Source: a virus. Taken from it: 41,754 nt of DNA. The stretch lies in IMG/VR virus record IMGVR_UViG_3300023176_006589, positions 1 to 41,754 of that record. One strand, written 5' to 3'. The position numbers and the translations under genes are program-made. Positions 1 through 41,754 of the stretch are shown here, in pieces (the first letter of the stretch is position 1; each line of letters begins with the position of its first letter). The notes beneath the pieces were generated by a model. That model searched no databases. It had not been told where the DNA came from and saw only the letters and a program-made list of their open reading frames with translations.

Positions 1-23
1 GGAAGGTCCGCCGTTTTTTATTC

Positions 24-98
24 GGCCCGTTCGTCTAGTGGTTAGGACACATGGTTTTCATCCATGCAACAGGAGTTCGATTCTCCTACGGGCTACCA
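24..98 (+). tRNA. tRNA-Glu (anticodon UUC)
   Basis: A full cloverleaf can be drawn. The acceptor stem GGCCCGT pairs with ACGGGCT with a G-U closing pair. The anticodon stem CATGG/CCATG holds the loop TTTTCAT, giving anticodon TTC (Glu). The T arm AGGAG-TTCGATT-CTCCT is followed by discriminator A and an encoded CCA at 96-98. T4-like phages often carry tRNAs to supplement host codon usage. Another tRNA could lie to the left of the window. Confidence 0.95.
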
Positions 99-137
99 GA
101 TTATGAAAGAGATGATACAATTAATAGGAAGGTATTT

Positions 138-362
138 GTGAAAAAAGAAACGAAAAGAATACATAAAGAGACCGCGACTCAAATAGCAACTGGATTGGTC
201 ATTAATTACCCCCTAAATCTCTTTCTATTGTATGTTTACATTGAGAGATTCAATATTACAGATCCAATAATATTGGGTACCATGGTGACCCTGGTGATGA
301 CTGTCGTTGCCTATACAAGAATCTTTTTGTTAAGATCATATTTCAGTAAAAAATATAAATAA
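138..362 (+). CDS. Small two-helix membrane protein, function unknown
   Basis: This 74-residue protein starts at GTG 138, chosen because AGGAAGG sits about six bases upstream. The longer reading from ATG 51 runs through the tRNA and is not credible. The N-terminus is basic (KKETKRIHKETATQ). Two hydrophobic segments follow at about residues 16-35 and 44-64, and the tail RSYFSKKYK is basic, so a two-span inner-membrane protein with both ends in the cytoplasm is likely. The layout recalls small phage membrane proteins of the DUF7220 type, but that link is from memory and unproven. Its stop codon overlaps a late-type promoter box for the next gene. Confidence 0.7.
   Translation: MKKETKRIHKETATQIATGLVINYPLNLFLLYVYIERFNITDPIILGTMVTLVMTVVAYTRIFLLRSYFSKKYK
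354..361 (+). promoter_or_regulatory. Late-type promoter box (TATAAATA), plus strand
   Basis: An exact T4 late consensus TATAAATA overlaps the end of the 74-residue membrane gene. It lies 72 bases upstream of the 433 gene, its likely target. Activity is inferred from the consensus and position only. Confidence 0.5.
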
Positions 363-432
363 ATTAAACGCGCTAATCACGACTAGTTCCTAGCCATGAA
401 ACCCCGTATATCATTAAAGGAGTTAGTTTATT

Positions 433-1131
433 ATGAAAGGTATACCTTCAATTAAGTTCGGTTTGAATACCGAAAGTGGTAATCAATATAAAGCTGGTTT
501 AACAATCATCCATCCAAAAGACAATCCTGTCACCCAACAAGAAGAATGGAAAGTTGCTTTTAATATCGTAAAAGATTTAATTGAATCCGGTGTCACCAAA
601 ATGGGTGAAGGATATTGTATCAGTGTTTCCGATATTTGTCTAAATCTATGTAAACAAAATGGTCTTTCAGCATCATTGTTAGAAGTTAAATTAAGTATCG
701 TAGATCAAGAAGACGGCACTACTCATATGGTCGGACATGATGTATCTTGGGAAAAAAATTCTCATACTAAAGTAAGTACTCATGTTGTTGTTGCTATTAA
801 TGCAGAAATCCCATTCTTTATGGATCTATCAATTGCTCATAGACTTCCAAATCAAATGCAAGCTGTTATGAATGTAATAAAAAATGAAGGAAGTAAAATA
901 ATATCTAATTTTGTATTTGGTAAAAAGACAGGATTTTTATATCAAGAAAAGGTTGATGGTGTTAGCGTTCCAAAATTACATCAAATAAGTATACTTGATA
1001 GAATGGCAACTGATAGATTTATTTTTTCTGAAATGAAACAATTAAAGATACTCAACATAATCGGTATCGTTATTTCCTCCTTTGCATTAATCAATGTAAT
1101 GGGAAAAATTCTCCTCGATTGGTACAACTAA
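433..1131 (+). CDS. Unknown protein with transglutaminase-like Cys-His-Asp pattern and C-terminal membrane anchor
   Basis: This is a 232-residue protein with AAGGAG about a dozen bases before its ATG. I do not recognise the family. The stretch GEGYC (Cys62), then ICLNLCKQNGLSASLLEV, followed by HVVVAI (His117) and FFMDLS (Asp131), follows the order and spacing of the transglutaminase-like core: GxC at the start of a helix, a 'GLSA' strand, an H-strand, then a D-strand. Residues about 206-227 (NIIGIVISSFALINVMGKIL) are hydrophobic and could anchor the protein in the inner membrane, with the bulk in the cytoplasm unless it is exported by another route. No signal peptide is visible. A late-type promoter box precedes it. 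The enzymatic reading is inference; the protein could be an inactive fold or something unrelated. Confidence 0.75.
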   Translation: MKGIPSIKFGLNTESGNQYKAGLTIIHPKDNPVTQQEEWKVAFNIVKDLIESGVTKMGEGYCISVSDICLNLCKQNGLSASLLEVKLSIVDQEDGTTHMVGHDVSWEKNSHTKVSTHVVVAINAEIPFFMDLSIAHRLPNQMQAVMNVIKNEGSKIISNFVFGKKTGFLYQEKVDGVSVPKLHQISILDRMATDRFIFSEMKQLKILNIIGIVISSFALINVMGKILLDWYN

Positions 1132-1142
1132 TTTCTTAAGAC

Positions 1143-1171
1143 AAAAAAAGAAGGAACCCGGAGGTTCCTTC
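1143..1171 (-). terminator. Rho-independent terminator after gp23
   Basis: Read on the minus strand, a nine-pair perfect stem GAAGGAACC/GGTTCCTTC with a four-base loop TCCG is followed by seven Ts. It lies about 60 bases beyond the capsid gene stop and ends the minus-strand structural operon. Confidence 0.85.
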
Positions 1172-1173
1172 TC

Positions 1174-1196
1174 AATGATTCCGAAGAATCGTTTTT
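1174..1196 (+). terminator. Rho-independent terminator of the plus-strand arm
   Basis: GATTC-CGAA-GAATC is extended by A-T and G-T pairs and followed by GTTTTTG. The CGAA tetraloop and T-run lie about 45 bases past the stop of the 433 gene. Confidence 0.7.
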
Positions 1197-1230
1197 GTGG
1201 TTAGTTGACCTAACTCTTCTTATACTAAGA

Positions 1231-2550
1231 TTAGAATAAGTTGCTAACAATAACTTTTCTGTAGTATCTGTTAAGATCAGCTGTAAGAGCACCAAGGCCT
1301 TGGCTAGAAACGTCACCTTGAGCGAATGGGTTTGCGACCATTCCGTAACGTGTCTTGAATCCAATTTTTGGTTGGAAGCTGTTCTCACCAACCGCACGTA
1401 CCATTTGTAGAGGAACGTATGGGCAGTAGAATAAACCTGCATCAAATGCAGATGAACCCTTGTAACCAACTACCATGTAGTTAGAACCTGCGAATGGGTC
1501 AACATATACTCTGAATCTACCGTTAAGAACACCAGCAAAAGTATTGCCTGTGTCATCAACTTCTAAAGTATTTGAGTTAAGAGCAGGTGTGTAATCTAAT
1601 ACACCAGCCATTTGTAATGCAGAAGCCACGTCAGAAGAACAAATAACAACGTTACCTTTTCCTCTTCTTGTTCCTTTAGCAATAGCGTTAGCTTCTTGCT
1701 CGATTTGGAACATAAGACCTTTGAACTTCTCAACAGACCATCTACCGTTTGCATCAACGTCTAAGTCGAATGTACCCGGTGTAGCTGCACCTGTTGCGCC
1801 TGGAACAGCAACAGCATAAATTGTTCTAACAACTTCTCTATTGATTTCAGTTAAGATTTCAGTTTGAAGAATGTTAGCCAATTCTGTTTCAGCATCCAAG
1901 CCATGAACAGCTTTAAGGTCCTGAGCAAGCTCAGTTGTGTATTCTGCTTTCAAAGCACGAGTCTTAGCAGAAACGGTTACTTTCTCAATTGAGAAGGCCA
2001 TTTCAGCATAGTTAGTCCCTTGACCATCACCTAAGGCTTCAGCAGCAGCTGTAGTCATACCAGTACCAGTTGTAATTAACTGAGTATTAGCATTTGGTAA
2101 TGTATTAGCGTGAGCTCCTGTACCAGCAAAGCCTGTATCAGCTTCGTTGAATAGAGCTTCAGCACCAGCTTGTGAACCATATCTTGCTCTCATCGCGAAG
2201 ATAAGACCTGTAGGACCAGTCATAGGCTGAACACCACAGATATCATAAGCGATAAGGTTAGGAACGGCTCTTCTTACTAATGAGATAAGGATTGGGTCAT
2301 AACCTGCACCAGGACCAGCTGGAGCAGAACCACCTGTAAATCCACCGGTTGTACCGACGTCATTAGTAGGAGCTTCTGAAAGCAAGCTTGTCATGTTAGC
2401 AGATAGATCACCAGTTTCCTTAAGTGCTCTTTCTGTATTCTCAAGAATAGTAGCAGTTACTGCTTTTCTATGAGAATCGCTAATTGGTGAAAAAGATTCG
2501 TGCTCGAGAATGGGCCCCCACTTTTCCACTAGTCTTGAATAGTTATCCAT
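1231..2550 (-). CDS. 23: Major capsid protein gp23
   Basis: This 439-residue homologue of T4 gp23 forms the hexamers of the head shell. The N-terminus (MDNYSRLVEKWGPILEHE) and body motifs such as LIAYDICGVQPMTGPTGLIF and the C-terminal YYRKVIVSNLF are typical of the family. A prohead protease site fits LSE|A after residue 59 (gp21 cuts after L/I-x-E), which would release a scaffold-binding propeptide of about 59 residues. It is shorter than T4 gp23 (521), as in marine T4-like phages. The ribosome site AAAGGAG is strong. It is the last gene of the operon, follows scaffold and protease, and is closed by a strong terminator. No separate gp24 vertex gene is visible in the window. Confidence 0.97.
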   Translation of the reverse strand: MDNYSRLVEKWGPILEHESFSPISDSHRKAVTATILENTERALKETGDLSANMTSLLSEAPTNDVGTTGGFTGGSAPAGPGAGYDPILISLVRRAVPNLIAYDICGVQPMTGPTGLIFAMRARYGSQAGAEALFNEADTGFAGTGAHANTLPNANTQLITTGTGMTTAAAEALGDGQGTNYAEMAFSIEKVTVSAKTRALKAEYTTELAQDLKAVHGLDAETELANILQTEILTEINREVVRTIYAVAVPGATGAATPGTFDLDVDANGRWSVEKFKGLMFQIEQEANAIAKGTRRGKGNVVICSSDVASALQMAGVLDYTPALNSNTLEVDDTGNTFAGVLNGRFRVYVDPFAGSNYMVVGYKGSSAFDAGLFYCPYVPLQMVRAVGENSFQPKIGFKTRYGMVANPFAQGDVSSQGLGALTADLNRYYRKVIVSNLF

Positions 2551-2595
2551 TTTGGATCTCCTTTATTAATATTAATTTAATTAAAAACCAATTTA

Positions 2596-3588
2596 TTAAT
2601 TATTCTTTTTTCTAGTGTTGAAAGCTTCAACAAGAGCATTAATAGAAGAGTAATCAGAAGTTGGTTTAGTTACTTCCTGTTCTTCTAGAATAATTTCGTC
2701 ATCTTCGTCCTGAACATCTTTCTTTTCAACAAGAGGCTTGTCAGAGAAGAATGACTCCTTAATTACTTGAAGATTTTCTGCATAAGCGTCAAGATCTTCA
2801 ATATCAAGCTTTTCAGACAATACTTTCAATCTTTCTACCTGATTCTCAGATAAACCTTCTGAAAGTTCGTCAAATTTTTGTTCTGCTTTGTAAGTAGCAA
2901 TTTGCTTTTGTAATTCGATATTCTCGTTTACTAAATCATTTGCTTTACCTTCCAATTCAGAAACTGTTGTCTCTAAGTTTGCTACAACGTCAACTGATTC
3001 TTCATCAACTGATACGTTGTGCTCTACGAATAAGTTCTTAAGACCTGACATTAATGATTCTGCCATTTCAACTTTAATTCCAGCTTCGATAGCAATTTCA
3101 TTTTCTGACATCCATTCAGAAACAACGTAGTCTAAATACTTATCAACATTTTCAGTAATAGTATCTAATTTCTCAGTTACTGCTTCATTCAATGCTTCGT
3201 CTAAAGACTTAGTTAATTCTTCACGAATTGTCTCAGTTCTTTTATTTACTTCTTCGTTTAATGCGGCTTCAAATACAAGACTAATCTTGCCTTTGAACTC
3301 TTCGGATAAATCTTCGCCTTCGATGATAGATGCAATTGAAGATTCCACCACAACCTCTTCGATTGTTTCGACTTCTTCAGTTGTTTCAACTTCTTCCGCT
3401 GTAGGAACTGGCTCTCCAGCTTTACCTTGCTCAGGTGTTACTTTCTTAGCATCTACAGGGCCTTTTGGCTCGTCAGTAGTTGTTTTCTTCAGCTTGTCCT
3501 TTTTGCCTTCGCCACCCTCAGGTGCCACAGGTTGAGGTACACTAGAAATACCATCATCAGCAACGAATGTGTTTTTCTCGTCTGCCAT
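2596..3588 (-). CDS. 22: Prohead core scaffold protein gp22
   Basis: This 330-residue, very acidic, largely helical protein sits between protease and capsid genes, as in T4 (gp22, 269 residues). After a low-complexity, Pro/Lys/Glu-rich head of about 90 residues, it has long predicted coiled coils (about 95-270: heptad-like EEVNKRTETIREELTKSLDEAL and ELEGKANDLVNENIELQKQ). The tail is acidic and ends KKNN. It would form the inner core around which gp23 assembles, then be degraded by gp21. AAAGGAG lies before the ATG. An exact late box lies about 65 bases upstream. Function is assigned mainly by position and composition, which fit well. Confidence 0.9.
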   Translation of the reverse strand: MADEKNTFVADDGISSVPQPVAPEGGEGKKDKLKKTTTDEPKGPVDAKKVTPEQGKAGEPVPTAEEVETTEEVETIEEVVVESSIASIIEGEDLSEEFKGKISLVFEAALNEEVNKRTETIREELTKSLDEALNEAVTEKLDTITENVDKYLDYVVSEWMSENEIAIEAGIKVEMAESLMSGLKNLFVEHNVSVDEESVDVVANLETTVSELEGKANDLVNENIELQKQIATYKAEQKFDELSEGLSENQVERLKVLSEKLDIEDLDAYAENLQVIKESFFSDKPLVEKKDVQDEDDEIILEEQEVTKPTSDYSSINALVEAFNTRKKNN

Positions 3589-3653
3589 TATTTTTCTCCT
3601 TTAAATTTGTTATAAATCTACAAATATTTAATTATAATAAACTTGACTGTTTT

Positions 3654-3661
3654 TATTTATA
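3654..3661 (-). promoter_or_regulatory. Late-type promoter box (TATAAATA) before gp22-gp23
   Basis: Exact TATAAATA on the minus strand in the gap between gp21 and gp22, about 65 bases upstream of gp22. It could supply extra transcripts for scaffold and capsid, the proteins needed in greatest amount. Confidence 0.7.
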
Positions 3662-3666
3662 AAAAG

Positions 3667-4344
3667 TTAATTTCTCAAAGAACGAACGAATGTTTCAAAC
3701 ATTCTTGTTGCCGTTGCTTCATCAATAGTCCTTACTACTCTATTCACTTTCTTTTCAACTTCTTCAACAATATTTTCGATAGCCTGAGTGGCTTTCCAAT
3801 TGCCAGAAGCAATATCGTAGTAATATTCTACATTCTCCATGATACCATTTACGAATGCATTTGGTGCTGAAGGGTCAGTGACAATATCAACAGTAGAAAG
3901 ATGGAAATCCTTTTGAACTTCCATTACTCCATCTCTACCTGCCTTGACCGAACCAAGACCTCGAGTTGAAACTCCGATCTTTACTCCTTCGTCTAATAGG
4001 CTTTTAACGATTTCCCCCATCGGTGTTGATAAGATTTTTGCCTTACCATAAAAATCGTTGCCATCACGTTTCATTTCAGTAATCAAATGCGAAACGCGAT
4101 CCCCGTTGATTTGTGGACCATCAGGGTGCCCTAACTCTCCGAGTGCTCTTTTAGTTTGAATAAATTCTTTATCATAGCGATTCATTTCGCTTTCTAAAGT
4201 AGCACTTGGATAAATTCTTCCGTTGCGATTTTTAATATCGCCTTGCATGAAGATTCCTTCGATAAAGTAATTCTTTTTACCGTCTTCTTTTTGCTCAGTA
4301 ATTACTTCTACAAAATCTTCTGTGTATTCTGCTATTAATCTCAT
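3667..4344 (-). CDS. 21: Prohead maturation protease gp21
   Basis: This 225-residue serine protease of the T4 prohead protease type (T4 gp21, 212 residues) cleaves scaffold and capsid propeptides inside the prohead. Family motifs are clear: NGRIYP (41-46), RALGELGHP with His73, GVSTRGLG with nucleophile Ser126, and VDIVTDPSAP with conserved acids Asp153/Asp157. The basic C-terminal end (RMFETFVRSLRN) may bind the core. Its start has AGGGAATAG upstream and an exact late promoter box only about 21 bases upstream, which implies a very short leader. Confidence 0.96.
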   Translation of the reverse strand: MRLIAEYTEDFVEVITEQKEDGKKNYFIEGIFMQGDIKNRNGRIYPSATLESEMNRYDKEFIQTKRALGELGHPDGPQINGDRVSHLITEMKRDGNDFYGKAKILSTPMGEIVKSLLDEGVKIGVSTRGLGSVKAGRDGVMEVQKDFHLSTVDIVTDPSAPNAFVNGIMENVEYYYDIASGNWKATQAIENIVEEVEKKVNRVVRTIDEATATRMFETFVRSLRN

Positions 4345-4364
4345 ATCTATTCCCTATTAAAAAC

Positions 4365-4372
4365 TATTTATA
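4365..4372 (-). promoter_or_regulatory. Late-type promoter box (TATAAATA) before gp21
   Basis: Exact TATAAATA on the minus strand, 20 bases from the gp21 start codon, in the gap after the 84-residue gene. The predicted leader is about 15 bases, just enough for the ribosome site. Confidence 0.65.
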
Positions 4373-4378
4373 ATCAGT

Positions 4379-4633
4379 TTATGCCCTATATGCTATCTTT
4401 GTCGCCCAGACCGCGGCGGCCGCTCCCGCAGCCGTTAGTGAATGAGACGATTCCTTTTCAACATAAATTGTAGCACCAGGACTAACAAAAACTTCTCCTG
4501 CAGTTTCTACTACAATAATAGATTCAGGTACTGTACCTGTATTCGTTACCGAAGCAATAGTAGCATCAAAAATTGTATTTGCTCCACTTGTTATATTAAC
4601 TGGAACACTTAGTGGTTTAACTATGCTCGGCAT
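4379..4633 (-). CDS. Small beta-rich protein, possible minor virion protein
   Basis: This 84-residue protein lies between the Cys-cluster protein and gp21. It is almost all short beta segments (VPVNITSGANTIFDATIASVTNTG, ESIIVVETAGEVFVSPGATIYVEK) and ends in an Ala-rich patch (TAAGAAAAVWATKIAYRA). The sequence recalls small single-domain beta proteins that decorate phage virions and that marine T4-like phages carry near the portal gene. No function can be proven. The Ala patch is encoded by a GC-rich stretch (about 4408-4436, including GCGGCCGC) that stands out from the AT-rich surroundings. AAGGA lies about nine bases before the ATG. Confidence 0.75.
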   Translation of the reverse strand: MPSIVKPLSVPVNITSGANTIFDATIASVTNTGTVPESIIVVETAGEVFVSPGATIYVEKESSHSLTAAGAAAAVWATKIAYRA

Positions 4634-4645
4634 CTTTAATATTCC

Positions 4646-5794
4646 TTATACTGTTTTAGCAAAATCTAAAATTTCGTTGTATCCTGCTTCATCAGCAATG
4701 AATACACTGTACATTTCATTTTTGTTTGTTTCTGTTAATTCTTCAAACATTCTGTTTAAAGTATCTGCATCTTCTTCTGAAATTTCAATTACTTCGTTGT
4801 TTTGTAATGTAAAAGAACCCGCTTCGATACTTTCGTATGCCATACCTGCTTTAGTAAAAATCTTTGAAGCAGATAAAGGTTTAGCATTAACCATTTGATC
4901 TCCTTTTGCATAAGCATATAGAGATTTAACATTTGAGAATACTTCTGCTAATTTGTTTTGCCACCATTCTTCAGGATCTTGTCCTTCCATTTTCAAATAG
5001 GATTGAATTTCTTCTGATGCATAACAAATAAAATGTAATTGTTTCAACATCATAGGAATTTCTTGTTGGGGACTTTCAAGCAATTCTTCCTCGGTTGAAA
5101 CTTTATTTAACATTTCTTTGAATGTCATTTGAATTGTTTTTCCATTTGAATCTTTAATGGTAACTTGTGTAGGACTTGTTTTTGGTTTGTCCTCACCTTT
5201 TAAAACTTTTTTCTTTTGAACTTCAGGCTCAATAGTTTTAGATGCTTCTGTATCATCGGCTTCTTTTGTTTCTGCTTTTTTAACAGGTTTCTTTTCTGCT
5301 TTTAATACTTTATCATCTGAACAACTACCTTCCTGCATACCTTTAATTTCATTGCCGCAGCAAGAACATTCTTTACCAATTTCTTCAACCTTATGTTCTC
5401 CGCCACAATGTTCGCAAGATTCGTCACAACCGCAAGAAGCTACCAATTCTTCTTTTTTAACTTCTTTGCTGTTTGATACTCCAAGAATCTCTACAATTGA
5501 TTTTCTAATAGGTGTTGTTGATTCTTCAACTTCCTCTTGTGATTTGCCATCACCTGTACCTCTATCAGGCAATGTTTGTGATACACGTTTCTTATACGCT
5601 TTATCGTAATTTACATCGCCTTTTTGGTCAGCAGGCCTTGCTGCTTCTCCTTTGCCAGGAATCTCACCTGTGAAGACATGGTCAGGAGCAACAGGATGTT
5701 TGATTAACTCAATCGTATGTTGATCCTTAAAGCGTCTTTCTTCAGGTGCCTTTGGTTGGGCAACTTCTGAAACTAGATCTTTAAAATTTTTCAT
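4646..5794 (-). CDS. Prohead-region protein with cysteine cluster, function unknown
   Basis: This 382-residue protein sits between portal gp20 and protease gp21, the slot where T4 encodes the small core proteins gp67 and gp68, but it is far larger and not clearly homologous. The N-terminal third is charged and disordered-looking (KDQHTIELIKHPVAPDHVFTGEIPGKGEA). Residues 121-158 hold eight cysteines (C121, C123, C127, C130, C143, C145, C146, C158) in a CxC-x3-CxxCGG ... CxCCG arrangement that suggests a zinc-binding knuckle. A Lys/Glu-rich linker follows, then a helical C-terminal domain (about 210-382: MLNKVSTEEELLE, IPMMLKQLHFICYASEEIQSYLK). A core or portal-associated role is inferred from position. 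A late box precedes the gene. Confidence 0.8.
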   Translation of the reverse strand: MKNFKDLVSEVAQPKAPEERRFKDQHTIELIKHPVAPDHVFTGEIPGKGEAARPADQKGDVNYDKAYKKRVSQTLPDRGTGDGKSQEEVEESTTPIRKSIVEILGVSNSKEVKKEELVASCGCDESCEHCGGEHKVEEIGKECSCCGNEIKGMQEGSCSDDKVLKAEKKPVKKAETKEADDTEASKTIEPEVQKKKVLKGEDKPKTSPTQVTIKDSNGKTIQMTFKEMLNKVSTEEELLESPQQEIPMMLKQLHFICYASEEIQSYLKMEGQDPEEWWQNKLAEVFSNVKSLYAYAKGDQMVNAKPLSASKIFTKAGMAYESIEAGSFTLQNNEVIEISEEDADTLNRMFEELTETNKNEMYSVFIADEAGYNEILDFAKTV

Positions 5795-5827
5795 GTTTAG
5801 TCCCTAATTTAATTTCTATATTACCTT

Positions 5828-5835
5828 TATTTATA
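5828..5835 (-). promoter_or_regulatory. Late-type promoter box (TATAAATA) before the Cys-cluster protein
   Basis: Exact TATAAATA on the minus strand just after the portal gene stop, 33 bases upstream of the Cys-cluster protein's start. Confidence 0.7.
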
Positions 5836-5838
5836 TTA

Positions 5839-7365
5839 TTAAAACGGTTCGTCCTCTTGATGACCGCCTGCTTCCTTTTCAGCCGCAATTTCATCTTCCA
5901 TTTCTTGTTGTTCTTCTTCAGTCATTTGAAGAATATTTTTCGTAATCCACTGATGAGAGAAATACTTACCAGTGTATTCTGAAACATCTCTAAGAGTATT
6001 CAATCTTTCTCTTAGAATTTCAGCTTCTTTTAATTCTTCAAAATAATTATCTTTAACAAAGTCATAACGAATATCATTTCTAATTTCTGCGAACTCTTCA
6101 GGTGTTAATATACCTTTGAGTATCAATTGCTTCTCTAATACCATATTAAATATCCATGAGAAGCGAGAACGAATTCTCCTAATAAATTTACCAAACTTTA
6201 GTTCATCACGAGTAATCTCAGATGTTCTACCAAAGGTTGCCATAGCTTCTGGTTCTAAACGGCTTAAAGGTACCTTCAACGCCTTGTATAATTTACGTTG
6301 AAAATACTCTAAGTTTTCGTTACCACTCAATCCTGGTGCATTACCTCCTGCGAGGGTATCAACTTCAGTTGATCTTTCTCCACCACGACGAGGGAACCAA
6401 AAGTCCTCGGTCATTGTTAGCATCTTTCGAGAATCGGTAATTTCACCGGTTGACGAATTATACTGTAACTTGTTTTTATGACGTGCCATCATATCTCTAA
6501 GATATTGTTCTGCCTTGTTCTTAGGCAGATTGCCCACGTCAATATAAAAAATTCTTCTTTCAGGTGCTCTTGTTAACGTGTAAATAACAACAGCATCTTC
6601 CAACATTCTAAGCTGATTTAAAGCTTTTCCTGCTGGATGTAAATGAGATAATACTAAACTATTATTCTCATTCATTAAGCCCGATGTTACTCGAGCTATA
6701 CTATCTTTAGCAATCTTGATTCCTGAAGTACTACTTGCTGGAGAACTTACTCCACCTGTACTTGTATTTTGGAACCCTGTTTCAGAATACATGTAATACT
6801 CGTTTTTAACTTTCTTAACAGGTATTCCTGAATGCTTGTCCTTTTGTTTCTTATCAACTTCTCGAATTAATTTTAGTTTTCGAGGATCAACATAACGTAA
6901 TTCTAATACACCTTTCTTAACATCTTCAGGATCAATAATAATATGATAATTTAATCTTCCATCAACATAAAATTTCTGAAACATATCATATGAATTATTA
7001 GTAAAGTCAAATAATGCAAGAACGTTATCAAATTCATTAATAATACTTTTCTTTACTTTATCTGGTAGATCTGTTTCTCCTAAAGAGATTTCAACAACTC
7101 TATCATTAGTATCAACACTAATTGCTTCATTAACAATGTCATCAATAGCCTGAGAAACTTCAGGCTGCATTGCCATATGACGATATCTTGTAATTAATTC
7201 AGATTCCGTTTTAGCGGAACCTTCCATATCAAGTATCGTATTATAAAAACCACCAAGAGCATTACCAACGGTAATCGCTCCATCATCATTAGAAGGTTCA
7301 GCAAAGGAGACTGGAAGTGTAGTCTCCTCTTCTGCCCTCTTTATATCAAAGCCAAAAATTTTCAA
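5839..7365 (-). CDS. 20: Portal vertex protein gp20 (TTG start)
   Basis: This 508-residue homologue of T4 gp20 (524) forms the dodecameric portal through which DNA enters and to which the neck attaches. Signature stretches include ELITRYRHMAMQPEVSQAIDDIVNEAI near the N-terminus, APERRIFYIDVGNLPKNKAEQY in the middle, and the Gly-rich VDTLAGGNAPGLSGNENLEYFQRKLYKALKVPLSRL. The reading frame has no ATG until residue 47, which would cut into conserved sequence, so TTG at 7363-7365 with AGGTGA about six bases upstream is taken as the start. The next upstream in-frame codons lead directly to a TAA. The C-terminus is strongly acidic. Confidence 0.96.
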   Translation of the reverse strand: MKIFGFDIKRAEEETTLPVSFAEPSNDDGAITVGNALGGFYNTILDMEGSAKTESELITRYRHMAMQPEVSQAIDDIVNEAISVDTNDRVVEISLGETDLPDKVKKSIINEFDNVLALFDFTNNSYDMFQKFYVDGRLNYHIIIDPEDVKKGVLELRYVDPRKLKLIREVDKKQKDKHSGIPVKKVKNEYYMYSETGFQNTSTGGVSSPASSTSGIKIAKDSIARVTSGLMNENNSLVLSHLHPAGKALNQLRMLEDAVVIYTLTRAPERRIFYIDVGNLPKNKAEQYLRDMMARHKNKLQYNSSTGEITDSRKMLTMTEDFWFPRRGGERSTEVDTLAGGNAPGLSGNENLEYFQRKLYKALKVPLSRLEPEAMATFGRTSEITRDELKFGKFIRRIRSRFSWIFNMVLEKQLILKGILTPEEFAEIRNDIRYDFVKDNYFEELKEAEILRERLNTLRDVSEYTGKYFSHQWITKNILQMTEEEQQEMEDEIAAEKEAGGHQEDEPF

Positions 7366-7381
7366 AATATCACCTATTTAA

Positions 7382-7915
7382 TTATGTAGTAGGAATACCA
7401 GTATTTCCTTCAACTGTCCACATGTCGTAGTCGAAGTCAACTGTGAATTCCTGAATTGCGTCAGCTCCATCCCATGTCATTGCCATTGTGCTAACTGATG
7501 TTGGGAATAATCCCTCAAATTTGTATGATCTCAATGGATCTCCATTTCTACTATAATGTGTAATTAATGCATCAGATTTATAATCTTGAGGTAAACCCGA
7601 GATGTTAGTTTGATGCGAATTAATTGCATTCATCCAAGCTTCAAATGCGTTACGAATTTGATAATCTTCATCGTTAATTACAGTTACCTGCCAAGTCGAG
7701 AATTTTCTAGAACCAGAATATGCAATCTCTCTTCCAAAATAAGAAACCTTAAAAGAGGATACATCTGATGACGGTATGTTTGCTGCTTTTACCATAAATG
7801 GAACTTTAAAATCAGCAACTGGGTCAACAGGGTTGAGAATCTGAACTTGGAAAAGGTTAGCACGAGCGCCACCGCCAGTTAACTGGGATTTGAACTCATT
7901 AATATTAAATGCCAT
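7382..7915 (-). CDS. 19: Tail tube protein gp19
   Basis: This 177-residue homologue of T4 gp19 (163) polymerises into hexameric rings that make the inner tail tube. MAFNINEFKSQLTGGGARANLFQVQI at the start and FEGLFPTSVSTMAMTWDGADAIQEFTVDFDYDMW near the end are typical of the family. GGAG lies seven bases before the ATG. It lies between sheath and portal genes, as in T4, and only 16 bases separate it from gp20, so the two are probably cotranscribed. Confidence 0.96.
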   Translation of the reverse strand: MAFNINEFKSQLTGGGARANLFQVQILNPVDPVADFKVPFMVKAANIPSSDVSSFKVSYFGREIAYSGSRKFSTWQVTVINDEDYQIRNAFEAWMNAINSHQTNISGLPQDYKSDALITHYSRNGDPLRSYKFEGLFPTSVSTMAMTWDGADAIQEFTVDFDYDMWTVEGNTGIPTT

Positions 7916-7938
7916 TCTTTTTCTCCTTTATTAAAAAT

Positions 7939-7946
7939 TATTTATT
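7939..7946 (-). promoter_or_regulatory. Near-consensus late box (AATAAATA) before gp19
   Basis: AATAAATA on the minus strand, one base off TATAAATA, 23 bases upstream of the gp19 start and overlapping the sheath stop codon. The same variant recurs in other gaps of this operon. Activity is uncertain. Confidence 0.35.
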
Positions 7947-9861
7947 AGGCTAATGACCCAACAATTTCATCAAACTCAACGCCGCTTCTTGTTGCCACGA
8001 AGGTTAATTCAATTACATTAATTGAACGTGCAGGCTTAATAAAGATATTAGCTCTGAACTTACCTTGGTCAATAATAGACGGTGTATTTACTGTTGTATC
8101 AGATACCACTCTGAAATCAACAATACCTCTTTTACCTTGAATGTCTCTTAAGAATGGTTCAACAATTCCTTTAAATTGAGCTTGAGTAAACTCGTCGTTC
8201 AATTCAAATAAGAATGATTCTGCAGCATTGGCAATTGCCTTTTCTACCGCAATAAACAATCTTCTAACGTTGATACTATCAAATGCGCTATTAGCACCTA
8301 ATCCTGTCTTATCACCAAATAAAACAATTCCTCGTCCTGTTTGTGCCATGACTGGGTTAACATTTGCACTGTATAGTTGATCTCTTTGAGCCTTATTAGG
8401 ATTAAAGGCAAGTTTAACAACATTCTTGATTACACCTTTACGGAAACCGGCAGGAGATTCAAAAGGTTCAACTCTTGAAGCAAGACCTGCGATATCACCG
8501 TTAAGTGGGGTATATCTGTATACATCATTATATCTGTCATATCTATACTTATAACCTGAATCCATTACATAGTAAGAAGAACTTGGTAAGCTATTCTTAT
8601 ATGCAATAATATTTGCTAATTTAGCTTCAGATTTGCTTTCATCAACAACATCTGATTTAGCAGGCGAAATAAACGCAACTGCATCTTTTCTGTAATCAGC
8701 AATATTTGAAATAAGGTATGTAGCAAGATTACCACTATCGTCACCTTTACCTTGTAATACGAAAGATACATCAATCTCATTTGAAGATTTGAATAAATCG
8801 TAGGCACCGGCAAGGTCGGCTAATGTTGCTGCAGTTTCTGTTCTACCATCTGTACCTAATGCTAATGATTCATATTCAGAAGTTTGAGCTTCGAAGTGAG
8901 CAGTATTAGCAACAGTAACCCAAGAAGATTCTTGAGCAATTACTTCTCTATAGTAATTTGTTTTACCGTTTGATAGTTTTGCACTTTGTGATGTAGAAAC
9001 ATCAGAATAAATTTCTAATACAGTATCTGGTGTTCCGGATATTGAACCATCTTCATCAATAACAGCAATATGGAAATTGCCTGTTGCTGGAGCTTTTCCA
9101 AATAATCCTGAGAATGCCCATTTCTTTGTAATACTTAATTTATTTAATTCTGTCTCTGCTAATCTGTATGGTTGACCTAAAGTAATAGTATATCCATATG
9201 ATGTAACTAAACTGGTGTTAGCAGTTTCATCGCCTGCAGAATCTCTCCATTCTTCAGCAATTGAAGAAACTGGTATTGATTGATAACCTACTGAATCGTT
9301 ACCGATGACAAATATATCACCTGCATCAATTGTTGTAGTATCAATTCTATATGCTGGTGCAACTTCAAATTCAACTGAAGTAGCATTAAAAGCAATTGTT
9401 TGGTTAATGGAAGTATTACCTGTGATTCTTGATGAAGTAATATTACTTACTTCAATAAGATCAGCTTCAAAGTTTGTATCTTTAACATACGCAACCTGTA
9501 ATGAGTTACCTAACTCTCCAGGATATAATGCATCAAATGCACCATATACATGAAGTTGAGTATTTGAGCTTGAAGTATCAGAAGCAGAAGCAGTAACTGC
9601 TCCATTATCTGCACGAGCAACCCATAATGCATTTGCATATGAAAGATAATCAGCTGCTACAAAGAACGTCTCATAGTTATTATCATTGGGTTCACCAAAT
9701 CTTTGAACTAATTCATTCTCTGAAGAAACAAGTATTGCTTCACCTACCGGGCCCCATCTAAATACACCAGCTACTGCTGCAGGTGGTGTTGCGATGGCAG
9801 GAACCGATGCTGATGCGTCCACCTCTCGAACAATTACGGAAGGACTTACGGAAAAAGCCAT
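7945..9861 (-). CDS. 18: Contractile tail sheath protein gp18
   Basis: This 638-residue sheath subunit (T4 gp18, 659) surrounds the tube and contracts during DNA injection. The start FSVSPSVIVREVDASASVPAIATPPAAVAGVFRWGP is the typical sheath N-terminus. Variable beta-rich insertions lie at about 100-330. The conserved C-terminal domain includes NPVMAQTGRGIVLFGDKT, NVRRLFIAVEKAIANAAESFLFELND and the strand that locks neighbouring subunits (FIKPARSINVIELTFVATRSGVEF). AAAGGAG lies well placed before the ATG. An exact late box stands about 64 bases upstream, so gp18 and gp19 can be made in bulk independently of the terminase genes. Confidence 0.97.
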   Translation of the reverse strand: MAFSVSPSVIVREVDASASVPAIATPPAAVAGVFRWGPVGEAILVSSENELVQRFGEPNDNNYETFFVAADYLSYANALWVARADNGAVTASASDTSSSNTQLHVYGAFDALYPGELGNSLQVAYVKDTNFEADLIEVSNITSSRITGNTSINQTIAFNATSVEFEVAPAYRIDTTTIDAGDIFVIGNDSVGYQSIPVSSIAEEWRDSAGDETANTSLVTSYGYTITLGQPYRLAETELNKLSITKKWAFSGLFGKAPATGNFHIAVIDEDGSISGTPDTVLEIYSDVSTSQSAKLSNGKTNYYREVIAQESSWVTVANTAHFEAQTSEYESLALGTDGRTETAATLADLAGAYDLFKSSNEIDVSFVLQGKGDDSGNLATYLISNIADYRKDAVAFISPAKSDVVDESKSEAKLANIIAYKNSLPSSSYYVMDSGYKYRYDRYNDVYRYTPLNGDIAGLASRVEPFESPAGFRKGVIKNVVKLAFNPNKAQRDQLYSANVNPVMAQTGRGIVLFGDKTGLGANSAFDSINVRRLFIAVEKAIANAAESFLFELNDEFTQAQFKGIVEPFLRDIQGKRGIVDFRVVSDTTVNTPSIIDQGKFRANIFIKPARSINVIELTFVATRSGVEFDEIVGSLA

Positions 9862-9924
9862 ATTATTCTCCTTTAAATATTATCTATTTTAAACCTATTT
9901 ACTAATTTATAGTTATCACAGTTT

Positions 9925-9932
9925 TATTTATA
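9925..9932 (-). promoter_or_regulatory. Late-type promoter box (TATAAATA) before gp18
   Basis: Exact TATAAATA on the minus strand in the gap after the terminase gene, about 64 bases upstream of the sheath gene. Confidence 0.7.
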
Positions 9933-9942
9933 ATAATTTAAA

Positions 9943-11562
9943 CTACACTTCAAAAGTTCTTTCAGGTCTGTACTCAATCCATCCTTGTTCATCTGGTAAT
10001 GGATCCCCTGTATCAATAAATCCGAAAGGTAGTAATTCTTCATCAAGCTGTTGTTCAGTTTTTTCTTTCAATGCTGCTAATGTATTGATATCTGTTAATT
10101 CTCTAAAGAATCGTTGGTCAGATAACCAAGCAAATAATACTAGATTCATAACGAGATCATCGTTAGCTCCAGATTCAGCTTCGTAAGAATTACCTTTTTT
10201 ACTAAAACGTGATAACTCCTGTATTGTATTATAATCTTGTATTATTAACTGATTTTGTTCAATTAATAATTTCAATATAGAACAACCTTTTGATTTTACT
10301 TGTCGGGTTGTTCTTATTCCATGATCTGCTCTCTTCCCTCCAAAACCACCTGAAACTTGTTTACCGGATCGGCCGGCATTTTCAGTGAAAAGAAGATTTT
10401 CATAGCCGTAGTCCATTAAGAGTACATCAGAAACCTGCTCACCGATGTCATTGATTTCTATTAATATGGCACTCTCATTATACATCAGCCCTATTCTATA
10501 TATAACAGAGGCAAAGTCAACTGGACTTATAGTATTGTCCTGAAAGCAACATACTTGTTTGTATGGCATTTCAGTTACATCAATCATAGTAAATGTTGAA
10601 TAATCAAGGCCTTTACCTCTTGACACATCAACTGTCATAACATATGAATGATTAGGTATTGCTTTTTCGTATTGTGTAATACCTTCACTTTCAGTAATTG
10701 GTTTGGATGGTGCTAGTTCTTTTAATTTGGCACCACTAATAAGAGTACCTGAACTACCCAAGAATTGACAACAGTACTCTTGATTAAATTTTTCGTTATC
10801 AAAATCTAATGCTTCAAGAGTTTCATCTTTCCATTGTTCGTCTCTACCTGGAACATCATACCACATAACTTCAACAAACTCATAACCGTTAGTACCTTCT
10901 TTGGCACCTTTACAAGTTTTCCAAAAATGGTTCAATCCATTTGGTGTTGAAGTCATTAATAACTTTGTACTTTGACCTGATGAAATTGTTGGATATACTG
11001 AAGCAAAGAATTCATCAAATCCTTCAATAAACGCAACCTCATCAAGATATAGAAAAGAAATAGATTTACCTCTAATTGCCGAAGATGTTGTAGTTCCTGC
11101 GTATATCTTACAACCATTTTCCAATGTTATATTACCTTTATTCCATTCTTCAATACCTTGCTGCATCCATTTAGGTAATGCCTCATAGGCAAGCTGAACT
11201 CTCCCTAATACTTCTCTAGCCGCATCACCTTTGTTTGCCAATATGGCAACGGTCTTAAATTCATTAAATAAGATGTAGTGTAATATAACCGCTACTGCTG
11301 TTGTAGTTTTACCTGCCTGTCTTGATGTAAGTACGGCAACTCTTCTATTCTTTGTAATCTTTTCTGTAATTTCTTTTTGATAATCATACATCTGAATAGG
11401 AATTAAGCCTTTATCAACATGTACAATTTTAATATAGTTTTCAGCGAAGTAAATAGGATCTTCAGCGCATTTCATATACTCCTTCAACATCTCTGGAGTA
11501 AATTCGATTTGTTCTCCAACTTTTTTGAGGTATGAATTACCTAAGTACCCGCGATCTATCAT
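9943..11562 (-). CDS. 17: Terminase large subunit gp17
   Basis: This 539-residue DNA-packaging motor and headful nuclease (T4 gp17, 610) docks on the portal. The ATPase domain shows Walker A SRQAGKTT (80-87), Walker B LYLDE with Asp174/Glu175, and coupling motif TSTPNG (204-209). The RNase H-like nuclease domain has the first acids in VDVSRGKGLD (Asp312, Asp320), then AILIEINDIG and the last in GANDDLVMNLV. It overlaps gp16 by four bases (ATGA), so the two subunits are probably translationally coupled; its own ribosome site is weak. It carries no intron or homing endonuclease, which some T4-like terminase genes do. Confidence 0.98.
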   Translation of the reverse strand: MIDRGYLGNSYLKKVGEQIEFTPEMLKEYMKCAEDPIYFAENYIKIVHVDKGLIPIQMYDYQKEITEKITKNRRVAVLTSRQAGKTTTAVAVILHYILFNEFKTVAILANKGDAAREVLGRVQLAYEALPKWMQQGIEEWNKGNITLENGCKIYAGTTTSSAIRGKSISFLYLDEVAFIEGFDEFFASVYPTISSGQSTKLLMTSTPNGLNHFWKTCKGAKEGTNGYEFVEVMWYDVPGRDEQWKDETLEALDFDNEKFNQEYCCQFLGSSGTLISGAKLKELAPSKPITESEGITQYEKAIPNHSYVMTVDVSRGKGLDYSTFTMIDVTEMPYKQVCCFQDNTISPVDFASVIYRIGLMYNESAILIEINDIGEQVSDVLLMDYGYENLLFTENAGRSGKQVSGGFGGKRADHGIRTTRQVKSKGCSILKLLIEQNQLIIQDYNTIQELSRFSKKGNSYEAESGANDDLVMNLVLFAWLSDQRFFRELTDINTLAALKEKTEQQLDEELLPFGFIDTGDPLPDEQGWIEYRPERTFEV

Positions 11563-12047
11563 TCGTTGTTATCGCCTTTAATCATTTTTAATAAATCGGC
11601 GGTTGATACAATTAAGTTATTATTCGTAACTTGAGTGGATGGTCCAGATTCTTCTTTAGCAAATCTTTTCTTTGTAGACATTTCAACATAATCTTTGTTT
11701 GCATCAAGCAATGTTTTCATTAGTGTGGATACAACTTCAAATGCTCGAGGAGATTCTGATTGTTTCGCAATTGCTGTCATTTCTTTAACTGCATCATCAC
11801 CAAGATTAATAATATTCTCAATATTTTGTTTTGCTAATTCAATGTCTTTTAAATTTTCTTCAGCTTCTTTTGTAATAGCCGCAATAGGATGTACTACACT
11901 TTCTTGCGGTAAATTCTTTAAATTATCTACACTTTCCTGCACCAAAGGATCTTCTTTAAGAGTTGCTTCAAATTCAGCCCTTAAATCTTCTTTGGCATCT
12001 TCCAAAGGTCTCATATTTAAAGCTTGCGCAATTTTATCATCAGTCAT
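11559..12047 (-). CDS. 16: Terminase small subunit gp16
   Basis: This 162-residue protein (T4 gp16, 164) forms rings that recognise viral DNA and stimulate the gp17 ATPase. It is mostly helical, with central predicted coiled coils (EAEENLKDIELAKQNIENIINLGDD) and a family-like end NNNLIVSTADLLKMIKGDNNE. The start is set at the second ATG (12047, MTDDKIAQALNM) because AAAGGA lies eight bases before it, while the upstream ATG at 12056 touches that ribosome site. Its first bases overlap the end of the nucleotidyltransferase gene and its last overlap gp17. Confidence 0.9.
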   Translation of the reverse strand: MTDDKIAQALNMRPLEDAKEDLRAEFEATLKEDPLVQESVDNLKNLPQESVVHPIAAITKEAEENLKDIELAKQNIENIINLGDDAVKEMTAIAKQSESPRAFEVVSTLMKTLLDANKDYVEMSTKKRFAKEESGPSTQVTNNNLIVSTADLLKMIKGDNNE

Positions 12048-12486
12048 ATTCACCATCCTTTGCTTTGTATTCCTTATTATTTATTGCGCATGATTTTCGT
12101 AATAGGCTGCTACTGAATCTGTGATCTCTTTTATTAAAGTGTAAATCAATATCTCGCTTACGACAGATATCTTTTCCTGTGAAATCTTTATCACGATATT
12201 CTTCTCCTAATATACGAACATGAATTGTATATAGTTCTAAAATATCTTCAAGATCTCTTTCAGTACAATAAGGAATAATTTCGTCAACATATCTTACTGC
12301 CTTAAGTTGACTATATCTTTCTACAATAGTTTGAATAGGTGGGTTCTTTATATTAGGACGATCCTGTGAAGGATCCATTTGTAATCCTACAATTAAATAA
12401 TCACATTGTTCTTTTGCTTCTCTTAGCATTTGAACATGGCCAGCATGAAGCAGGTCAAAACTGCTACAAGTAAATCCAATTTTCAT
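12040..12486 (-). CDS. Cytidylyltransferase-like nucleotidyltransferase
   Basis: This 148-residue single-domain enzyme of the HIGH-type nucleotidyltransferase superfamily is closest in look to glycerol-3-phosphate or related cytidylyltransferases, which join CTP to a phosphorylated alcohol or sugar. The N-terminal FTCSSFDLLHAGHVQML has the nucleotide-binding HxGH at 14-17. The strand DYLIVGLQMDPS follows. HRFSSSLLR (122-130) occupies the place of the family's C-terminal RTxGISTT signature but is altered. The substrate is unknown. It lies between gp15 and gp16, a place where T4 has no gene, has a good ribosome site (AGAGGA), and overlaps gp16 by eight bases. It may work with the glycan cassette at 17.9-20.9 kb. 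Confidence 0.88.
   Translation of the reverse strand: MKIGFTCSSFDLLHAGHVQMLREAKEQCDYLIVGLQMDPSQDRPNIKNPPIQTIVERYSQLKAVRYVDEIIPYCTERDLEDILELYTIHVRILGEEYRDKDFTGKDICRKRDIDLHFNKRDHRFSSSLLRKSCAINNKEYKAKDGEYD
12078..12085 (-). promoter_or_regulatory. Near-consensus late box (AATAAATA) before gp16
   Basis: AATAAATA on the minus strand, about 30 bases upstream of the gp16 start and inside the 3' end of the nucleotidyltransferase gene. Weak evidence alone; it is one of a recurring set. Confidence 0.3.
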
Positions 12487-12499
12487 AATTTATTTCCTC

Positions 12500-13357
12500 T
12501 TAACTAGGTTCAGTATCGGATACTTGCTCGATAAAGTCCCAGTCGTCATCAAATTCAATTAAACTAAAATCAACGGTTAGTTCAGGATCGGTTGTTGGTG
12601 TACCGTTTGCTGTCATACCTGGTTGCATAGTTTGATATTCAACAAACTCTGTATTCGCAAGTATATCATCAGCATAACGAACATCAATAAATCTGATAAT
12701 ATTCTTATCTCTTTCAGGTCCAAAGAACCAACCTTTCATTGTAAAGTTTAATGTATATATTATACTTCTTCTTGTTGTGAATGCTTCTTCATAAACATCT
12801 TCACTTGTTACTCCAGATAAAATTAATGGAATATCAAGTGGTTCCAATCCGTCAATTAATCTTACAGTGCTTGTATGTTCTGGATTAAAGAACGGTAATA
12901 TTTGTTCTAATATTTTAACGGCATCTTCATTATATTTTGCCATAATGTATAAACTGAATCCCATGTTATATGGAGTTCCTGCATACAGAAATTTGCGATA
13001 TCCGCTTGCTTCATCAACTGCAGTCTTTCTTAATTTTCTTGTAGGAGCAACTTTTCTTTCAGTGTCATATGTAAACGATGTAAGTTCAAAAGCCATACGA
13101 GGTAATGTCATTGCGTATGGTTGTCCTGCCGAAGGATTACCAGATGCATCAGTGGAAGCTCCACCTAATAATGCAGGATCTTGGTCAAGACGAGCTAAAA
13201 TCTTTTGATATGGTCCATAAGAAATAGGTACTATTTGTCTCTGATTAAGTGTACCATCAGTGCTTGTTCTTCTAACTTCTAATTGATTAAAATATGTACC
13301 AAATAAGGCAACATATTTGCGAATCGTAGAATTGTAAAAATAGTTTGCTATTGCCAT
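12500..13357 (-). CDS. 15: Tail completion / sheath stabiliser gp15
   Basis: This 285-residue homologue of T4 gp15 (272) forms the hexamer that caps the finished tail and joins it to the neck. The start AIANYFYNSTIRKYVALFGTYFNQLEVRR and the segment YDTERKVAPTRKLRK are characteristic. The C-terminus is acidic (FDDDWDFIEQVSDTEPS). Its ATG overlaps the gp14 stop as TAATG, which points to coupled translation of the neck and tail-terminator proteins. Confidence 0.95.
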   Translation of the reverse strand: MAIANYFYNSTIRKYVALFGTYFNQLEVRRTSTDGTLNQRQIVPISYGPYQKILARLDQDPALLGGASTDASGNPSAGQPYAMTLPRMAFELTSFTYDTERKVAPTRKLRKTAVDEASGYRKFLYAGTPYNMGFSLYIMAKYNEDAVKILEQILPFFNPEHTSTVRLIDGLEPLDIPLILSGVTSEDVYEEAFTTRRSIIYTLNFTMKGWFFGPERDKNIIRFIDVRYADDILANTEFVEYQTMQPGMTANGTPTTDPELTVDFSLIEFDDDWDFIEQVSDTEPS

Positions 13358-14043
13358 TATGAGTCACTTATTTGTATGTTTTCACTAAACGGATCTACTT
13401 CTGAGAAATCAATAATACCATCTGCTTCAATTTCAAAGTTTAGGTTATTTGATAGATCATCAGTTTGTGCAAGTGCATTTAGTGTAACTGTATTAGAAAC
13501 GTATACATCTGTATTGTAATCTGCAAAGTAATTATCAATTTCTGTTCGGCCTGTATTGAATCTTTGGTTGCTGTATTCAATCAATTCACATGTCATATCA
13601 AATACTTGAGTTTTACCCATTTGATAAAATACGCTTTCATGTTCAACGTATTTAATTTCAAAAATCTTTTCGTTTAATGGGAAGTAAATTAAATCGCCTT
13701 CTCTTGGACGAATAAGTTCAACAACCTCTCGAGTTACATATCTTTCAAATGTTCTATTCGCAACGGTAAGTGTTAATTGATCTCTGATTTGTAAACCGAA
13801 CTTAGATAAGAAATCACCTTCACCTTCAAATCCTTCGTTATTTTTAACATAAACTTCAAATTCAAAAGTTTCATTATATTCTGGAAAATCGTCTTCATTA
13901 AAGATTACATCACGACCTTTAATTGCTCTACTAATGTAAATGACATCAACACCATACTGCTTGATAGATTCAATTACTAAATCGTCAATCAGTTCTTGTT
14001 CAGAAAATCTCTGATAGTTGTTGAAAAATACATTAGTTGCCAT
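13357..14043 (-). CDS. 14: Neck protein gp14
   Basis: This 228-residue homologue of T4 gp14 (256), with gp13, forms the head-completion and neck assembly that receives the tail. Family features are the start MATNVFFNNYQRFSEQELIDDLVIESIKQYGVDV, then YISRAIKGRDVIFNEDDFPEYNETFEFEVYVKN, and GDLIYFPLNEKIFEIKYVEHE. The C-terminus is acidic. It sits three bases after gp13 and overlaps gp15. Confidence 0.95.
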   Translation of the reverse strand: MATNVFFNNYQRFSEQELIDDLVIESIKQYGVDVIYISRAIKGRDVIFNEDDFPEYNETFEFEVYVKNNEGFEGEGDFLSKFGLQIRDQLTLTVANRTFERYVTREVVELIRPREGDLIYFPLNEKIFEIKYVEHESVFYQMGKTQVFDMTCELIEYSNQRFNTGRTEIDNYFADYNTDVYVSNTVTLNALAQTDDLSNNLNFEIEADGIIDFSEVDPFSENIQISDS

Positions 14044-14046
14044 TAC

Positions 14047-14790
14047 TTATCCAATATAGTTATAAGAGAGAGGTTGTAATTCGGATATTGCGTTTTCTTC
14101 CATTAATCTTCTCTCTTCTCTCGCATCGGAAAGTATTTGTTCTCCATTGAATGATACACCGCCTACAAGTTGCATACCTGTAAACTTAGTTAAGTTTGAA
14201 CCCCACTGCTCTTTAACTAATGCAGTTGCGTAATTTTGTAACCAACGATCTGACCACACATCTGAATACGAAGCAGGATCAATTACATCGTATGCTTCAA
14301 TAATGAGATACTCTCCTTCAGTTAATACACCTTTATCCATGTCAAGATGCAATCTATTAACGTGTTTATTATAACGAACCATTGGTTTACCTACAAGCAT
14401 TTCTTGTAAGAATTCTAAATGACTCATTGACATATAATAATTTGTAATATTATAACCTGTGATATCTTCAAGATTATTTAAAACGAATTGATACTGAACA
14501 TTAAAAATACCTGAACCTGTTGAAATACTTGACTGCATATCAAAGATGCCTGAAATACCAAGGATTGTTGTAGGCAAATCAATATAACCATTTGCTACAT
14601 CATCTGCAGTAAGTTGGTGTTTTAAATAAATTAATTGACTACCGTTATAATGATAATCTCTCCAAAAATCAATCGCTTCATCAAGACGATCATCTACCTG
14701 TTCATCGGACACATTAATATCAATGACAGGTGCACCTAGCTTACGGAGTACCCATGCTTTGAATTCTTCTCTTGTTGTTGGTTGTGCCAT
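14047..14790 (-). CDS. 13: Neck protein gp13
   Basis: This 247-residue homologue of T4 gp13 (309) is a head-completion protein that binds the portal after packaging. The start (TTREEFKAWVLRKLGAPVIDINVSDEQVDDRLDEAIDFWRDYH) and the C-terminal helix region (WLQNYATALVKEQWGSNLTKFTGMQLVGGVSFNGEQIL) are typical of the family. It begins the standard 13-to-23 gene series. A near-consensus late box lies 27 bases upstream. Confidence 0.95.
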   Translation of the reverse strand: MAQPTTREEFKAWVLRKLGAPVIDINVSDEQVDDRLDEAIDFWRDYHYNGSQLIYLKHQLTADDVANGYIDLPTTILGISGIFDMQSSISTGSGIFNVQYQFVLNNLEDITGYNITNYYMSMSHLEFLQEMLVGKPMVRYNKHVNRLHLDMDKGVLTEGEYLIIEAYDVIDPASYSDVWSDRWLQNYATALVKEQWGSNLTKFTGMQLVGGVSFNGEQILSDAREERRLMEENAISELQPLSYNYIG

Positions 14791-14816
14791 TTTAATTGAT
14801 TTCCATTAATTATTAA

Positions 14817-14824
14817 TATTTATT
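14817..14824 (-). promoter_or_regulatory. Near-consensus late box (AATAAATA) before gp13
   Basis: AATAAATA on the minus strand, 27 bases upstream of gp13 in the short gap after the preceding gene. It is in the right place for a promoter of the neck genes but one base from consensus. Confidence 0.4.
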
Positions 14825-14828
14825 CGGC

Positions 14829-15494
14829 TTATGGTTCAGCCTCAGCATCAGCCCTACAGTCAACTCTTATTTCCCATATTTTAGTATCATCATATCCAGA
14901 TACACGTCCCCAAAATTCAACAATCCATGTACAATCTCTAATATTGTTTGCTACCGGTGCTGCGGACGCACTCGCACCCAAAAAGAGTTGAATATTATCA
15001 CCGACGCTACTTGTTGTTAACCAAGTATCATTTACATAACTATTTGAATATGTTGAATATGAGCTAGAACTTCCAACCACTACGTTATTAGTCAATGTAT
15101 ATTTCATCTTAATAGCGGATGGTGTAAAACCATTAAGCGTAAATACATCTTGTGCATTATCAAATGCAGCAGTTGTTAAAGTAGAAGAGGTACCACCTAC
15201 CTCATACCTAAGTACTGATTTAGTTGTAAAATCTCCACTCGCAAAAGAGCTATCGTCCCTGGCTTCAATTTCAAATCCCAAACTGCCTCTTCTCATTTTA
15301 AGTTCTATATATGCAGCTGTAGATGCAGAGTTAGATAAAGAAAAAGCAGTTGCCAAAGCATCGAGTCCAACTCCATCATCGGAATAACGAACATATTCTA
15401 TTCCTCCGCCTGTTGGAATAGAATTACCTGAAACTCCGCCAGTACCTCCGGTTACTGATAATCCTGACATTGTGTTATAAGTATGTGTTGCCAT
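14829..15494 (-). CDS. Putative fibre- or neck-associated structural protein
   Basis: A protein of 221 residues from ATG 15494 (MATHTYNTMSGL...). This start shares its A with the stop of the upstream gene as TAATG; a longer start at 15512 would overlap that gene and is less likely. The sequence is Gly/Ser/Thr-rich and beta-type (SVTGGTGGVSGNSIPTGGGIEY, AAYIELKMRRGSLGFEIEARDDSSF) with a C-terminal strand region (DCTWIVEFWGRVSGYDDTKIWEIRVDC). I recognise no domain. It lies downstream of three MAIK-type genes and next to gp13, so a tail-tip, whisker or fibre-accessory role is possible, but unproven. Confidence 0.75.
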   Translation of the reverse strand: MATHTYNTMSGLSVTGGTGGVSGNSIPTGGGIEYVRYSDDGVGLDALATAFSLSNSASTAAYIELKMRRGSLGFEIEARDDSSFASGDFTTKSVLRYEVGGTSSTLTTAAFDNAQDVFTLNGFTPSAIKMKYTLTNNVVVGSSSSYSTYSNSYVNDTWLTTSSVGDNIQLFLGASASAAPVANNIRDCTWIVEFWGRVSGYDDTKIWEIRVDCRADAEAEP

Positions 15495-16339
15495 TATGCT
15501 AACCCCGTCCATTCACATTGATAGTATCCGGTATCAAGAATATTTGAGCCACCAGAATCAGATGCAATTTCTATTTTTAATGTTCCTTGCGAGGCCCCAT
15601 AGGTAAGAAGATCTCTTGAATCTCTAAACCACCATTTTCTTGTTGATGATAATGCATGCCATGTATTTAAAGCGGCAGAATCAGATGAAGGTGAAGTAGA
15701 TGGAGTAAAGCCAGAATAAGAAGATGCTCGAATATAATATGTTGTGCTTGGTGTAATATTGTTCCATTGAACCGATGAATGTAAGTATCTTCCAGCACCA
15801 CCTACATTATAAATGCTTTCATATTTGTAAATATTACCGTTAGCATCAAATTCCCAGCCCATTATCATATCATTGTTATTACTTGTTGCTCTATCAAAGA
15901 AAGTTTCTGGACTACTTGTAGTACCGCTCAATGAAACTGTTTCTGTTGGAGCTCCACCACCTGTTGCCGTAAACCCAACAGCATTTGCTCTTATTTCAGT
16001 TGCAGAAACACAAGTTGCATAAACTTGCCAATGCTGATAATCACCCCATGTAGGTTCTGTATTATCAGGCCAATTCCAAGAAGAAGGAAAAGTTGGTGTA
16101 TAATAATTTGTAGATGTATCTAATAAGACAATTGCTGATCTTCCTGCAGCCATACCAGATTCTGTAAATGTTGTTGCTGCAGTTAAAGTACATGTATGCA
16201 TCGGTGTAGTAAAATTAACATTATCAGTTATTGCCACTGGAACCGCATGAAACCCAGTAAAAAAACCTGTAGCATCGGTAATGCTTTTTAATTTCAAAGA
16301 ATCATTTATAACTTCTGTTCCTGATATTTTAATTGCCAT
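15494..16339 (-). CDS. MAIK-module structural protein A (281 residues)
   Basis: The first about 125 residues form a module shared with the genes at 16514 and 16923: MAIKxxxTxVIN, a short helix, an F/WHP- or FHA-like turn, then CTLTAATTF, LLDTSTxxYTPTFPSSW, HWQVYATC and ATEIRANA. The C-terminal half (about 135-281) is different: Ser/Thr/Tyr-rich with STTYYIRASSYSG and a final WxG (CEWTGLA). The build (conserved head, diverged tail) fits proteins that dock by the N-terminus and display a variable end, such as fibre tips or virion decorations. It starts by TAATG overlap with the 57-residue gene. Function is unknown. Confidence 0.75.
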   Translation of the reverse strand: MAIKISGTEVINDSLKLKSITDATGFFTGFHAVPVAITDNVNFTTPMHTCTLTAATTFTESGMAAGRSAIVLLDTSTNYYTPTFPSSWNWPDNTEPTWGDYQHWQVYATCVSATEIRANAVGFTATGGGAPTETVSLSGTTSSPETFFDRATSNNNDMIMGWEFDANGNIYKYESIYNVGGAGRYLHSSVQWNNITPSTTYYIRASSYSGFTPSTSPSSDSAALNTWHALSSTRKWWFRDSRDLLTYGASQGTLKIEIASDSGGSNILDTGYYQCEWTGLA

Positions 16340-16512
16340 TATTCTACACCTACGTCAAGCTTTCCAGCTAATCTATAAAACAGTTTTTTAATTTGTTCAT
16401 TCTGTTCATCTTTATCATCATGTTCAGGAATTATATGATACGATTCCACTTGATTATTACTTGAATCTGTATGAACAACTTTTATTGTAATGTCTTTTCC
16501 AGTTTTTGCCAT
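16339..16512 (-). CDS. Small charged protein (57 residues), function unknown
   Basis: A short reading frame fits exactly between its neighbours. ATG at 16512 lies one base after the stop of the 132-residue gene, and its TAA overlaps the next ATG as TAATG. The product begins MAKTGKDITIKVVHTDSSNN and continues with acidic EHDDKDEQNEQ and a basic helix IKKLFYRLAGKLDVGVE. GGGGATC lies about six bases before the start. The perfect fit into the overlap chain is the main support. It may be a small chaperone or connector of the adjacent structural proteins. Confidence 0.65.
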   Translation of the reverse strand: MAKTGKDITIKVVHTDSSNNQVESYHIIPEHDDKDEQNEQIKKLFYRLAGKLDVGVE

Positions 16513-16513
16513 C

Positions 16514-16912
16514 TTACGATCCCCAGCTTGTTGCCACTGCTCTTATAGTACTTGAATCCCAACAAGTAAAAACAATTTGCCAATATCTTGCTCCAGTAAA
16601 TGATGGTGTTGTATCATTTGCCCATTTAACATCTGTATCAAAAGTTGGTGTATATCCTGTAGAACTAATATCTAAAATAAGCATATGAGTTTTTCCAGCC
16701 GCTCGGTTTGTCATATTTGCATTTGCGAATGTTGTCGCTGCAGTTAATGTACACTTATTAAAAGTTTTATCAAAATCTATAGTACCTACTCCACCGCCTG
16801 GAGTTGTAAATGACAATGGATGAAAATTATTATATTGCCCTTCAGCACCAGTGATATTAGCAATCTCTCTAAGATTGTTTATTACTTCTGTTCCGCCTAC
16901 TTTAATTGCCAT
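16514..16912 (-). CDS. MAIK-module structural protein B (132 residues)
   Basis: This is essentially the shared N-terminal module alone: MAIKVGGTEVINNLREIANI, NNFHPLSF, then DFDKTFNKCTLTAATTF, LILDISSTGYTPTFDTDVKW, RYWQIVFTCWDSSTIRA. It matches the first halves of its two neighbours in order and spacing, which shows tandem duplication. It ends right after the module (VATSWGS), so it is either a minimal form that makes the base of an assembly or a copy that lost its tail domain. It is followed one base later by the 57-residue gene. Confidence 0.75.
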   Translation of the reverse strand: MAIKVGGTEVINNLREIANITGAEGQYNNFHPLSFTTPGGGVGTIDFDKTFNKCTLTAATTFANANMTNRAAGKTHMLILDISSTGYTPTFDTDVKWANDTTPSFTGARYWQIVFTCWDSSTIRAVATSWGS

Positions 16913-16922
16913 ATCTTATTCC

Positions 16923-17858
16923 TTAAAGCCCAGCTTGTTGTCCATAAGTTGCATTTAATATTCCACCAGAATTTGGTACTTCTGCAGTTGAATAAAAAGT
17001 TCCTTCATTACATACAACTTTAACTCTAAAATCTGGATTCGCCGAAGCAAAGTTGGTTGTAGTATTTGTTGTCCCAGAGCTTTGATTTGGATCTCTTTGT
17101 GCCATCCACCCAAATCTAGTTGTTCCTGGTGTAGTGCTTATATTATAATATGTTCCAGAGTTATAACCATTTGAAACTGGAGTTGGACCATACGCGTAAT
17201 TAGAAGGAGTACAAGTTCCACTACAAGCTTGAGATGAAACATTGTATTGTGCCTGGACCGAACTAATACCTGTTAATCCAGTATAGTTTATATAAGTTGT
17301 GGTTGGAGTACTTGGCGCTGCCGATGTGCCAGAATCAAATACTACAATAATTCTATTATTTGCATCATCTCTTTCAAATCTAACATAAGCCCATGCTTCG
17401 GGCCAGCCAACTTGTGATGTTTCGGATTCACTAAAATTAATACCTAATATACTAAATGAGCTGTCCATAGTTGCAGATGGTGTACCAGCCGCATCATAAG
17501 GAAGTGCTGTTGCTCTAACAGTAGAAGCATCCCAACAAGTTAAAGTAACTGTCCAAAATCTATTTGAGGACCATGTAATTGCTGTTGGAAATTTAACTTC
17601 TGAAGGCCAAGAAGGTGCATAAGGAGTAGTACTAGTATCAAGAAGCAAAGTTACTTGTTTTCCTACACCTCTATTAGAAGTAGTAAAAGTAACGTTACTG
17701 GTCATTGCCAGTGTTTGATAAGTTTTTGTGAAATCTATGTCTGTAGTAATTGTGCTAACAATAGGATGCCAATTATCAAAAGTGCCTGCACACTCTTCTA
17801 TATTTTCTAAAGCACGGCTGTCATTAATTACTGTAAAACTGGATACTTTGATTGCCAT
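16923..17858 (-). CDS. MAIK-module structural protein C (311 residues)
   Basis: The N-terminal module (about 1-125: MAIKVSSFTVINDSRALENI, NWHPIV, IDFTKTYQTLAMTSNVTF, LLLDTSTTPYAPSWPSEVKF, RFWTVTLTCWDASTVRA) matches the two following genes. It is followed by a distinct beta-rich Ser/Thr/Asn domain (about 130-311) containing a YINYTGLTGISSVQAQYN strand set and CSGTCTPSNYAYGP. This is the first of the three paralogues in transcription order, and an exact late promoter box stands 44 bases upstream. A tail or fibre-tip role is inferred; no enzyme motif was seen. Confidence 0.75.
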   Translation of the reverse strand: MAIKVSSFTVINDSRALENIEECAGTFDNWHPIVSTITTDIDFTKTYQTLAMTSNVTFTTSNRGVGKQVTLLLDTSTTPYAPSWPSEVKFPTAITWSSNRFWTVTLTCWDASTVRATALPYDAAGTPSATMDSSFSILGINFSESETSQVGWPEAWAYVRFERDDANNRIIVVFDSGTSAAPSTPTTTYINYTGLTGISSVQAQYNVSSQACSGTCTPSNYAYGPTPVSNGYNSGTYYNISTTPGTTRFGWMAQRDPNQSSGTTNTTTNFASANPDFRVKVVCNEGTFYSTAEVPNSGGILNATYGQQAGL

Positions 17859-17901
17859 CTTCGTCCTCTCGACTATTAGCAGTTAATTTAATTTATAGTT
17901 T

Positions 17902-17909
17902 TATTTATA
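17902..17909 (-). promoter_or_regulatory. Late-type promoter box (TATAAATA) before the MAIK genes
   Basis: Exact TATAAATA on the minus strand, 44 bases upstream of the 311-residue gene and immediately after the glycan cassette. It separates late structural transcription from that cassette. Confidence 0.7.
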
Positions 17910-17911
17910 CA

Positions 17912-18661
17912 TTAGTCACGGCGCTCAATGTCATCTTCTGATAAAATATTGCCAAGCCATACTTCAATTACCTTCGCAGGTTCTGTTCCCACATTTGTTG
18001 CTTTATGCCAAACACCTTTTGGGATATCAATACTTTGTCCTGCTACATATACGTCATGGTGTATATGATTTTCTTTTTGTAGAACCATTTTAATAGATCC
18101 TTCTACAATATGCCAATGTTCTGATCTATGTTGATGTCTTTGGTCACTTAAAGATTTGCCTGGATCAAAGGATAATTCTTTTACTTGCCAATTGCCGTTT
18201 GAATGTAAAACTGTATATGTTCCCCATGTTCGTTTAACCGTAGGTTGCGACCATTCTTTTAATATCCAGCTTGAAGAATTCTTTTTATTTTCTCCACCTA
18301 TACCAAATTCAAACTCAATACCTTCTACGGTCATCTCAGGGATGTTATCTGATGTTCTATCACCACCATTTACGAATACAATAGTATCATTGGGGTATAG
18401 TGCTTTAACTTGTTCTAAGCAATCTATCGCACTTCCATCTGAATCGTCAAAAGCCATTACTTCATCAACAAATCCTAACGCTCCTACAATTGCGGCTCGT
18501 TCTTCCCAAGGCATAAAGTATCTACCTTTCTTTTGTTTTAACCAAGAGTCTGAATTTACTCCGACAATTAATCTCATACCACAAGCAGCAGCTTCTTCGA
18601 GATATTTAATATGTCCTGAATGAATTGGATCAAATCCTCCAGTAGCTACTATGGTAATCAT
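17912..18661 (-). CDS. Nucleotidyltransferase-cupin fusion (RfaE2/HldE-like + type II phosphomannose-isomerase-like cupin)
   Basis: A 249-residue two-domain protein. Residues 1-135 are a HIGH-superfamily nucleotidyltransferase: TGGFDPIHSGHIKYLEEA with HSGH at 14-17, LIVGVNSDSWLK, PWEERAAIVGALGFVDEV and VNGGDR. This pattern is closest to the C-terminal ADP/CDP-sugar-forming domain of HldE (RfaE). Residues about 145-249 are a cupin like the C-terminal domain of ManC/type II mannose-6-phosphate isomerase: WGTYTVL, FDPGKSLSDQRHQHRSEHWHIVEGS with likely metal ligands His176, His178, His182 and perhaps His219, and IPKGVWHKATN. The start is ATG 18661, sharing a base with the methyltransferase stop (TAATG); an earlier GTG/ATG option lies in that gene. 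The substrate is probably a sugar phosphate, not known. Confidence 0.88.
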   Translation of the reverse strand: MITIVATGGFDPIHSGHIKYLEEAAACGMRLIVGVNSDSWLKQKKGRYFMPWEERAAIVGALGFVDEVMAFDDSDGSAIDCLEQVKALYPNDTIVFVNGGDRTSDNIPEMTVEGIEFEFGIGGENKKNSSSWILKEWSQPTVKRTWGTYTVLHSNGNWQVKELSFDPGKSLSDQRHQHRSEHWHIVEGSIKMVLQKENHIHHDVYVAGQSIDIPKGVWHKATNVGTEPAKVIEVWLGNILSEDDIERRD

Positions 18662-19890
18662 TACAATTCCTCCATGAAATAATCCCACACAAAATTAGAA
18701 TCTTTATTTGTTTTCATTTCTTTTGGTAAATCAACAAGTTCAGAATGAATATACCAATCTTCGTATGGATGTCCAGGACAAAAAGAAACATTTGGTACTG
18801 CTAATACATATCCATGTTTCTTTAATATATTTCTTGCACTGTCTCTTCTTTCATTTCCTAATCTATAAAAATCGTGTTCAAAAGTAATGATTCTAAACTT
18901 AAACCTATTAAACGGTATATTTTTTAAGATATCAATTGACGCATCATCACAATCAATTTGTAAGTAATCAATAACAGGTTCCATAGAATGGGCATTTAAC
19001 ATATTTTCAAAAGGAATGACTGTTGCATCAGAACAAATAACAGTATTATTTCTGTTTTCTTTGAACTTATAACATAAAGCTTCTGAATTATCAATGGAGA
19101 TACCTTTCCAATTAAAATTGCTTTCAAGCAATGCAGTATTGTTATGAACAAATGGATCTCCTGAACCAATCTCTAAATATGTACCGTTTTGTTTACCATT
19201 AAGAACAGATAAAACAAACATATCTTGAAAATGTTTTGAATGATTCTTATGAATATTATATAGACCATTAAAGTTAAATTTAAATCTATCGGCATCATCT
19301 GCAATAAAAGGTATAACATCAGGATACCAAATACTATTCATAATTCTATCAACTTTTTCTTTTAAGCCTGGTTTTAGTTTATGTCTATATTTTAAACTAA
19401 AGAATAGTTGTTTACCGTTTTGCTGACCTGAAATATACCATGTTGCTAATGCTTGATAATATAATAAGTATTCATAACCAGGAAATCCTAATTCACAATT
19501 TTCTTCGAGTGTGTCAGGAAGTTCAGTATTTAAAGCATTTTCTGCATGGAATAGACAATGTTTCCATAATGATTTACTTTCGTAATGTTTACATAAATGA
19601 TAATGTGCTTCAGGTCTATCTGGAATTAATGCAGCCGCATCAAGAAATGCTCCTTCTACCGTAAAGCCTCGATCTCGTTGTCTATCATAACAACGACCAA
19701 TACCTATCATACATTTATATTGTAATTCTTTATCATCATTAAATTCTGAAGAAGATAAATCAGCAGCTTTCAAATATAAAGAAACTGCCATTGCTCCTTG
19801 TTCTAACTTATCATATTCTTTTGCCAAGTCATAACATTTTTGAGGATTCTTTCCATCTAATATATGATCTTCTAATAATTGCTGTAACAT
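18661..19890 (-). CDS. TPR - FkbM-type methyltransferase
   Basis: A 409-residue protein. Residues about 1-180 are helical repeats of TPR/SEL1 kind (DLAKEYDKLEQGAMAVSLYLKAADL, MIGIGRCYDRQRDRGFTVEGAFLDAAALIP, EAHYHLCKHYESKSLWKHCLFHAENAL). Residues about 220-400 form a Rossmann methyltransferase of the FkbM (Methyltransf_21) family: SAM-binding YLEIGSGDPFVHNNT (238-252), GISIDNSE, VICSDATVIPF, and DYLQIDCDDASIDIL followed by ITFEHD. FkbM enzymes usually O-methylate sugars of glycans or polyketides, so capsule, LPS or virion glycans are plausible targets. It lies between the GH130-like gene (3-base gap) and the nucleotidyltransferase-cupin gene. Confidence 0.88.
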   Translation of the reverse strand: MLQQLLEDHILDGKNPQKCYDLAKEYDKLEQGAMAVSLYLKAADLSSSEFNDDKELQYKCMIGIGRCYDRQRDRGFTVEGAFLDAAALIPDRPEAHYHLCKHYESKSLWKHCLFHAENALNTELPDTLEENCELGFPGYEYLLYYQALATWYISGQQNGKQLFFSLKYRHKLKPGLKEKVDRIMNSIWYPDVIPFIADDADRFKFNFNGLYNIHKNHSKHFQDMFVLSVLNGKQNGTYLEIGSGDPFVHNNTALLESNFNWKGISIDNSEALCYKFKENRNNTVICSDATVIPFENMLNAHSMEPVIDYLQIDCDDASIDILKNIPFNRFKFRIITFEHDFYRLGNERRDSARNILKKHGYVLAVPNVSFCPGHPYEDWYIHSELVDLPKEMKTNKDSNFVWDYFMEEL

Positions 19891-19893
19891 AAT

Positions 19894-20928
19894 TTATCCT
19901 CTTGCCACAAAATCGAAGAATACCTCTTCAGGCATTTTTAATAAAAAGGTTCCGTTGTCTTGATAACCAAACGATACTATCATATTTCCATTTAAAAAAG
20001 TCATACCTGTGGCAAACTCAATATTATATTCATATCCTGTGGTTGGGTCAATCTGTGTACCCATAAAATGGAAGTCGCGAGTTTTATGAATAACATTCCA
20101 ATCTTTATCCCATACAATAATACGATGATTGTAATGTCCATCTTTACGATGGAATACATCTCTTGTTAAATCAACCTCGTGAGTAAATGTTAATCTTCTT
20201 CCTTCACCAATTGGATATACCTGAGTACCTCCTCGTAAATCTCTTGGCATTTGAACAAAAGATGTTTGATCATGGTGAACAGTTTCAGTTGTTCTATTTT
20301 CAATATCGTATTTTACAACTTCTGTAGGATTACACCACTTTACAAAATGCCAAGGTTCATCTATAATAGGCATCCAATTCTTTTCACAATAAGTTGAATC
20401 ATCTCCTGGAGCAGGAATTGGGTTACGAGAAATTTCTTTCCATTCTCCATCAACAAAATCTATTTCTTGCATTTCCATTCGACCCTTTCCTTTATCGTCG
20501 TAACAATCTCTACGAACACCACAAAGGAATAGGCGGTTATCCCAACTGAATAAACGACCATCTTCAAGACCAATAAAGTTCCAAGTTGGATCTGTATCAA
20601 ATTCTGATGTATTAATACGACCTGAATTTAAAACATTTAATTCACTATCTAACTCACACATAATATTATATGTCGTTAAACTAATGTCGTTTTCTGGATG
20701 TAAGTATTGTAAAGGACCCCAGGTATGAGGAAAGCGTTTACCTTCTGAATGGTAAAGCGTATAATTAACATGACGAACATTTAAAAGAATCCTTCCATTA
20801 TGTACAAAAATAGAAGGATTCATAATTCCTGTTTCGCCGGTTAATTCTTTTGGAAGGGTAATTGGGTGAATACTTCCGCCACGTTTCAATGCGTAGTGCA
20901 CTAATCCGTGAAGACGTAAATCATGCAT
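19894..20928 (-). CDS. GH130-like five-bladed propeller, putative glycoside phosphorylase/hydrolase or sugar-binding protein
   Basis: This 344-residue, Trp/Asp-rich beta-propeller protein resembles the GH130/GH43-type fold. Features are IMNPSIFVHNGRILLNVRHVNYTLY near the start, GLEDGRLFSWDNRLFLCGVRRD (EDGR at 122-125, compare the EDPR motif of GH130 mannosyl phosphorylases), EKNWMPIIDEPWHFVKWCNPTEVVKYD, RGGTQVYPIGEGRRLTFTHEV and a C-terminal YNIEFATGMTFLNGNMIVSFGYQDNGTFLLKM. GH130 enzymes phosphorolyse beta-mannosides; whether the catalytic acid is kept needs a structural comparison. It is the first gene of the cassette, with GGAG six bases before the ATG and a perfect sigma70 promoter in front. 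Confidence 0.75.
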   Translation of the reverse strand: MHDLRLHGLVHYALKRGGSIHPITLPKELTGETGIMNPSIFVHNGRILLNVRHVNYTLYHSEGKRFPHTWGPLQYLHPENDISLTTYNIMCELDSELNVLNSGRINTSEFDTDPTWNFIGLEDGRLFSWDNRLFLCGVRRDCYDDKGKGRMEMQEIDFVDGEWKEISRNPIPAPGDDSTYCEKNWMPIIDEPWHFVKWCNPTEVVKYDIENRTTETVHHDQTSFVQMPRDLRGGTQVYPIGEGRRLTFTHEVDLTRDVFHRKDGHYNHRIIVWDKDWNVIHKTRDFHFMGTQIDPTTGYEYNIEFATGMTFLNGNMIVSFGYQDNGTFLLKMPEEVFFDFVARG

Positions 20929-20962
20929 GTGAACTCCATTATATAAATCAGTTTTATATTAT

Positions 20963-20991
20963 ATTATAACATACTTTCGTATGTTTGTCAA
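20963..20991 (-). promoter_or_regulatory. Consensus sigma70 promoter (TTGACA-17-TATAAT) of the glycan cassette
   Basis: On the minus strand TTGACA (20986-20991) is followed after exactly 17 bases by TATAAT (20963-20968), the full bacterial housekeeping consensus. Transcription would start near 20956, giving a leader of about 28 bases to the GH130-like ATG with GGAG at 20934-20937. The spacer is an inverted repeat, ACATAC-GAAA-GTATGT. A near-consensus late box abuts the -35. Confidence 0.85.
20969..20984 (-). promoter_or_regulatory. Palindrome in promoter spacer, possible operator
   Basis: ACATAC-GAAA-GTATGT is a perfect six-base inverted repeat filling the gap between the -35 and -10 boxes, where a repressor would block polymerase. 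It could also be chance in AT-rich DNA. Confidence 0.4.
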
Positions 20992-20992
20992 C

Positions 20993-21000
20993 TATTTATT
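20993..21000 (-). promoter_or_regulatory. Near-consensus late box (AATAAATA) beside the sigma70 promoter
   Basis: AATAAATA on the minus strand one base upstream of TTGACA, overlapping the stop of the 110-residue gene. If active it would add late transcription to the glycan cassette. Confidence 0.3.
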
Positions 21001-21331
21001 AAGACCAAGGAACGCTTTTTTCGACTTTGCCTCTGGAATTAATATTCTTTGCTATCTTTGAATCGTATTTAGCAATTTGGTCAGCAGATATATTAGATTC
21101 TAACCAACCAATAACTTGTGCTTCAGTTAAATCAGCAAAAGGAGTAAAGTCAGCTTGAGCTACATCATCGGCATACACATCTGTATGCCCAACAACTTTT
21201 GACGTGTTGCCGTCAGCATCAACTCCAATCCTTCGCCATTTAATTTCAACAACAGCATCCGCCAACGATACGCCTTCAGCGTTCGTTACGTCTCTTGTAG
21301 ATAGCTTAACTATTGACCATGAGTAATTCAT
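20999..21331 (-). CDS. Small structural-region protein, paralogue of the next gene upstream
   Basis: A 110-residue protein. YSWSIVKLSTRDVTNAEGVSLADAVVEIKWRRIGVDADGN, then FTPFADLTEAQVIGWLESNIS and a terminal VPWS, match the order of motifs in the 145-residue neighbour (YTWTWEVTGLKKKDQVNSEGATLQGAVVQTYWKVTGTDGSGN, FSDLTEETVLGWIKAVV, MPWAP). The predicted fold is a beta-sheet followed by a helix pair. Such pairs occur near fibre genes in marine T4-like phages (I recall the family label DUF7936, unverified). GGAG lies six bases before the ATG. A fibre-associated role is possible. Confidence 0.75.
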   Translation of the reverse strand: MNYSWSIVKLSTRDVTNAEGVSLADAVVEIKWRRIGVDADGNTSKVVGHTDVYADDVAQADFTPFADLTEAQVIGWLESNISADQIAKYDSKIAKNINSRGKVEKSVPWS

Positions 21332-21345
21332 TTATTACTCCAGAA

Positions 21346-21783
21346 TTAAATTGCTGCTGGTTCTGGGTCGCTTTCGCCTTCTTCAGGTGCTGCAGCTTCA
21401 ACTGATGGATCAGGTGTATCTGAAGCAGGTGCCCAAGGCATATCTGCATCTTCAATACCAGCTTCATCAATTTGAAGTTTAACTCTACCAGAGATATGAT
21501 CTGCATATCCTTGATCGCCATTTACAACAGCCTTAATCCAACCAAGTACTGTTTCTTCTGTTAAATCAGAAAAATCAACAAAAGAACCGGCCGGTACGTT
21601 TTCAGCGCTGAACGGGGTTGCTCCTGAGAACTCACCTGTATTACCGCTTCCGTCAGTACCAGTTACTTTCCAATATGTTTGAACAACAGCTCCTTGTAAG
21701 GTTGCACCTTCAGAGTTAACTTGATCTTTCTTTTTAAGACCAGTAACTTCCCATGTCCATGTATAATCTGTGCTAAGTGCCAT
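21346..21783 (-). CDS. Small structural-region protein, paralogue of the 110-residue gene
   Basis: A 145-residue protein with the same core as the gene at 20999 (YTWTWEVTGL, EGATLQGAVVQTYWKV, DFSDLTEETVLGWIKAVV, MPWAP) plus an acidic Pro/Ala/Glu tail (about 120-145: SDTPDPSVEAAAPEEGESDPEPAAI) that the shorter copy lacks. An exact late box stands 43 bases upstream, so this pair has its own late promoter after the fibre genes. Function is unknown. Confidence 0.78.
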   Translation of the reverse strand: MALSTDYTWTWEVTGLKKKDQVNSEGATLQGAVVQTYWKVTGTDGSGNTGEFSGATPFSAENVPAGSFVDFSDLTEETVLGWIKAVVNGDQGYADHISGRVKLQIDEAGIEDADMPWAPASDTPDPSVEAAAPEEGESDPEPAAI

Positions 21784-21825
21784 TTCTATTTTTCTCCGTT
21801 AATTAATAACATTAAGTTATAGTTT

Positions 21826-21833
21826 TATTTATA
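21826..21833 (-). promoter_or_regulatory. Late-type promoter box (TATAAATA) before the paralogue pair
   Basis: Exact TATAAATA on the minus strand, 43 bases upstream of the 145-residue gene, in the only clear gap between the 137-residue gene and the pair. Confidence 0.7.
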
Positions 21834-21857
21834 TATTAAATTCAATAGTACAATGTA

Positions 21858-22271
21858 TTAATCGTTAATAGCATCTGCCCAAGTTGGCAGTGTCATTAAA
21901 TGATCGTAACCTTGTTCTACAACAGTTTTTTCCGATGCCATATCTATAGTGAAATTCATATTTTGCTCTTGATCTTGCATAATATTAATTTCCATAGAAT
22001 TGTCTGCAGTAGGAACTTCCGTAGGATACTGTGCATATGCCGCAATAGGAGCTTTACCAGCTTCTCTTGCTTCTTTACTTGCATATACAACAACAGAAGC
22101 TCGACCATAATAACCAGCTCTCCATACGTGATCTGGCGCATTATCAGGTCTTACTCCTCCAGGATCTTCAGTATCAACAGTCCGCTTAGTTGTTACTACG
22201 TTATGTATAACATGATAAGCATTAGGACAATCCAATCCGTTCTTTAATTCATAACTTTTTATTAGTGCCAT
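21858..22271 (-). CDS. Small protein after the giant fibre, function unknown
   Basis: A 137-residue protein starting MALIKSYELKNGLDCPNAYHVIHNVVTTKR. It has a beta-rich core (GRASVVVYASKEAREAGKAPIAAYAQYP) and an end that could be amphipathic (DHLMTLPTWADAIND). Its ATG shares a base with the stop of the giant fibre gene (TAATG), so it is translated with it and may be a fibre chaperone or attachment protein by analogy with T4 gp38/gp57A positions; the sequence itself shows no known domain. Confidence 0.75.
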   Translation of the reverse strand: MALIKSYELKNGLDCPNAYHVIHNVVTTKRTVDTEDPGGVRPDNAPDHVWRAGYYGRASVVVYASKEAREAGKAPIAAYAQYPTEVPTADNSMEINIMQDQEQNMNFTIDMASEKTVVEQGYDHLMTLPTWADAIND

Positions 22272-25200
22272 TATTTATTCCTTTCTCTTTCAATTTTAAG
22301 TTCCTCTCTCAATTCATCTACTTCAGATTTAAGATCTTTAATAGCCTGAATTAAAAATGGAGTGATTTTATCATAGTTTACTGTTAGGTAGTCTTTGACT
22401 TCTTCGCCATCAATGATGACCTTTTCTTTACCGCCGTTACCAGATTTATTTATAACAACCGCATTAGGAAGTACTTCTTGTGTATCTTGAGCGATAACAG
22501 AAACTTCTTCCAATCCACCCTCGATAACACCGGCAGTTACTTGTTCAGCTTCTTTCTTCCAATTAAATCGACTTGGTTTCAGTTTCATGATTGTATCAAG
22601 ACCTTCACCTCTTGGAAGTTCTTGAATATTTTCTTTCAATCTTCTATCTGACCAGTAAGCAACAACGTTACCTGGTGTATATACTGAACCATCTAGATAT
22701 AGACGCCATCCATAATATGTACTGTAAAAACCGTGTACAGTTTGATTCATCATCAAACAGATGTTACCATCAAACTGCATACCACCCCAACCGTTACGAG
22801 AACCTTGAACTCTCCAAGAACCGTAAGAAGCGTTATTTGGATAGAAGTGAGCGCCGTTAATACCAGAGTAAATACCGTGATATCCAGTTAAGTTGTTCCA
22901 AGTATATTGATAACTATAACCAGATCCACCGTTGAACTGCCATCTAATAGTACCCATTGGATAATCATCATAAATACGAGTACCTTCGTAAGAGGCATTA
23001 GCACCTAACTTAATACCAGTGTGGAACGCAATTCTTAAATCAGGATATGGATAACCCCAACCACCACCTTCTTGGAATATTCTATAAGCATGGGCTCCGT
23101 TACCAGAGTTACCACCAACACCTTTTGGTTCCCACCAACGGGCGTATTGACCTTCGTTACTAATAACATTCATGTTTGAAGTTGACGAAGGATCTACATA
23201 ATAACCGCTGTTATTTGAATCATAGAAGATTGTACCGTAAATAGCACCATCACTTCCGAAGTATTTGCTTCCGTTCCAATAGTTCTCTTTCAGAATGGAT
23301 CTTCCATTCATATACATTTCGTTTACATTGAAATAGAAGTTAGACCTATCAGTATAGACATGAGCGTGTCCACCGTTAGCAGGACCAAACTGAATCCAAC
23401 CGTATGGAGTTTGATGTCTCCATCCCCAGTCACCACCTCTGAAGTAATAAGAACCATTACCGTAATCTATACTTGATAATCTACTTCTTCCATTAGGATC
23501 ACAGAAATAACCTGTATTATTTCTATCGTAGAATATATAAGCTCTGAAATCGGAAGCATATCCATTACCGTAAATTTCAGTCGTACCGTAATTTGTTCTT
23601 AATGCCCAACCACCGCCTGCATTAAGGAAACCGATATTATTACTGTTATCAGCATATACGTAACCACGAGCGTTATTACCTGAAGTCGTAAATAAGATTT
23701 GTGAAGTACTTGATGTAGAGTACAATCTCCATCTTGAAGAACTATCAGAGTACCAATGCATCGCTGTTGCTTGGTTATATAATCCTTCACCTGAGTTATA
23801 GTTTCGGAACCAGTTATCAGCGTAGAATTCCCAAGCACGTATATTATTACCTCTTACATCACCTGAACCTGAACCGAAGTAATAAGCAGTATCATTACGA
23901 TCATATAGAATATTTGCTCGTATATCATTCATAGAAGATACACCAGCACCATCCCAATAATATGAATTATTATCTCTATCGTAAATAAAGTTAACTTGTA
24001 GTGTACCGTTAATCCAAGTAGTACCACCTACATACCAGTTAATATATGTACCGTATCCTGACCTTGCGTCAATGTGTAAGTTACCGTTAGTTACTGCGAC
24101 AGAAGCATAAGAACCAGTCCAATGTCCGTTTGTACCAACTGCGAGGTATTGACCCCAAGATGGGTTAGGTCCATATAATGTACCACCTCTTTGTCTTCCT
24201 GCCGCATTACTTGTACTGTTAGGATCGTAATAATATCCAGTATCATTTGAATCATAGAAGATTGGAGCGCGGTAAGAACCACGAGCTTGCATATATCCGG
24301 GCTGAGCATATTCTTCCCAAGTACCGTTATAGAATAATTCAGTTCTACCGTTACGACGCCAAATTGTCATCCATTCATTATCAATGTCGTTATAGATACC
24401 ACATTCATCATTGTTGGCTGACATGAATACATAACGACCGTTAATTGAATAACCTTCCCAGCCGCCTTTACCGCCACCGTTAACCTGAATAGAACCATAG
24501 TTACCAGTTGGGTAATCTATATAAATTCCAGTGTTATCATTATAGCAAGGATAAATCCTGTTAGTAAGTAATGAATTTAAACGAGATGTACCATTAGGAT
24601 CTACATAATAGTTTGTATCATTCCAATCATAATAGATTGGAGTTCGAACATCTGAAGCAAATACCGCTCTACTTGAAATAGCAGCTCTAAATCCACCGTT
24701 GTTGATAATCAACATACCGTGATCGTTTAGTTGGTTAGCACCACCTAGTCCGCCTGCGTTTGGATGCGACCAACCAATACCATACATATTTGCTGTTGAA
24801 GTACCTGCAGAGTTAGGTCTATAAGAAGAACCCATTGCGAATACTAATTGTAATCTTGTAGAAGCGTAAGAACCAGTTACACCAAGACCGTAGTTATTAA
24901 ATGTATGATATCCGTTTTGGTCTGATGAATTCCATCTAGAATTTGAATGACCGTCAAAATAATAGCCTGTATTATTTCTATCGTAATATACATAAGAATA
25001 ACTATTTCTTGCATATAGATCGTCACCTCTTGCATGGTTACGATTTTGAATAACAGTTTGTGGTGTATCAGTTCTTGGAGCAACACCAGATCCGTTACCA
25101 CCTGGGTCGTATGAACCATAAGAAACTGTAGGTCCGTAATTACGTCCTTTTACTCTGATGTGATAGATAGCACCACCGCTACCACCACCTCTTAACCAGA

Positions 25201-28200
25201 TTACAAATCCTCTTTGGTTACCGAAGTGAGCAACTTCTGCAGCAATCGTAGTATATGTTTCACGGAAATCATCAAACTGAATGTCGTAAGTCGATCCGCC
25301 CCAGCCACCGAAGTTTGTTCTGAGTAAGCAAGTCAATCCACCGTGGTGAACACCAGTACCAATTGGGTTCCAAGGAGCTTGTTCAGCGTATCCACGATAA
25401 ATTTCGATCTCAGTGACAATATCCTGGTTGCCACCCCACCATGTTACTGGATAGTAAGTATTTTCGTTACCATTGATAACAATATCACCAGCCCAATACT
25501 GAGCATTGTTAAAGTCAGATGTATCAATAGAATTAACAGTAAGTTGATTTAATCTTGTTGTGCCATTAGGATCTACATAGTAATTAGTATCATTGTTATC
25601 ATACATAATCGGCGTTCTGAATTGACTGAACGCATATACGATACGGTTAGTGTCAACTCTGAATGATTCATATTGACCAGGTGAGTAAGATCTTGTTCTT
25701 CGACCTGAATAATAGTTAAGATAAATATCGTTGCCGCCTTGTGCATCAATATGTAAATTACCACCGAGATAAATTCTACCAGCACCATTTACAGATTCTA
25801 TTGTTGCAGCGTTTTCAACTCTAAGTTGATTTACTCTTGTATCTCTAAATCTTGAATCACCTGAACTTGAACCGAAGTAGTAAGCTGTGTTATTTCTGTC
25901 GTAGAAAATATTTGCTCTAACATCGTTCATGTAAGAAGTACCACCGAAGTCACCGTAGTATGAAGCATTATTTAAATCATAATATACAGGAGCACGCATA
26001 TGTCTTGTTGCTCTGAATACTTCAGTTGCTACTTCAGCATTATATTCTACTTGATCTCCCCAGAATACAAATGTTGCACCTGTACCATCTGGGTTAGCAT
26101 CAGATACTCTTATCTCTGCATCAAATGCAGTATTAATAAATCCGATTCTATTACCACGAAGTGTTAATGTATTGTATCGTGAATCACTTGCTGGGTTTGA
26201 ATAATATGATGTATCGTTTGTATCGTAGAAGATTGGAGCTCTCCAATCCTGAGAAGCAGTACCACCAACGCCGTGTAATCTACCATCGTTCGCAATATAA
26301 GACCTATCAGAACCATCTTGTCTGAACTGAACAATTCTGTTTGAGTTTCCGTTAGATACAATGTACCAACGGTTACTGTGCATCTGAATCTTACCTACGC
26401 CTGCCCCTGGGTTTCCTGTCCAACTTGAATTACCGTCTGAACGAATATCGGAACTTGTAATATTAATTGCATTTGCACCACCATTAAAGTCCCAGGTACC
26501 AGCAAGTGTAGCAGCGTTTAGATTTGATGTACTTGCTGGGTCAACATAATACCCAGTATTATTACTGTCATAATAACGGGCGAAATATGCATTATTACCA
26601 TACACATTACTTCCGATGATTACTTCACCACTTGTATTGATTCTGAATCTTTCAGTACCCCAAGATTGATTTATATGACCGTGATTTTGTCTGATTCTGA
26701 ATTGGTCGTCTACATAACCGAAACCAACTGACCAAGTTGTTGTATTATATCCACTTGAGAATAAGATAGAAGGTCGGTCAGTACCACTAGGTACGCTTTG
26801 AGCTGATATATCACCAACTCTAAATTCATGAACAATACCCCAAGAGTGATTACCGTATTGGTTAATGGTTCTTGCTGCAGTATAGTTTCCTGGTGTTGAA
26901 CCTGTTCTGTAAACAGAAAGAATATCTTGTGAAGGTCCATCTTGAATATCTAATTGTTTAATTCTTGAACCTGAGTTAGGATCTACATACCAATTTGTAT
27001 CGTTTAAATCATAGAAGATTGGAGTACGAAGTTGTCCGCGAATATCTGCTCGACCAGCATTGGTCAATCTCATTTGATATACGCCGTTTCCACCTCCAGC
27101 TGTAAATTGTAAATTACCACCTGAATTTGTACTTAGGTTATCTGGTGATTCGTAAATTTGCCATTGGTTACCACCGTTCCATTTAATACCTTCTGAAGGA
27201 CCTGGATCGTTAATAGTTATTGCATTAATATTATTAAGATTATAATTATTGAAATTCCAGTTACCAGCAACATTACTACCATCTTTAGGATCTACATAAT
27301 ATCCAGTATTATCTCTATCTCTTAATATTCTTGCATCTATAATGTCGGCTGTAATATCATCAACAGTTAAATCGCCGACAATATTAACATCTCCACCAAT
27401 TTGTACATCATCAAGTACTTCTAAATCATCAACTAATAAATTAGATTCAGCATTACGTCTCTTCAACATAATACCAGCAAATTGTCTTAAAGCACCACCT
27501 GAGTTGTAGTTCATTAAGATACGAATTCTTACATAGTAACAGCCGCCTCCGTCAGACCCATTATATGGAGTATGAGATGTTGGAATAGTTGTATGATTTC
27601 TGTATGTTGTCCAAGAAGTTCCTGTATAGTTTGCACCGCCAACTACAAAGTATGTTGTACCTGTATTACCAGCAATTGGTCTCTTCTCACTATCATATCT
27701 TTCAATACCATAATAAACTAAACCACCTGAACCTGAAATATACTTAACAGAAATTTCACCGTATAATTCTTCACCAGGAGCAACAGGAATTAAGTCAGAA
27801 TAGAATGTTCTATAAGCAGATGTTTGTAATACATAAGAACCTGCGAAAGGACCATCTGTTGTTCTAACATATTCTGATGTTGTGGTTGTAAGTGGGCTTT
27901 CATTAGGTGCCATTGCTTTAATGACACGCTTATCAAAATATTCTGTTCCATCAAATAGTACTAAGTCAGCTCCGCCTGAACCGTATGTCTTAACAAGTTC
28001 AATATTTTCATTACCGCCATTAAGTACAATACTGCCTGCAGATAATATACCATTAAAGTGAGCATTACCATTATCAAGGTCAATACTTGCTCTTACATTA
28101 CCAGAACCTACGAATACTAATTCATTTGGATTAGATGAACCAAAGTATGAATAAGCAGCATTGTTATTGCCTGCCCAGAAGATACCCCAATTAGTAGCAG

Positions 28201-31200
28201 TGTTCCAAATCCAATGTGAATAATCTTGAGCTTCTAATAGTTTATTATTATCACCATTGGAACCTGTATCCCAACCTTGTCTATAAATTCGACCATTAAT
28301 CATTAATGCTCGGTTTGTATTACCTGCAGCTGGATTTAAGTAATATGTTGTATCGTTTGAATCATAATAGATTGGTGCTCGCATTTGATTTGTTGCGAGG
28401 AAATAACCATTTTCTGTTTCAGCTTGTTTATTACCATTATAATAAAAATCAACACCTGCATTACGATCTGTTCTTATGACCCACTTATTATCGGTGTCGT
28501 TGTAAATACCTGCTTCATCAACTCCACTTGCCATGAAATTCCATTGACCAGCAATAGAATAACCAGCCCAACCATTTCTGGTACCACCAACTTCCATTGT
28601 GGCATAATCACCTGAAGCAACATCCATATAATAGTTTGTGCTATGATCTAAATAATATCTTAATGCTTGAATTGCATTGAATCTTGATGTATTATTAGGA
28701 TCTACGTAATAGCCTGTATTATTTGAATCATAGAAGATTGGAGTACGTAATTGATTATTTGCTAGGAAGTATCCGTTTTCTGTTCTTGCTTGTTCACCGC
28801 CATTATACATCAATCTCATTGCGGCCTGACGGTCAGCATACCAGAACCATTGATTATTTACATCGTTATAAACACCTGTTCGGTTGGCTCCATCATGCAT
28901 AAAGACAGAACGATCATCAATACTAAATCCTGAATATCCACTTCTTGCACCGCCGCTTACGGCAAGTGAACCAAATGTTCCTGTAGGTTCTCTTAATACA
29001 ACAGCGTTACCATCAAGCTTAATAGTATCCATTCTGGATTCGCCAGCAAAATTGCCAAAGTAAGCAGTATTATCTAGGTCATAATAAATTGGTGAATAGG
29101 TAGCAGTATCAACTCTTAACGTACCAAATATTTGAGAAGTATAACCACCGTTCGAAGCACCTGACGAACCTGTGAAAGTACCCCATCTTTGTAATGGTGA
29201 CCAAGCATTTGTACCAAGTGTTTGTGAAAGATATATTGGTACTCCACCGCCGTGGTCAAACTTGTGGAATTTATGAGCCCAGGTATTACTATTGTAATTA
29301 CCTCTCATCATCAATCCGTTAGTGCTTGAGTTTGCTCCGCCAATATTTTCATTACCAACATTGATGTTCATAAACTGTTGATAAGAAGTACTTGCTGGGT
29401 CAGCGTAATATGTATTATCATCAGCATCGTAATATCTGCTTGCATACATATTAGCAGCTGTTACATCACCTGAGAAATTACCTGTCCCTGAATGTAACGA
29501 AGCCCAACGATAACTTGAATTACCAAGAGCACCTGAGTTGTTTGTTATAGGTACTAATGAACCACCACTTGCTCCACCGTTTTGACCAAATACATAATGA
29601 GTAATTGCTTCGGAAGCATTAAAATACCAAGCAGCGTTTGAGCCTGTTGTGACAGCTCCATCAGCATGCCAGAATGTAATAGAACCCTGTTGTAATCCAG
29701 TTAATCCAGGAGTCTCTGCACTGTTTTGGTCTGATACTGTAAGACCTACACCACCGCCATTACTTTGTTTTTGTATTTCAATTCCACTTGAATAGAATTG
29801 GACTGTATTGTTTCTTGACCTAAATGCACCGTTATTAATCTGTAAACGATTCACACCATTTGTTTGGAAAAGTAATGTATCATTACCTGAGAAACCAATT
29901 AAAGTGTTTGTATCACCACGATGACGAATATAATCATCAATGTCAACTGTATTTAATTGTGAAGTTCCATCTGGGTCTAGGTAATAATTTGTATCGGCTT
30001 CAGCATAATATAATGAACCGTGATAATTTGCTGTTGTGTAAATATCCTTATTGTTTCTGGCACGAATATAAGTGGTATCATTCATATACCAACCGCCACC
30101 AGATCCAAACGCAAGTTCATCAGTACTTAAGAATGTTGATGTTCCAGTACCAACTACAAATGCATCTTCATTTCCATTTAATTGGATTGAACCTCCAACA
30201 TGCAATTTATTGTTTGAAATAACTCTTGGTGTTCCTGGAGTTGATCCATCAATTACTGAAGTATTATCGGTGACAGTATATGTAGGTGAAGCACCTGCGT
30301 TAACCATGACATCTGCATTATCATCAACAATTAATGCCTCAGAATAACCTGATGTCCAGAATCCCCAATTGGTTCCTGATTTTAATACTTGATATAAGTT
30401 GCCTGAACTATCACCGCGAATAGAACTTCCATCAACACCATCATGATAGAAGTGAATATATCTGCTACCATTTTGTGTTGGGTTTGAAGTTGCATCAATT
30501 CTGTTTAGATATAATAATGAATATCCACCGGCATTAGCTCCACTTATCGCGATAGTCGGGTTTGATGTTGCAGCATCGTCACCGTAAGAAAGTAAAGCAA
30601 TACCACCATTGCCTGTATTATCAGACCATCTAGTGTTGTTAGTAATATCACCAATTCTTACAGCACCATTTAAAGTTGCTGATAACGAAGCATCCGCTGG
30701 GTTTACATAATAAGATGTATTTTGTCTATCAACAAATTTATCTGCTTGAATATCACCTTCAACGACAACCGTTTGATAGAATGTTGAATTTGCATCGGTA
30801 ATATTTAATCTTTCAGAACCACCTGTAAAAAATGTAATACTATCATTTGCGTCAAAACCAAAATATGTATTAGTATCACCGTTATGAGCAATATAATCAT
30901 CAAGACCAATATCATTCATTACCGAAGTGCCGGCAAAGTTACCATAATAAGCGGTATTGTCGTTGTCGTAATAGATAGGCGAACGCATTTGATTTGCTGC
31001 TAATACATAAGTATCATTAACAAGCAATCTTTGAGTATTTCCAGTGACAACCTCAAAACTGTTTGCAGCATTAAAGTTTAAATATGTATCAGTATCACCG
31101 TCGTGGAATATAGTACCAACAAGACCAATTCCATTTACTCTTGAATTACTTGCTGGGTCTACATAATATGTTGCGTTATTTAAATCGTAAAATCTTCCTG

Positions 31201-33403
31201 CATATACATCAGGGAATATTGCATCAACAGTACCAGTAATATTTGTTCCATTAACTTCGAATCTTTGTGTACCGCCTGTATATACTTGATAATTATCATT
31301 TGCGTTAAAACCAAAGTATGTATCGGTATCTCCATTGTGTTGAATATAATCATCAATACCAATGGTCTTCATTACTGATGTTGAATTTGGATCAGCATAG
31401 TAATTAGTATTATCTGAATCTATAAATCTTGAAGCAGAAAGGTCACCGGTGAATGTACCATTAACTGCTGTGATATCTCCATTTACATCGAGATCACCTT
31501 CAATAGTAACACCTGAATTATTCGCGGTTAATCTTGTAACACCGTCTGTATCTAAATCTATTGTTGCTGTATCAAATCTTATTAATGTATCAGTATCACC
31601 GTTATGAGAAAGAGTACTATCGATGCTTACAGTATTTAATACTGAATTACCAGCAGGATCTACAATGTATGTATTGTTTCCAGAATCAATTAATCTTGGA
31701 GCATATAAATCTGGTTGAACTGTTACTGAACTTGATGTGACGGTAACTCTGTTTGAACCGTCGGCACCAATAACAACTTGATCATTCGCGGGAAACCCAA
31801 TATAAGTATTTGTATCTCCGCTGTGTTGAACATAATCATCAAGTTGGATTGTTTTCATTACCGAAGTTGCATTCGGATTTACAACATAAGTATTATCATC
31901 TGCATCTACAAATCTTTGACCAATTACATCGGTTGCTGCACTTACCGAACCGGCTGATGCTGAAATATTTCCAGTAGTTGCTGTAATATTGTTTTGTGCT
32001 GTAATACTATCACCAGCAATAACATCTCCTGCAGTTGCGGTAATATCACCAGTTGTTGCTGTAATATTATTTTGTGCAATAACATCAGTACCAGCATTTA
32101 CAGTTGTTCCTGCTGAAACTGAACCTGCTGTTGCAGATATATTTCCGGCTGTTGCTGTAATATTTCCTGAAGTTGCAGTAATATCTTGTGTTGCAGTTAC
32201 ATCATTAGCGGCAATTACATCTCTTCCTGCTTCAACATCTCGCTCAACTTCAAGGTCACCTTGAGCATCTGATTTCATTGCCCAGTTGGCAGCGTTATTT
32301 AAAAATCCAATTTCACCGTTCTGATGATATATAGTTCTATTAACACCTTGACCATCAAAGAATATCTGTGCAGGACCTACATTATCACCTAAGGTAAGAT
32401 CACCTTGTATTGTTATATTTCCTGCTGCGGTATCGTCAACATCTGATCTTAAGAATTGATATCCTTCTAAACCATCAACTGTATCAGCATCAAATCCATT
32501 ATTAGCACCTTCATCTGCAGTTGTAATAATTCTACCTAATACCGAACCACCAACTTCGAGTTGCCAATAATCACCTGTTTCATTCCAAACAAGTTTTGGA
32601 TTTACTAATGTACCGCGTTCAACTTCAATACCTGCATTTTCTGAAGGAGTTGAACCTGTGTAATTTGCATTGAGTGTTATAATATTATCAGCTAATAAAA
32701 TCTCTTCAGTATTTACATATGTTGTATTACCTGAAACAGTAAGATCACCACCAACAGTTAAACTTCCTGCCACTTGAGCATTTGCTTGTGCATCAAGTAA
32801 TGCTTTAATTACTGCTTGTCCATCAACAGTTAAATTTACATCAATCTGAGCAGACCCAGTAACATCAATATCTTGACTGAAGAATATATTACCTGCAGCA
32901 GTATCGTCTACATCGGATCTTAAGAATTGGCTTGCTTCTAATCCATCAACTGTATCAGCATCTAAGCCATTACCCGAGCCTTCATCTGCAGTTGTAAGAA
33001 TACGATTGCCTTCAATCGTTGTTGTGGAAAGACCTGTAAAATCTGTTCCTGTACTTGTAAATGCTAATTTAGATGAACCTGCGTAATTAATAACAATACC
33101 AGCAGTATCATCATGAAACTCAATACTGTTATCAATACCAGGATTTGTTATTTTATAATCACCAGCTGAAATGTTGCGAATCTGGAGTGAATCAGAATCA
33201 CCTTCAAATGCTGCGATAATTGTACTTGCGGAGTGACCACCAGAATTGGTAACTTTTAATGTCGCGGTACTTTGCGTACCTTGTGTAAGGACTGTATCAC
33301 CGGTGACCTGAAGTTTTTCTCCAGTATCCGTCGTGCTGCCGATAACAGCATTTTCCGGTGTCAAGAGTCCATTCTTGACTATAAATTTTTTATCATTTGC
33401 CAT
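22271..33403 (-). CDS. Giant repeat tail fibre with C-terminal peptidase-S74 chaperone
   Basis: 3710 residues from ATG 33403, chosen over GTG 33412 because GGGGAG lies ten bases before the ATG but touches the GTG. Approximate layout: N-terminal LDADTVDGLEASQFLRSDVDD modules and a SGNTTYVNTEEI-LADNIITLN module shared with the next fibre gene (to about 380); ITATAGN-type short repeats (about 388-493); about 25 copies of a YYDxNNTxYYVDPxxTSxxN repeat (about 493-3400); and from about 3583 SDRRLKENIQ, VIAQDTQEVLPNAVV and a terminal coiled coil (LIQAIKDLKSEVDELREELK), the S74 intramolecular chaperone that trimerises fibres and then usually cuts itself off. It is very probably a trimeric, receptor-binding long fibre. 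It fills more than a quarter of the window. Confidence 0.93.
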   Translation of the reverse strand: MANDKKFIVKNGLLTPENAVIGSTTDTGEKLQVTGDTVLTQGTQSTATLKVTNSGGHSASTIIAAFEGDSDSLQIRNISAGDYKITNPGIDNSIEFHDDTAGIVINYAGSSKLAFTSTGTDFTGLSTTTIEGNRILTTADEGSGNGLDADTVDGLEASQFLRSDVDDTAAGNIFFSQDIDVTGSAQIDVNLTVDGQAVIKALLDAQANAQVAGSLTVGGDLTVSGNTTYVNTEEILLADNIITLNANYTGSTPSENAGIEVERGTLVNPKLVWNETGDYWQLEVGGSVLGRIITTADEGANNGFDADTVDGLEGYQFLRSDVDDTAAGNITIQGDLTLGDNVGPAQIFFDGQGVNRTIYHQNGEIGFLNNAANWAMKSDAQGDLEVERDVEAGRDVIAANDVTATQDITATSGNITATAGNISATAGSVSAGTTVNAGTDVIAQNNITATTGDITATAGDVIAGDSITAQNNITATTGNISASAGSVSAATDVIGQRFVDADDNTYVVNPNATSVMKTIQLDDYVQHSGDTNTYIGFPANDQVVIGADGSNRVTVTSSSVTVQPDLYAPRLIDSGNNTYIVDPAGNSVLNTVSIDSTLSHNGDTDTLIRFDTATIDLDTDGVTRLTANNSGVTIEGDLDVNGDITAVNGTFTGDLSASRFIDSDNTNYYADPNSTSVMKTIGIDDYIQHNGDTDTYFGFNANDNYQVYTGGTQRFEVNGTNITGTVDAIFPDVYAGRFYDLNNATYYVDPASNSRVNGIGLVGTIFHDGDTDTYLNFNAANSFEVVTGNTQRLLVNDTYVLAANQMRSPIYYDNDNTAYYGNFAGTSVMNDIGLDDYIAHNGDTNTYFGFDANDSITFFTGGSERLNITDANSTFYQTVVVEGDIQADKFVDRQNTSYYVNPADASLSATLNGAVRIGDITNNTRWSDNTGNGGIALLSYGDDAATSNPTIAISGANAGGYSLLYLNRIDATSNPTQNGSRYIHFYHDGVDGSSIRGDSSGNLYQVLKSGTNWGFWTSGYSEALIVDDNADVMVNAGASPTYTVTDNTSVIDGSTPGTPRVISNNKLHVGGSIQLNGNEDAFVVGTGTSTFLSTDELAFGSGGGWYMNDTTYIRARNNKDIYTTANYHGSLYYAEADTNYYLDPDGTSQLNTVDIDDYIRHRGDTNTLIGFSGNDTLLFQTNGVNRLQINNGAFRSRNNTVQFYSSGIEIQKQSNGGGVGLTVSDQNSAETPGLTGLQQGSITFWHADGAVTTGSNAAWYFNASEAITHYVFGQNGGASGGSLVPITNNSGALGNSSYRWASLHSGTGNFSGDVTAANMYASRYYDADDNTYYADPASTSYQQFMNINVGNENIGGANSSTNGLMMRGNYNSNTWAHKFHKFDHGGGVPIYLSQTLGTNAWSPLQRWGTFTGSSGASNGGYTSQIFGTLRVDTATYSPIYYDLDNTAYFGNFAGESRMDTIKLDGNAVVLREPTGTFGSLAVSGGARSGYSGFSIDDRSVFMHDGANRTGVYNDVNNQWFWYADRQAAMRLMYNGGEQARTENGYFLANNQLRTPIFYDSNNTGYYVDPNNTSRFNAIQALRYYLDHSTNYYMDVASGDYATMEVGGTRNGWAGYSIAGQWNFMASGVDEAGIYNDTDNKWVIRTDRNAGVDFYYNGNKQAETENGYFLATNQMRAPIYYDSNDTTYYLNPAAGNTNRALMINGRIYRQGWDTGSNGDNNKLLEAQDYSHWIWNTATNWGIFWAGNNNAAYSYFGSSNPNELVFVGSGNVRASIDLDNGNAHFNGILSAGSIVLNGGNENIELVKTYGSGGADLVLFDGTEYFDKRVIKAMAPNESPLTTTTSEYVRTTDGPFAGSYVLQTSAYRTFYSDLIPVAPGEELYGEISVKYISGSGGLVYYGIERYDSEKRPIAGNTGTTYFVVGGANYTGTSWTTYRNHTTIPTSHTPYNGSDGGGCYYVRIRILMNYNSGGALRQFAGIMLKRRNAESNLLVDDLEVLDDVQIGGDVNIVGDLTVDDITADIIDARILRDRDNTGYYVDPKDGSNVAGNWNFNNYNLNNINAITINDPGPSEGIKWNGGNQWQIYESPDNLSTNSGGNLQFTAGGGNGVYQMRLTNAGRADIRGQLRTPIFYDLNDTNWYVDPNSGSRIKQLDIQDGPSQDILSVYRTGSTPGNYTAARTINQYGNHSWGIVHEFRVGDISAQSVPSGTDRPSILFSSGYNTTTWSVGFGYVDDQFRIRQNHGHINQSWGTERFRINTSGEVIIGSNVYGNNAYFARYYDSNNTGYYVDPASTSNLNAATLAGTWDFNGGANAINITSSDIRSDGNSSWTGNPGAGVGKIQMHSNRWYIVSNGNSNRIVQFRQDGSDRSYIANDGRLHGVGGTASQDWRAPIFYDTNDTSYYSNPASDSRYNTLTLRGNRIGFINTAFDAEIRVSDANPDGTGATFVFWGDQVEYNAEVATEVFRATRHMRAPVYYDLNNASYYGDFGGTSYMNDVRANIFYDRNNTAYYFGSSSGDSRFRDTRVNQLRVENAATIESVNGAGRIYLGGNLHIDAQGGNDIYLNYYSGRRTRSYSPGQYESFRVDTNRIVYAFSQFRTPIMYDNNDTNYYVDPNGTTRLNQLTVNSIDTSDFNNAQYWAGDIVINGNENTYYPVTWWGGNQDIVTEIEIYRGYAEQAPWNPIGTGVHHGGLTCLLRTNFGGWGGSTYDIQFDDFRETYTTIAAEVAHFGNQRGFVIWLRGGGSGGAIYHIRVKGRNYGPTVSYGSYDPGGNGSGVAPRTDTPQTVIQNRNHARGDDLYARNSYSYVYYDRNNTGYYFDGHSNSRWNSSDQNGYHTFNNYGLGVTGSYASTRLQLVFAMGSSYRPNSAGTSTANMYGIGWSHPNAGGLGGANQLNDHGMLIINNGGFRAAISSRAVFASDVRTPIYYDWNDTNYYVDPNGTSRLNSLLTNRIYPCYNDNTGIYIDYPTGNYGSIQVNGGGKGGWEGYSINGRYVFMSANNDECGIYNDIDNEWMTIWRRNGRTELFYNGTWEEYAQPGYMQARGSYRAPIFYDSNDTGYYYDPNSTSNAAGRQRGGTLYGPNPSWGQYLAVGTNGHWTGSYASVAVTNGNLHIDARSGYGTYINWYVGGTTWINGTLQVNFIYDRDNNSYYWDGAGVSSMNDIRANILYDRNDTAYYFGSGSGDVRGNNIRAWEFYADNWFRNYNSGEGLYNQATAMHWYSDSSSRWRLYSTSSTSQILFTTSGNNARGYVYADNSNNIGFLNAGGGWALRTNYGTTEIYGNGYASDFRAYIFYDRNNTGYFCDPNGRSRLSSIDYGNGSYYFRGGDWGWRHQTPYGWIQFGPANGGHAHVYTDRSNFYFNVNEMYMNGRSILKENYWNGSKYFGSDGAIYGTIFYDSNNSGYYVDPSSTSNMNVISNEGQYARWWEPKGVGGNSGNGAHAYRIFQEGGGWGYPYPDLRIAFHTGIKLGANASYEGTRIYDDYPMGTIRWQFNGGSGYSYQYTWNNLTGYHGIYSGINGAHFYPNNASYGSWRVQGSRNGWGGMQFDGNICLMMNQTVHGFYSTYYGWRLYLDGSVYTPGNVVAYWSDRRLKENIQELPRGEGLDTIMKLKPSRFNWKKEAEQVTAGVIEGGLEEVSVIAQDTQEVLPNAVVINKSGNGGKEKVIIDGEEVKDYLTVNYDKITPFLIQAIKDLKSEVDELREELKIERERNK
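22447..22454 (-). promoter_or_regulatory. Possible internal late box (TATAAATA) in the giant fibre 3' end
   Basis: Exact TATAAATA on the minus strand within the codons for VVINKSG of the fibre's S74 domain, about 176 bases before the 137-residue gene. It could serve that gene, but it lies inside coding sequence and may be chance. Confidence 0.3.
23180..31930 (-). repeat. About 25-copy YYD-N-T-YYVDP protein repeat array in the giant fibre
   Basis: Counted by eye, about 25 degenerate copies of (R/Y)xPI(Y/F)YDxN(N/D)TxYYVDPxxTSxxN occur. The first copies, nearest the N-terminus, belong to long units that also carry a HNGDTDTYxGFxAND stretch; later copies are separated by variable Gly/Asn/Tyr-rich inserts. 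The same motif appears twice near the end of the fibre gene at 36775. Confidence 0.85.
31930..32240 (-). repeat. ITATAGN short tandem repeats in the giant fibre
   Basis: Residues about 388-493 read as short recurrent units (ITATSGN, ITATAGN, ISATAGS, VSAGTTV, VIAQNN, ITATTGD, ITATAGD, ISASAGS), predicting a regular triple beta-helix or similar stalk segment. Confidence 0.75.
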
Positions 33404-33454
33404 TCGGTTCACTCTCCCCAGATAGGCGGTTTAAATTGTTCAATTGTACCTTTT

Positions 33455-33462
33455 TATTTATT
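33455..33462 (-). promoter_or_regulatory. Near-consensus late box (AATAAATA) before the giant fibre
   Basis: AATAAATA on the minus strand in the short gap between the two fibre genes, 51 bases upstream of the giant fibre start. It is the only promoter-like site in that gap. Confidence 0.4.
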
Positions 33463-33465
33463 AAG

Positions 33466-36400
33466 TTATGACTCAGTATAAGTAGCAATTATTGTAAATG
33501 TTGTGCTTGTTGCCGATGCTGGAGTACATCTTAATCTTGTAAAGAAGGATCCATCAAAATCTAATTCATATGAGGCAAGTTCGCTGTTTGAAGTGATACG
33601 AGCAAATTCTGTTCCTAAGAAAGCGGTTCCTGTATCAATTCCTAATATTTTCGTTACATCAACATCAGAGCCTGACTTTGCAGTTATAATATATTCTACA
33701 CTCTTAAATGAACCAGCAATATTTTGATCTAAACTTATTGTTGATGTTGAAGTTGTTGTAGTTTCTTTACTTGTAATTCTTCCGTGTTCTAAATTAACAT
33801 TGCCATCAACATTAATATTTCCTGTCACTGTTAAATTAGGAACTTCTAAATTACCGGTCATTGTATCACCGGTAACATTTACATATCTTGCATCAGCAAT
33901 TGTTTGTGTTAATACAGCAAGATTACCTGTTGTGAACGATTGAACATGACCAAATTTATCAAAGTTAATACTTTCAATAACTTCAGCATTTGCTAAATCT
34001 AATGTACCTGTATTCGCAACACTTGAGGTATCGGCGTGAGTAAGAACAACGTTTGCTGTTAATGGACCACCTCCGGTAACTCCGTCAGATCCTGTGACTG
34101 AAACATAAGCAGCTCTTAAGAATAAAGTATCTGATTCTGTTTCGGTATAATAACGATTATCTAATTGACCTGCATCAAGTTCGGTCTCAGTGTAATATCT
34201 GTTATCAAGTTGACCTGCATCAAGTTCGGTTTCAGTGTAATATCTGTTATCAAGTTGACCTGCATCTAATTCTGTTTCTGTATAATAACGATCATCAAAA
34301 TCAACTTGATCTAAACCTGTGACATGACCATAGGTATCTAATATAACATCTTGTATAACTTGACCGCCGCTTCCTAATACACTTGCTTGTGAACTTGTAT
34401 CAGCGTGATCTATTGTGATTGTTGTATTTGAATTCTGATTAAGTGTAAATGATCCACCACCATCAATTGCATTTCCTGCTGTGATAGTGATTGTAGAATC
34501 AAAGACGTTATTTGCTGCGCCTGATGTTGCGGCATTAATGATATCTTGAGCATGTTGACCATCAAGCAAGTCAGCATCTAATAATGAACCTGTTCCATCA
34601 ACTGTAAGTAATGCTGTTAATATTTCAGAAGCAGTTTGGTCAGCAGTAGCACCAGCTTCAATACCATCTAATTTTGCTCCATCTACTGAAAGATCTCTGC
34701 CATCAACCGTTCCAGAAACTGAAACATTTCCATTGATAATAATATCACCAAACTGGTCGATAACGGTGTTGAAGACAGAACCATCACCTGTATTGATTTG
34801 GAATGTATTGTTTGCGTTATACCATTCGGTAGAATCTACTCCCTTTACAGCTCCTGTAGAGACGTTTGTTAAACGGCCATCTTCGTCAACTGTAATAACT
34901 GGAATTTGAGAAGCAGAACCATAAGTTCCTGCGGTAACTCCTGTATTCGCAAGCTCTGTTGCTAATGTCATTACTCCAGTATTTGAAGAAGCAAAACCTG
35001 TAACTTTCCCTGTGAGTGTAAGATCTAATCCATCTTCTAATAAATCAAGTTTAGCACCATCGGCAGCAATATCACGACCGTCAACTAGACCTGTGACTGT
35101 AATATCACCTGTGACATCAATACCTGCACCGAAATCAACATTCGCATCAAATTGTGATATAACATTATTGAATGATGAACCATCGCCTGTGTTAATTTGG
35201 AATGTATTATTAGCAGTATACCAACTTGTAGAATCAATACCTGCGACCGAAGCGGTGGCAGCCGCAGTGATACGACCATCGGCAGCAATTGTAATAATAG
35301 GAATAGAAGTTGCTGAACCGTATTGAGCAGCAGTAACTCCTGTGTTAGAAATATCTGTTGTAATTGTTCCGCTTGCTAAATCAGTTAATGTAACTGAACC
35401 TGTGACATCGCCTGCGAGTGTAATTGTTGGGTCAGGTTTATTTGTTGCGTTTGTAAAGTCGAGATAGAAATCACTATTTGCTCCATCAAGCAAATCAGCG
35501 TCTATTCCAGAAAATTGTCCATCGTTACTTAATATTACTTCAATAATTTCAGTGTTAGTGATTACATAAGGCTTATTTGTAAAATTAGTATAATCGAGAT
35601 AATATGTACCTTCTTGTCCATCTAAAAGATCAGCATCTAATCCTGAAGCAGCTCCATCAACTGTTTTTAGTCCTTCAAGAATTTCGGTATTTGATAAATC
35701 TCCTGTAGCACCTGCTTCAATTCCATCAAGCTTTGTACCATCGGCAGCAATATCACGACCGTCAACTAGACCTGTGACTGTAATATCGCCGTTAACTGTA
35801 AGATTTGTAAACTCACCAATAACAGTATTAAAAATACTGCCGTCAACAGTAGATATTTGGAATGTGTTGTTTGCGATATACCAATCAGTATCAGAAACAC
35901 CTGCGACTGATACATCAGCGGCCGCGGTAATACGACCATCTTCGTCAACAGTGAATGTTGGAATTAAAGAAGCTGAACCGTATGAACCTGCTGTGACTGT
36001 TGTATTCGCAAGTTCTGCGGATATATTAATTGTTCCACTTGCTAGGTCGGTTAAAGTTGTTGTTCCTGAACCTGTGACCTTTCCTGTTATATTAACATCA
36101 ATTTGAGGATCAGGTTTATTTGTTGTATTAGTCCAATCTAAATAATAAGAACCTTCTTGACCATCTAATAAGTCAGCATCGAAACCAGATCCTGAACCTA
36201 TATCACCTGATGTAATAATTCGGCCTGTAGTTCCACCTGAAGCAATTTCCCAATAATCATTTGCTTCATTCCATTGTAGAATTACATTATTTGAGGATCC
36301 TCTTTCAACTTCGATACCAGCATCTTGAGTTGGACTGCCCGTGTGATTAGCATTAAGAGTAATGATATTATCAGATAAATTAATAGTCTCTGTATTGACA

Positions 36401-36735
36401 TATGTGGTGTTTCCTGATACTGTAAGATCGCCTGTAATGGTTAAATTTGCTGCGAAGGTATCATCAACATCTGACCTTAAGAATTGTGTTGAATCTAAAC
36501 CATCAAGTAAATCAGCATCAAGACCTGAACCTGTTCCGTCGACTGTTTTAATTAAGGTTAAAAGATCAGCAGGATCCGCACTAAACTCGACAATGGATTC
36601 TGTTCCATTAATATCTTGTTTAATGTATATCTTACCGTCAGCTGTATTAATCGCAAGTTCGCCTAAGTCCAACTGGGCAGTAGTAGGCACTCGACCGGCA
36701 ACGGCACTTCTTTTTAGCTTAATTAATGTCGACAT
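33466..36735 (-). CDS. Tail fibre protein (1089 residues)
   Basis: The N-terminus STLIKLKRSAVAGRVPTTAQLDLGELAINTADGKIYIKQD is the short adaptor domain common at the start of T4-like marine fibre proteins. Then come LDADLLDGLDSTQFLRSDVDD and SGNTTYVNTETINLSDNIITLNANHTG modules shared with the giant fibre, and at least three long repeats ending in (D/E)W(Y/N)xANNTFQIxTxDGSxFNxVI with VTGLVDGRDIAADGxKLDxIE. A 15-residue tandem repeat (YYTETELDAGQLDNR) sits at about residues 815-870. The C-terminus is beta-rich (FDGSFFTRLRCTPASATSTTFTIIATYTES) with no S74 end. It is probably a middle segment of a composite long fibre. AAGGA lies before the ATG. Confidence 0.9.
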   Translation of the reverse strand: MSTLIKLKRSAVAGRVPTTAQLDLGELAINTADGKIYIKQDINGTESIVEFSADPADLLTLIKTVDGTGSGLDADLLDGLDSTQFLRSDVDDTFAANLTITGDLTVSGNTTYVNTETINLSDNIITLNANHTGSPTQDAGIEVERGSSNNVILQWNEANDYWEIASGGTTGRIITSGDIGSGSGFDADLLDGQEGSYYLDWTNTTNKPDPQIDVNITGKVTGSGTTTLTDLASGTINISAELANTTVTAGSYGSASLIPTFTVDEDGRITAAADVSVAGVSDTDWYIANNTFQISTVDGSIFNTVIGEFTNLTVNGDITVTGLVDGRDIAADGTKLDGIEAGATGDLSNTEILEGLKTVDGAASGLDADLLDGQEGTYYLDYTNFTNKPYVITNTEIIEVILSNDGQFSGIDADLLDGANSDFYLDFTNATNKPDPTITLAGDVTGSVTLTDLASGTITTDISNTGVTAAQYGSATSIPIITIAADGRITAAATASVAGIDSTSWYTANNTFQINTGDGSSFNNVISQFDANVDFGAGIDVTGDITVTGLVDGRDIAADGAKLDLLEDGLDLTLTGKVTGFASSNTGVMTLATELANTGVTAGTYGSASQIPVITVDEDGRLTNVSTGAVKGVDSTEWYNANNTFQINTGDGSVFNTVIDQFGDIIINGNVSVSGTVDGRDLSVDGAKLDGIEAGATADQTASEILTALLTVDGTGSLLDADLLDGQHAQDIINAATSGAANNVFDSTITITAGNAIDGGGSFTLNQNSNTTITIDHADTSSQASVLGSGGQVIQDVILDTYGHVTGLDQVDFDDRYYTETELDAGQLDNRYYTETELDAGQLDNRYYTETELDAGQLDNRYYTETESDTLFLRAAYVSVTGSDGVTGGGPLTANVVLTHADTSSVANTGTLDLANAEVIESINFDKFGHVQSFTTGNLAVLTQTIADARYVNVTGDTMTGNLEVPNLTVTGNINVDGNVNLEHGRITSKETTTTSTSTISLDQNIAGSFKSVEYIITAKSGSDVDVTKILGIDTGTAFLGTEFARITSNSELASYELDFDGSFFTRLRCTPASATSTTFTIIATYTES
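34132..34293 (-). repeat. 45-base tandem repeat coding YYTETELDAGQLDNR
   Basis: Three full copies and one partial copy (ending YYTETESD) lie head to tail. Two adjacent copies are identical at nearly every base while the flanking copies use other synonymous codons, which points to recent duplication of one unit. Confidence 0.85.
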
Positions 36736-36774
36736 ATATATGTCCTTCTATATCATATACCTATTTAGGCAAAA

Positions 36775-39700
36775 TTAAAAGGTTCCTCCATCTAATGTTG
36801 TGACGGTAACATCTCCGCTTGTCACGGTAAAATTAGCTACATTAAATGAAGCAACACCAATATTGGTATTGTTTGCTAATTCACCAGCAATTAATATTTG
36901 ATTATTGCTGACCGTTGTGTCAATACCTTCACCGGCGGCAAAAGTAATGAGTTCTCCTAAGGCAACTGTATCTACGCTACCTTGTTCAGCGGCAAGTTGT
37001 ATACCACCAGATGTTAAATTATTTATGGCAGATTCTAAAAATTGTTTATTTACTGCATCTAAACTATTGACAGGATCTAAAATGTTTGTTATAATAGAGT
37101 TATCGACACTAAGGATATTACTATTAGGAGATAATGTAATATCACCTGTAGTAGTAGAAATAGTCGAATTAGCAAATAAGAAATTGCTTCCTATTAGTAT
37201 TTGTGTATCAACATTAAGTCCTAAAAGACGGTTATTACCACCCGCAGGGTTAATTAAATAATTATTATTTTGACTGTCAATAAAGTTCCTTGAATATACG
37301 GAACCGTCTGATACATACCAACTATTGTTAGTATTATCAAAATATGTACCAAAGTTAAATGTAGAACTTAAGAAACCTAATTTGGTTCCTTGAGCATACA
37401 TATACATATTTCCAGAACCAGTACCAAAAGTAAGGGTTGTACTAGGTTTCTGATAACCAACCCACAAATCAGCAAATCTTGAAGTACCTGCTGGATCGGC
37501 ATAATAACTTAAATCGTCTTTACTTACAAATTTTGTTGCTCGTAAGTCACCGTTAGATGTATCACCACCTTCCGCATTAATATATCTTGCATCAAGGTCT
37601 ACATAATTAAATGTTGTTGCGATTGAAACATTTGAGTTATGAACAACAGTACCATCACCAGTAACTGCTCCTGTTAAAGCAATATCGAAATTATCAGTTT
37701 CAAAGTTTAATTTACTAGATGCAGTATTTGATGTGACAGTAAGACCTCGTTCAATATTACCATTTCTTACTGAATCTTCAAGAACTTCAAAAATACTATT
37801 CGCAAAGTCAACAACCGCATTTGATGAAACAGATAGAGGAACATTAATTAATGAACGAACACGTCCATAAACGTCAAATTCAAAGTTAGGAATAAATCCT
37901 TCAGGACCTGCATTTCTTAAACCTGTGAATGTATTCCATACAGGATCTAAACTAACTTCAGTAACATTATTACCGCTATCATAATTTGAAATTGTTAATC
38001 CTGTTCCGATTTCAATACTTGGTTCGTTAGATGTATTGAATAAATCTAATACATAAGTATTAGCACTCTTTGTGATATTGAAATCACGAGCAAAAGTATT
38101 CTCTACATAGAATTTAGTAACTGCATCAGAATTGCTGACAGGTTCAGCTAAACCTGTTATAATAGTATTGCTAACATCAATATTACCAGTGACATTAAAT
38201 ACAAGGTCAGTTGCAGCAGGAGTTGTAATTCGTTGTTGGTTGTCAACTGTAAATGCAGTAATACCCGCAGTGACAAATCTTAATTCATCGTTATCTGCAC
38301 CAGGACTTGACTCTGCTTCAATAAAGGTATCTTGGTCAACATCTTTAACTCCACCGAGTGAAGCCCATGCATTTCCACTATAACCCTCAAATACACCATC
38401 TGTTGTATTGAAACGAACCATACCTGCAGTTAATGTAGCAGGCCTATCTCCTGTGGTACCGACAGGAACCGTTAATGCTCCTGTTGTATCAATGACAACA
38501 ACTTCTGTATCACTATCAATGGTTCTTACATATAAAGCATTCCAATTTGAACCTGTTGTACCAAGATTATACGTTGCATCATCTTTAGGTAATAAGTCAG
38601 ATGTAAAATCGGCAACAACATTAATAGTATCAACCGCTTGATTACCTAATGTTAAATTACCTGCGATAGAAACATCACCAGTAAATTCTGCTGATCCATC
38701 AACATAAAAATTTGAACCGTCCCAAGTAAATCCTGCATCATCTGTTAATGCACCACTTGGTCCTGCGACTACAATTCTATTATCTGTTAAACTTCCTACA
38801 CTTAAAACATTGGTTGTTTGATTGTAAGTTAAACCTGCATCACCTTGAATTGCACCGTTTGCGCCTGCGACAAATACCGAACCTTCGGCAACAGTTTCAA
38901 ATGTTGGTGCTGTTCGGAATTCAGAGGTTGCATTAACAACCATGTGACTACCGTCAAACTGAATATTATTGTTTGACGATAACGCACCGGTATCAGATAC
39001 GAACATCATCGTGTTCGCTTGTAAGTTACCTACTGATAAACTGTCACCTGATAAACCACCTGATGTACTGAAATCACCATCAACAGAAATACCACCAAGT
39101 ACTGTTAGGTTTGTTCCATCCCAAGAAAGGTTTGCTGTACCTCTAAGATTTCCGCCAGGTCCTGCATATACAATAGCTTGGTTTGGAATATCAGAAACAT
39201 TGGCAGCACCAAAAGTTGCACCACCAGTAGCAAAGTCAAATACAACTTCACTTAATGTTGGTCCATATTTAAAATTACCAGATTCATCAATTTGTATTCT
39301 TTGTGTACCTGCCGTGAAAAAATCTAGTTGGTCGTTATCAGAACCAGCACTTAATTCTGCTCGTATAAATGTATCTTTATCAACGTCTTTAACACTACCT
39401 GCTAATTCTGACCATTGATTACCATCATAACCTTCAAATCTACTATCTGAAGTATTATAACGAATCATACCTAAAGCAGCAGTAGGTCGGTCAGCGGTTC
39501 CACCAACAGGTAATGTTAAAGCGCCGGTTTCATCAATCGTTACTACACCACTTGAGCTCTTAAGTGTAGGTGTAAATATTCTTCGCCATTCTTTGGTAGG
39601 CGTACCTAAACTGTATAATCCTGATTGGTCAGGAATTAAATCAGATGTAAAATCAGCAACAACATTAATGGTATCTACTTGATTATCACCGAGTGTTAAG

Positions 39701-40710
39701 TTACCCCCGATGGTAACATTACCTGTAATATCAGCATCACCATCTACGGTAAATGTTGTACCGTTAAATGTTAATTTTTCACTATCAACAAGTTCGCCAT
39801 CAACTCCTGCATATACAACTCTACCTGATGTTAAATCAGTAACATTAACAGAACCTAATTCTGTTTGCCCAGGCACTTGAAGAATATCTAAAAATACTCC
39901 ACCTGTTGCTGTAATTGAAACACCATCAAAAGATAGGTTTGCAGAAGTAACTAATTCACCATTTGCAGCAGCATACATTATACGACCTTCTTCGAGGTCT
40001 AATATATTAACACTTCCTAATGTTGCTTGACCAGGAACTGATAAGTTATCTAAGAATACACCACCGGTAGCAATAATGCTTGTACCGTTAAATGTCATTC
40101 CTGGGCTGTCAATTAATTCGCCATTAGCACCTGCATATACGATACGTCCTTGAGTTAAATCTTCAACATTTAATGATCCAACTTCTGCTTGCCCTGTAAC
40201 ATCTATACCATTTAAAAATGCGCCATTCAAGGCAGTGAATTGATTTGTTATGGTTAAGTCAGTAAGACCTTCAATAACTGAAGTTTGTTCACCTAGTGTA
40301 AGTGAAGTTGTACCGAGAGTAAAATCGGCAGAAGATATAACTGTGGAATTAGCAGTAAAGTTTAATGGACTAAAACTTGCGTTTTCAAAATCTGTAATAT
40401 GTCCGAAAGTATCAATTGAAATATTTTTCGGATAAGATAAATTTGAGTTTGTAGTACTGACAGCATTTGATGTGTCAGCGTGACCAATAACTACATTTGC
40501 ACCTTGGTCAAAAACTGTTTGTGATATGGTAATGCCAACCGTATTGGCAACGGAAACAACGTATTCCCCAATAGTATCAATACCAAGAACAACGGAGTCT
40601 GGAACGATTTGCGGCTTTCGTTCCGCCGGTGCGACAATAGGAGTAGATTGTCCTTGTTTCGGTATGGCCTTAATCGAACGGCCAGCACCGATTTTGACTT
40701 TTATACTCAC
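36775..40710 (-). CDS. Tail fibre protein (1311 residues)
   Basis: A basic N-terminus (SIKVKIGAGRSIKAIPKQGQ) and a Pro-rich linker precede a long run of paired repeats: LxVPGQxxLGSVNxxDLxxGRxxYAxxxGEL followed by FxGxSxxATGGVFLD, and two copies of a longer block with NLTLGxQxVDTINVVADFTSDL ... TGALTxPVGTxxDRPA ... VRxNTxDxxFEGYxGNxWxxLxG. Near the C-terminus are two copies of the giant-fibre repeat (LSYYADPAGTSRFADL and FIDSQNNNYLINPAG). There is no S74 end. It is likely the proximal part of the long fibre. Its start overlaps the 112-residue gene by four bases (ATGA). Confidence 0.9.
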   Translation of the reverse strand: MSIKVKIGAGRSIKAIPKQGQSTPIVAPAERKPQIVPDSVVLGIDTIGEYVVSVANTVGITISQTVFDQGANVVIGHADTSNAVSTTNSNLSYPKNISIDTFGHITDFENASFSPLNFTANSTVISSADFTLGTTSLTLGEQTSVIEGLTDLTITNQFTALNGAFLNGIDVTGQAEVGSLNVEDLTQGRIVYAGANGELIDSPGMTFNGTSIIATGGVFLDNLSVPGQATLGSVNILDLEEGRIMYAAANGELVTSANLSFDGVSITATGGVFLDILQVPGQTELGSVNVTDLTSGRVVYAGVDGELVDSEKLTFNGTTFTVDGDADITGNVTIGGNLTLGDNQVDTINVVADFTSDLIPDQSGLYSLGTPTKEWRRIFTPTLKSSSGVVTIDETGALTLPVGGTADRPTAALGMIRYNTSDSRFEGYDGNQWSELAGSVKDVDKDTFIRAELSAGSDNDQLDFFTAGTQRIQIDESGNFKYGPTLSEVVFDFATGGATFGAANVSDIPNQAIVYAGPGGNLRGTANLSWDGTNLTVLGGISVDGDFSTSGGLSGDSLSVGNLQANTMMFVSDTGALSSNNNIQFDGSHMVVNATSEFRTAPTFETVAEGSVFVAGANGAIQGDAGLTYNQTTNVLSVGSLTDNRIVVAGPSGALTDDAGFTWDGSNFYVDGSAEFTGDVSIAGNLTLGNQAVDTINVVADFTSDLLPKDDATYNLGTTGSNWNALYVRTIDSDTEVVVIDTTGALTVPVGTTGDRPATLTAGMVRFNTTDGVFEGYSGNAWASLGGVKDVDQDTFIEAESSPGADNDELRFVTAGITAFTVDNQQRITTPAATDLVFNVTGNIDVSNTIITGLAEPVSNSDAVTKFYVENTFARDFNITKSANTYVLDLFNTSNEPSIEIGTGLTISNYDSGNNVTEVSLDPVWNTFTGLRNAGPEGFIPNFEFDVYGRVRSLINVPLSVSSNAVVDFANSIFEVLEDSVRNGNIERGLTVTSNTASSKLNFETDNFDIALTGAVTGDGTVVHNSNVSIATTFNYVDLDARYINAEGGDTSNGDLRATKFVSKDDLSYYADPAGTSRFADLWVGYQKPSTTLTFGTGSGNMYMYAQGTKLGFLSSTFNFGTYFDNTNNSWYVSDGSVYSRNFIDSQNNNYLINPAGGNNRLLGLNVDTQILIGSNFLFANSTISTTTGDITLSPNSNILSVDNSIITNILDPVNSLDAVNKQFLESAINNLTSGGIQLAAEQGSVDTVALGELITFAAGEGIDTTVSNNQILIAGELANNTNIGVASFNVANFTVTSGDVTVTTLDGGTF

Positions 40711-41045
40711 GAAACCTCCGTAATAGTATCGACTACGATTGCTAGGCCTTCAACTATTTTGGTTCGTTCTCCTGTTTGTTTTTCCATTATTACATCATAT
40801 TGATATTTGCCCGGCTGCAGCGAATCTGTCTGTTGGTCTGTTAATACCAATGTGATGTCATTGTTTGCTACTTCAATATTGAAATTTAATGCCGAGGCGG
40901 ACGAATATACTTTTCTTATGCTGCTGTAAAAGTTATAAACAGAAATAGTTGCGTCATCATATTCGACACCCTCATCATTAAACAGATTCAGTTCTGTTCT
41001 GAAGTCCATTCCTTTATCGATGTAAATATTAGCTCTTGATGCCAT
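40707..41045 (-). CDS. Small beta-sandwich virion protein preceding the fibres
   Basis: A 112-residue protein. The pattern NIYIDKGMDFRTELNLFNDEGVEYDDATISVYNF ... NDITLVLTDQQTDSLQPGKYQYDVIMEKQTGERTKIVEGLAIV resembles small immunoglobulin-like or LtfC-type domains found in phage tail and fibre attachment proteins ('GxYxYDV' followed by a final 'vexG' strand). It is the first gene after a late promoter box and is translationally coupled to the 1311-residue fibre, so a fibre-base connector is a reasonable guess, not proven. Confidence 0.8.
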   Translation of the reverse strand: MASRANIYIDKGMDFRTELNLFNDEGVEYDDATISVYNFYSSIRKVYSSASALNFNIEVANNDITLVLTDQQTDSLQPGKYQYDVIMEKQTGERTKIVEGLAIVVDTITEVS

Positions 41046-41081
41046 GGTGATGAAACCTTTTAAATTTTGTTATACTTGTTA

Positions 41082-41089
41082 TATTTATA
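41082..41089 (-). promoter_or_regulatory. Late-type promoter box (TATAAATA) of the fibre operon
   Basis: Exact TATAAATA on the minus strand, 37 bases upstream of the 112-residue gene and just past a terminator hairpin. It probably drives the 112-residue gene and the fibre genes that follow it. Confidence 0.75.
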
Positions 41090-41103
41090 AGATACCGGCA
41101 GTC

Positions 41104-41138
41104 AAAACGAAAAAGGACATCTTATAGAAATGCCCTTT
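41104..41138 (-). terminator. Terminator after the partial S74 fibre gene
   Basis: Read on the minus strand, AAAGGGCAT and ATGTCCTTT form a nine-pair stem with one G-T pair and a nine-base loop, followed by TTCGTTTTG. It lies about 50 bases past the fibre stop and before the next late box. Confidence 0.6.
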
Positions 41139-41186
41139 ATATGAATCGTCTCAAATGATTTAGAGCACCTTATACTCCATAATGTA

Positions 41187-41754
41187 TTACTTTTTCAGTT
41201 CGTCAATTTGCTTTTGCTGTTCTTTGATTGCTTCAATTAACAATCCAACAATATTTCCATAAGAAACTGATTTATATCCTTCACTTGAAAGCCCAACAAC
41301 TTCAGGAAGAACTTTTTCTACTTCTTGCGCAATTAAACCAATTTCATGTCTTTCGTTATCTATCTTATTATATGATACTCCGCGTAATTCTTTTACTTTA
41401 TTCAGAGCATTATCAATTGTTTCTATATTCTCTTTTAATCTTTCGTCAGAATTTGTTGTGACATTACCTGTTGCTGTAAAATCACCTGTTCCTGTATCAA
41501 ACGTGAATCTTGTTGTGGTACCTTCACGAATGATAACATCATGAGTAGCATCACAGTCAATGTACATTGTAGTTCCATTGTCATAGAACTGAACATCTTC
41601 ACCTGTACCGAAGTATGCGGATCCACCGCCGCCGTTAGAACCATCTTGGAATACAATCTTACCAGAAGATACTGTATTTGTAGCTGTTCCATCGAAAGAA
41701 CCACCACCAGAAGGCCATGTTGTAATAGTAGAACCGCCTAGAGTTATTGAATTA
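41187..41754 (-). CDS. C-terminal part of another tail fibre with S74 chaperone (5' end outside window)
   Basis: The frame is open to the window edge, so only the last 188 or so residues are seen. The N-terminal part present is Gly/Ser/Thr-rich fibre sequence (WPSGGGSFDGTATNTVSSG, GGGGSAYFGTGEDVQFYDNG). The end is a classic S74 chaperone: TNSDERLKENIETIDNALNKVKELRGVSYN, HEIGLIAQEVEKVLPEVV, YKSVSYGNIVGLLIEAIKEQQKQIDELKK with a terminal coiled coil. The S74 domain guides trimer folding and is normally removed by self-cleavage just before the SDxRLK motif. It differs in sequence from the S74 end of the giant fibre, so the phage has two such fibres. Confidence 0.92.
   Translation of the reverse strand, partial: NSITLGGSTITTWPSGGGSFDGTATNTVSSGKIVFQDGSNGGGGSAYFGTGEDVQFYDNGTTMYIDCDATHDVIIREGTTTRFTFDTGTGDFTATGNVTTNSDERLKENIETIDNALNKVKELRGVSYNKIDNERHEIGLIAQEVEKVLPEVVGLSSEGYKSVSYGNIVGLLIEAIKEQQKQIDELKK

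Follow-up and report, generated by a model that had tools for sequence, protein, structure and literature searches.

Why should a host-type promoter with perfect consensus boxes lie among the genes for virion parts, in front of genes that appear to act on sugars? The window, that is, the whole 41,754-nt stretch analysed here (IMG/VR record IMGVR_UViG_3300023176_006589), is a T4-like virion block of a marine phage, carrying orthologues of gp23, 22, 21, 20, 19, 18, 17, 16, 15, 14 and 13 at 1231-14790 and fibre genes at 22271-40710, all of them on the minus strand. Seven minus-strand TATAAATA boxes stand about 20-75 nt before minus-strand genes, which bears out the initial annotation in reading most other promoter-like sites in gaps as T4 late boxes; such boxes, with A or T as the first base, are shared with other T4-like phages (PMC1524935). 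The closest cultured gp23 proteins are those of the Sinorhizobium phages phiM12/N3 (65.9%) and the Methylophilales phage Melnitz (64%), followed by cyanophages, and gp23 is about equally distant from several groups.

The minus strand at 20991..20963 reads TTGACA AACATACGAAAGTATGT TATAAT, matching all 12 consensus letters with a spacer of exactly 17 nt, just as initially annotated. The -35 box (20986..20991) and the -10 box (20963..20968) lie in the gap between the stop of a DUF7936 gene (ORF 20999-21331) and the ATG of a gene for a GH130-fold protein (ORF 19894-20928), about 35 nt from the latter; a TGT precedes the -10 box, placing TG one base ahead of TATAAT and forming an extended -10. From the usual distance between -10 and +1, transcription is predicted to start near 20956, upstream of a ribosome-binding site GGAG at 20934..20937 (minus strand). 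In hexamers, spacing (16-18) and placement before an ORF, the site agrees with the early, host sigma70 promoters of T4-like phages. It is not itself a T4 late promoter, a type that works with gp55 and gp33 and needs no -35 box; a late-type box, AATAAATA, abuts the -35 box at 20993..21000 on the same strand. Between 14000 and 28000 there is no further 12/12 match, and the whole window has two, where 0.21 are expected (spacings 15-19, both strands). The other, at 37067-37095 on the plus strand, runs antisense within a fibre gene and is kept in relatives; as a promoter it was discounted, the fibre protein motif SIITxxxDPVNxxDAVN on the other strand explaining its letters.

Sites of the form TTGACA-N16-18-TATAAT were common in 40 related contigs, and their spacer was almost always 17 nt. 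The 156-kb contig G009 holds 25 sites at spacing 17, three at spacings 15, 16, 18 and 19, and two at ten control spacings together; the corresponding numbers in G031 (137 kb) are 16, one and zero. Most of the sites in these two contigs are followed, 20-45 nt on, by an ORF that is not part of the virion block. The named ORFs encode a primase, a sliding clamp, a gp46/47-type exonuclease, a polynucleotide kinase-like protein, a metal-dependent phosphohydrolase and ribosomal protein S21; an N16 site precedes a dNMP kinase gene, and small ORFs of no named family are among the others. The class is thus enriched before the early and replication genes of the lineage, as in the early promoters of T4-like phages. 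For the species of the window itself, four more class sites were found in the 7.9 kb beyond gp23 (contig G002), against one in the 21-kb virion block.

Within ten syntenic virion blocks of 21-28 kb, perfect N17 sites on the sense strand occurred at four places only: P1, at the small ORF that opens the run of genes leading to the GH130-fold gene, three genes before it; P3, at the GH130-fold gene, which is the site in the window; P4, inside the methyltransferase gene; and P5, at the orthologue of a nucleotidyltransferase gene. None of the ten blocks had a class site before gp13-gp23 or in antisense orientation. P4 was discounted as a coding motif (IDNSEALCYNFKENR) of the methyltransferase gene. 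The nucleotidyltransferase gene (phrog_7878; 12040..12486, minus strand) lies between gp15 and gp16 and is a second sugar-type gene in the virion block; P5 precedes its orthologue in seven related contigs, and none stands at the gene in the window. Sites explained by coding aside, the class is thus found in the virion block at sugar genes or just upstream of the cassette headed by the GH130-fold gene.

These counts bear on whether the match arose by chance or was forced by a protein sequence, a notion that gains some colour from the AT-rich genome and from the two other perfect sites, 37067-37095 and P4, being coding motifs. The site at 20991..20963, however, lies between genes in non-coding DNA, shows conservation of both class and position, and belongs to a class enriched at spacing 17 throughout; moreover, of 480 shuffled (dinucleotide-modelled) 1.5-kb upstream regions, none contained a 12/12 site and 7 contained an 11/12 site. 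We regard a fortuitous match as hardly credible. The data instead support the assignment of 20991..20963 to a class of host-sigma70 promoters that the lineage uses for non-virion genes.

Work on T4-like phages regards sigma70 promoters as early and TATAAATA as late (PMC1524935), and in marine T4-like phages, which lack middle promoters, sigma70 promoters are likewise early; phage Melnitz, for example, has 31 sigma70 and 15 late promoters and no middle ones (PMC9004378). The class is typical of the lineage, and on this usual reading of T4-like and marine T4-like genomes it is the early class (PMC1524935; PMC9004378). The suggestion in the initial annotation that this is an early host-type promoter therefore gains from the concentration of the sigma70 class in the replication and early regions of relatives, but is qualified by the late-type box abutting the -35 and by deeper relatives, which mostly lack a perfect promoter. 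As to the further suggestion there, that the products act on the host envelope rather than on finished virions, the observations favour neither the host envelope nor virion glycans as the target. A T4 middle promoter, which would carry a MotA box (GCTT) about 30 nt upstream of its start, was rejected: the spacer holds no GCTT, and neither AsiA nor MotA was found in G009 and G031, the two largest relatives, while the T4 positive control was matched.

The class may be further divided. All 25 distinct P2, P3 and P5 promoters carry the extended TG (P2 being a further cassette promoter described below), compared with 19 of 42 early-region promoters, a set from which two cassette promoters (the L040-type P3 and one P1) were left out. 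In contigs G009 and G031 (L115-L129), two early-region forms were observed, an extended-TG form and a non-TG form with near-unchanged recurrent spacers (TTCATAAAGAACTATAG; TTTGCTTTGAGATGATG), and these may represent two temporal classes. The cassette promoters thus form one subtype, the one with TG, which could act later than the other.

The spacer of the promoter in the window is filled by a perfect inverted repeat at 20968..20985, with 7-bp arms AACATAC and GTATGTT around GAAA. Such a repeat could be the operator of a dimeric repressor, of phage or host origin, making this a regulated promoter that is on under some condition or after removal of the repressor. The perfect 7-bp repeat lying exactly within the spacer fits this idea, as does the length of the arms in the P3 promoters (mean 6.19, against 5.19, sd 0.26, in shuffles that keep the boxes; reached in 0 of 300). 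Among all 93 class promoters, however, mean repeat length is not above that in shuffles. The repeat lies within the spacer in the window, L022, L036 and L037, across the -10 box in L011, L018 and L029, and is lacking at the P3 of L040 and L044; its sequence and position thus vary among lineages, which leaves no single binding site in common, and the lineages are not independent. The window holds no second copy of the spacer repeat at up to 3 mismatches, the nearest partial match being at 4825-4840. We consider control through such an operator unlikely.

The same repeat could alternatively act in RNA, as a GNRA-type hairpin just past the DUF7936 stop codon, where it would shield the late mRNA coming from upstream or bring it to an end; the promoter match would then be secondary. 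The 7-bp stem, the GAAA loop and the position shortly past a stop codon are as such a hairpin would have them, but there is no U-run, promoterless relatives lack the 36 bp in which the hairpin lies, and some promoters have no hairpin, all of which makes this reading very improbable. A hairpin terminator was rejected for the further reason that the sequence folds no better than shuffles (z 0.33).

To follow the promoter through the lineage, 65 loci with a GH130-fold gene were compared. Many lineages, with spacers that cannot be aligned, have P3 at -60 to -76, the same position being occupied by promoters with quite different spacers in L011, L016-L019, L022-L025, L029, L034-L037 and L040-L044. 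Within the clade of the window, every lineage with enough upstream sequence has a class promoter. P3 is absent from the sister clade L007-L010 (88-89% identical), where P1 is found at about -1357, and from the L012-L039 clade, where P2 is found at -883 to -924 (11/12 in L012); L014 has P1 and L020 an 11/12 P2. What lies downstream of P1, P2 and P3 alike is the three-gene sugar cassette. The initial annotation named loss of the boxes in close relatives that retain the cassette as evidence against its reading, and such loss is seen: the 89% identical L007-L010 retain the cassette and lack the boxes at this place, although a class promoter is present some 1.36 kb further upstream.

Between its late box and its ribosome-binding site, the window has 36 bp more than L007, and these contain the promoter and nothing else; the late box lies at -72 in the window, against -36 in L007 and in the P2 clade. 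P1 falls within the 3' part of the fibre coding sequence, and some of its conservation is therefore owed to the protein; it lies 29 nt ahead of the following ORF, however, and homologous fibre ends without P1 score only 6-8 of 12. The 3' end of the 3713-aa fibre gene and the next ORF of 137 aa (about 22271-22400, minus strand) are of another type in the window than in the P1-bearing 89% relatives, which suggests that the fibre end was exchanged along with the promoter.

Late transcription of the cassette has its own candidates. Besides the box abutting the -35, a conserved TATAAATA box at 21826..21833 (minus strand) precedes the DUF7936 gene, and a late promoter there could read through into the cassette. 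The boxes at 20991..20963 might then be a relic or irrelevant, with the late promoters (21833 and 21000) alone driving the cassette, along with the virion genes. The presence of late boxes at these two sites, the retention of the -36 box in the P2 clade, and the deeper relatives (60-65% identity; L046-L049, L052-L053 and L177-L180), which mostly keep the cassette without a perfect upstream promoter and with late boxes only, would all suit exclusively late expression. It is nevertheless quite unlikely, since 12/12 boxes and their spacing persist in many lineages even though the spacers can no longer be aligned, and since loss of the promoter at one place accompanies its presence at another.

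The first gene of the cassette (19894..20928, minus strand) encodes a protein of 344 aa resembling mannoside phosphorylases or mannosyltransferases in its predicted fold. Its model (pLDDT 86) has as top PDB matches the GH130 mannoside phosphorylases/synthases (TM 0.5-0.6, E 4e-10) and also matches Leishmania mannosyltransferases of the same fold; as modelled, it shows the five-bladed propeller of CAZy family GH130. The PF04041 profile did not match the window protein and matched 14 of 40 relatives (best 9.8e-5). The second gene (18661..19890, minus strand) encodes a 409-aa protein with TPR-like helices at the N-terminus and an FkbM-type methyltransferase at the C-terminus, an assignment based on fold matches to TPR proteins and methyltransferases and on PF05050, which matched 13 of 24 relatives. 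Sequence searches of PDB and Pfam recognised neither the 344-aa nor the 409-aa protein, whereas both folds were recognised. The last gene (17912..18688, minus strand) combines a cytidylyltransferase-like domain with a cupin of the mannose-6-phosphate-isomerase type. The names GH130-like, FkbM and nucleotidyltransferase-cupin, proposed initially from the sequence, agree with these assignments, and we infer that the cassette serves sugar or glycan modification, namely the synthesis or alteration of a mannose-type glycan. Among 50,697 phage records, the GH130-fold gene was found in only two, and Melnitz was not one of them. GH130-fold relatives also occur in genomes labelled as Pirellulales, Rhodobacteraceae and Bacteroidetes MAGs (L176-L180), and these resemble contigs of T4-like phages that binning has assigned to unrelated MAGs.

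Taken together, we favour, at a probability of roughly three in four, a working host-sigma70 promoter that drives pre-late expression of the cassette, both promoter activity and early timing being read from the sequence. Recognition of the site by the sigma70 of the host is assumed. Once the DNA is in the cell, unmodified host RNA polymerase would soon begin transcription near 20956, and the mRNA would have a leader of about 28 nt, followed by the GH130-fold, TPR-FkbM methyltransferase and nucleotidyltransferase-cupin genes. The cassette would be expressed ahead of the virion genes, which would wait for the phage late factors acting at TATAAATA boxes. With AATAAATA directly upstream of the -35 box, and with the late promoter at 21833, the cassette would probably stay on late too and so probably be expressed in both phases. 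No terminator-like site was found in the gap after the cassette (17859-17911), and the cassette mRNA may therefore run on into the next genes. A further TATAAATA late box lies in this gap at 17902..17909 (minus strand), before ORF 16923-17858, and is kept at about +3020 in most relatives. The late factors are documented only partly: gp55 is present in the relative G019, gp33 was found in none of five relatives checked, and tblastn with phiM12 gp33 and G019 gp55 gave no match in the related contigs searched.

A more tentative proposal concerns the shifts in position. There may be selection for at least one host-type promoter per cassette, with the promoter moving as the adjoining fibre and accessory genes are swapped: lost at one place (-1350, -900 or -65), it would be kept or regained elsewhere as a module of about 36 bp, which the inverted repeat may tune, so that early glycan remodelling could be timed independently within the virion block. 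We hold this to be possible, though doubtful.

Several known systems resemble the arrangement in part. The early promoters of the T4-like phages RB49, RB43, Aeh1, 44RR and RB69 (PMC1524935) likewise place host-type -35 and -10 boxes before early genes and lineage-specific ORFs, but the T4-type early -35 is GTTTAC-like, compared with the exact TTGACA and strict 17-base spacing seen here, T4 itself has no TTGACA-N16-18-TATAAT site, and the copy in the window lies within the virion block. Melnitz and the marine T4-like cyanophages share early sigma70 promoters, late TATAAAT boxes and the lack of middle promoters (PMC9004378), while Melnitz has six perfect N17 sites, fewer than the relatives considered here, and no GH130-fold gene was found there. 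Phages phiM12/N3 (Emdodecavirus), the closest in gp23 among cultured phages, also lack AsiA and MotA, but 195 kb of sequence contain no perfect promoter with N17 spacing and three with N16. Morons are accessory genes that stand among phage genes of another class and bring a promoter of their own. The cassette resembles them as a set of accessory genes in a late block with its own host-type promoter, and differs in having no terminator behind it and in being present throughout the clade rather than sporadically.

When auxiliary sugar genes are flanked by fibre and neck genes, it is easy to take them for late genes related to the virion or the receptor. The timing expected from a host-type promoter, if true, would move them to the takeover phase, with roles such as changing the cell surface, excluding other phages or supplying sugar nucleotides, or would have them act in both phases. 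Furthermore, the strict TTGACA-N17-TATAAT rule offers a simple means of annotating pre-late genes in the uncultured T4-like phages of this lineage.
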